This document shows positions 1-40,153 of a stretch of 40,153 bases of DNA, one piece after another. The notes beneath the pieces were generated by a model, which had not been told where the DNA came from, made no database searches, and saw only the letters and a list, made by a program, of their open reading frames with translations. The DNA comes from Borreliella garinii. Its GTDB lineage: Bacteria; Spirochaetota; Spirochaetia; JABEVK01. The position numbers were made by a program, and so were the translations under genes. Each line of letters opens with the position of its first letter. Within the stretch, counting starts at the first letter, position 1. The DNA lies in contig DYOB01000012.1 of the NCBI GenBank assembly GCA_020720765.1, positions 1 through 40,153 of the forward strand, read 5' to 3'.

Positions 1-223
1 CCTCGGAAATGATCACCTGTGTGATGTCTTCTTTGCCTGCTACGAACTGGTAGAGCCCTTGGTTATACCCAATCGTCCACTTAGCTGTCGAAATGGCTGG
101 CTTGAAGTCCCGACCATGGAGAACCTCATTGATCTGGATCGATCCGCGGCGAACAATATTGATACCTCCATAATCGTGGAGGTCGTAGGTTGTAGAGCCT
201 TGGGTTAGGTAGATATGGATCAA
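1..223 (-). CDS. phage tail protein downstream of tape measure (partial)
   Basis: An open frame runs from a TTG at 223 leftward off the window with no stop. Its start overlaps the tape measure stop (TTGA), the coupling used throughout this operon. The 74 visible residues begin LIHIYLTQGSTTYDLHDYGG and have the polar, beta-rich look of a distal tail or baseplate-hub N-terminus. Position directly after the tape measure fits a distal tail protein, but I recognise no domain. No better ATG start is visible. Confidence 0.6.
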   Translation of the reverse strand, partial: MIHIYLTQGSTTYDLHDYGGINIVRRGSIQINEVLHGRDFKPAISTAKWTIGYNQGLYQFVAGKEDITQVIISE

Positions 224-3141
224 TTTAAGTAGCCCTCTCTTTTTAAGCGCTCGATGTTTTCTGATACTTGTAATGCGGTTTCACGCGGATCTGATCCGTA
301 AAGGTAAAAATTGAAAGTACTCCCGCCGCCTGTTAAGCCTAACTCTTCAAGTTTTTGTTTTCGCAAGGGAAGCACGACTTCTGCCTGATTATTCTCACCA
401 AACCTACCTATGGTACCTGCGGTTGTGCCAGGAAAATATCCACCATCGTAGAAGGCTGGAACCTCTGGGGGTTTCTGACTCCAAATCATCCCTTGTTGGA
501 GAGCTCCTGCTGCCAAAACTAAGGCTAATAAGAAAGGATTGGAAAGAGCCTTGGTCGCTTCGACTGCGGTATTTATTGCGGCTTCTCCTGCTGCAGAAGC
601 TTGTTTGTTTTTAAACTCTACCATGGCGATTTCAGCCTTTTTCTTAGCAAGATTTTTTTCTATGTCTTCTCGCTCTTTTGCGGCATTGATTTCAAAATCA
701 ACAGTTGACTTTCCAGCTTCTTCACGGAGGGTCATCTGTTGATCAACATATTCATCATGTGCTGAAAGCTGTTCCTCTAATCGTGAAAGCTCTGACTCCA
801 AATTAGCGATTTGCATATCCTGCATCTGATCGAAAAACATGCCAACGGTACGGGTGATAGCATCATAGGTAGCACCATAAGCCTCTCCAAATTCTTTTAA
901 GTGTTCCTTTAAACGATCCAAGTCATCTTCCGATAGTAATCGGGATAAAATCGAACCAGAAATCTCACCCACATCACCAAAAGCATTTGCTAGAAGACCT
1001 TCAACTTCTTCCGCAAGTTGTTTTAGTCGCCCAACTTCATCGCTTATATACCCTAGTGATTTTCCGTATTCCTCCAACTGTTCACGGGATTCGTCAGTTG
1101 AGGCACTCGCCATTGCACGATCCCAACCTTCACGCATCTTTGTGGCCGTGCTCTGAGCTTCCTGCCACTTCTCAAAGCTTTCTGTGAAGGGATTCAGATT
1201 CAAGCTCGGGGTAATGGAAAGGCTCAAAGTGTTTTTGATGATTTCTTTTTGCCTGTCTGTAAGCCCTGCAAGCTCGGCGGCGGTTAGCGAAAACTGTCCT
1301 GCCAGCTTTGCGACTTCGGCAAGACGGGCTGTTTCATCCCATCCCAGGGTCAATGACCTCCTGTTGAGGATTTCAATATTTTGCAAGTAAGCAGCATACA
1401 TGCGATCGAATTCAGACAGCGAGGCTTCACGACGCATTTGAGAAAGTTCCGCTACTGTCTGAGCACGGATGCGACGCAGGATAATAAGATCGCGATTGGC
1501 CCGTTCAACGAGTTCTCTTGAGGCGGAGTGCCCATCAACTCCACTAGCCTCAACTATTTTTTTATCAATATCAACGATTTCAGCCTGCTTGCGTTCTAGA
1601 TCAGTTTTATAACGATCCAGAAAGCTTAAACGCTCTGCAGCTTCTCTTACGAAAGCCTCTTCTTTTGCTCTTCCGGCGGCGTTAATGAGTGCTGCCGCAT
1701 CCTTAGATTCAGCTGTTTGGATATTTTCACGAACAGTTCGCAGAATACCATTGAGCGAAGAAAGCTCAGCCTCGCGTTCGGCGATTTGACGCTCGATCAC
1801 GGCGGAATATCTTCCGTACACCGGTGCTCCTTGAAGGTGTCTTCTATCTTCAGCCAATGACCTTTCTACCTCACGAATCCTCGCTGTGGTCAACCTAAGT
1901 TTTTCTGCCTGGTCCGTGGTTTCTTGCATAGCGGATGCATATTCTCTTGTTTGTTCTGCTGCAGAATCTGTGGCAGAAATAATGGCCGTCACCACGGCAG
2001 CTAGACCAGTAATTATGAGAGCTGCCCATCCAATCGGGCCGGTCATGGCACCCCAAAAGGTTGTAGCTCCACCGGTGAGCTGGGCAAAGCTCGCCATGAG
2101 CGCGGGCTTGATTAAGTTGAAAGCAGTCAGTGCTCCAACAACTCCAACACCAGCGGCCGCCAAGACACCTAATGCTACAGCAAAGGTTCGAACTGGTTCA
2201 GGCATACCTGTAATAAAGCCCACCACCGATCGCAACCCGTCCACAATACCTTTAATAAGTGGCGCAAAAGAATCAAAGAGCGCTTCCTGCATGTCACCAA
2301 ACTCTCCTGAGAGAGCACTGATTTTGCCTTGGAGTGTTCCCATCGCTGTTGCGGCTTGACCTTTGTAGAGTTCTGATACCATTTTAATGGCGTCACCGTT
2401 TCTCAACTGCTCTTCCGTGAGTTCTCGTACTGCTGGCACGGTAGCCCCTAAACCTCTGGCCTGACCATCGAGTGTGAGGTTGAGAGCATCCATGGCTTGA
2501 TTTAGACTCATACCGCTACCTGCGGCCAAATCAGCGGCGGCGGTTGCCATGGATTTCAATTGGTCCTCGCTCCTACCAAGTGCAGCATAAGATCCAAGCA
2601 AGGATAGAGTCAGCTCATCTCCAAAGCCCGTAGCCGCTTGCATGGATGAAGCAAATTTTTGAAGTCCTTTACTCTCAAGAGAACGTCCTTGTATACTAAG
2701 TGCGGCATTAAGGCGCTTCACCGCCTGTTCTTGTTGCCCCCAGGCTTCGACCATGTCGGCACCGAACTGTAGAGCTTTCTGGGCAATCTGAAGAAGGCCA
2801 AGGGCCTGAACCAAGTTACCAAATCCTTGAGTAAGATTATCAACAGCAGGTTTGCCGTCTTCAATGTATTTCATGGATTTGCCGAAGCTTTTCAGGTTCT
2901 CATCATCGGGTGTTTTTGCAAGTGCTGCATTGAAACTATCCTGTACTTCTTTAGCTTTTGCCGCTTCGTCTTTGAACCGTTTAAAAGCTTCTTCAAATGC
3001 TTGGAAACCGCCTAACCCATCCTGCAAATTCTCAGTAGCATTAGCGGCTTGTTGGATACCAACTTTTAAGTTGGTCAACTCGCTCAAAGCGTTTTGGATT
3101 TCAGTTTTGACAATAAGTCGCAGTGTCTCTTCAGTGGCCAT
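220..3141 (-). CDS. tail tape measure protein
   Basis: This 973-residue protein sets tail length and is threaded through the tail tube during assembly. It has a coiled-coil N-terminal region (about residues 1-120), a hydrophobic stretch with likely membrane-spanning helices (about 300-395, rich in Ala, Gly, Val and Ile), long charged coiled coils (about 400-860), and an Ala-rich hydrophobic patch near 880. It ends in a short globular part with the tape-measure-like signature GRFGENNQAEVVLPL. I chose the ATG at 3141 over an upstream TTG at 3153 because GAGGGG sits at a good distance before it. It overlaps the chaperone T frame by 11 bases. Size and position after a G/GT frameshift pair make the call firm. 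Confidence 0.9.
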   Translation of the reverse strand: MATEETLRLIVKTEIQNALSELTNLKVGIQQAANATENLQDGLGGFQAFEEAFKRFKDEAAKAKEVQDSFNAALAKTPDDENLKSFGKSMKYIEDGKPAVDNLTQGFGNLVQALGLLQIAQKALQFGADMVEAWGQQEQAVKRLNAALSIQGRSLESKGLQKFASSMQAATGFGDELTLSLLGSYAALGRSEDQLKSMATAAADLAAGSGMSLNQAMDALNLTLDGQARGLGATVPAVRELTEEQLRNGDAIKMVSELYKGQAATAMGTLQGKISALSGEFGDMQEALFDSFAPLIKGIVDGLRSVVGFITGMPEPVRTFAVALGVLAAAGVGVVGALTAFNLIKPALMASFAQLTGGATTFWGAMTGPIGWAALIITGLAAVVTAIISATDSAAEQTREYASAMQETTDQAEKLRLTTARIREVERSLAEDRRHLQGAPVYGRYSAVIERQIAEREAELSSLNGILRTVRENIQTAESKDAAALINAAGRAKEEAFVREAAERLSFLDRYKTDLERKQAEIVDIDKKIVEASGVDGHSASRELVERANRDLIILRRIRAQTVAELSQMRREASLSEFDRMYAAYLQNIEILNRRSLTLGWDETARLAEVAKLAGQFSLTAAELAGLTDRQKEIIKNTLSLSITPSLNLNPFTESFEKWQEAQSTATKMREGWDRAMASASTDESREQLEEYGKSLGYISDEVGRLKQLAEEVEGLLANAFGDVGEISGSILSRLLSEDDLDRLKEHLKEFGEAYGATYDAITRTVGMFFDQMQDMQIANLESELSRLEEQLSAHDEYVDQQMTLREEAGKSTVDFEINAAKEREDIEKNLAKKKAEIAMVEFKNKQASAAGEAAINTAVEATKALSNPFLLALVLAAGALQQGMIWSQKPPEVPAFYDGGYFPGTTAGTIGRFGENNQAEVVLPLRKQKLEELGLTGGGSTFNFYLYGSDPRETALQVSENIERLKREGYLN

Positions 3142-3912
3142 TTTTCCCCTCAAATAGAATTACTTTGCAGTAGGACAAAAGATGCACAAAACGTGCCGGC
3201 CAATTAAACCAACCATCTTCCCACGGAGGTCCCCAATCTTGAATTCCTTGGTAAATGGACCAGATGTATCGGGCGTTATCGGACTGGGTGTTCCATGCTG
3301 TCAAAACCTCCGATTGTGGATAAAGCTCCTTACCTATTTGGAGCTCTTGCGTATCCTCACTGCGGTCTTGGACGAGGCCCTCCGGCTTGAAGTCTTCGAC
3401 GATAAGTCTGAGGGCGAGATAAAGCTCGTTTTTTTTTCCAGGTTCTGGCCGTTCCAAATATGGAAGGCGATCTCAAAGACAAGCTGGAATAAATCCGCAG
3501 GCCCCTGTACCAACTGTTCCCCTGTTGTTATTTCAAGCTCCTCTAAACCATCGATCTTTTCCACAAGTTTTGTGCAGTATGAAACTGCGAAGTCCCTAAG
3601 TTGGCGGCGGAGCTCTTGCTCCGAAAGGTTGTCATCTAGCGCGTCTTTGAAAGGCTTTGCCCAATCTTCATCCATAAAAGATTTCACAATTCCTAAAAGA
3701 TTGGCAGCGTTCCAGGATGCAATATTCGTCATTCTTCCAAGGACAAGAGCAGCGAGACCCGCTAAAGGTGACAGGGCCACAAGGTCGGCTTGCTCGGCAA
3801 AAGTTGGCCAGCGAAAATGTATCCTGATCTGGTCTTCAGGGCCAAGGTCCGCGTTATGGTTCCAACTGGGAATAAAGTCCGACTTACGTTGTAGAATTTC
3901 TGATATTTTCAT
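3131..3912 (-). CDS. tail assembly chaperone GT, predicted -1 frameshift product
   Basis: The upstream reading frame (gpG) reads GAA AAA AAA ACG over an A9 run at 3437-3429. A -1 slip on A_AAA_AAA moves ribosomes to AAC GAG CTT and opens a further 99 codons ending at 3131. The joined protein would be 260 residues. Frameshifted G/GT chaperones directly before the tape measure are conserved in lambda-like tails; the long form recruits the tube protein and the short form coats the tape measure. The extension has an internal ATG at 3457, but no clear ribosome site supports separate translation. The A9 is seen directly; the slippage is inferred from the family rule. Confidence 0.75.
3334..3912 (-). 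CDS. tail assembly chaperone G (short form)
   Basis: This is the unshifted 192-residue product. The start is the ATG at 3912, which overlaps the stop of the preceding Ig-like gene in an ATGA. An upstream in-frame start would give a basic tail unlike the rest. The helical acidic body (about residues 20-155) is typical of tail chaperones. After the A9 run the zero frame ends in a low-complexity Ser/Lys/Arg tail, just as expected when the meaningful continuation lies in the -1 frame. Probable role: binds the tape measure before tube polymerisation. Confidence 0.75.
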   Translation of the reverse strand: MKISEILQRKSDFIPSWNHNADLGPEDQIRIHFRWPTFAEQADLVALSPLAGLAALVLGRMTNIASWNAANLLGIVKSFMDEDWAKPFKDALDDNLSEQELRRQLRDFAVSYCTKLVEKIDGLEELEITTGEQLVQGPADLFQLVFEIAFHIWNGQNLEKKTSFISPSDLSSKTSSRRASSKTAVRIRKSSK

Positions 3913-4220
3913 GCCACCACCACGCTGACGCTTCCTTTTGCCAAGAGCGCATCGCGAACTACCTCGCATTCAATCATGGCAATTCCCGTTTCTTTTGCTG
4001 TGATGCGCCCTTGCTGATCAACCGAAACAACTTCGGGGTTACTTGAGCTCCACAAAAAAGAACTCCCCTCGAGGGCACGAGGGACAACAGGCATAATTTG
4101 CTCTACGTCTCCTTCACCCATACTGAAGAAAGACGGTTGCAGGGCCAATAGAGCTGGTTCTTCGGGTTTCTTATAACCCGTATGCACGGCTATCGGCCCG
4201 GCGCCGTTCAATCTGATCAT
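3909..4220 (-). CDS. stand-alone bacterial Ig-like (Big_2-type) virion protein
   Basis: A 103-residue protein. Residues about 25-103 form a Big_2-like fold pattern: a WSSSNPEVVSVDQQGRITA core followed by G-I-A-M-I-E-C and alternating Val strands. The same pattern ends the upstream tube protein, so the two are likely paralogous Ig modules. It is coupled by ATGA overlaps to both neighbours. Ig-like domains on phage tubes and capsids usually decorate the virion and bind surface glycans. As a separate, translationally coupled gene it could be a tube decoration protein. The attachment mode is inferred. Confidence 0.7.
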   Translation of the reverse strand: MIRLNGAGPIAVHTGYKKPEEPALLALQPSFFSMGEGDVEQIMPVVPRALEGSSFLWSSSNPEVVSVDQQGRITAKETGIAMIECEVVRDALLAKGSVSVVVA

Positions 4221-4954
4221 ACTGTGACCGTGACAACCTTAGTGGCACTTGCTACAACTATTCCCCAGTCTAACACCTCGCAGGTAATAGTTGCGGTTCC
4301 GGCCGCCATTCCAGTGACCAAACCGTTCTGATCCACAGACGCTGTGACAGGGTCGCTTGAAACCCAGCTCAGGGTGTAGTTGGAAGGTGCATTCACGAGG
4401 GCTGGTGTGATTTGCGCTGTAGCATCCTCAGCAACCGACACCAAAGCAGGGGACAAAGTCACCGTACTGATCAGCTCGATATACTTGGGCAAGCCCTGGA
4501 CACTGAAAGTCACATCGAACGACATTTTATTGCCGACTGAAACGCCCTTTGAAACACCTTTAATGGCGATATTCACCTCATAGAAGTGAGTAGCGTCAAC
4601 AAACAGCCGAGCCTTCACAGTCAGAGAACTGTTCGCAGCGGCGATAAGCGTTTCAGTTCCACCTTCTTCGCTGGTTCGGGTATAGATGTCGGCAAAAAGG
4701 CCGATGATCTTCTGCTGGGCTTTTGAGTCCGTGCGAAAAAACATGGTCATGCTTCCATCAACCGAGGTCTGATCAGGAACTTCGTACTTTCCGTTATAAC
4801 CCAACGGAGTCAAGTCCTGCATGCTAAAACTTGGGTTCATTTTCCAGTCTTGGGCACGTACATCCTCATAATTTTCCGCACCCATTTTGATGCGGACCTT
4901 AGCCTGTTTGCCAAGCTTTACATTGAAGCCACCATTGGCGTCAAAAGGGTTCAT
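4217..4954 (-). CDS. major tail tube protein with C-terminal Ig-like domain
   Basis: The 245-residue protein has an N-terminal tube domain (about 1-160; begins MNPFDANGGFNVKLG, with a DLTPLGYNGKYEVPDQTSVDG segment) and a Big_2-like domain (about 165-245; core WVSSDPVTASVDQNGLVTGM). This is the lambda V-like architecture, in which the Ig domain projects from the tube. The ATG at 4954 overlaps the preceding stop (ATGA). Position between a terminator-like gene and the chaperones agrees. No sheath gene lies beside it, supporting a flexible tail. Confidence 0.8.
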   Translation of the reverse strand: MNPFDANGGFNVKLGKQAKVRIKMGAENYEDVRAQDWKMNPSFSMQDLTPLGYNGKYEVPDQTSVDGSMTMFFRTDSKAQQKIIGLFADIYTRTSEEGGTETLIAAANSSLTVKARLFVDATHFYEVNIAIKGVSKGVSVGNKMSFDVTFSVQGLPKYIELISTVTLSPALVSVAEDATAQITPALVNAPSNYTLSWVSSDPVTASVDQNGLVTGMAAGTATITCEVLDWGIVVASATKVVTVTV

Positions 4955-5403
4955 ATTTCCTCCTCTATATTTTCAAAATTGATTATGACTTCCAGAGACC
5001 ACGTTTCGTAGTACTCAAACGGGTTTTCACCTGGAGCTTCATTGCGGTATAACTGCCTGTCTACAGCCGATGTTCGACGAGCGTTTATAATTACCGGGAC
5101 GGCCAACAAGACCCAACGGACTCTTCCAAGGCGAAATAAACGTGCGATTTTGTTTGATGCATTCATCACCTTTTTCAACCAGGTTTTATTCCCTGGGCCT
5201 TTAGACTGAATCGTTAACACGAAATGCGCTTCGACTTGTTCTGTACCCATTCCTTCGTCTTCAGTCTGGAAATCTGCACCTCCGAACATCAGTCTCAGAT
5301 GAGCTTCTTTTTTCTCCGGGCCAGTAGGTTCTACAATGACTTCTAGCCCCAACTTCTCTTCAAGCGTCAGTCCGATTGCCTCGGGGATATCTTCTAACTT
5401 CAC
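4951..5403 (-). CDS. tail terminator / head-tail joining protein (Mu gp37-like position)
   Basis: A 150-residue protein located between the virion morphogenesis gene and the tube gene, where tail terminators usually sit. It begins MKLEDIPEAIGLTLEEKLGL and shows an alpha-beta pattern with a central basic helix (NKIARLFRLGRVRW) and C-terminal beta strands ending in an acidic tail. I do not recognise a sequence motif; the assignment rests on order and size. It is translated with ATGA-type overlaps on both sides. Confidence 0.5.
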   Translation of the reverse strand: MKLEDIPEAIGLTLEEKLGLEVIVEPTGPEKKEAHLRLMFGGADFQTEDEGMGTEQVEAHFVLTIQSKGPGNKTWLKKVMNASNKIARLFRLGRVRWVLLAVPVIINARRTSAVDRQLYRNEAPGENPFEYYETWSLEVIINFENIEEEI

Positions 5404-5996
5404 CTTTGACCCCCTCGGTTAAAACCGCCCATCAAGTAATTCGTGAGCATACTGCCGATGATGGACAAATCTTTTTGATCAGGCATTAGGAAAGGCCGAG
5501 CCGGTATAGTCACCGATGTTCTTCGGATAAAAACCAAAGAGGCTTTCTCCTTTCCCTTTTGAGCTAAAACAGCACGAGGCCGCCAGATGATTTTGTACCC
5601 TTGACCCACAAGCCCCTCAAGCACATCCCTGGGACTAAACCCTAAACTGCGCTGTAAAGCGCGTGTCCAACTCGACGCTGGAATCAACAGCGTCTTAGCT
5701 GACTTGGCCGTGATAGTTCCACCCCTGTGTAACAGACCCGCCGCCGGATGGTTTGTTCCGATAATGACCGAGCCGCCTTCAACGCGATGTGTCAAAGAGT
5801 TTTTAAGGAGACCTCGATCGTTTAGAGGCTTTGTGCTGCCCTTTACTGAGACGGTTAAAACCGAGTTCTGAGTAAACCCTCCCAATGCGATTCTTTTACC
5901 TGTGGCTCCAACCAAGTAGGACCCGATTTTATCCAGTCCTGCTTGCAGGTTTTGTGGTTCAAAGTTCGTATTGGCGATCAATCTTGCTACAGCCAT
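5400..5996 (-). CDS. virion morphogenesis protein (Mu gpG / tail completion family-like)
   Basis: A 198-residue protein. The central part has the family-like pattern KPLNDRGLLKNSL followed by VIIGTNHPAAGLLHRGG, matching the conserved 'L..tG.L..S....vG....y...H..GG' shape of phage virion morphogenesis proteins, which act at head completion and tail joining. The ATG at 5996 overlaps the upstream stop by one base (TGATG); a GTG one codon earlier is also possible. The C-terminus ends Gly-Arg rich. In Mu the homologue precedes the protease; here it follows the capsid genes, as in siphoviral Mu relatives. Confidence 0.7.
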   Translation of the reverse strand: MAVARLIANTNFEPQNLQAGLDKIGSYLVGATGKRIALGGFTQNSVLTVSVKGSTKPLNDRGLLKNSLTHRVEGGSVIIGTNHPAAGLLHRGGTITAKSAKTLLIPASSWTRALQRSLGFSPRDVLEGLVGQGYKIIWRPRAVLAQKGKEKASLVFIRRTSVTIPARPFLMPDQKDLSIIGSMLTNYLMGGFNRGGQR

Positions 5997-6379
5997 CACA
6001 GGACCTTTTTCTGAACAGGGCCAGAAATGATAACTGCGGAAGTTAAGGGTTGCTTAACACCTCCATTCTCATAACCTTCACCGTCGAATCCTGGCCCGAA
6101 TTGACTGCGGGCCAGTTCAGTGGCGGCTTGTTTTTTATCCTTAGCCATGGCTTCCACCTCGGCAAAGGCATAGAGCTCGTAAGTAGCACGCTTGAGAATA
6201 ATCTCTGCTGTGACGGCGTCGGTCTCATCGAGGGTGATAGCCAAAGGGCGAGTCTTACCAATCAGCCAGGTGCGTGCCTTACCTAGGCAGCGCTCTGCGA
6301 CGGTTTCATCCCCATCGGACAAAGTCTCGAATTGATCTGCTCGCAGTTCTTTGCGGAAATCTTCAAGCGTTACCACCAT
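5996..6379 (-). CDS. head-tail connector (gp36-like, DUF1320-type)
   Basis: A 127-residue, mostly helical protein starting MVVTLEDFRKELRADQFETLSDGDE. This resembles gp36/DUF1320 connectors, where a short N-terminal 'tl.dl......' segment precedes helices with A..I..R..YELYAFAE. It lies directly downstream of the major capsid gene, the standard connector position. The stop overlaps the next start. Role: adaptor between portal vertex and tail. Family membership is judged by eye only. Confidence 0.6.
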   Translation of the reverse strand: MVVTLEDFRKELRADQFETLSDGDETVAERCLGKARTWLIGKTRPLAITLDETDAVTAEIILKRATYELYAFAEVEAMAKDKKQAATELARSQFGPGFDGEGYENGGVKQPLTSAVIISGPVQKKVL

Positions 6380-6386
6380 TTTCTCC

Positions 6387-7370
6387 TTAGGTAAGTGCCA
6401 CGGCTTTCACCAAGGCTTTTGCATTGACCACGGGCAAGGGCTTGCCGGTACCGATGATTTTGTACCCGGAAGGGTCATCGACCTTTATGGCCTTGCTGAA
6501 GAAAGGCAGGCCGGCAAAGTTGGCATCCAAATCATCTACGCTGGCATAGAAGAGTTTGTGTCCTGCGTCCACGTCTACTGCAAGAATGCTCTTAGCTGGA
6601 ATTCCCGAGACCAAGTTCCCCGTTGAAAGGTCGGTGTAGCTGGCGGGCATGAGCGTCACGGTGAGATTTGCTCCCATCCTGATGTTACCCTCGCCATCCA
6701 AAGAAGCAATGGCGCTATTGGGCAAGGCGCCGATTTTCCCGATTAGCACACCGTAAACGTCATAGTCCACAAGGAACTTAACGCTCCGTCCGTAGCCGTT
6801 TTTCCGTAGTTCGGCCACCATTTTTCCAAGGTCGGCGACAATATCTGCCATGGTTGTGGTCGTTTGCTCCCACTTTTTGGTAATAGTTACGGTGGCGGGA
6901 GTACCGAAGTTCACCTCATAGGAGAGGGTCGCACCGTCCGCCTTCATGGGGTAAACAATCCTACCAGTGAGTACCTGTGACGCCAGGGCTTCAGTGGTTT
7001 GGCGCACAGTCTTCCGCAGAGAGTCGATACGGTTATCGATGAGCTGCTGGGCGGCTTGGCCTGTCATGGACATAAGGCTATTCATGGTCGCCGCATCCAT
7101 AAAGCTGTGAGCTGAAACGGGTTGAGGCTCAATGAGCTTGAGGCTTCCGTCGTTTGGCGCAATACTGATGGAAGAGGAACCGCGACGAACCACGGGAATA
7201 TTGCTCGAAGGAAGGCCGAGGTCTTCAAAGCCTACGGTGGGCAAAGGGTGGTTAATACGGTTGGTCTCGGGGAAAAGCATATCCACCACAGGGGTATGCA
7301 TTTCGGGCAACCGCTGCAGGCTGGCCGCGACGGCCTCCCGCGTGAAAAATTTTCTGATATCGTTGTTCAT
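6387..7370 (-). CDS. major capsid protein
   Basis: A 327-residue protein that should form the capsid shell with the HK97 fold. It resembles the lambda E-like group: an N-terminal arm (FFTREAVAASLQRLPEMHTP), a spine helix region with DAATMNSLMSMTGQAAQQLIDNRI, and a C-terminal beta-rich P-domain with VKFLVDYDVYGVLIGKIG and DVDAGHKLFYASVDD. A strong AGGAGG precedes the ATG at 7370. It follows the decoration protein by nine bases and precedes the connector, the usual head order. High expression is implied by the ribosome site. Confidence 0.85.
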   Translation of the reverse strand: MNNDIRKFFTREAVAASLQRLPEMHTPVVDMLFPETNRINHPLPTVGFEDLGLPSSNIPVVRRGSSSISIAPNDGSLKLIEPQPVSAHSFMDAATMNSLMSMTGQAAQQLIDNRIDSLRKTVRQTTEALASQVLTGRIVYPMKADGATLSYEVNFGTPATVTITKKWEQTTTTMADIVADLGKMVAELRKNGYGRSVKFLVDYDVYGVLIGKIGALPNSAIASLDGEGNIRMGANLTVTLMPASYTDLSTGNLVSGIPAKSILAVDVDAGHKLFYASVDDLDANFAGLPFFSKAIKVDDPSGYKIIGTGKPLPVVNAKALVKAVALT

Positions 7371-7379
7371 GGGTCCTCC

Positions 7380-7730
7380 TTACTGTGCCCAGATGGTGAT
7401 AGCTTCCAGAGCGGCGAGATCGTCCGCATCAGGAGCCGACGTATCGACTAAAAGCTTGTCCAGTGCTACGGTTCCGTGTACGATGACTACTGCGGCATCA
7501 TCTGTCGAAGTATCGATATCGTGTGCCAACACACCTACTGGTGTTTTAAGCGTAGCCACATCAGCCGGGTCGTATGGGACAATTTCTCCATTGCTGTCTT
7601 TGGCCAAGATCAAGCCCGCCTTTAAAATGCCGTTGTCAACGAGCGCCACCATGGTCTTCATGACCGGTGGGTGTACGTTGTCGGCGACCGCAGAGTGGGT
7701 TCTATCCACACTTCCAATAATTGCGTTCAT
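7380..7730 (-). CDS. capsid decoration/stabilisation protein (lambda D-like position)
   Basis: A 116-residue acidic protein between protease and capsid genes, the place of lambda gpD-like proteins. The middle shows the pattern of head-decoration proteins: ILKAGLILAKDSNGEIVPY then TPVGVLAHDIDTS and a Val-rich strand. It should bind the outside of the expanded shell at three-fold sites. The start ATG at 7730 has AGGAGG nearby. The assignment rests on this pattern plus order. Confidence 0.7.
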   Translation of the reverse strand: MNAIIGSVDRTHSAVADNVHPPVMKTMVALVDNGILKAGLILAKDSNGEIVPYDPADVATLKTPVGVLAHDIDTSTDDAAVVIVHGTVALDKLLVDTSAPDADDLAALEAITIWAQ

Positions 7731-7741
7731 TCTAATCCTCC

Positions 7742-8683
7742 TTATATCCGGCGCATGAGACCGGTCATATCAATGATTGATTCCGGTTCATCAGTGAATT
7801 GATGGGCACCGGGCTTGACGGGTAACGGTAGAGACTCGAAGATTTTCTTCAAAAGGGCTGCTCCCTTGAGCTTGATAGTCTCTTCTCCGTCCGCTAGTTC
7901 GAACTCTTCTTCAAGGTCCAGCCTGTCCGCAAGGGCCATAACAAGCGGCAAGGATGCAGCAGGAACTTTTCCCGAAATCGAGGCTTGGAGCCCAGAAAGC
8001 AGGGAATCCCTTGATGCTTTTTGAGCGGATGCCAACTGAGCCTTGAGTGCATCTTTCTCCGGATCCGGAGAATTCTTTGTGAGGATGTCAGACAAAGCCT
8101 GAACCTGGTCTTTAAACTCGGTTGGCACTGAGCCGGAAACAGCCATTTCAAGGCCCCAACCAGCTATGCGATCGATGATGGCTTTAACATCTTCCAGCCG
8201 CCATTTGAGATGTTCTCGCTCCTGCCCCATGCGCGCCAGGAAGGAGGCTTGATCTTCAAGATCGCCGAAGTTGAAGATGGCTTCAGTGGGACAATCGGCC
8301 AGGTTGACAGCTAATTCCTTAAGGCCAGGGACCTTGGGTGGAACCGCACCAAGAAAGGCTAAGTGGTGTAAGTAACGCTTACCGTCGCTTGCCCGCTTTG
8401 GTGCACCAATTGACCATTTTTTATAAAAGCCTTCTTCGACGGCATCAGCTAAGAGCTGATGGATTTCAATATCACCTTCAAGTACGGGTTGTCCATTCTC
8501 TTCATTAAGAGAGACACTCGTAACCTGTCCGAAAGCTGGCCCATAGTCGGCCAGCTGGTGACCCAGTGTGATGGGGCTATCCCCAGAGAAGGTCTCAACG
8601 ATCTCCTCCAAGTCCTTTTTAGTGACGGGCGTGCCCGCTTGACCAAATACGCCGGTTCGCGCCAGCTGTATGCGCTTTTTCAT
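7742..8683 (-). CDS. prohead protease with scaffold region (Mu gpI-like)
   Basis: A 313-residue protein. The N-terminal half (about 1-150) looks like the Mu-type phage protease: GHQLADYGPAFGQVTSV, then YKKWSIGAP, with Ser in a candidate catalytic position, and YLHHLAFLGAVPP with candidate catalytic His residues. The C-terminal half is charged and helical (about 150-280), as in proteins where the protease is fused to scaffold that is cleaved during maturation. It is the first gene of the leftward head operon; an AGGG lies close before the ATG at 8683. In Mu this gene directly follows gp30/gpG, but here it is about 18 kb away and inverted relative to the MuF gene. Confidence 0.8.
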   Translation of the reverse strand: MKKRIQLARTGVFGQAGTPVTKKDLEEIVETFSGDSPITLGHQLADYGPAFGQVTSVSLNEENGQPVLEGDIEIHQLLADAVEEGFYKKWSIGAPKRASDGKRYLHHLAFLGAVPPKVPGLKELAVNLADCPTEAIFNFGDLEDQASFLARMGQEREHLKWRLEDVKAIIDRIAGWGLEMAVSGSVPTEFKDQVQALSDILTKNSPDPEKDALKAQLASAQKASRDSLLSGLQASISGKVPAASLPLVMALADRLDLEEEFELADGEETIKLKGAALLKKIFESLPLPVKPGAHQFTDEPESIIDMTGLMRRI

Positions 8684-8733
8684 AACCCTAGTTTATAGCT
8701 GTTGCTAGTTACTAAGCTGTAATGTAGTCCGAA

Positions 8734-9522
8734 TTAATTCAAACAAATATCTCCTAATGGACCCGTGTAAATAGGCAACGTTGAATGTAAATCAACGAGA
8801 CGTTTTTGAACGATTTGAAAATACTTTTCAAGCGTTTCAAATCCAATAAAACAACGATTTAAACGCGCCGAAGCGAGAGCCGTTGTACCACTTCCCATGT
8901 AAGGATCCAGCACACATGCTCCCGGTCTTGAATAGGAACCCACGAGCCATTCAAAGAGTTCCAAGGGTTTCTGGGTAGGGTGAACCGGTTTGGCGACGGA
9001 ATCAAAACGAAGGACGCTCTTAGGGTGGCGATATCCATCATCTTCCCAGACAAAGTTTTCAGCTGCGGGGCCTCGAATGGCGTAGGTGTTGGAGGTGGAG
9101 CGATTTCGTGTCGGTGAACGCTTTTTGACCACAGACGGCACCTTGAGTGCCTGGTATGCCCCCGTGCGCGGATAAAAAACCAAAATCATCTCGTGGTTGC
9201 GCATGGGCATCTTCTTTGCATTAAGGAATCCGACTGCCCTGGTTTTTTCCCACACCAGGTCGTAGCGAAACCATTTCGGGTTTCCAAGGACCATTTCCAT
9301 ACCAAAACGGAAGGTTGCCGTAAGGACTACAGCGCCTTGAGGCTTGAGGAGCCGCACCCAATGCCTCCAAAGTTCTTTGATATCGGGCTTATTGTCCCAG
9401 GAACAATCAGTGATACCATACGGTGGATCGGTAAGGATAAGATCGATACTTTGGTCTGGAAGTGAATCCATACCCCTAAAGGTATCTCCAAGCATTAAAC
9501 GAATGTGAGGTGATTTGTTCAT
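8734..9522 (-). CDS. DNA methyltransferase, beta-class (N6-adenine or N4-cytosine)
   Basis: A 262-residue S-adenosylmethionine-dependent DNA methylase. Motif IV DPPYG is N-terminal (about residue 32) and motif I, DPYMGSGTTALAS, is C-terminal (about residue 204). That order defines the beta class, whose members methylate adenine N6 or cytosine N4. The target-recognition region lies between (about 110-165). No restriction enzyme gene is nearby, so this is an orphan phage methylase, likely protecting phage DNA or altering packaging or gene expression. It lies 50 bases upstream of the protease gene on the same strand. The recognition sequence cannot be deduced. Confidence 0.9.
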   Translation of the reverse strand: MNKSPHIRLMLGDTFRGMDSLPDQSIDLILTDPPYGITDCSWDNKPDIKELWRHWVRLLKPQGAVVLTATFRFGMEMVLGNPKWFRYDLVWEKTRAVGFLNAKKMPMRNHEMILVFYPRTGAYQALKVPSVVKKRSPTRNRSTSNTYAIRGPAAENFVWEDDGYRHPKSVLRFDSVAKPVHPTQKPLELFEWLVGSYSRPGACVLDPYMGSGTTALASARLNRCFIGFETLEKYFQIVQKRLVDLHSTLPIYTGPLGDICLN

Positions 9523-9728
9523 TCACGTGGTGTAACCAAATGCCTAAATGGAGTCAAGTGAAAGCAAGAAAACGCTGGCAGGAGCCCGGCAGGACCGGCG
9601 GCATCATCTTTATTTATAACTTTGGTAGCTTTACCTCAAATCAAAGTGCTTTTAATTTCAAGATAATGGAATACAACTTAGCCATGGATAAGCGGTTCCG
9701 CGACTTTGCTAAAGAGGCCGAACAGTAA

Positions 9729-10100
9729 TTATAGGTAGCAGAATGACTGTGGCGGGATGGTTGATCCCGTCACTTCTTTTAGTTTCAAGGGTAAGGGGTA
9801 CCGTTTAACTTCACCGACCTTAATCGCATAGCCCTTTTTCTTCCCTTCAAAATACTTACCGAAAAATTCCTTTGTTATACCAGCGCCTTCGCGAGAAGTC
9901 GTCCAAAGGTTTTTTGGGTGTGCACCAAGAATTCCTTCAATTTGAAATTCACCGATGACTCTCCCAATTGGCTTGGAAGCATATATAACTACGGTTGTTA
10001 TATTTGGCTTCTGGAATAGAACTTTCCTAAACTCATAGTGCTTGGAGCCGTTAAGTATCTTTTCCGCATATTCAGGTTTAATTGACAATAAGACTTTCAT
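9729..10100 (-). CDS. ASCH (PUA-like) domain protein
   Basis: A 123-residue protein with the full ASCH pattern: MKVLLSIKPEYAEKILNG, then HYEFRKVLF, VVIYASKP-GRVIGEF, LW-TSREGAGIT, and a PPQSFCYL terminus. ASCH proteins have a PUA-like barrel; some, such as YqfB, hydrolyse N4-acetylcytidine, while others are thought to bind RNA. The ATG at 10100 is chosen because AGGGGAAGGGG precedes it. It overlaps the upstream GNAT-PUA gene by 23 bases, implying coupled synthesis and joint function. Enzyme activity is unproven. Confidence 0.75.
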   Translation of the reverse strand: MKVLLSIKPEYAEKILNGSKHYEFRKVLFQKPNITTVVIYASKPIGRVIGEFQIEGILGAHPKNLWTTSREGAGITKEFFGKYFEGKKKGYAIKVGEVKRYPLPLKLKEVTGSTIPPQSFCYL

Positions 10101-11118
10101 TCCCCTTCCCCTCTTTAAATATAGCATAAAACTGTTCGTCTGATAGTTGAAGGAATCCAAAATATTGATCTCCATCCATTCCCACATGTTCTAACATCCA
10201 TCCTCGTGTTGGCCGTCTCGGGAGAGCATAGTTATAAGTGAACTTGATAATGGTATGGTATTTCTTTATTCTAAACTGTTCTCGAAGTTCTTCTTCCGTA
10301 AAGACGCTGTAGTCTAGAGTGTAGTCCAGAAAGGTTTCTGCTGTACTAAAGTTGTAAATGGATTTCACTTCCTCAACCATACAAACGGATGTAACAACAG
10401 AACGAAAATGAGCAGGCCCTGCATTGTCACTAGTCCGATAGATCAACAGAGTATCACCGCGCTCCAAAGTATTGGTACCTCTCATTCTGGTTAAATAAAC
10501 TTTGTGAATACTGTTTGTGTGAGAGATATCTTCAAGAATCTTTTTAGGGTCTTCCGTTTTTAAAATCGAATCCGGAAATAGTCGAGTATGCCATACTGGA
10601 TAAATTGAAAGAAGGAATTTGCGAGATTTAGAATCAATATATGGATAGTCTTTGATTTGATTTCCTGTAAGGAATCCCATTTTTTTTAATAATACTTGTT
10701 CTGTTCCGGAAGATGTTGTTTTCGTACCTTGTTTTCTGAAACCGTAGTTTTCCAGCAATTCAATCAAGCCGTGATGTTTCTCGAAAATCGTAGTGTAAAC
10801 TTCACTGCAGTTGTTAAGGAGGGCTGCGTCCAAAGCTTTCTTAATGAAGCGTTCACCCAATCGTGTTCCATGGGGATTAACTTTTAACGTCCCAATTTTT
10901 AGTCTTATTGTGGATTCACGTGATGGAGAAACATCGTCAAGAGAACCCGTCTCAATCTTCAGATAAAGAAATCCTTGTAATTCTCCATCATATAGAATGA
11001 AAAACGCTTCTTCTTCTGCCTTCTTAAGAAACCATCCCCGGAATTCTTTATAATCAGATTTCAAGGTATCAAAGAAAGGATCATTTAGATCGATATCCTT
11101 AAATTTGCTTCTATCCAT
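10078..11118 (-). CDS. GNAT N-acetyltransferase fused to a PUA/ASCH-like domain
   Basis: A 346-residue two-part protein. Residues about 30-150 look like a GNAT fold: IRLKIGTLKVNPHGTRLG contains the acetyl-CoA pyrophosphate-binding loop, and LIELLENYGFRKQG is the typical C-terminal strand-helix. Residues about 165-340 look like a PUA/EVE/ASCH-type nucleic-acid-binding barrel (KVYLTRMRGTNTLERGDTLL, then WMLEHVGMDGDQYFGFLQLS). The combination suggests acetylation of a nucleic acid or an RNA-bound target, with the overlapping downstream ASCH protein as partner. It sits in the accessory region between methylase and repressor, where phages carry defence or counter-defence cargo. The function is an inference. 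Confidence 0.65.
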   Translation of the reverse strand: MDRSKFKDIDLNDPFFDTLKSDYKEFRGWFLKKAEEEAFFILYDGELQGFLYLKIETGSLDDVSPSRESTIRLKIGTLKVNPHGTRLGERFIKKALDAALLNNCSEVYTTIFEKHHGLIELLENYGFRKQGTKTTSSGTEQVLLKKMGFLTGNQIKDYPYIDSKSRKFLLSIYPVWHTRLFPDSILKTEDPKKILEDISHTNSIHKVYLTRMRGTNTLERGDTLLIYRTSDNAGPAHFRSVVTSVCMVEEVKSIYNFSTAETFLDYTLDYSVFTEEELREQFRIKKYHTIIKFTYNYALPRRPTRGWMLEHVGMDGDQYFGFLQLSDEQFYAIFKEGKGNESLIVN

Positions 11119-11525
11119 TATTCCCCCATATTTAGAATACCCAGCTACTTAACTTCAATTGACCATCCCCTTCATTATCGAACTATTGTGTGAAGGGATT
11201 TAATTTCTATAAGCGATTCCATATCTTAGTACCTGAGCCACCTGTAAATGGCTCTCATTTGTTTCTCGTTTAGATCAGCTGATGGTACGAGACAATGTTT
11301 TCTAGGACTAATCAATAAATCTTTAAAACCGCTCATATCTTGTTTTCAAAAAACAGCCCTTTTAAGCCGATTTCCCAGGAAAACGTCTCTTTATACCAGC
11401 GGAGGGCGGGGTCGCGAATTTGAACGGTTTTTGAACGGGTCTCAGGGCAAATGGCGGCGTGAGGACAGCCCAGATTTACACCCAGGAGAAAGAAAAGCCT
11501 CTAACCTGTTGTAGGAGGACTAAAA
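11119..11525. other. intergenic region with no convincing gene
   Basis: About 400 bases separate the GNAT gene start from the small rightward ORF. It has a weak hairpin (GAGCCA/TGGCTC, 11235-11254), a short TGTTTT/AAAACA inverted repeat near 11,340, and a local direct repeat of TTTGAACGG around 11,420-11,440. An 88-codon open frame at 11248 has a Ser/Arg-rich composition and no ribosome site, so I do not call it. The region probably holds the promoter of the leftward GNAT-ASCH pair and that of the ORF at 11526. Confidence 0.4.
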
Positions 11526-11723
11526 ATGCTTGGCGATGTGATATTTATGGGTAATGCGATATATGTTCAAGTGAACGAAGGCGGCACCTTGATGAGGCTG
11601 GGGAAGCCAAGATGGTGGAGAGTTCTTAGTTTATTTATTCTCAGGGCGTTTGGAGGTATGCGTCACCCCAAAGAAGTCATCGATTACTTGACCCCTTGGC
11701 GCCGAATGAGAATCTTTAAATAG
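11526..11723 (+). CDS. small hypothetical protein
   Basis: A 65-residue frame with a textbook ribosome site (AGGAGG, seven bases before the ATG), which is why I include it. The protein has an N-terminal beta-like stretch, a central hydrophobic patch (WWRVLSLFILRAFGG) that could be a short amphipathic or membrane helix, and a basic C-terminus. I recognise no family. It converges with the membrane-protein gene at 11779 and sits among accessory genes, so a moron or anti-host role is possible. It could still be chance. Confidence 0.4.
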   Translation: MLGDVIFMGNAIYVQVNEGGTLMRLGKPRWWRVLSLFILRAFGGMRHPKEVIDYLTPWRRMRIFK

Positions 11724-11778
11724 AGAAGTGTCGAACTTTTGATCCCGAACGGGGCGTGGTCGATCTACTAACGTGACC

Positions 11779-12714
11779 TTATAGATTATCGAACGATTGC
11801 AGGTAGGCATGTAGGACCTGGTCATTCTTCATGCGTGCAATGATGTGCATGAAAACCGGTTTGCCTTTTCCATCTTCTACCGCGTCCATAATCCACTGGT
11901 AATTAGATTTTGAAAGGTAGTCTGCCAGAATATTCACGTGAGAGATTTCCTTTTTGGACTCAAGGTGAACTACATCAATAAAAGTGCCTTTACTTTCATC
12001 GATATCGATCCTGGCTATTCTGAAATGCCCCCTGATTACTTCATCTGTCTCTTCGTGGCGCGTCCTCTTAGCTGGCGGATTCGCCTGCTCAATTTCAGCG
12101 GGAGTTAGAGTAGTACCATTGATAGTTATCGTTTCTGGATTCGCAGCTACAAGCTTTCTCTGTACCGAGTCTCTAAAATCAACAGCGCTTTCAAAAATGT
12201 TTTCAAAAGTATGATATAGCTCTTTCTTGGTTTTTTCTTCCTCTAATGCTTTTCGTTGTTCGATTTCTGCCAGTTTCACCTTGGTGAGATTTCCCATGAT
12301 TCCAGAAACCAATTTTACAAGGACCCATGCGATGGAGACAATACCAATGCCTATGAGAATCTGCTCTCCGGTCATGTTCTTCAAAACCTCCGTAATATCA
12401 ATATTAATATCCGTCGAACCTTTACCCACCTTGATGTTGAGTTCAAGTTTCTTCTTCTCATCACGGGTGAGCCTTTTTCCCGCTCCCTTTGTCTTGGCGT
12501 AGATAGCATAGATCAATTCTTGAATTTCGAGTAGCCCTGCCATTGCCGAGCTTGGAAGAGAAGAATTAAACTTCTCCCCCTTAAAGGTTATATGAATGTT
12601 TAAAAGCTTGGGATCAATGACTATTTGAGCATCTTTCAAAGAATCGATATCTGCTATTGATTCGCTAAGAACCCTTTCAATTTCTTCTTCAGTATTGATT
12701 TCGATCTTCTTCAT
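11779..12714 (-). CDS. membrane-anchored protein of unknown function
   Basis: A 311-residue protein with one clear transmembrane helix near the middle (ILIGIGIVSIAWVLVKLVSG, about residues 119-138). The N-terminal part is acidic and alpha-beta (about 1-115). A charged coiled-coil-like helix (about 140-175) follows the membrane segment, and the C-terminal domain (about 180-311) is polar and beta-rich. There is no signal peptide, so the topology is uncertain. It lies beside the repressor on the same strand and could be expressed in the lysogen, the usual setting of superinfection-exclusion or abortive-infection genes. I do not recognise the family; the role is an inference from place and topology. 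Confidence 0.6.
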   Translation of the reverse strand: MKKIEINTEEEIERVLSESIADIDSLKDAQIVIDPKLLNIHITFKGEKFNSSLPSSAMAGLLEIQELIYAIYAKTKGAGKRLTRDEKKKLELNIKVGKGSTDINIDITEVLKNMTGEQILIGIGIVSIAWVLVKLVSGIMGNLTKVKLAEIEQRKALEEEKTKKELYHTFENIFESAVDFRDSVQRKLVAANPETITINGTTLTPAEIEQANPPAKRTRHEETDEVIRGHFRIARIDIDESKGTFIDVVHLESKKEISHVNILADYLSKSNYQWIMDAVEDGKGKPVFMHIIARMKNDQVLHAYLQSFDNL

Positions 12715-12782
12715 CTTCTCTCCTTAGTTCGAACACATATCCTCGACCCCAAGGAGCAGGTGAGAGATGCAAGTTTTCTCCA

Positions 12783-13619
12783 TCACCCCACCACTTTGAG
12801 TATACACCGAACGCGGCCAACAATCGAGACCTTGTCACGCTCCGGATCCGTGTCGAAGGGCTCATAAGCCTTGTTATCTGAAATCACCCGGTAACCTCCG
12901 GGGCGCATGGACACTCGCTTCACCAGGCTTGAATCGTTCATCCTGAGCACGTAAATACCGTCACCGTCCCAGCCGCCGATGTCGCACACTACCATGTCAT
13001 CCTCGGTCAAGGTAGGTTCCATGCTATCACCGCGAACCGGAAGGGCTGTCAAATGCGTCCCGTATCGCCTGAGTGCCTTGGGAACTTGGACCCAACCCAC
13101 CACCTCATCTGTTTCAGACAGAGATGCACCACCGCCAGCAGACACCGCCTGATCCAGCATCGGAATGCGGAACGCCCCAGGGCCGGGTGACTTCTCCAAA
13201 GGCAGGATAGGCGGGTCGCCGTTCTTTGGTCCCCACGTGTTTTGAAGTCGCGAGGCAAGCTGCTCAGCAGCCTCCACATGGTCGTCGACAGCCCTTTCAA
13301 CAGGGTCGTTGATGTCGCTAACTTCTCTCACAGTGAGAGAAGTTACATTTTTGTCATGCGTTGCATCCTGGGGCAAATTACTCACAGTGAGTAATTTAGA
13401 ATGGTTAAATACTGGACCAACCCCTGTAAGAAGCCAATCCGGATTAACTTTAAGTTTTTGAACCATGAGTTCTAGGAAGCCAGCTGATGGGTTTTTAGAC
13501 CTACCTTGCTCAATCTCTGATATTAGACCAGATCGCACACCAAGAATTCTAGCAAGGTCGGCTGATTTTAACCCGGCTTGAGTCTTTATCTCACTGATTC
13601 TACTCGACCAATCAGTCAT
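12783..13619 (-). CDS. LexA/CI-type phage repressor (HTH plus S24 peptidase)
   Basis: A 278-residue lysogeny repressor. An HTH_3-type DNA-binding domain occupies about residues 5-65 (helix-turn-helix ADLARILGVRSGLISEIEQG). A linker (about 70-140) follows, then a LexA-like S24 domain. The likely self-cleavage site is Ala161-Gly162 (AVSAGGG), with catalytic Ser199 in RGDSMEPTL and Lys234 in SSLVKR. Cleavage upon DNA damage should release lysis, unlike the Mu c repressor, which lacks this domain. It is divergent from the early operon, with the operators between. Two large palindromes lie in the linker-coding part of its own gene. Confidence 0.9.
   Translation of the reverse strand: MTDWSSRISEIKTQAGLKSADLARILGVRSGLISEIEQGRSKNPSAGFLELMVQKLKVNPDWLLTGVGPVFNHSKLLTVSNLPQDATHDKNVTSLTVREVSDINDPVERAVDDHVEAAEQLASRLQNTWGPKNGDPPILPLEKSPGPGAFRIPMLDQAVSAGGGASLSETDEVVGWVQVPKALRRYGTHLTALPVRGDSMEPTLTEDDMVVCDIGGWDGDGIYVLRMNDSSLVKRVSMRPGGYRVISDNKAYEPFDTDPERDKVSIVGRVRCILKVVG
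13319..13345. repeat. 27-bp perfect palindrome inside repressor gene (site 1)
   Basis: Arms of 13 bases (TAACTTCTCTCAC and its exact complement) flank a single central A at 13332. The core CTCACAGTGAG is shared with site 2. It lies in the linker-coding part of the repressor gene. The odd-centred symmetry is typical of binding sites for dimeric HTH repressors; in RNA it would form a long hairpin. A regulatory role is inferred. Confidence 0.8.
13375..13397. repeat. 23-bp perfect palindrome inside repressor gene (site 2)
   Basis: Arms of 11 bases (AAATTACTCAC and its exact complement) flank a central A at 13386, 54 bp from the centre of site 1, about five helical turns. Both sites encode Leu-Thr-Val in the repressor. 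The pair probably forms a cooperative operator for a dimeric regulator; which protein binds is unknown. Confidence 0.8.
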
Positions 13620-13654
13620 ATTTCACCAATTGCACGATATTTCACAAATACCCC

Positions 13655-13683
13655 TTGACAAAAACGATATATCGAACGATACT
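13655..13683 (+). promoter_or_regulatory. early operon promoter
   Basis: TTGACA (13655-13660), 17-base spacer, GATACT (13678-13683): a strong sigma-70-type promoter pointing to the Ner-like and transposition genes. Palindromic operators lie in the spacer and just after the -10, so repressor binding would block polymerase directly. Confidence 0.85.
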
Positions 13684-13693
13684 CGATATATCG
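13665..13693. promoter_or_regulatory. paired operator palindromes CGATATATCG
   Basis: The 10-bp perfect palindrome CGATATATCG occurs at 13665-13674 and 13684-13693, centres 19 bp apart. A half-like CGATAT occurs at 13635. They overlap the early promoter. They are the best candidate sites for the repressor and/or the Ner-like proteins and are distinct from the palindromes inside the repressor gene, so two regulators may act here. Confidence 0.75.
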
Positions 13694-13725
13694 GGCGTTC
13701 CTTTTGGAACGTTAACTTAAAAAAG

Positions 13726-13766
13726 AAGAGGGAGCGCACCTGGCCAGGTTCACCGCTCCCCCTCTT
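13726..13766 (+). promoter_or_regulatory. leader hairpin of early mRNA
   Basis: AAGAGGGAGCG pairs with CGCTCCC-CC-TCTT (two bulged C) around an inner self-complementary ACCTGGCCAGGT. The structure lies between promoter and first start codon and leaves GGACGGAG free for ribosomes. No U-run follows, so it is not a simple terminator. It may stabilise or regulate the early mRNA. Confidence 0.5.
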
Positions 13767-13782
13767 AAAGGACGGAGACAGT

Positions 13783-14070
13783 ATGACGCAGAAACCTAAT
13801 CTCGTCAAACCTTTTGCCTACGCACCGCCGGAAGAGCGGAAGGCGAAGGCAAAGTATTTAATGGCCCTTCGCGGGTTGAAGGTTATAAACCTTCACAAGC
13901 TGCTGGGATTCAAACCAGTGCGCGAAATGGTCGGTTACGTGCTGAACGGCAAGCGCAAGTCGGCCCGGCTGGAAGAACGGATCGCCACGGTTCTCGGCGT
14001 AACCCGCGAGGAGTTGTTCGGCAACTTGCCTCTGCGCATCTGGCGGATGAACGGCAAGGGGGTGGCCTGA
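13783..14070 (+). CDS. Ner-like early regulator, copy 1
   Basis: A 95-residue basic protein, first gene of the early operon, where Mu has ner, which shuts off repressor and early transcription. The fold looks helical with an HTH-like middle (LKVINLHKLLGFKPVREMVGYVLNGKR) and a C-terminal helix LEERIATVLGVTREELFG, typical of small Cro/Ner proteins. The ATG at 13783 follows GGACGGAGACAG at a good distance; an earlier in-frame ATG at 13630 would place the start before the promoter. It is duplicated in the next gene. Precise family is inferred. Confidence 0.65.
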   Translation: MTQKPNLVKPFAYAPPEERKAKAKYLMALRGLKVINLHKLLGFKPVREMVGYVLNGKRKSARLEERIATVLGVTREELFGNLPLRIWRMNGKGVA

Positions 14071-14360
14071 TGGACGCTCCCAAGTTTATTTACGCCCCGC
14101 CGGAAGAGCGGAAAGCAAAGGCGTGGTATCTGTTAGCCATAAGTAAGTTACAGGTGAGAGACCTGCACAGGCTTCTTTGCATTAGCCTGGATGTGAGCAT
14201 GGTCGGAAAGGTTCTCCGGGCTATACGCAAATCGGCCAGGCTGGAAGAACGGATCGCCACGGTGCTCGGCGTCACCCGAGAGGAGCTGTTCGGTAACCTG
14301 CCCTTACGCAACTGGCTCACGAACGGCAACGGGGGTGGGCTGGTGGACGCTCCCAAGTTT
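13817..14360. repeat. tandem gene duplication, about 272-bp period
   Basis: Copies at about 13817-14088 and 14089-14360 share long near-identical blocks, such as the CCGGAAGAGCGGAA segment and the segment encoding RLEERIATVLGVTREELF. The offset is 272-273 bases. Most differences are in third codon positions, so both copies have been kept under protein-level selection. Confidence 0.8.
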
Positions 14361-14561
14361 GGCCATATGTATCGAAGTCCCCGAAACGGGCTGGTCGTCA
14401 CCTGCGTACCCGCGCCGGAACCCATCCTGCCGGGCATGTTTGCCGGCGTGATTATCTACCCAGGACGCCTCTCCAAGTGGCACGTTCCGGGCGAGCTACA
14501 CCTTAATCATAGCACAGACGCCTTTGAGGAAGTCAAAGACATATCGGGGGTGGAAGGATGA
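14070..14561 (+). CDS. Ner-like early regulator, copy 2, with C-terminal extension
   Basis: A 163-residue protein whose residues about 6-90 are near-identical in parts to copy 1 (shared SARLEERIATVLGVTREELF). It then reads into a third unit beginning VDAPKFGHMYRSPR, which repeats its own MDAPKF N-terminus. Thus the C-terminal about 72 residues look like a once-separate gene (possible GTG start at 14343) fused by loss of a stop. That extension has a beta-rich pattern of unknown family. The start overlaps the preceding stop by one base. Confidence 0.6.
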   Translation: MDAPKFIYAPPEERKAKAWYLLAISKLQVRDLHRLLCISLDVSMVGKVLRAIRKSARLEERIATVLGVTREELFGNLPLRNWLTNGNGGGLVDAPKFGHMYRSPRNGLVVTCVPAPEPILPGMFAGVIIYPGRLSKWHVPGELHLNHSTDAFEEVKDISGVEG

Positions 14562-14581
14562 GTATTGCCTTCTACATCGGA

Positions 14582-15157
14582 TTAATTGTTGGTGGGATTG
14601 CTGGGCATATCATCGGGCTTGTCCTTTTTAACTTTTTCTTGGACAACGGGGCTCTTATCGTCAAAAAAGTGAAGAAGTTTGTCTACAGCATTCGACCCAC
14701 TGTAACGATTTATCTTTTCCCGAAGCACTTTCGCAACCTTATTAAAAGATTCGGAGAAGTCATCAATGAACTTCCATGTTACCGAAGACGGCTTAGAAGT
14801 GCATGCCCACTTATGTTCTCTTATTACCTCGATCAAATCAGAGAAACTTCTGGAAACCTCACTATGAGCCCAAATCTGGGTCTCAAAAGAAATATCTGTG
14901 AACTTATACAAGAGAGCAATAAGAAATTTCTCAGCACCATCAGAGGTAATGAGTTCATGAAAGATTTTATGAGGCGCGAATTTCGCTACTACAACAGAAA
15001 TCTTCTCATGCGCGCCAAGCCTCTTTGGAATCAGGTCATGGACAAGTTCATACCTCCTGACTACCCGCTCTTTGTGGAATATGAAGATCTGTGTGAGAAC
15101 AGTTCCAAGCAAGGTAATACCACCCCCAATAAGCGTTCCAATCAAAGCCTCCGACAT
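14582..15157 (-). CDS. small membrane protein on opposite strand (probable moron)
   Basis: A 191-residue protein with an N-terminal membrane anchor (ALIGTLIGGGITLLGTVLTQ, about 4-23) and a charged helical cytoplasmic part. The ATG at 15157 has an ideal AGGAGG seven bases upstream. The frame is transcribed against the early operon. A competing rightward frame (14558-15208) covers it but is Arg-rich and lacks a plausible fold. Small anchored proteins like this are often superinfection-exclusion or lysogenic conversion genes. The role is inferred. Confidence 0.65.
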   Translation of the reverse strand: MSEALIGTLIGGGITLLGTVLTQIFIFHKERVVRRYELVHDLIPKRLGAHEKISVVVAKFAPHKIFHELITSDGAEKFLIALLYKFTDISFETQIWAHSEVSRSFSDLIEVIREHKWACTSKPSSVTWKFIDDFSESFNKVAKVLREKINRYSGSNAVDKLLHFFDDKSPVVQEKVKKDKPDDMPSNPTNN

Positions 15158-15200
15158 GCTGATACCTCCTCTTCTAGTGTAGTGGATCCGGAGGCCAACC

Positions 15201-17027
15201 ATGGCTGAGTTTCTCACCACTTCCGATCTAGCCAAGGTACTGAATGTCACACCAAGGGCGGTAGCGCTGCGGGCTGAGAAAGAAGGCTGGCCCTGGATCA
15301 AGGACGGACGCAAAAAGGGATTCTATCGGGAAGAGCTTCCGGTAGACATTCAGACCCATCTGGTTGACTTACTGGACGCCGACGCAGTAGGAGCCCTCGC
15401 CGAAGCACGGGTGTACAATATGGTGCGTAACGAAGACCGCCAAACTGCCATGTACCGAATGATGGTAGTGCAACACGCTAAACAAGCCCGTTCTAGAGGT
15501 ATGAACCTTACCACTTTTACAGCCTCCTATAATGCGGGAAGCTATCCTTTAGTTTTTAAAATTCTGGGAAAATTGAGCGCTAAAACTCTTTACCGCTGGA
15601 TACAAGGCGTCGACCACGACAATATCGCGGCCGTGGTTCCGAAGTGGAGCCTAAGAAGCAAAGAACGAGCCCGCGGGGTCCTGACCGAGATGGAAAAGGA
15701 AGCCTTGCGCGCCTGGTACCTGGATCAGCGCAAGCCTTCGGCGGCGAGTTGCTACCACAGACTGGTGAACGGCCCCCTCCAAAGTAAAGCCAGCTACGCC
15801 ACGGTGCTCCGCTATCTCACGGGGGGGTTGGACAAGAGCCTGGTGAGCCTCTACCGGGAAGGGCCTACAGCCTTCCGCGATAAGTACATGCCCACTGTGG
15901 TGCGCGACCCAACGGCTTATTCCCCCATGGAACAGGTGCAGTCCGACCACCACAACTTCGACTTCTTTATTAACGCCGGCAACGAACTACGACGCCCCTG
16001 GGTTACGGTCATGGTGGACTATTCTAGCGGCAAGGTTCTCAGCTGGATGCCCAGCATGGCGCCCAACAGCTCGGTGATCGGCATGGCCTTTTACCTCATG
16101 GTGACCAAATACAGCGCACCGGTGGAAATCCACACCGACAACGGTAAGGATTACCTCGCCAAGAGTTTGACGGGGACCGCGGTGAACTGGGGGCAGGAAG
16201 ACGAAGCAAAAGAGGCCGAGCTCCAAGGGCTCTACGCCTTGTGCGGTACCCGGCTCATTTTGGCGACGCCCTACAACGGCAAGTCAAAGGGTCGAACAGA
16301 GCGGATGTTTGGCTCCATCAAAGCGTACTTCGACAAACAGTTTCCTACCTACACCGGGTCAAACACCGTTACCAAGCCCGAGGAAGCCAAGCTCCTGCAC
16401 CGCCGTATCGGAAAGCTGGCCAAGCGCAAAGTGGAAGGTCTGGACTTTACCGTCTTCTCACAGGCCCTGGATGAGTTCTTTACCAACTGGAACGCCCAGT
16501 GGAGAGGCGAAGCCAAAGGCCGTTCAGGGATGACCGCCGACGAAGCCTTCACAAGCCGGGCCTCGGTAGCCAAGACGGTGAATATGGGGCTTCTCGAAAA
16601 CCACTTTGGAACGCCCTTCCTTCGAACGGTGGGCAAGTACGGAGTGGAGCTGGACCACGTGCATTACTACCACCGCTCCTTGCTGGAACACTACTTTGGA
16701 CAAAAGGTTCTGGTTCGGCGGCTCTGGCACCGGCCAGGCGAGGTAGTTGTTTCCGACCAAGAAGGCCGTTTGATTGCCCGAGCTATTGCAGGTCAGTTCA
16801 ACGAAACCGCCGACCTGGACAAGGTGATGCGTTTCAAGGCTCAGGAGATTCGCTATTTCACTAACAAGGCGCATCTTCTCAAAGCCCGCACCAGTGAGAA
16901 CGAAGGACCGTTCTTCCAACTGGCAGCCGGGGCTGAGCACCAGGCCCTTCCCGAAGAGAAGGAAGCCCCCAGGGCTTCATCCAAACCCAAACTGATCAGC
17001 CCCTTGGATGTGGGCTTAGAAGGATAA
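15201..17027 (+). CDS. transposase A (MuA-type DDE recombinase)
   Basis: A 608-residue transposase that pairs the phage ends and joins them to target DNA for integration and replicative transposition. An N-terminal winged-helix segment (about 1-60; LTTSDLAKVLNVTPRAVALR) binds enhancer or operator DNA. A further DNA-binding region runs about 80-230. The RNase H-like core carries Asp249 (QSDHHN), Asp313 (HTDNGKDY) and Glu367 (GRTERMF). The C-terminal Mu-type barrel and MuB-contact region follow (about 470-608). GGAGG precedes the ATG. It is followed four bases later by the MuB-type gene. Confidence 0.95.
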   Translation: MAEFLTTSDLAKVLNVTPRAVALRAEKEGWPWIKDGRKKGFYREELPVDIQTHLVDLLDADAVGALAEARVYNMVRNEDRQTAMYRMMVVQHAKQARSRGMNLTTFTASYNAGSYPLVFKILGKLSAKTLYRWIQGVDHDNIAAVVPKWSLRSKERARGVLTEMEKEALRAWYLDQRKPSAASCYHRLVNGPLQSKASYATVLRYLTGGLDKSLVSLYREGPTAFRDKYMPTVVRDPTAYSPMEQVQSDHHNFDFFINAGNELRRPWVTVMVDYSSGKVLSWMPSMAPNSSVIGMAFYLMVTKYSAPVEIHTDNGKDYLAKSLTGTAVNWGQEDEAKEAELQGLYALCGTRLILATPYNGKSKGRTERMFGSIKAYFDKQFPTYTGSNTVTKPEEAKLLHRRIGKLAKRKVEGLDFTVFSQALDEFFTNWNAQWRGEAKGRSGMTADEAFTSRASVAKTVNMGLLENHFGTPFLRTVGKYGVELDHVHYYHRSLLEHYFGQKVLVRRLWHRPGEVVVSDQEGRLIARAIAGQFNETADLDKVMRFKAQEIRYFTNKAHLLKARTSENEGPFFQLAAGAEHQALPEEKEAPRASSKPKLISPLDVGLEG

Positions 17028-17031
17028 TTTC

Positions 17032-17961
17032 ATGACCCATCAAAAGACCTTAAAACAGGAATTCACGGACTTCTTAAAGATTCACGCCATATCTCAGGCT
17101 AAAGCTGCCGAAGGCTGTGGTTACACCCCGGGTGTGCTCAGCGGGTGGATCTCGGATAGTTATAAAGGCGACACCTTTGCAGTCGAGGGCACTATACGCT
17201 CATGGTTGGAGAGAGAAGGGCGCCGACGCGCCCGGAAGACTATTCCCGTCGCCAATACTGAATCCTTTAACCGCATCACAAAGGCCATTACCCTGGCCCA
17301 TGAGAATAAAGACATCGCCCTGGTGGTGGGGGAAGCGGGCTTTGGCAAAACCACTGCTCTTAAAGCCTACGCCGAGGCCAACCCTCACAACGCCATTTAC
17401 ATCAACGTCAACAAGGCCATGACGAAGCAAACGCTGATCTACGAGATTGCCGCCGGTTTGGGCTTTGAGCGCAAAGGTAACTTCCCAGACGTTGCGATGC
17501 GCGTACACCAAAAGCTGGCAGAACAAGATATGGTGGTGATGGTCGACGAAGCCGACTACCTCAAAGACGACAGCCTGGAACTTCTGCGACAAATCGTCAA
17601 CGACGCGGGACAAAGCGGCCTGGTTCTTTCCGGGCTACCGCGCCTGGAATACCGGATCATCACCCTCAAGAACGACCATCAGCAGATAGCCAGCCGCATC
17701 GGCGTCTACGCCGCGGTAGCCGGACTCAGGGAACTAGACGCACAAAACATCGTGCTCTCAGCCTGGCCTAACTTGGTGCAAGACCGTGAGACTCAGAAAG
17801 CCTTCTGGAAGGGATGCGGCCCCTCGGCCCGGAGGCTTTCCAAACTTATAGAGAACGCCCACCGCACCTGCATGGCGAATAACCTGGAAATGCCCACGGC
17901 GGAAGTGGTCGCCGCCGCCGGAGCCCTCATACTCGATGACACCAAAAGGAGGATTGCATGA
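17032..17961 (+). CDS. transposition target-capture ATPase (MuB-type)
   Basis: A 309-residue AAA+ ATPase that coats target DNA and delivers it to the transposase, also giving target immunity. There is an N-terminal HTH (about 8-60), Walker A GEAGFGKTT (about 100-108) and Walker B VMVDEAD (about 169-175). Sensor-like LVLSGLPRLEYR follows and the C-terminus is helical and basic. The stop overlaps the next start (ATGA). Length matches the Mu B family. Confidence 0.9.
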   Translation: MTHQKTLKQEFTDFLKIHAISQAKAAEGCGYTPGVLSGWISDSYKGDTFAVEGTIRSWLEREGRRRARKTIPVANTESFNRITKAITLAHENKDIALVVGEAGFGKTTALKAYAEANPHNAIYINVNKAMTKQTLIYEIAAGLGFERKGNFPDVAMRVHQKLAEQDMVVMVDEADYLKDDSLELLRQIVNDAGQSGLVLSGLPRLEYRIITLKNDHQQIASRIGVYAAVAGLRELDAQNIVLSAWPNLVQDRETQKAFWKGCGPSARRLSKLIENAHRTCMANNLEMPTAEVVAAAGALILDDTKRRIA

Positions 17962-18656
17962 GTAAAACCGCACTGTCCAAGTCCACAGTGACCGAAATCA
18001 TTAACCTGCACGAGCAGCTGGGAGGGATGGTCAAGGCCACGGTGGCGCTGGTCTGGAGACTCGGGGAGAAACTCACCCTTGTCAAAGACGCACTCGACTT
18101 CGGGCATTTCGGAGAATGGATTGCAGCGGAAATGCCATTTTCACATCCCACGGCCAATAGGTACATGAAGGTCTATCAGAAGTTTCCCGCAGGGATTACC
18201 GAGGACATGAACCTCTCCGAAGCCTACCTGGAGTCCGGCGTCAAGCGCCTGGGCGCACCCGAGTTGGAACCTGTGAAGATCCCCAAGGAGTTCCGCCGGG
18301 ACGGTCCCGAAGCGGTCAAAGCGGTTCTTCGAATGCCGGTTAAATCGACCGCGCACCTCAAGAAATACCGGGTCGCCGTGGTCAATAACGCCATACAAGT
18401 GGTGCGCCCAGGTTGGCATGATCCACTTCTTGTCGGCGGCATCCATATCGACACTAACGAACCAGAGCTTCTCAGCGCGAAAGAAAAGCTGGAAGACACC
18501 ATTCAGGCCGCCATGGAACTCTTCCTCGAAGAGCGCGAACAGCTGGAAGATAACGGCATGATAGCCGAGCTGTTTGACCCCTCGCCGGTTGCGGAGGTAG
18601 AGCGCGTATTCAAGAAGAAAAAGAGTAAGCCAGTAGCACTCAAGGAGGACGTATGA
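17958..18656 (+). CDS. DUF3102-like early phage protein
   Basis: A 232-residue protein. Residues about 1-75 show the DUF3102-like pattern (IGEKL.LVK..L..G.FGEWI......S..TANRYM), seen in many phage and plasmid proteins of unknown role that may bind DNA or act in replication control. The C-terminus is acidic then basic. It is coupled by ATGA to the MuB-type gene. The family assignment is by pattern only. Confidence 0.6.
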   Translation: MSKTALSKSTVTEIINLHEQLGGMVKATVALVWRLGEKLTLVKDALDFGHFGEWIAAEMPFSHPTANRYMKVYQKFPAGITEDMNLSEAYLESGVKRLGAPELEPVKIPKEFRRDGPEAVKAVLRMPVKSTAHLKKYRVAVVNNAIQVVRPGWHDPLLVGGIHIDTNEPELLSAKEKLEDTIQAAMELFLEEREQLEDNGMIAELFDPSPVAEVERVFKKKKSKPVALKEDV

Positions 18657-18877
18657 GCACTTTAATTTTAGATTCTGAAGGGTACGCAGAACTCATGCAC
18701 AACCTGCGGACCATCGAGACCTTGGCAGTAGCTGGAAGAATTAACGGTAGCTCGTTGGAGGCTTGCGAGTCCATTACAAAGATCGCCGCAAATGCAAAAC
18801 TTCATGTTATGGATCATGTCTATATCAGGAATGAAGCAGAGAAAGATGAAAAGGAGGGCAATGATGTCGAGAATTAA
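18653..18877 (+). CDS. small early protein
   Basis: A 74-residue, largely helical acidic protein coupled by ATGA to the preceding gene, with AAGGAGG before it. The helix (MHNLRTIETLAVAGRI and on) could mediate dimerisation. I recognise no family. Small early genes between the transposition and Gam genes of Mu relatives often have accessory roles. Confidence 0.55.
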   Translation: MSTLILDSEGYAELMHNLRTIETLAVAGRINGSSLEACESITKIAANAKLHVMDHVYIRNEAEKDEKEGNDVEN

Positions 18878-19376
18878 GCCCCAGGTTGTGGGCAAGATTG
18901 GGAGTCTGGAGGAAGCGGACGCCACGCTTCGGGAAATTGGCGAATGTGTCTTGGAACTAGAAGTCATTGATTCCGAGATTGATCAGCAGATTGCCTCGCT
19001 CAAGGCCAGCGCCGCCGAGAAGGGTAAGTCATACAGGCAGAGAATAGATTCGCTTTCTGAGCGGCTGGGAGCTTATGCCGAGTACAACAAAGTCGAACTT
19101 TTTGCCGACCGCAAGAGCGTGGAGCTGACTTTCGGAACCTTCGGGTATCGCAAGTCTACAAGTATCCATGTAAAAAAGACTACCCTGGATCTTCTGCGTG
19201 ATCTTGGTCTTTACCAGTTCATCCGTATTAAGGAAGAGCCGGACAAGGAGGCTATGGCTGATATGTCAGAACCAGACCTTGCTAAGGTAGACGCCAAACG
19301 CGTAGAGAAAGATAGCTTTTTCTGTGAGCCCAAAAGGGATGCCGTGAACCAGGAGCTTTTAAAAAAAGGAGCATAA
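18864..19376 (+). CDS. gam: host-nuclease inhibitor Gam
   Basis: A 170-residue protein of the Mu Gam family, which binds DNA double-strand ends like eukaryotic Ku and shields them from exonucleases. The long coiled-coil helix (about 15-70, with IDSEIDQQIASLKASAAEKG) and the beta-rich KSVELTFGTFGYRKST segment are characteristic. Two ATGs stand in a row; the second (18864) has the better spacing from GGAGG. Position after MuB agrees with Mu. Confidence 0.85.
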   Translation: MSRIKPQVVGKIGSLEEADATLREIGECVLELEVIDSEIDQQIASLKASAAEKGKSYRQRIDSLSERLGAYAEYNKVELFADRKSVELTFGTFGYRKSTSIHVKKTTLDLLRDLGLYQFIRIKEEPDKEAMADMSEPDLAKVDAKRVEKDSFFCEPKRDAVNQELLKKGA

Positions 19377-19413
19377 ACCGCCTTTCTGGACGTTAGGCGG
19401 TAGGAGGAGAGTC

Positions 19414-19848
19414 ATGTTGATAAATCGAAATCAGAAACTAGCCTTAATACATCTCGCTAAAAAGAAACTTGGCTTAAGCGATGACCAATACCGTGCTGTC
19501 CTTGTGGCAGTCACAGGCGTGGATTCATCAGCTCAGCTACAAAGCGAGCGGCAATTCGATGATCTCATGACTCGATTCCTTTCTTTAGGCTTTAGCACGA
19601 GAAGGCAAAATAAACGCCCCACTTGGTCGGACTTCTGGCGGTGCACCTCCTCCCAGCGCGCTCAGATTGAAGTACTATGGAAACGCGTTGCCCGCTCTCC
19701 AACTCCTGAAAGTCTTCGAAAGTTCGTGCAGCGCATGAGCGGAATTGATGCACCTAACTGGCTCGACAAAACAGGTGCTACCAAGGTTATTCTAGCCCTC
19801 AAGAAGCTCGCCATTCAGGCGGGAAAGGATCCGGAGAATGCTACTTAA
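19414..19848 (+). CDS. GemA/gp16-type regulatory protein
   Basis: A 144-residue protein with the GemA/gp16 hallmark start (NQKLALIHLAKKKLGLSDDQYRAVL) and the C-terminal WLDKTGATKVILALKKL. In Mu the family alters host supercoiling and gene expression and decouples replication. GTAGGAGG precedes the ATG. The stop overlaps the next start by eleven bases. Confidence 0.8.
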   Translation: MLINRNQKLALIHLAKKKLGLSDDQYRAVLVAVTGVDSSAQLQSERQFDDLMTRFLSLGFSTRRQNKRPTWSDFWRCTSSQRAQIEVLWKRVARSPTPESLRKFVQRMSGIDAPNWLDKTGATKVILALKKLAIQAGKDPENAT

Positions 19849-20098
19849 ACTCTATAGCCCTGCTCAGGCCGCCAAGCGCCTGGGAGAACCCCGTAGATCT
19901 GTTTATTACTATTTAATGATGGGGCGCTTGGAAGCTTGGAAGGTGCGCCACCTTTGGAGGATACCCGAAAGCTCTTTATCAGCAATTAAAGAGTACGCAG
20001 AACTCCTGCCATTACCCATAAAGGAAGAAAACCATGATAAGACCATCAACCAAAATTCAACTCAAAACCAACTTGCCTTTGATTTTGACTGTGCCTGA
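19838..20098 (+). CDS. MerR/excisionase-like HTH protein, first
   Basis: An 86-residue protein with an N-terminal winged HTH (SPAQAAKRLGEPRRSVYYYLMMGRLEAWKVRHLWRIP), the pattern of HTH_17/excisionase domains. The rest is a linker. It overlaps the GemA gene. Possible roles are late-gene activation (the Mor place in Mu) or architectural DNA bending. Confidence 0.6.
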   Translation: MLLKLYSPAQAAKRLGEPRRSVYYYLMMGRLEAWKVRHLWRIPESSLSAIKEYAELLPLPIKEENHDKTINQNSTQNQLAFDFDCA

Positions 20099-20243
20099 AG
20101 TTGCGGGTATTTTATGCGTGTCACAAAAGACAGTGAAACGCATGGTGCGCGATGGCCAAATCGATTCAATTACCGAAGAAAAAGAAACTCAAATTTTACG
20201 TGATGATTTGATTTTCTACTTGTCAAAACACAGCAATTTATAA
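20034..20243 (+). CDS. excisionase-like HTH protein, second
   Basis: A 69-residue protein with an HTH_17 pattern (LTVPEVAGILCVSQKTVKRMVRDGQI), overlapping the previous gene by 65 bases in another frame. AAAGGAAG before the ATG supports its own translation. A second winged-helix protein right before the lysis genes suggests a late regulator, but no Mor/C motif is seen. Confidence 0.65.
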   Translation: MIRPSTKIQLKTNLPLILTVPEVAGILCVSQKTVKRMVRDGQIDSITEEKETQILRDDLIFYLSKHSNL

Positions 20244-20291
20244 AGGCCCAAATTACAGTTTTAATAGGGGGGTTAATGCTAGCTTGATGCC

Positions 20292-20933
20292 ATGAGGTAC
20301 TTGCTAAATAACCCCTATCATACTCAACGAAACAACAAGATCGCTCCGGCATCCACGTGCAACGTCACTGCCATGATTATGGCCCTACGCTCCAGTGGGG
20401 TAGAGTTTGTTGTTCCCGTGGACACTCAGCCAGAGGATCACTTAGCCGAACTTTTAAATTCAGAAACAGTAAAGACCAAACAACTTAAGGAATTTCCTAC
20501 CCTTGGCACCCGACCAGCAAGAGAAATACACGATCTACTATCGTGGGGGACCAATTATCTGCTGTGCCACAGGGTTGTCAGTCGCTTCACCCTTAAAGCC
20601 GACCTTCGACTTCTGTTGTGGAGAATTGCGGCACTCCGTAGCGGTGCGGTAGTGGCCGGACGTTTTACAACTTATGGACACATGGTGGCCCTGGTCGGAT
20701 TCGAATATGAGGGCGAAATACCGGAGACCTGGTTAGAAACGAATCTCGACCTGGTCAAGTCCGTCATCATCGACGACCCTTGGGGAAATATACACTCTGA
20801 CTACCGTGACCATAACGGCAACAACGTTGAACTGACCTTGGCAGCCTTTAACCACTACACGCGTGAGTACGACCACGTCGGGAAAAAGTGGGCGCACATT
20901 ATCGACCCTACAGGGAGGTTTGAAGGATTATGA
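20292..20933 (+). CDS. C39-like cysteine peptidase, probable endolysin
   Basis: A 213-residue protein with the C39-type catalytic arrangement: Cys in APASTCNVTAMIMAL (about residue 23), His in TYGHMVALVGFE, and Asp in IIDDPWGN. Such domains cut peptides, and in phage lysis cassettes they act as peptidoglycan endopeptidases. It is followed directly by a two-helix holin-like gene, which supports the lysis role. No signal peptide is visible, so release would need the holin. The start lacks a strong ribosome site. Confidence 0.7.
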   Translation: MRYLLNNPYHTQRNNKIAPASTCNVTAMIMALRSSGVEFVVPVDTQPEDHLAELLNSETVKTKQLKEFPTLGTRPAREIHDLLSWGTNYLLCHRVVSRFTLKADLRLLLWRIAALRSGAVVAGRFTTYGHMVALVGFEYEGEIPETWLETNLDLVKSVIIDDPWGNIHSDYRDHNGNNVELTLAAFNHYTREYDHVGKKWAHIIDPTGRFEGL

Positions 20934-21226
20934 GCGGTGAAAGCGGCTTTAAAATAGAAGATTACCAGGATGGGAAAGAACCTATAACAGATTCAAAACC
21001 CTTGTCCATTTGGCAGGATGGAACAGGCGCTTACTCATTGATGCGCAAGTTGGTACACAGGGTTGTTCATATTGGACTTCTGATTGCCCTTGCGGGCACT
21101 GTGGCCATGTTCATGGGTAACCCACAAGCCTCTGCCATTACCATTACAGGCGCCGGAATGGTTACAGCTGGTCTAGGGATGAAGGGTGTTCAAGCCTTTG
21201 CGGAGGCTCAAAGTGGTGCTCTCTAA
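20930..21226 (+). CDS. putative holin
   Basis: A 98-residue protein with two predicted transmembrane helices (about 45-65 and 68-88) after a polar N-terminus, typical of small holins that time lysis. It is coupled by ATGA to the peptidase gene and overlaps the next gene. Assignment rests on topology and place. Confidence 0.6.
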   Translation: MSGESGFKIEDYQDGKEPITDSKPLSIWQDGTGAYSLMRKLVHRVVHIGLLIALAGTVAMFMGNPQASAITITGAGMVTAGLGMKGVQAFAEAQSGAL

Positions 21227-21530
21227 TATCTGGAAAAAAATCAAAGATTTCTTCATAGGGATCGTACTTGGGCTTTTAGCTTTCGTCTTGATATTTAAGA
21301 AGGACAACATACAGCCAATCTCAGAAGAAAGAAAAGAGGAAAAACGAGATGAATTACAAAACACTCCTGCTCGTGAGCTTGTTGACCGTTCCCATGATCC
21401 CGTGCGCCTTCGCGCAAGAATCGAACAGATCGACGCCGAGTATCGAGAATCCGTACGGGATCAGACTCGACGCCGACTACTCGGGGCCGGTAGTGCTGGA
21501 ACTCCTTCAAATGATGGAGGAGGAAGCTAG
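21213..21530 (+). CDS. putative inner-membrane spanin (Rz-like)
   Basis: A 105-residue protein with one N-terminal membrane helix (about 15-30) and a long charged helical periplasmic part, as in Rz i-spanins, which with an outer partner fuse the two membranes at lysis. The GTG at 21213 is preceded by GGAGG at six bases; the in-frame GTG at 21186 is less supported. It overlaps the holin-like gene and hosts another frame inside its 3' half, resembling the nested Rz/Rz1 layout. Confidence 0.55.
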   Translation: MVLSNIWKKIKDFFIGIVLGLLAFVLIFKKDNIQPISEERKEEKRDELQNTPARELVDRSHDPVRLRARIEQIDAEYRESVRDQTRRRLLGAGSAGTPSNDGGGS

Positions 21531-21729
21531 TGAAGCGATCTCGAAAGCGTTCGAAGAAGGGTACAAGGAAGGTCTACTCGCGGAAGCCCCCGAGAGGGTT
21601 TTTTGGCAGACTGAAGCAGAGAACTTACGAGCCGAATTTTTTCCCAAATCCTGGGCCGGACCCACTGCTATTGCTTGCTTTAGCCTCGGCGTTCTTTCGA
21701 CGCTCCTTGCTCAGAACCTTGGGAGGTAG
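21349..21729 (+). CDS. exported lysis-cassette protein nested over the spanin-like gene
   Basis: A 126-residue protein in a different frame, overlapping the Rz-like gene by 182 bases. It has an N-terminal signal peptide ending CAFAQ (the Cys could also be a loose lipobox) and a C-terminal hydrophobic helix (about 105-122). Position suggests an outer-membrane spanin partner, but the C-terminal helix is unusual for Rz1, so another envelope role is possible. Confidence 0.5.
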   Translation: MNYKTLLLVSLLTVPMIPCAFAQESNRSTPSIENPYGIRLDADYSGPVVLELLQMMEEEASEAISKAFEEGYKEGLLAEAPERVFWQTEAENLRAEFFPKSWAGPTAIACFSLGVLSTLLAQNLGR

Positions 21730-22089
21730 ATGATGGACCAGCTTGTTCTCATGCTCTTGCAATACGGCTCAGCCCCAGCGCTTCTCGTTCTTGCTTTTGC
21801 TATCGGACTCATGGGAAAAAGGCTCTCCGACTTTGATCGTAAGAGTGATCGTCGTATTCAGGAAATGCTTGCCCAAGTAAAGGAAGAAATTTCCGCTCTT
21901 GAGCGTTCTTTAGATTCTAAGGTAGCAAAAATGGATGAGGCGGTTGATGAGCTCGCTAGGCGGGTTACTGTTATTGAAAGGGACTATCTGCCAAGACAAG
22001 AGCATTACCGAGATTTCTCGGGGTGGAGAGAAGAAATACACCGGGTGGTTGACCGCCTCGATCGTCTGGCAGAAAGGGAAAAAAAATGA
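21730..22089 (+). CDS. membrane coiled-coil protein (Mu gp25/DUF2730-like)
   Basis: A 119-residue protein with one N-terminal transmembrane helix (about 8-28) followed by a long coiled coil (about 35-118). This matches Mu gp25-type proteins located between lysis and terminase genes. GGGAGG precedes two adjacent ATGs; the second (21733) has better spacing. The function is unknown in the family. Confidence 0.65.
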   Translation: MMDQLVLMLLQYGSAPALLVLAFAIGLMGKRLSDFDRKSDRRIQEMLAQVKEEISALERSLDSKVAKMDEAVDELARRVTVIERDYLPRQEHYRDFSGWREEIHRVVDRLDRLAEREKK

Positions 22090-22379
22090 AGCAAACAACG
22101 CTACGTGGTAAAATTCTGGAATTTCTTAAGAACATTTACCCTGAGGGAGCTGACGAACGAACAGTGATAGGAATCTTTTATGATTACCACAAGGTTACCG
22201 ACATAGAACAGTCACTTGCTTACCTTGCGGACAAATGTTTGGCTTCAGTAAAAGACTTGCCTCACCCTTATAAGAGTGGTGAGCGAGTGAAAATCTACCG
22301 TATCTCACCCACAGGTATCGACCTTATGGAAGGTACTATTACAGACGCTGGTGTAAACATCTGCCCGGATGTGGACTAA
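22086..22379 (+). CDS. winged-HTH protein (Mu gp26-like)
   Basis: A 97-residue protein with an ArsR-like winged-helix pattern (LRGKILEFLKNIYPEGADERTVIG, then HKVTDIEQSLAYLADKCL, then a wing ending RISPTGIDLMEG). It occupies the gp26 place just before the small terminase. ATGA and one-base overlaps bind it into the packaging cluster. Probably helps terminase or regulates late genes. Confidence 0.65.
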   Translation: MKQTTLRGKILEFLKNIYPEGADERTVIGIFYDYHKVTDIEQSLAYLADKCLASVKDLPHPYKSGERVKIYRISPTGIDLMEGTITDAGVNICPDVD

Positions 22380-22900
22380 TGGGCCGCCGCAGTAACGCCG
22401 ACCTGCTCGGCATCGTAGAGCAGATCATGGACCTGTATAACTCCCAGAAATTGACGATTAATCAAATCGTCGAGGAGTTACAACATAAGGGGTTTGCCGT
22501 TTCTCGGAGCGGTATTCAGCGGACAGTTCGCTCTTATAAGGAGACGGCGAGGCTTTATAAAAAAGCCATGGAAGAATCCAAAATACTGATCGACATGGTG
22601 CGCTCAGACCCTAACACCGATGTGAACGAAGCGAGCCTTTCAATTCTGAGTCGAAACTACTTTGAGTTTGTCCAGAGTATGGATGGTTTGCAATTCAAAG
22701 ATTCCGCCGAAGCCGCTCATGCGCTCAAGGCCTTGGTGCAAAGCCAGACGCAAATTGCCAAGCTCAGACTCAACTTCCAAAACGGTGTGGCAGCGGCGAA
22801 AAAGTCAGTCATGGAGACCATTCGGAAAGAGCTCCAAAACCATCCCGATTTACTCGATCGTCTAACAGCTGTCGTTGGCGGCTTGGAGGTCAGTACTTGA
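22379..22900 (+). CDS. small terminase subunit (Mu gp27/DUF3486 family)
   Basis: A 173-residue protein beginning MGRRSNADLLGIVEQIMDLY, matching the DUF3486/gp27 family, which recognises phage DNA for packaging. An HTH (about 25-50) is followed by a long helical oligomerisation region (about 95-165). It overlaps the large terminase start by four bases. Confidence 0.85.
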   Translation: MGRRSNADLLGIVEQIMDLYNSQKLTINQIVEELQHKGFAVSRSGIQRTVRSYKETARLYKKAMEESKILIDMVRSDPNTDVNEASLSILSRNYFEFVQSMDGLQFKDSAEAAHALKALVQSQTQIAKLRLNFQNGVAAAKKSVMETIRKELQNHPDLLDRLTAVVGGLEVST

Positions 22901-24441
22901 ATCTTTTAGGGGAACTTGTCGGCGGCCAAGGGGCTGTCGACAAGAAGAAAGAATCCGAAGCCAAGAAAGACCGTGTTACCCGCGCCCAGCGGGATTTTGG
23001 CTTTTTTTGCGAGACTTATCTCAGCGATTATTTCTTCACAGACGCCGCAGAGTACCAACGCATTCTTTTCGACGTTGCTGATAGTCAGGCTCTTTCCCCA
23101 CAAACCATCAACCAGCTCAAAGTCTTTGTTCAACCCAAGTACCAGGACCTTTTGCAGCCGAATGAAACACTAGCCGGTGCCATGTTCATTGAGCCACGTG
23201 AACACGGCAAGACCGTCCGGTGGTCGTTTGCTTATCCCCTTTGGCGTCTGCTATGCAACAAGAGCAGGTATGTCCTTCTCATTGGTGCCGCTGGCGCAAC
23301 CGCATCGGAAAACCTCATTAATATCCGCACCGAACTTGAAGAGAACGAAGCCTTGATGGAGGACTTCGGCGACATGAAAGGTGATGGCCGCTGGAGTGAT
23401 AACCGCATCGAGCTCAAGAACGGTACCTGTTTGCAAGCCAAAGGTTCAGGCATGTCTATGCGCGGTACCCGCTACCGCCAATACCGCCCCGACCTGATTA
23501 TTCTGGATGACATCCTTAAAGACGACGCGGTAGATTCTCCCACCCAGCGGAGCAAGATTCATCGTTGGTTAAAGCGCGTGGTTTTCAACCTGGGAAAGAC
23601 TGCGTTCCTAGTCTGGGTGAATACCATTTTTCACAACGACGATCCTATTAGCCGTCTAATGGAGGAACTGAGAAGAGGTACGCTGAAGCGGTGGATTGCG
23701 GTACGCCTATCCTGTTGGAAGCCCGATGATTCTCCTTTATGGCCCGAAAACTGGTCACGGGAAATTCTTGAAGAGAAGCGTACTACACTGGGTTCCGATG
23801 TCTTTTCCACCGAATACGAAAACGAACCACTCTCCGATGAAGATCGCATCATCAAAGAAGAGTGGATCAGAAGAAACCAGTACACCTCCGACGAACGCCC
23901 GGCGCTCAACCTGCTTCGGAAATTCAACGGTGTGGATCCCGCAACAGGCGCACACGACGGCACCGCTATGGTTTCCATTGGGGTTGATCAAGTTGGAACA
24001 ATCTGGATTCTCGACCAATGGAGTAAGCCCTGCAGCGAAAACGAAACAGTTCTCCAACTCAGTACCAAGCACAAAGTTTTCCAATATGAACAAATTGCTT
24101 GGGAAGGAGTGAGCTTCCAGAAAATCTACGCGCGTTTCGTAGGAATGTTAGCCGCTCAGCAGGGTGTCTATCTCCCGATTAGAACAGTCGAAGCCGGAGG
24201 AGATTCTAAGGCGACACGTCTTCGTGCAATATCACCACTTATTGAAAACGGACTCATCCGGTTCCGCAAAACAGGTGATGAAGAACTTATCGATCAACTT
24301 TGCCAGTTTCCAAAAGCCAAATTTGACGACCTTTGCGACGCCTTGGCTTACGCTGTGAAAATTGCTGGTTCAGGTCCTTCGGCGCCTTTTATTTTCCAGG
24401 CTGGAAAACGGCAATCAAAGTCCATTTTAAGGGGGTTTTAA
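22897..24441 (+). CDS. large terminase subunit (Mu gp28-like)
   Basis: A 514-residue packaging motor. The ATPase domain has a variant Walker A (EPREHGKT, about 99-106) and Walker B LIILDD (about 200-205). The C-terminal RNase H-like nuclease shows Asp in FNGVDPATGAHDG and the late DDLCDALAYAV motif. It cuts and pumps DNA into heads. The start is TTG in a TTGA overlap with the small subunit stop. Length and motifs match Mu-type terminases, which take host DNA flanking the inserted phage. Confidence 0.9.
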   Translation: MNLLGELVGGQGAVDKKKESEAKKDRVTRAQRDFGFFCETYLSDYFFTDAAEYQRILFDVADSQALSPQTINQLKVFVQPKYQDLLQPNETLAGAMFIEPREHGKTVRWSFAYPLWRLLCNKSRYVLLIGAAGATASENLINIRTELEENEALMEDFGDMKGDGRWSDNRIELKNGTCLQAKGSGMSMRGTRYRQYRPDLIILDDILKDDAVDSPTQRSKIHRWLKRVVFNLGKTAFLVWVNTIFHNDDPISRLMEELRRGTLKRWIAVRLSCWKPDDSPLWPENWSREILEEKRTTLGSDVFSTEYENEPLSDEDRIIKEEWIRRNQYTSDERPALNLLRKFNGVDPATGAHDGTAMVSIGVDQVGTIWILDQWSKPCSENETVLQLSTKHKVFQYEQIAWEGVSFQKIYARFVGMLAAQQGVYLPIRTVEAGGDSKATRLRAISPLIENGLIRFRKTGDEELIDQLCQFPKAKFDDLCDALAYAVKIAGSGPSAPFIFQAGKRQSKSILRGF

Positions 24442-25680
24442 ATGTCCAAGAAAAAGATTCAAAATGATGTCCTTGTCAAAAGGCTCATCCTTGCAGACAA
24501 TGCAAGTTCCTTGATGGCCTACCTGCCTAACCCCGACGAAGTACTTACCAACTCTGGGGAGGCTCTCTCCATCTACCGAGATATGAAGGTGGACGGTAGG
24601 GTAAAATCGCTTTTGAAATTAGCCCGCGGACAAATAACCAAATGGCCGATCCACCTGGAACAAGGCGAAGCCCTTCCCAAGGTGGAAGAATTTGTTAGAA
24701 CAGCCATATCCCAGGTGCCTCTTGAAAAAGTGGTTCGCCGCCTTCTCCCTGCCGTAGACTTTGGCTTTTCTGTGGCCGAGGTTGTGTGGCAGAACAAGGA
24801 CGGCTGGTGGTACCCCGAAGATGTAATCGGTAAAAAGCCTGACCGCTTCCTTTTTGATAAAGACGGACTTTTGTCCCTCAAAGATAAGAACGACCTTATA
24901 CCTCTTTCGGGGTATGATTATAAATTTCTCCTCTTCCGACATGATAAGGAGCCAGAAAACCCTTACGGTACCAGTCTCCTCAAATCGGCTTACTGGCCCT
25001 GGAAATTCAAGAAGGCCGGTCTTGGCTTCTGGCTGACCGCAACAGAGAAGTTCGCCGTGCCGACAATTCTTGCGCTTTTCGATTCTCAAGAAGGTGAAGA
25101 AAAGGTCAAAGCGCGAGCCCAAGCCCTGGGTGAAATGCTCAGCTCCATCAACTCCGGATCCACGGCATCCGTTGCCAACGTCAAGGATATTAGGACCATC
25201 ACCACGGCGGGAGACCTGGCCGACTTTAGGGCGCTCATCGACTGGTGTGATACGCAAATTGCTTATGCTCTTACGGGGCAATCACTCGCCACCGGTGAGG
25301 CGGAGTTCGGTTCGCGGGCGCAAAGTGAAATCCACCAGGACACCATGGAAGACACGGCAAGGGCCGCCATTACTGACCTCACCGAGGTTTTGCAGCGCTT
25401 TATCGATTGGATTGTAGAACTGAACTTCGGGCCGGATATCGCTTCACCTCAAATCTTCTTTGACACCGCCAATCACGCGAGTTGGGACATGGTGCGTGAT
25501 GCTCTGGATCGCGGATTCCCGGTATCAAAAAGCGCTCTCTATGACCGCTACGGTCTACCACGGCCGAAGGACGAAGAAGATGCTTTCCTATCTCCCAACC
25601 CCCAACAGCCAGCGGGTCAAGACCTCTTTATGGCCGACGAACCGGTAAAAAAAAACGGCTTTCGGAAGAGGTTGTTCTAG
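24442..25680 (+). CDS. portal protein (Mu gp29/DUF935-like), short zero-frame form
   Basis: A 412-residue protein with DUF935 portal features (LRKLVRGQITKWP-like start, GFSVAEVVWQNKDGW, and LTGQSLATGEAEFGSRAQSEIHQD). It forms the portal ring at the packaging vertex. It is about 100 residues shorter than Mu gp29. The missing C-terminal helical part appears encoded in the -1 frame beyond an A9 run, joined to the MuF frame. The zero frame ends in a basic tail after the slippery run. Confidence 0.85.
   Translation: MSKKKIQNDVLVKRLILADNASSLMAYLPNPDEVLTNSGEALSIYRDMKVDGRVKSLLKLARGQITKWPIHLEQGEALPKVEEFVRTAISQVPLEKVVRRLLPAVDFGFSVAEVVWQNKDGWWYPEDVIGKKPDRFLFDKDGLLSLKDKNDLIPLSGYDYKFLLFRHDKEPENPYGTSLLKSAYWPWKFKKAGLGFWLTATEKFAVPTILALFDSQEGEEKVKARAQALGEMLSSINSGSTASVANVKDIRTITTAGDLADFRALIDWCDTQIAYALTGQSLATGEAEFGSRAQSEIHQDTMEDTARAAITDLTEVLQRFIDWIVELNFGPDIASPQIFFDTANHASWDMVRDALDRGFPVSKSALYDRYGLPRPKDEEDAFLSPNPQQPAGQDLFMADEPVKKNGFRKRLF
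25647..25656 (+). promoter_or_regulatory. candidate -1 frameshift site A_AAA_AAC in portal gene
   Basis: Nine A then C. In the portal frame the ribosome reads GTA AAA AAA AAC, which contains the canonical heptamer A_AAA_AAC at 25650-25656. A -1 slip continues as CGG CTT TCG GAA GAG into the MuF frame, open throughout. A second A9C run exists in the chaperone gene. A one-base undercall in a homopolymer (true A10) is the alternative. Confidence 0.6.
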
Positions 25681-25742
25681 CCCAGGAAAAGGCAAAACTT
25701 AAAGAGCTTGATGGCATCGCCAGCCGCTACCAGGATAGGATT

Positions 25743-27098
25743 ATGGAACGGCTTCGGGATAAAGTTCGAACCTGGTTCAACTCTTTTAAGGGATTGCCAA
25801 CAAAGGAAGAGCTTGAACAGACAACGCCCTACAACAATGACATTGACTTGTTCCGAGAAACAGAGGAGGTTTTCCTTCTTTCGGCACTCACAGGAATGGA
25901 CCATGCATCCACCGATTTAGAGTTAGCCGATGAGGATATCAGCCCGGAAGGTATTTCGTTCGAAGAGGCTTCAACGTTCCTAAAAACCAGGCTTCCTCTC
26001 ACTTCAAAAGAATGGTATGACCTTGAACCAAAAGTGAGATTTCGGGCGTTCACCGTTGCCGCTCTCGGAGAAGTAGATGCCATTGATAAAGTAAAGCAAC
26101 GCCTCCTCTCTACCATCGAGAAAGGAGGAACGCTGGAGCAGTTCTGGAACGAACAAAAGTTGTTGGAGAACGGCGGCCTAGCCGGAAGGAATCCTATGTA
26201 TTGGGAAACGGTCTATCGAACCAATATGCAGACTTCCTACAACGCCGGCCGTGCTATGGAGTTCCAGCGGACACAACCTGAATACCTTGAATTCATAGGC
26301 GTCGAAGATGAACGGCAAACTGATATATGTTCCAAACGTAGCGGGATCATTCTCCCTGCCTCGCATGCGTTTTGGAAGTCGAACTGGCCACCGCTCCACT
26401 TCAATTGTCGCTCTACTGTTCGACCAGTCCCCCAAGAAGAGATTGACTACATCAAGCAAACGAACCCGACATGGGAACGGACACCGGACAGAAATCTGCC
26501 CATCGGCGAGGATAAAAAAGGCTTCGGCGAGAACCCGCTGGACTCGGGCAGTTTCTTCAAAATCACGCCTGGAATGGCTGATCGGATTGAAGGAAATCCT
26601 CTTTTAAAGATGGATTTATTAGAAGTAGCACAATCTTCTGGCGTTGTTTCCGACCCGATTCAATCAATTCGCCTCATCCAACAAAACGCCGCAGTCAGGA
26701 TAAATAACCAAATGATTCAGGACGTTATAGAGGAGAGAAAAATTATTAAAGCCGAATTAGCTCCTCTGATTGGTAAGAAGGTTTTTGTTCCTTCATTGTC
26801 TGAAAGCGTAGAGATTAGTAAAAAAGGTATTGACCACGCCTTTGCTTTCTCTGCTAGCAAAGTAAAAATTAACGCACTTCTGGATTTGGAAAACATACTT
26901 AGAAAATCCATTTTAGCTGGTAACCCTGTCGAATATTCCAAAGGTGGTGGAATGTATAAGGAGGTCATTTACACAAGAGTAGTTATCGAAACAGGAACTC
27001 AACCGAGAATTCTCAATTTCACAATTTTCAGAAGGCAGGATAATTCCCTGGTTCTTTATGATGTTGCTGAACGGAAAATTGTGAAGGGAAAAAAATAA
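25743..27098 (+). CDS. portal C-terminal part plus MuF minor head protein with C-terminal nuclease-like domain
   Basis: A 451-residue frame (longer if entered by frameshift). Residues about 1-65 look like the C-terminal helices of a portal. About 75-260 is a MuF/gp30 domain (SKEWYDLEPKVRFRAFTVA, then the DERQTDICSKRSG and PPLHFNCRSTVRPV signature). Residues about 330-451 resemble the barnase/EndoU-type (BECR) toxin domains often fused to MuF: KKGIDHAFAFSASKVKINAL followed by a long strand region ending DNSLVLYDVA. DNA is visibly richer in A/T there. The ATG at 25743 has AGGA at seven bases, so independent start is also possible. No immunity gene follows. Confidence 0.8.
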   Translation: MERLRDKVRTWFNSFKGLPTKEELEQTTPYNNDIDLFRETEEVFLLSALTGMDHASTDLELADEDISPEGISFEEASTFLKTRLPLTSKEWYDLEPKVRFRAFTVAALGEVDAIDKVKQRLLSTIEKGGTLEQFWNEQKLLENGGLAGRNPMYWETVYRTNMQTSYNAGRAMEFQRTQPEYLEFIGVEDERQTDICSKRSGIILPASHAFWKSNWPPLHFNCRSTVRPVPQEEIDYIKQTNPTWERTPDRNLPIGEDKKGFGENPLDSGSFFKITPGMADRIEGNPLLKMDLLEVAQSSGVVSDPIQSIRLIQQNAAVRINNQMIQDVIEERKIIKAELAPLIGKKVFVPSLSESVEISKKGIDHAFAFSASKVKINALLDLENILRKSILAGNPVEYSKGGGMYKEVIYTRVVIETGTQPRILNFTIFRRQDNSLVLYDVAERKIVKGKK

Positions 27099-27116
27099 GG
27101 CCCCAATAAAGGGGCC
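27099..27116 (+). terminator. hairpin after the late right operon
   Basis: GGCCCC-AATAAA-GGGGCC directly follows the MuF stop. The six-pair GC stem lacks a strong U-run (AAAGGG follows), so termination would be weak or factor-assisted, or the hairpin may stabilise the 3' end. Confidence 0.55.
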
Positions 27117-27296
27117 AAAGGGTCGGTAACTATTCCTGGCTTACAACTCCAGTAGTTATCCAACCTTCTTATATTATAGGACGAACTTCAGAAAACATCA
27201 AGTTTGAAGGCTGTTTTTAGGAGGTTTTTCAGGCTTTTGAAGGCTCTTTAACCGGAAAGGAAATTCACTTCCAGATCGCTTCCAGTTATCTTGCAC

Positions 27297-27542
27297 GATT
27301 TTGAGAAATTCAACGTTTTTCGCGTGCTCGTAATGACTATCTAAGTTGTTATTTATAAATAGTTTGTTCTGGATTTAAACGCATTAAACGTGTTTTTCGA
27401 ACTTTACGTGATTTTGACCGGTTCTCGTGTTTTCCATGGAAATGCAGCTCAACTTTACATCATGCTTTTTGACCTTCTATTCTCTTTAATTGACTATCTT
27501 ATATAGATTTATTCGTATTTTCTGCTTTTTACTGATTTCTCA
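27297..27542. other. putative right-end transposase binding sites
   Basis: Read from the end inward (minus strand), the core RGAAAAYACG-like motif occurs at 27523-27514 (AGAAAATACG), 27435-27426 (GGAAAACACG), 27398-27389 (GAAAAACACG) and, in a variant, 27322-27314 (CGAAAAACG). Three are followed by an A/T-rich AAATC or AAAATC at similar distance. Mu ends have such repeated sites with CGAAA cores. CA at 27541-27542 or 27560-27561 would give the usual TG...CA terminus. The rest of the 27117-27296 gap holds only two copies of TTTGAAGGCT and no gene. Confidence 0.6.
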
Positions 27543-30284
27543 TTATAAGTGATAGATTACAATGGAGAACCGGGTGACAGGCTTGCGACTTATCCACTGG
27601 GGTTCCTTTACCACCACCTCCGGATAAATATCAGACATAACCCCAATAACCGCCGACCATTTTTTCAGTGTGGCCAACTGTTCTTCGAATTCTTCGCGAA
27701 TTTTGTCGGAGACAATAAGTGGAAGTTCACCCTGGGTTATTTCCTTGGTTTTTTTTCTCACTGGAGGAAACCTTTTACTCATGGCGGTTTCTTCGAAAAG
27801 TTGGCCCATAGGTTCGCGGTCAACACGGATGGAGGGCAGAATATTCTTGACCATTTCTTCCAATCTTTTTCTTGGGAAGGGAAGGACTGGTAGGATTTCT
27901 TTCCAGTCGTGGTGTTCTAATTCCCTCAGGCCGGATTTTCTTTGTACATGTTGGAGAATGGACCTGTCTATAAGCGCGATGGCCACTGCGTCGACAGCGT
28001 GATGTCGGTGATCGGAGCGATTTTTTCTAGCGGGATAATCTTTATCGTCGTCGTATTTGCGTCTGGTAAGAAGTGCATTAAGACCATGAGTTGAACGGAA
28101 TGCAAAGGTAATGTTTCCGATGGAGTTCCAAATTTTATTCCGGGGACAAACGACACTCAAATAGCGTGTAGCCGCTTTTGCGATGTAATGGTTGTCTGTC
28201 AGCTGGCGCTGAACGAACTCTTCCGATTCATCAAAGTCCTCCATGGCCTCCTTTGTAAATTTACCTCTCTTTGAGACATTATACCGTTCTATACCCGGGT
28301 AGGTTCGTTTGACTCTGTCGGAAATTGATTCCCAGGAGTAACCAGCCGGGCTACTGTGAAATGCCTCCCATGGGCTACGCTTGCCCTTGTAAGCATTAGC
28401 AGTTTTATAACTGACAGTGAGATTACTCATTCCATCCAAAAGTGTTCTACTGTAGGGGAGTATATGTTCGATCTCCACTTCGTCAGAGAAAAGCTGCCTT
28501 AGACTGATGGGTTTTCCAGAATAAAGGCAGCATCTTGCGGCCTGGTCCTTACCCAATTCTTCCCATAATTTGTACTTTTTTAAGTCCCAGCTGCTGGGGT
28601 GTGCAATACCAATGTGACGTAGTTCTTCCTTGATCCTTTGGTTCAATTTTTGGTTGGCCGCCTGTTGTTTTGATGTTTCATCTTTCTGTTTTTTTGTTTG
28701 TTTAAGATCGCGACCCATTTCCAGAACGACCTCATTCGGGTTTCCGAAACGCTGAATGAGTTTATTTACAAGCAAGCGCAATTGATTTAGGGCAATATGT
28801 ACCGTTGGATTCGTAATCCTTCCAAAGTGCTCGATAGCCCTGACCATGTAGGAAGTATCATTTTTCTCTGGGGCAATTGTTTTTTTATCGGTACGTCGTA
28901 CTGCCTGGTCCCACAAGATTTCTCCATAATATGGAAGATGCTTACCTAAGCCATCTCCATAAGCGCTTGTTAAAAGTGAATGGTGAAAACCGGCAGATTC
29001 AACAGCTGTGCTGTAAATTTGTCCCTGGCGGAGGTAATCAAGTACTTTTTGAGCAAAGGAAATCGAAACAGAGGCGGTTTGAGGGTTGGCTATTGAAAAG
29101 TCAAGCATTTTCCCCATTTGTTCTTCACTTAAAATGAGTGTTTGAAATAAGCCTCGAATGATATCATCATCGTTTTCACTTGCCACCGCTTCAACTATTT
29201 GGTCTTGAAGTTTGTCCGATAATTCATCCCACTGGGGCCCTACGAAATCAGGTTGGCGGAACTTTTCACTGATCCAGTCTCCCTGTAAGCCGTCGGCTCT
29301 CTTGGGATCATTTTCCAGAGAAAAGGTCTGGTTAGACGAAATACCAAGTTTCTTTTTGATTTCGGGCCAACCTAAAGTTCTTTCTCGCCCCTTACCCTTC
29401 CATTTAGCCGCTTCCTTGCCTTCGAGTAATCTATACAATAAGTCCTTTTGCGTTTGTGTGAGCTCTTCTTTCCCTGTCTCCGTATAGATTTTCAAAGCGT
29501 TTACTTCTTGGTAAATTCGGAAGCGTTGCAGTGTCGGGAGAAAATTCCAGGCACGAGGTTCTCCCGTAAAAAGACACAGACCGCGAATCTGAGGCTTTAG
29601 AGGGCGCTGGAAATAGGTTTTGTTTCGCAGTTCTTCCCATGGGAGAGTGGGATGGAACTTAACCTGTTCTTTTCGAATAGTTTCCCATTCTTCCAGATAC
29701 ATTTCACGAAGAGGAAAAATATTGGTGAGTTCAGGTCGAAACCGGAGACCTTGCCCAACTGTCTTACTCGTTTCCCATAAATATTCTCCGAGAGTTCTGT
29801 AGCGGGTCTTATCTTCTAATTTTTCCTTCAGAGATTTCATTTTCTCTTTGAGTTGGCTTAGGTTCTTGTCTTCCTCGGAATCGCTTTTCCTATTAGAAAG
29901 AAAACCTCTTCTGCCGGACAGGTGAAGCAAAACTCTTCCCAATTCAAAGGGTGGGAGTTTTTCAGTTAGAGCTTTTACCCGAAGGTTGTAAGGATTCATT
30001 TTTTTTATTTCTTGCTGAGTTGTAGAATCTGCGGGAAAAAAACCAGAGCGTATCAGTAAGTTCTTCACGACTTTCATACGGCGTTGAGTCCTATACCTTT
30101 GTCGGCGCATCAGGCGGGCTTGTCGCCTGGCCTGGTTCAAACTCTCTCCAGACTTCGGGTCACGTCCATCATGAAATATTCGGACACCGAGGTCCATCAA
30201 ATCGAAAGGAACTCCGCTCTTTGTTTCCAAGGCAGCCCAACCAATCGAGTTTGTACCCATATCTAAACCCAAACGCCATTCCAT
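27543..30284 (-). CDS. cas9: Cas9 endonuclease, type II-C-like, C-terminus probably truncated
   Basis: A 913-residue RNA-guided nuclease. RuvC-I Asp8 (LDMGTNSIGWA), an Arg-rich bridge helix (about 52-80), a helical recognition lobe (about 85-480), RuvC-II Glu522 (VVLEMGRD), HNH with His607 (IEHILPYS) and Asn630, and RuvC-III His762/Asp765 (HHAVDAV) are all present. Only about 150 residues follow RuvC-III, against about 200-250 in type II-C proteins, so most of the PAM-interacting domain seems missing. The MGQLFEET motif of the WED/PI entry is present at about 826. The stop lies at the prophage end. AAGGGAG precedes the ATG. No cas1, cas2 or array is nearby. Confidence 0.9.
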   Translation of the reverse strand: MEWRLGLDMGTNSIGWAALETKSGVPFDLMDLGVRIFHDGRDPKSGESLNQARRQARLMRRQRYRTQRRMKVVKNLLIRSGFFPADSTTQQEIKKMNPYNLRVKALTEKLPPFELGRVLLHLSGRRGFLSNRKSDSEEDKNLSQLKEKMKSLKEKLEDKTRYRTLGEYLWETSKTVGQGLRFRPELTNIFPLREMYLEEWETIRKEQVKFHPTLPWEELRNKTYFQRPLKPQIRGLCLFTGEPRAWNFLPTLQRFRIYQEVNALKIYTETGKEELTQTQKDLLYRLLEGKEAAKWKGKGRERTLGWPEIKKKLGISSNQTFSLENDPKRADGLQGDWISEKFRQPDFVGPQWDELSDKLQDQIVEAVASENDDDIIRGLFQTLILSEEQMGKMLDFSIANPQTASVSISFAQKVLDYLRQGQIYSTAVESAGFHHSLLTSAYGDGLGKHLPYYGEILWDQAVRRTDKKTIAPEKNDTSYMVRAIEHFGRITNPTVHIALNQLRLLVNKLIQRFGNPNEVVLEMGRDLKQTKKQKDETSKQQAANQKLNQRIKEELRHIGIAHPSSWDLKKYKLWEELGKDQAARCCLYSGKPISLRQLFSDEVEIEHILPYSRTLLDGMSNLTVSYKTANAYKGKRSPWEAFHSSPAGYSWESISDRVKRTYPGIERYNVSKRGKFTKEAMEDFDESEEFVQRQLTDNHYIAKAATRYLSVVCPRNKIWNSIGNITFAFRSTHGLNALLTRRKYDDDKDYPARKNRSDHRHHAVDAVAIALIDRSILQHVQRKSGLRELEHHDWKEILPVLPFPRKRLEEMVKNILPSIRVDREPMGQLFEETAMSKRFPPVRKKTKEITQGELPLIVSDKIREEFEEQLATLKKWSAVIGVMSDIYPEVVVKEPQWISRKPVTRFSIVIYHL

Positions 30285-30294
30285 GTTTACTCCC

Positions 30295-30323
30295 TTGACA
30301 GATGGAAAAAGTAGCGTTATAGT
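30295..30323 (+). promoter_or_regulatory. tracrRNA promoter
   Basis: TTGACA (30295-30300), 17-base spacer, TATAGT (30318-30323), pointing away from cas9. Expected start is at 30329-30331. The -35 box overlaps the ribosome site of cas9 on the other strand, so cas9 transcripts must start farther upstream and run antisense through this promoter. Confidence 0.85.
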
Positions 30324-30329
30324 TTTCTT

Positions 30330-30417
30330 AACACTAATGCTTTATCGCTCTGCCCGTTAACAAGACGCCCCTCGGGGTCGTCGTCAGATTTAAAGAGGGG
30401 TTCGCCCCTCTTTTTTT
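30330..30417 (+). ncRNA. putative tracrRNA
   Basis: A gene-free stretch of about 88 bases between a near-consensus promoter and a strong terminator, directly 5' of and divergent from cas9. The 5' part is A/T-rich and unstructured, suitable as anti-repeat. It is followed by GACGCCC-CTCG-GGG-T-CGTC (one bulge) at about 30364-30382 and the terminator stem at 30392-30413. Size, two 3' hairpins and place are as expected for a tracrRNA. With no array in the window, the repeat pairing cannot be tested. Confidence 0.7.
30392..30417 (+). terminator. rho-independent terminator of tracrRNA
   Basis: AAAGAGGGG-TTCG-CCCCTCTTT, a nine-pair stem closed by a stable UUCG tetraloop, continuing into seven U in all. 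It is strong in the plus direction only. Confidence 0.9.
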
Positions 30418-30485
30418 ATTATGATAGACCTTGAAACTAAAAAGCGATAGTCTTTTCTATGAAAAATATTTAATATTTTTGAGTC

Positions 30486-30528
30486 TATGCTATTTACAGC
30501 TGTCCCCCACCTCCACATATGCTATACT
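30486..30528 (+). promoter_or_regulatory. promoter region of the nucleotidyltransferase pair
   Basis: TATACT at 30523-30528 ends six bases before the ATG at 30535, so the mRNA would be leaderless. The -35 is weak. TATGCTAT occurs twice (30486-30493 and 30518-30525), the second overlapping the -10, a possible operator. An AT palindrome (AAAAATATTTAATATTTTT) lies just upstream at about 30461-30480. Confidence 0.5.
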
Positions 30529-30534
30529 ACAACT

Positions 30535-30720
30535 ATGGATAGGAGCTTCTGGAAAGTCACATTTCACAACTTAAAAACACAGGAGAATCTTCCGCCTTTC
30601 CAGAATTATGTGGATGGTCTGGAAGAATTGGAACGGCTTCGGAGGGCCTACATTCAATGGAAATATTCCAATGCTGAACCCCGACTTCAAAGAACTGCTA
30701 GAGTTATTCAACGAAGCTAA
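30535..30720 (+). CDS. small protein preceding nucleotidyltransferase (putative antitoxin)
   Basis: A 61-residue basic protein beginning MDRSFWKVTFHNLKTQEN with a helical remainder. It overlaps the nucleotidyltransferase gene by 50 bases in another frame, the compact layout of toxin-antitoxin modules. No Shine-Dalgarno sequence is seen; a -10 box six bases upstream suggests a leaderless start. I recognise no family. Confidence 0.6.
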   Translation: MDRSFWKVTFHNLKTQENLPPFQNYVDGLEELERLRRAYIQWKYSNAEPRLQRTARVIQRS

Positions 30721-31123
30721 AATACGTTTTCTTCTGGTTGGCGGTTATGCTTTAGCGGTGCACGGCGTCCCTCGTTTTACAGGCGACCTTGATCTCTGGG
30801 TAGGGAAGGAAATTGAAAATGCGCGTAAAATTATTATTGCCCTTGACGAGTTCGGGCTGGGTTCCCTGAATTTAAAGGATCGAGATTTCCTTGAAGACAA
30901 TAAGGTTGTCCAAATCGGCTACCCGCCGGTGAGGATTGATATACTCACAAGTATAGACGGAGTTGATTTTGAAAAAGCCTGGGAAACGAGAATTGAGGTA
31001 AAAATGGAAGGTACTTCGTTACCTTGTATTACCCGAGAAGATTTAATACTCAATAAAAAAGCTTCGGGGAGAACACAAGATATCGCCGATCTAGAGAAAC
31101 TTCTCCAAATCAGCGATCCTTGA
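30671..31123 (+). CDS. nucleotidyltransferase-fold protein (putative toxin-like)
   Basis: A 150-residue protein with the small nucleotidyltransferase signature: LLVGGYALAVHG then TGDLDLWVG, the two Asp being metal ligands of the DxD motif. Such proteins form pairs with small upstream genes and may modify tRNA or an antitoxin. The ATG at 30671 (MLNPDFKELLELFN) is chosen because it matches the usual family start; an in-frame GTG/ATG further up gives an unlikely Trp-rich leader. The C-terminal ITREDLILNKKASGR-QDIADLEKL is typical of the family. Confidence 0.75.
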   Translation: MLNPDFKELLELFNEAKIRFLLVGGYALAVHGVPRFTGDLDLWVGKEIENARKIIIALDEFGLGSLNLKDRDFLEDNKVVQIGYPPVRIDILTSIDGVDFEKAWETRIEVKMEGTSLPCITREDLILNKKASGRTQDIADLEKLLQISDP

Positions 31124-31153
31124 ATGCCATTATTAAGAGGATTTTTTGTTTAT

Positions 31154-31729
31154 TTACTCGGCGATCCAAACTGTTCCAGTCAGACCATCATCGGTAAGTT
31201 CCACCTTTGCAAGCCTAGCTCTGGCTTTATCCAGTTTTAGATCATTCAGAACACGCAAGATGTAGACAGTACTGAGTTCGGTTCTGCGTAAATCCGTTCC
31301 CGACAATTCATCAAGAGTTAAGGTTACCTTGTAAGCACGGTTAGGCAGGCTTCCCAAATCTTTAGCGGAAAACTGGATGCGGTAGGTGCCCAGAACCATT
31401 CCGCCAGGCCCGGGGGTCGTTGATACAGGGGTTGCCTGGAACTCAAAAAAATCACCTTCACGGGTGGAAGCGAATGAATCACCCCTCTTCTCAAAAGTCG
31501 ACCAAAAGTAATTTAAAGCGTAGGCGGGCAGGTACATCTGCTGCATGATGAGCTGGACGCCGCGGGGATCACCTTCTTGTTCAACCAGGGTGATTGTCAG
31601 GTCATAATCTTTGGTCTGTGGGTTGGCGGGCGGGATTTGAGCCGTCGAATTTCCACCCCTGGCTCCGGATGTGCATCCTGAAATCAAAAGAAAAGAAAGG
31701 GCAGAAACCATTAAACATTTTATACGCAT
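31154..31729 (-). CDS. lipoprotein of unknown function
   Basis: A 191-residue protein with a signal peptide and lipobox LISGC (Cys at about 19), so it is anchored to a membrane as a lipoprotein. The mature part is beta-rich and resembles no family I know. The ATG at 31729 has an AGGAGG seven bases upstream; an earlier in-frame start would precede the signal peptide. It lies downstream of, and on the same strand as, the flavodiiron gene, separated by a large inverted repeat. Confidence 0.75.
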   Translation of the reverse strand: MRIKCLMVSALSFLLISGCTSGARGGNSTAQIPPANPQTKDYDLTITLVEQEGDPRGVQLIMQQMYLPAYALNYFWSTFEKRGDSFASTREGDFFEFQATPVSTTPGPGGMVLGTYRIQFSAKDLGSLPNRAYKVTLTLDELSGTDLRRTELSTVYILRVLNDLKLDKARARLAKVELTDDGLTGTVWIAE

Positions 31730-31751
31730 TTTGCGCCTCCTGGATTCAAAT

Positions 31752-31783
31752 ATACTACTTTTTTTGCAATAAAAAAGTAGTAT
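31752..31783. repeat. perfect 13-bp inverted repeat
   Basis: ATACTACTTTTTT and AAAAAAGTAGTAT at 31752-31764 and 31771-31783, six-base loop. It lies between flavodiiron and lipoprotein genes. There is no U-run after the stem on the minus strand, so it is either a weak terminator or a regulator site for the lipoprotein gene. Confidence 0.7.
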
Positions 31784-31800
31784 CATCTTTATCGCTGATA

Positions 31801-33063
31801 TTAAACCTGGGTTACATGCTGGTTCGTTCCTTCTTTGACTTTCCGTGCAAGAGCAGCGGCGGCTTCAAAGGCCTTCTTCTGGGTCTCTTCGGTGGGGGAA
31901 CCTTCCCATTCTAAGGGGGCTTCCAAGGTCCATTTCAGTTTCCACCTGTCTATATGATCATCCAGTTCTTTTTGCGCTCCGCCGCTCCAGCCGAAACTTC
32001 CGAACCGGAGAACGTTTTTCTTCCATATATGTTTGCGCCCGAACATGTCGATGGTCGCAGCCATGGGGGGGAACATTTTGAATTCGTAGGTGGGCATTCC
32101 AAGAATAAGGGCGCTTGAACGGTAGGCCGCCGGAAGGATCCAACTGACGTGGTCCTGGGGAACGCGGAAAATATTGATATCCACCCCTTCCGAACGGACA
32201 CCTTGAACGATGCTGTCCACGATTTTTCCCGTATTTCCGTACATGCTGGACCAGATCAAGGTGATTTCTTTCTCACAGGGTCCTTCCATATAGATAGCGA
32301 ACTTTTTATAGCGTTCGATGATTTCGGAAGGGTTCCCGCGGAAAATAATACCGTGGGCAGGGGCAATGATGTCGATGGGAAGGTTCAATGTTGCCAGCTT
32401 TTCAATCGCACGGAGCACAAAAGTGGAAAAGGCTCCGACGATATTGGAGTAGTACCTTAAACTCTCTTCGTAAAAGAACTGCTTTTCTCCCTCGTTAAGC
32501 TGGTCGTCAAAAACGGCGTTTTCCACACTGCCGAAACCGCCAAAAGCGTCGCAGGTAAAAAGAACCTTGCTCTGGCTTTCGTATGTAACCATGGTTTCAG
32601 GCCAGTGCACGTTCGGGATCTCCTGAAAATGAAGCACCTTGCCTTTACCCAAATCAAGGGAATCTCCGGACTTCACTATATGGCATGTATCAATATGGTA
32701 AAAACTCTTGACGAGTTTTGCCGCCTTCTCGGTGCAAACGATCGTAATATCTGGATTTTTCTTGAGTAAATGGGGAAGCCAACTCGTATGATCGGGTTCC
32801 ATATGGTTTAAAACTGCGTAGTGGACGTCTTTGAGGGAAAAACTAGCGCCTTCCATCTGGTCAGTGATTTTCACCGGTGTTCCTTCCCAGTCGCAGACAA
32901 GATCCACCAGGGCTCCCTTGTCCCCTTGAATAAAGTAACTATTCAAGGAAATGCCGTGGGGGATGGGCCAAATACCTTCAAAGAGGTCGATATCCTCTTC
33001 TTCTAGGTTGGCGATAAACCGGTAAACACCTTCTTTTAAGGTGATAGCACTATGTTGTGACAT
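31801..33063 (-). CDS. flavodiiron protein (FprA-like O2/NO reductase)
   Basis: A 420-residue cytoplasmic protein. The N-terminal metallo-beta-lactamase-like domain (about 1-250) carries the diiron ligands in NHMEPDHTSW (H-x-E-x-D-H), His in NVHWPETM, Asp in FTCDAFGGF and His in APAHGIIF. The C-terminal flavodoxin domain (about 260-400) has the FMN-binding WSSMYGNTGKI. These enzymes reduce oxygen to water or nitric oxide to N2O and protect anaerobes. GGAGGAAGG precedes the ATG. It is divergent from the helicase gene. Confidence 0.9.
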   Translation of the reverse strand: MSQHSAITLKEGVYRFIANLEEEDIDLFEGIWPIPHGISLNSYFIQGDKGALVDLVCDWEGTPVKITDQMEGASFSLKDVHYAVLNHMEPDHTSWLPHLLKKNPDITIVCTEKAAKLVKSFYHIDTCHIVKSGDSLDLGKGKVLHFQEIPNVHWPETMVTYESQSKVLFTCDAFGGFGSVENAVFDDQLNEGEKQFFYEESLRYYSNIVGAFSTFVLRAIEKLATLNLPIDIIAPAHGIIFRGNPSEIIERYKKFAIYMEGPCEKEITLIWSSMYGNTGKIVDSIVQGVRSEGVDINIFRVPQDHVSWILPAAYRSSALILGMPTYEFKMFPPMAATIDMFGRKHIWKKNVLRFGSFGWSGGAQKELDDHIDRWKLKWTLEAPLEWEGSPTEETQKKAFEAAAALARKVKEGTNQHVTQV

Positions 33064-33131
33064 CCTTCCTCCGTTATGAAATTTTGTCTTGCTTTATAAA
33101 ATACTGATTTTTAAACAAGGTTCAAGCCTCA

Positions 33132-33160
33132 TTGAGGGATTCAAGGGTTTTCGGTATACT
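33132..33160 (+). promoter_or_regulatory. promoter for helicase gene, leaderless
   Basis: TTGAGG (33132-33137), 17 bases, TATACT (33155-33160), then six bases and the ATG at 33167. The expected transcription start coincides with the start codon. No ribosome site is present. Confidence 0.65.
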
Positions 33161-33166
33161 GACCGG

Positions 33167-34825
33167 ATGCATTTTGATTCACACCCCGAAAGACCTCTTA
33201 TCGTTCAAGGTGACGGAAGTCTCCTGCTCGAGACCCATCATCCGCTTTTTGACGCGGCCCGCGCGCGTTTAAGCGCATTTGCAGAACTGGAAAAGAGCCC
33301 TGAACATATCCACACTTATAGATTGAGCCCGATTAGCCTCTGGAACGCCGCCAGTGCGGGGTTGAGTCCAGAAGCCATCATCCAGGTTTTAAAGGAATTC
33401 AGCAGGTACGAACTTCCTGCAAACATCATCCGCCAAACAGAGGAAACCCTCTCCCGGTGGGGGATGATCGTCATGGAGGCCGGAGAAAACGAGAAAGAGT
33501 TGATTCTTCGGGTACTTAACCCCGCTTTAAGGCGCGAGGTTCTCACCCGAAAATCCATCGTCAAATACCTGGTTCCCTCCGGTGAGAATTTCACCCTTGA
33601 ACTGGTCAACAGGGGCACAATAAAAGCCGAGCTTATACGACTAGGGTGGCCGGTGGAGGACCGCGCACCGCTTCGAGAAGGCGCTCCCTTGGTTATCGAA
33701 AAGAAATTCACCCCAAGGGACTACCAGAACGAAAGTGCCTCGGCACTTTTAGGGGACAATGGTCCGGGTACAGGGTTTGGAGTGATTGTTTTACCGTGCG
33801 GGAGCGGAAAAACAGTCGTGGGTCTCGAGATCCTCAGCCGCCTTCAAACGCATACATTGATCCTAACCACGAACGTCGCGGCGGTTCATCAGTGGATAGA
33901 CGAGATAAAATCCAAAACCGGCCTTACGGCCGACCAAATAGGCGAGTATACGGGAGATCTGAAACTCGTGAGGCCCATCACCGTCGCCACCTACCAGGTT
34001 CTGGTTTGGAGGCCGGATAAGGTCGGGGATTTTCCGCATTTCAGCCTTCTGAGAAACAACCCGTGGGGATTGATCATCTACGACGAGGTGCACCTTCTGC
34101 CAGCCCCTGTATTTAGAGTGGCGGCCGAGGTCCAAGCGGTAAGGCGGGTTGGTTTGACGGCGACCCTTGTGCGTGAGGACGGAGCAGAAGGCGATGTTTT
34201 CAGCCTTGTAGGACCCAAAAAGTACGACAAACCCTGGAAGGAACTCGAAGCCAAGGGCTGGATAGCCGAAGCTGTCTGCCGCGAAATCCGCCTGGACTTC
34301 GCCCGCGACCAGAGGATGGAATACGCGGTGGCGACCAAAAGGGACCAATTCCGGATAGCCAGTGTGAACCCACTCAAACTCAAGGTGATCCAGCAATTGA
34401 TTGAACTCCACCCCGAGGACCAAATTCTCATCATAGGACAGTACGTGGACCAACTCCAAGAGATAGCGGAAGCGCTGGGCTCCCCCCTTATAACGGGTAA
34501 AACACCGCACCCGGAAAGGGAGCGGATTTATAAGAGTTTCAAGGATAAAGAGGTCCGTATTATCACCGTCAGCAAGGTGGCGAATTTCGCCATCGACCTG
34601 CCCGACGCCAGCATGGCCATCCAGATTTCGGGCACCTTTGGGAGCCGGCAGGAAGAAGCGCAGAGGCTTGGGAGAATTCTCAGGCCTAAGGCCCGGAATT
34701 CTTATTTTTATACCGTCGTGACCCGTTATACCCTTGAGGAGGAGTACGCCCAACTGAGGCAGAGATTTCTAGCCGAACAAGGATACAAGTATTCCATAGA
34801 ACTCTGGGAGGACGACCTTGGCTAA
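33167..34825 (+). CDS. XPB/Rad25-type DNA helicase
   Basis: A 552-residue superfamily 2 helicase. The N-terminal XPB/Ssl2-like damage-recognition region spans about 1-190. Motif I is LPCGSGKT, motif II DEVH (IIYDEVHLLPA), motif III TATL and motif VI QRLGRILRP. Bacterial XPB proteins unwind 3' to 5' and act in repair. The ATG at 33167 is favoured over one at 33089 because a promoter lies between and the family begins with this HPERPLIVQ segment. It overlaps the next gene by eight bases. Confidence 0.9.
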   Translation: MHFDSHPERPLIVQGDGSLLLETHHPLFDAARARLSAFAELEKSPEHIHTYRLSPISLWNAASAGLSPEAIIQVLKEFSRYELPANIIRQTEETLSRWGMIVMEAGENEKELILRVLNPALRREVLTRKSIVKYLVPSGENFTLELVNRGTIKAELIRLGWPVEDRAPLREGAPLVIEKKFTPRDYQNESASALLGDNGPGTGFGVIVLPCGSGKTVVGLEILSRLQTHTLILTTNVAAVHQWIDEIKSKTGLTADQIGEYTGDLKLVRPITVATYQVLVWRPDKVGDFPHFSLLRNNPWGLIIYDEVHLLPAPVFRVAAEVQAVRRVGLTATLVREDGAEGDVFSLVGPKKYDKPWKELEAKGWIAEAVCREIRLDFARDQRMEYAVATKRDQFRIASVNPLKLKVIQQLIELHPEDQILIIGQYVDQLQEIAEALGSPLITGKTPHPERERIYKSFKDKEVRIITVSKVANFAIDLPDASMAIQISGTFGSRQEEAQRLGRILRPKARNSYFYTVVTRYTLEEEYAQLRQRFLAEQGYKYSIELWEDDLG

Positions 34826-36755
34826 GAGTTCGGACGATTGGAAATCCTTTCTACTCACCCTCCCTGAAAGAAGATTTTTTAGGATTTATCAACATTTCTT
34901 AGGAAGTTTCGAAACACCTTTTAATAAGTCCGACTTGGTAGAGAACCTTCAGCATTTTGTTCAGAGACCAGAAGTGCAGGAGAATATGCGCCGTTTTCTC
35001 TCGCGCCAGGACATTATCGTTCTAGCGTTAATAAAAAATTATCCCAACGAAGCCTCTACTAAGGTTGCGTTTCTTTTCCCCGGGCCAGTTTGGGGTAAGA
35101 TCTCATCTTTTAACGCCAAGATTCAAGAGTTGGAGGACAGGTTATATATCTTCTCGGTAAAAGTTCACGGTCAAATGGTTCTGAAGCTTTCTCCCGCTTT
35201 AGCAGGTGAGGAATGGTTGCCTTACCTTGCACCGCACAACCTTTTTCTGGGTTCTCCGATTCAACCCCTGACTTTCCACGAACCTTTTCCAAACGAAACC
35301 CTCCTGATAGCCTTTCTTCTCTTAGTCCGTGAAATCCCAGCCCCTACGTATAAAAAATTTCTCACACAATTTGAAGAAAGGGTATCCAAGGATCATTGGC
35401 CGGAACAGCTCACCTCCTCCGAAACAGCGCAGCAACTTTTAGACCACGCCCTGAATTTGCGTTTAGTCGAGCTTTCAGAAGAAGGGAAGAAAAACGCTGC
35501 CCTGCGTATGGAAAATTTCGAACATCTCACGACCCTGCCGCCGGATCAGAGATGGGGCTTGATCTGGGCCGGGAAAACAGAGGCCTGGGACTGCGCACCG
35601 AGTCTCTTTTCCTTTTTGTCCCAGCTCCCTAGAGACAGGGGGTGGGTCTTTACAGAATTCTGCGTTCTGCTCACCCACCTCGTTTCGCACCCCGAGGTTT
35701 ACGGAAAACTTTTGAAAGGCCTGACTGAAATGCAGCTTCTGGAAAAAAACGGTGATGAGCTCTATTGTTCCAATTTTCACCAGCAGTATTTCGTAAGAAC
35801 TCCTCCTGCGATAAAAATCAACTCGACCTTTGAGATTACCGCCGAATGGGTCGATTTGAAACTAGGTCTCCTAATCTTTGAAGTGGCGACCCTTAAAAAA
35901 TACGATAAGATTCTCAGCGCCGAGATCAATAAAGAAGCGGTTTTTCACACACTTTCCGGGGGAAAACGCATAAAAGAACTTATTGATGCCTTGAATTCGG
36001 CTTCAGCTTCGACTCTTCCGCAAAATGTCCTTTTTACCCTCGGTCAATGGGGGCAGGAATTCGAAGCAGTCCAGATCTTTGAGGGTAAAGTCCTCTGTGT
36101 CGATGCTTCCCAACGGGAAATCGTTGAATCGCTGCCAGGGTTCCATGCCCACGTTTCAAGGCAGCTTGCAGCCGGTGTCTATCTCATCTCTCCAGCGACT
36201 TGGCCCGATCTCGTTGATTCACTTGGAAAAATCGGATTGAAAAATCTTCCCGTTCAAAAGGGGAACTCGAAGGTGACCAGAAGTTTCTGGAGCCTTAAAA
36301 AATTTACTGAAACCCACGACCTAGATCTGAATTTTTTCCAGGTGAAAGATTGGGAGATACCTAAACTTGGGAAAAATCCTGAGATACAGAACTTCGTACA
36401 GGCTCTGCCTGAAGACCTTCAAAAAGAAGCCTTTAAACTCCTGGCTGCAAATGGCACGATTTTCACGAAAGAGCAGCTTGAGAGGGTTTACAAATCCTGC
36501 CTACCCCAGGAAGCCCGCGGGATCAATGCGGCGGGGAAGGTCCGATTGATCCAGGAAGCGCTGGATGAGGAAAACCGTATACTGGAGATCCAGTTCCAGG
36601 ATGAAACAGGCCACCCGAAGTCCCAGAAAGTTCATGCGGCCGATCTGCGCCGCACGGGTGTGAATTACGTTCTGGTTTATGTAAGCCAGGACCGCCATTT
36701 TGAAATCAATATCAACCGTATTTCCCTTATAAAATCCTGGAGATTTCGAATCTAA
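34818..36755 (+). CDS. XPB-companion protein with helicase-associated domain
   Basis: A 645-residue protein translationally coupled to the helicase (TTG start in the overlapping frame). Residues about 335-480 resemble the XPB/Ssl2-like helicase conserved domain (Helicase_C_3): a LLIFEVATLKKYD strand pair, LPQNVLFTLGQWG, and a following VLCVDAS. The same module occurs in the helicase N-terminus. No ATPase motif is seen. Probably a DNA-binding or regulatory partner of the helicase in repair. The remaining regions are helical and unassigned. Confidence 0.75.
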   Translation: MAKSSDDWKSFLLTLPERRFFRIYQHFLGSFETPFNKSDLVENLQHFVQRPEVQENMRRFLSRQDIIVLALIKNYPNEASTKVAFLFPGPVWGKISSFNAKIQELEDRLYIFSVKVHGQMVLKLSPALAGEEWLPYLAPHNLFLGSPIQPLTFHEPFPNETLLIAFLLLVREIPAPTYKKFLTQFEERVSKDHWPEQLTSSETAQQLLDHALNLRLVELSEEGKKNAALRMENFEHLTTLPPDQRWGLIWAGKTEAWDCAPSLFSFLSQLPRDRGWVFTEFCVLLTHLVSHPEVYGKLLKGLTEMQLLEKNGDELYCSNFHQQYFVRTPPAIKINSTFEITAEWVDLKLGLLIFEVATLKKYDKILSAEINKEAVFHTLSGGKRIKELIDALNSASASTLPQNVLFTLGQWGQEFEAVQIFEGKVLCVDASQREIVESLPGFHAHVSRQLAAGVYLISPATWPDLVDSLGKIGLKNLPVQKGNSKVTRSFWSLKKFTETHDLDLNFFQVKDWEIPKLGKNPEIQNFVQALPEDLQKEAFKLLAANGTIFTKEQLERVYKSCLPQEARGINAAGKVRLIQEALDEENRILEIQFQDETGHPKSQKVHAADLRRTGVNYVLVYVSQDRHFEININRISLIKSWRFRI

Positions 36756-36768
36756 GCTAAATTTTTCT

Positions 36769-36797
36769 TTGCTATTCAGAGGAATTCCCTTTACATT
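36769..36797 (+). promoter_or_regulatory. promoter for cyclase gene, probably leaderless
   Basis: TTGCTA (36769-36774), 17 bases, TACATT (36792-36797), six bases, ATG at 36804. It has the same geometry as the helicase and nucleotidyltransferase promoters. AAGAGA within the gap could be a poor ribosome site. Confidence 0.5.
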
Positions 36798-36803
36798 AAG
36801 AGA

Positions 36804-39518
36804 ATGAAAAAGCTCATGAGTAAGATACTCTTTTCTCTTGCGGTTCTCGGTGTTTTTAGCGTCTTTGCCCTTCTGCCGTTTTATGAGGTTCCCCGCTGGG
36901 GAATGGCGGATATCTTTCTGAGATTAAAACCAAGTATTCCCATCCATCCCCGGCTTACTGTGGTTGAAGTCGATGATCCTACCTTTGAATCCCTGCGTAT
37001 TTATCCGCTTACGAGGGATTTGGTCGCCAGGGGCATCAATAAACTTGCGGAACTGGGAGCGGAAGTGGTTCTCGTCGATAGTGAATACCTGGAGCCCAGC
37101 CCGAGGGTGGTGAGCGAGACGTACTTGAAAGAATACCTCCCAGAATTTTTCCGTTCTACAGTAACCGAAATAGAGGGAAGTTCCACGGAATTATTCCGAG
37201 GTCTCCAAGGGCAGTCGAATACCACTAGCCCATCCTACGCCAGGGAACTGATCAGGGAGTGGCCGGAATACCTGGATAGTGTCAGGGAAAACCTTACAGC
37301 CAGCGCTGAAAATGTTGCACTGGACAACGATATTCTGCTCGGCGACGCGCTCAGGTTCCATGGCAGGGCCCACGTCACCATAACGCCGACCGTGGAATCC
37401 TTTGCCGAACTCAGCGATGAGCAGATGGAGACTATTAGGAAACGGATAGCCCTGAAAAAACTCATCATAGCTGACCAGGACCACCTTATTCGTTCTTACG
37501 ATAAAGTGGGTGTTGCTATTGCTCCAGTTCTCAGCGGGGCAAACGGGGCTGGAAATGTTGAGCAGACCATCGACGCAGACGGTGTTCGAAGGCGTATCGA
37601 CCTCTTATTTCAATTTAACGGTATGTTTTTTCCTCATATCAGCCTTTCGGCGCTGTTGGATTGGGTTGGAAACCCCGAAATTATCCTCTATAGAGATAGG
37701 GTAGTCCTTAAGCAGGCGCGGCACCCCGAAGGCGGTGTTCAGGATATGGAAATACCTCTGGACGAATCCGGCCGCATGATCATCCACTGGCCGGCCGGAC
37801 GATTTGACGAAACTTTCAGGCGGGTGAGTTTCCTTAAACTTTTGAGGGATGAAGAAATGCTTGAGAGAATTCTTTACAACTTTCAAGTCATGGAGCGTTT
37901 GGAGTGGATGAGTCTCTACAAAGGGGAAAAGACACCCCAGGGTCTTTGGGGTGATGCGGAGGCAATGCGTCTTCAAGTCCTGGAAACCGGAGACCATTCT
38001 CTTATTCGTGAATATCGAAACATCAGATTAAGGTTCGTCGAAGCGGCACGGGCCTTCGTTACCGGAACCGCTCTCAATGAGTTAACGGCTTATTTTGAAT
38101 CCCTACTTACCCAGGAAGGCCTTGCACAAGACCAAAAGGTTTTATTAGAAGAAAATTTGGCCTACGCCAAGGAAGTTTTCCCTGAAACCCTGGAGACGAT
38201 AACTCTCTGGGATGAAAATAGAAAAGAGGTCGAACAAGCAATTCTCGGCAACTGGATTTCACTGGGCTACACGGGTCGAAGCACGACAGATATCGGTGTT
38301 AACCCTTTTGATCCGGAATACATGAACGTGGGTACTATGGCCTCTGTCGTAAATACCGTTCTTCAAGGCAGGTACCTCGACGACAGACCTTGGTATTGGA
38401 GTTTGATTTTCATGATACCCGTCGTCGCTTTTTTACCCAGTCTGACCCGGCGGCTTAACCCCTTACAGGGACTTCTCATTGGTTTAGGCTCGCTTCTCTT
38501 CGTCATGGGGGTGTATTTCGCTGTTTTTGCTTTTTTAGGAATCTACCTTGACGCCTTCTTCGCCTTTGGAGTCACCTTGACGTCCTGGGTTATCAGCTAC
38601 GTGATCAGCTTCCTCCAGAGCAATAAAGAAAAAGCCTTTATCAAGGATGCTTTCGGTCAGTATGTGTCCTACCCGGTTATCCAACAACTTATCGCCGATC
38701 CAAGCTATATGAAGCTCGGCGGTGAAAAGAAAAATATGACGGCCATTTTTACCGACGTTAAAGGATTTTCCTCCATCAGCGAGCAGCTGACCGCGGAAGA
38801 ACTCGTGGAGCTACTCAATGAATACCTGACCATCATGAGTAATATCATCATGGATGAAAAAGGAACAATCGATAAATACGAGGGGGACGCTATTATTGCG
38901 TTTTTTAATGCACCTGTCCCCGTGGAAGACCACGCTATCCGTGCCTGCCGTTCCGCACTTTTGATGAAAAAAGCCGAGGAAAGAGCGAACCCCGACTGGT
39001 TGGAGCGCGGAAAATCTCCCTCGGCACTTTTTACAAGAATTGGTATCAACACGGGTGAGATGGTCGTGGGAAATATGGGAACCACGAAAAAGAAAAATTA
39101 CACCATTATGGGAAACCACGTGAACCTTGCCGCTAGGCTCGAAGGTGTGAATAAACAGTACGGCACGTCCATCCTGATCAGCGAGAATACCTTCGAGATG
39201 TTGGGTGACCAGTTCCTCTGTAGGAAACTAGACAAAGTACGGGTCGTCGGTGTAACAAAACCCTTGAGGCTTTTGGAACTTGTAGAGTTCTCTTCGGAAG
39301 CCTCCGAAGAGACAAGGATGAAAATCGATGGTTTTCATCAGTGCCTGGAATTCTTTGAGGCGAGGGATTATAAAACCGCCGAGGAGAAGCTCAAGAAACT
39401 TCTCGTGAAGTATCCGGAAGACGGTCCTTCACAGACATTTCTTAAACGCAGCCAGGAATATTTGGCTAAGCCGCCCCCAAACGACTGGGACGGAGTGTGG
39501 AATTTGACTTCAAAGTAG
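36804..39518 (+). CDS. CHASE2-domain adenylate/guanylate cyclase
   Basis: A 904-residue membrane sensor. An N-terminal membrane helix (about 8-28) is followed by an extracytoplasmic CHASE2 domain (about 35-420; LTVVEVDDPTFE, GINKLAELGAEVVLVD). Three transmembrane helices (about 530-610) lead to a class III cyclase domain (about 645-830): FTDVKGFSSISE and YEGDAIIAFF hold the metal Asp residues, and GINTGEMVVGNMG and NYTIMGNHVNLAARLE complete it. It should turn an external signal into cAMP or cGMP. Lys in DKYEGDA fits an adenylate cyclase. A short C-terminal helical repeat-like tail follows. Confidence 0.9.
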   Translation: MKKLMSKILFSLAVLGVFSVFALLPFYEVPRWGMADIFLRLKPSIPIHPRLTVVEVDDPTFESLRIYPLTRDLVARGINKLAELGAEVVLVDSEYLEPSPRVVSETYLKEYLPEFFRSTVTEIEGSSTELFRGLQGQSNTTSPSYARELIREWPEYLDSVRENLTASAENVALDNDILLGDALRFHGRAHVTITPTVESFAELSDEQMETIRKRIALKKLIIADQDHLIRSYDKVGVAIAPVLSGANGAGNVEQTIDADGVRRRIDLLFQFNGMFFPHISLSALLDWVGNPEIILYRDRVVLKQARHPEGGVQDMEIPLDESGRMIIHWPAGRFDETFRRVSFLKLLRDEEMLERILYNFQVMERLEWMSLYKGEKTPQGLWGDAEAMRLQVLETGDHSLIREYRNIRLRFVEAARAFVTGTALNELTAYFESLLTQEGLAQDQKVLLEENLAYAKEVFPETLETITLWDENRKEVEQAILGNWISLGYTGRSTTDIGVNPFDPEYMNVGTMASVVNTVLQGRYLDDRPWYWSLIFMIPVVAFLPSLTRRLNPLQGLLIGLGSLLFVMGVYFAVFAFLGIYLDAFFAFGVTLTSWVISYVISFLQSNKEKAFIKDAFGQYVSYPVIQQLIADPSYMKLGGEKKNMTAIFTDVKGFSSISEQLTAEELVELLNEYLTIMSNIIMDEKGTIDKYEGDAIIAFFNAPVPVEDHAIRACRSALLMKKAEERANPDWLERGKSPSALFTRIGINTGEMVVGNMGTTKKKNYTIMGNHVNLAARLEGVNKQYGTSILISENTFEMLGDQFLCRKLDKVRVVGVTKPLRLLELVEFSSEASEETRMKIDGFHQCLEFFEARDYKTAEEKLKKLLVKYPEDGPSQTFLKRSQEYLAKPPPNDWDGVWNLTSK

Positions 39519-39527
39519 AGGAAAAGA

Positions 39528-40153
39528 ATGAAAATACAAGGTGTATGAGCACACAACACCCGGATAACGTCCATCTACCTTTTTTTGCACAGGGTGGAAA
39601 AATCGGCGGTGAGGATGAAGTAAAAGAAGCCTACTATTCCTATTCCCACTTGGGAATAGATGAACAGATGTGGGATTGTGAAGGGAAAGAAGTCGATAAC
39701 TATGTTGTAAAAAAACTCTTGTCGAACTACGACAGTTATTTTCATGAAAATATTTTAGGCGAAGACCTTTTTTAACCTTGCGTGTGCCAAATCCTGCGGT
39801 TGAAAGGGCTGAAGCAAAGATATTACTTGAAACCCTTGAGTCCATACTCCGAAATTTCGACGCGTCGGCACTCTTTTACAAGAGGGACGTCGCCCCTATT
39901 TTTGAAGTCATTTTACCCATGACGCAAACCGCCGGGGATATCAACCGTATATACCACTACTACGAGCCTGTTGCGCTTGAGACCGCAGGAATTTACATGA
40001 GGTTGAACTGTGTGATACTTTGTTGCCCATGGCGACACGATACAAAAGCGTTGAGGTAGCGGAGCTTGTGCCCTTGGAGAGTTTTCAATCCAACCGATTC
40101 GGTAAGGCAACCAAGGAAATTTGACTTTCGTCCACACTCCCACACCCAGCTCC
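39528..40153 (+). pseudogene. archaeal-type phosphoenolpyruvate carboxylase, 5' part, frame broken
   Basis: The segment from 39545 encodes MSTQHPDNVHLPFFAQGG and then EQMWDCEGKEVDNYVVKKLL, unmistakable for the archaeal-type PEP carboxylase (PpcA), which makes oxaloacetate from PEP and bicarbonate. The frame breaks at least three times: near 39537 (one base short, otherwise an ATG at 39528 would start the usual MKIPRCMSTQ), at a T6 run at 39768-39773 (one more T would join LF to TLRVPNPAVERAEAK), and near 40010-40030. The gene runs off the window. True decay and poor sequence at a contig end are both possible. Confidence 0.75.

What the first reader, a model, noticed from the sequence alone, without database searches (positions are those of the whole stretch)
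27297..27620. Mu-like prophage end falls at or inside the 3' end of cas9, probably cutting off the PAM-interacting domain
Seen: cas9 stops at 27543, directly beside transposase-site-like repeats; after RuvC-III (His762/Asp765) only about 150 residues remain, whereas known type II-C proteins have about 200-250. The last coded residues (after KPVTRFSI) may be phage-encoded if the phage ends at 27561 (terminal CA). Inference: the prophage inserted into cas9, inactivating immunity, and the rest of cas9 with cas1, cas2 and the array lies past the unseen left end.
Basis: partly seen in the sequence, partly recalled or inferred. Interest (0 to 1): 0.8.

Follow-up and report, generated by a model that had tools for sequence, protein, structure and literature searches.

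The report
Mu-like prophage truncates a bacterium's Cas9
A virus that inserts itself almost anywhere in bacterial DNA has landed inside the gene for the CRISPR immune enzyme Cas9, cutting off about its last fifth (the part expected to recognise targets) and so probably disarming the cell's immunity; the event is clear, but it is a new example of a known kind.

Summary
Cas9 (27543-30284, minus strand, 913 aa) is truncated: every relative with sequence past this point, including one from the same genus at 51% identity, aligns up to about residue 905 and then continues. Seven relatives carry 198-221 further residues; the window has 6. The break lies at a TG...CA phage end at 27561: the last five codons (VIYHL) and the stop are phage DNA, and Ile908 is a hybrid codon. 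The phage is a Mu-like transposable prophage. A relative present in three copies in one complete genome shows the same two-arm gene order, the same position for this end, TG...CA termini, and 5-bp target duplications in two of three copies, so 27561 is the expected phage end. In Cas9 relatives cas1, cas2 and (in one) an array follow cas9. In this 527-contig assembly I found no Cas1, no Cas9 C-terminus and no array. The contig stops inside the phage, so the left junction, the predicted ATGGA duplication and the fate of cas1-cas2-array cannot be tested; adjacent deletion remains possible. Insertion sequences in cas genes, and CRISPR loss through a Mu-like phage, are already published. Interest is moderate.

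The parts
27562..30284 (-). 5' part of cas9: 907 complete codons and two bases of codon 908; RuvC and HNH catalytic residues retained, C-terminal 200-220 residues missing
   Evidence: TIGR01865 537 bits covering 2-860 of 1070; alignment with relatives; invariant residues
27543..27561 (-). phage-encoded end of the Cas9 reading frame: last base of hybrid Ile codon 908, then VIYHL and stop; also the outermost 19 bp of the phage (TGTAATCTATCACTTATAA)
   Evidence: sequence and translation; unique in the window
27562..27566 (+). predicted 5-bp target site ATGGA, expected to be repeated at the unseen left end
   Evidence: inferred from the 5-bp duplications CCGTT and TGGAC of a related prophage; the second copy is not in the assembly
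27099..27561 (.). non-coding phage end with putative transposase-binding repeats
   Evidence: repeats; equivalent position in G314 prophages
13630..27098 (+). right arm of the Mu-like prophage: transposase A (15201-17027), ATPase B (17032-17961), Gam (18792-19376), Gp27 (22379-22900), terminase (22897-24441), portal (24442-25680), gpF (25743-27098)
   Evidence: Pfam and PHROGs
1..13619 (-). left arm of the prophage: repressor (12783-13619), methyltransferase (8734-9522), protease (7742-8683), decoration (7380-7730), capsid (6387-7370), neck (5400-5999), tape measure (220-3153); continues beyond the contig start
   Evidence: PHROGs; IMG/VR record extends about 1.2 kb further left
30295..30415 (+). 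predicted tracrRNA unit upstream of cas9: promoter TTGACA-N17-TATAGT (30295-30323), anti-repeat, nexus hairpin, terminator (30392-30415)
   Evidence: promoter and terminator scan; fold; similar unit upstream of cas9 in L013; no Rfam match

Best explanation
A Mu-like transposable phage integrated into codon 908 of a chromosomal type II cas9. Its end on the terminase-portal-F side joins the first 907 codons of cas9. Translation reads five phage codons and stops, so the product lacks the last 200-220 residues, the C-terminal region that in known Cas9s carries PAM recognition. Shown: the truncation, the phage identity, a TG...CA end at the break, and that this end is where this phage group is expected to end. 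Inferred: that immunity is lost, that an ATGGA duplication exists at the other end, and that the rest of the locus (cas9 3' part, cas1, cas2, array) originally followed. The open 908-codon frame with its catalytic residues suggests a recent insertion.
For: Homology to all longer Cas9 relatives stops at about residue 905. TG...CA end at 27561. Same two-arm gene order in prophages of G314 (three copies), G029 and G250, with the mapped end in the equivalent position and 5-bp duplications in two of three G314 copies. Genes on the other side of cas9 look chromosomal: metallo-beta-lactamase/flavodoxin protein, XPB-like helicase, adenylate cyclase, PEP carboxylase. cas1 and cas2 follow cas9 directly in relatives. 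ATGGA read as TCCAT fits the NYSRN target preference known for Mu (own knowledge; weak, since one in eight random sites would).
Against: The left junction was not seen. The independent IMG/VR record stops at the end of gene F and does not show the junction. The end sequence is only loosely similar to the ends of the G314 prophage.
Confidence: 0.93

Rival explanations
1. Insertion plus adjacent deletion: phage transposition removed the cas9 3' end, cas1, cas2 and the array, as DMS3 did around the CRISPR locus of P. aeruginosa PA14, so no matching duplication would exist at the far end.
For: No Cas1, no Cas9 C-terminus and no array with the predicted repeat in an assembly rated 97.8% complete; published precedent (PMC11406979); one G314 copy lacks matching duplications.
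Against: The phage tail known from the IMG/VR record is missing from the assembly as well, so the DNA left of the break was simply lost from it; absence says little.
Confidence: 0.25
2. Assembly or binning artefact: a phage contig was wrongly joined to a cas9 contig.
For: Fragmented assembly (527 contigs); junction not confirmed in a second assembly.
Against: The join falls exactly at a TG...CA phage end and in the position expected from related prophages; no repeat shared between phage end and cas9 was found that could cause a false join; the Cas9 C-terminus is not elsewhere in the assembly.
Confidence: 0.04
3. A naturally short Cas9 that merely ends beside a phage.
For: A complete ORF with a stop codon; compact Cas9s exist (own knowledge).
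Against: The stop codon and last five codons are phage DNA; all relatives with sequence past this point, the same-genus one included, continue; the motif KPHPAAK, invariant in the C-termini of five relatives, is absent.
Confidence: 0.02

Closest known systems
Insertion sequences in cas genes (Nat Commun 2023, PMC10359306)
   Same: A mobile element inserted in a cas gene, predicted to end immunity
   Different: Here the element is a whole transposable phage and the target is a chromosomal type II cas9; loss of function not tested
DMS3-mediated CRISPR loss in P. aeruginosa PA14 (mSystems 2024, PMC11406979)
   Same: A Mu-like phage alters the CRISPR-Cas locus by transposition
   Different: There a type I-F locus, large deletions in evolved lysogens under self-targeting; here a single visible junction in type II cas9 and no known spacer
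TG1-group transposable prophages of Leptospira (Int J Mol Sci 2021, PMC8705779)
   Different: Resemblance of gene order from the paper's text only; sequences were not compared
Type II locus of Spirochaetes MAG G041 (JAJSAL010000008.1, L047)
   Same: Homologous Cas9 (about 41-43% identical)
   Different: There cas9 is full length and is followed by cas1, cas2 and an array of at least 15 repeats; here cas9 is cut and those parts were not found

Membership tests
Mu-like transposable phage | DDE transposase A with adjacent ATPase B | tested here: met
   DDE_2 and Mu-transpos_C in 15201-17027, AAA ATPase in 17032-17961
Mu-like transposable phage | Mu-type head and packaging genes and Gam | tested here: met
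   Portal_Mu, Phage_Mu_F, Phage_Mu_Gp27; Gam and terminase
Mu-like transposable phage | TG...CA ends with 5-bp target duplication | tested here: inconclusive
   One end seen (27561, TG...CA); the other end is outside the assembly. Both features found in the G314 relative, duplications in two of three copies
Type II Cas9 | RuvC and HNH nuclease domains with catalytic residues | tested here: met
   HNH_4, RuvC_III; TIGR01865 537 bits; D8, E522, H607, H762, D765 invariant
Type II Cas9 | C-terminal PAM-interacting domain | tested here: not met
   Profile match stops at 860 of 1070; 6 residues where seven relatives have 198-221
Type II CRISPR-Cas locus | cas1, cas2 and array | tested here: inconclusive
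   No Cas1 and no array with the predicted repeat in the assembly, but the DNA left of the prophage is missing; Cas2 was not searched on its own
Type II CRISPR-Cas locus | tracrRNA | tested here: inconclusive
   Promoter, hairpin and terminator at 30295-30415 resembling the L013 unit; no Rfam match; no array to pair with
Type II CRISPR-Cas locus | Interference activity lost in this strain | not testable with these tools
   Needs an experiment

The most novel reading that the evidence does not exclude
The insertion was selected: the array carried a spacer against this phage and the lysogen survived only because the phage landed in cas9; or the truncated Cas9, perhaps still able to bind guide RNA, acts as a decoy that keeps immunity off.
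Probability: 0.1. Interest if true: 0.6.

Novelty: new member of a known kind. Interest (0 to 1): 0.35.

Why it matters
It is a natural, base-level example of a transposable phage disrupting a type II CRISPR effector outside the usual model bacteria. If the left side is recovered, its spacers would show whether this phage was a target, which bears on whether temperate phages drive CRISPR loss in nature.

Tried and rejected
A rearranged prophage: the capsid and tail genes are inverted relative to many IMG/VR relatives, where F is followed by protease and capsid genes on the same strand, but prophages in G314, G029 and G250 share the window's order, so no rearrangement is needed. C275 was considered as the missing left flank, but it is a different, non-Mu prophage that shares only the tail-side segment. 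Rfam gave no tracrRNA match. The profile of the missing C-terminus found no solved Cas9, so the missing part was not mapped onto a structure. The AlphaFold model of a full-length relative was poor (mean pLDDT 56.8) and was not used. Paper searches for a prophage inside cas9 gave no exact precedent; the library is partial.

Full report
Observation. The minus-strand ORF 30284-27543 is a type II Cas9 (TIGR01865, 537 bits; HNH_4 and RuvC_III). It ends RKPVTRFSI-VIYHL-stop. Relatives were found in the same genus (G001, 51%), in a Spirochaetes MAG (G041, 43%) and in G023 (38%), and in further MAGs. In the alignment 198-221 residues follow query residue 907 in L013, L047, L048, L052, L054, L055 and L056; the window has six. 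L051 and L053 are cut by their contig ends, and the L013 frame also runs to its contig end. TIGR01865 is matched to position 860 of 1070 in the window and to 1011-1017 in two relatives. The catalytic residues are retained.

The break. On the minus strand phage DNA starts at 27561 with TGTAATCTATCACTTATAA. Its first T completes codon 908 (Ile), followed by GTA ATC TAT CAC TTA TAA. The last 150 bp of the phage hold three of the four copies in the whole window of a motif chosen by eye, ATSAYKTAWA; this is suggestive only.

The phage. Pfam and PHROGs identify transposase A, ATPase B, Gam, Gp27, terminase, portal and gpF on the plus strand, and repressor, methyltransferase, protease, decoration, capsid, neck and tape measure on the minus strand. 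An IMG/VR record is 99.8% identical over the phage and extends about 1.2 kb left of the window; it ends exactly at the stop codon of gene F, so it confirms the gene order but not the junction.

Calibration of the end. G314, a single-contig genome, holds three near-identical copies of a related prophage (transposase 32% identical) with the same two-arm order. Their shared boundaries give TGTAAC at the tail side and ...ATGACA at the other. Two copies have 5-bp duplications, CCGTT and TGGAC; the third has none. The second boundary lies about 435 bp past the last matched gene there, against 463 bp past gene F in the window. The same order occurs in G029 and G250, and in the part of the element that the shorter G203 contig covers. 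It matches what is described for the TG1 group of Leptospira prophages (PMC8705779).

What is missing. In G041 and G023 cas1 and cas2 follow cas9 within a few bases, and an array of at least 15 repeats follows in G041. In the window's genome there is no Cas1, no match to the Cas9 C-terminus and no array with the repeat predicted from the anti-repeat. The same C-terminus query does find distant relatives in G023 and G041. Absence is weak evidence of deletion, because the phage tail known from IMG/VR is missing too. The contig starts within a segment shared with C275, another prophage: 95% identical over 223 bp, about 83% over 381 bp. That shared segment plausibly caused the break.

Mechanism. 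Mu-like phages integrate with low target specificity and leave 5-bp duplications (PMC11406979). Insertion at codon 908 yields a Cas9 that keeps its nuclease domains and loses its C-terminal region. Loss of the PAM-interacting domain abolishes target recognition in studied Cas9s (own knowledge), so interference is probably lost. Where exactly the wedge and PAM-interacting domains begin in this protein was not mapped, since neither sequence profiles nor the predicted model helped. The upstream part of the locus and a predicted tracrRNA remain.

Known or new. Insertion sequences in cas genes are documented (PMC10359306), and the Mu-like phage DMS3 removed CRISPR regions by transposition in PA14 (PMC11406979). 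I found no published prophage within cas9 in the partial library searched. I class this as a new member of a known kind.

Noticed in passing
window 1-381 and L060 (G000:C275) 1-381: Both contigs begin at the same point in a shared phage tail segment (95% identical over 223 bp, 83% over 381 bp), although C275 is a different, non-Mu prophage with its own capsid, portal and a Sak4-like gene: a tail module shared between unrelated phages in one genome.
   Followed up: partly
L023/L025 (G001:C74), about 154-168 and 1267-1281: Two isolated copies of a repeat-like sequence matching the tracrRNA anti-repeat, 1.1 kb apart, next to a separate array with repeats of another type (CGCGGGGGTGTTTC).
   Followed up: no
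L026 (G000:C314): A contig of the window's genome encodes a cysteine-rich protein that looks eukaryotic, possibly contamination of the assembly.
   Followed up: no
window 30608-31123 (+): An AbiEii/DUF6036-like nucleotidyltransferase gene sits next to cas9 and the predicted tracrRNA; no PADLOC match.
   Followed up: no
G314 copy near 3066357 (L081-L084): One of three prophage copies lacks matching target duplications (AACGG against CTGAC), as if recombination between copies or an adjacent deletion had occurred.
   Followed up: no
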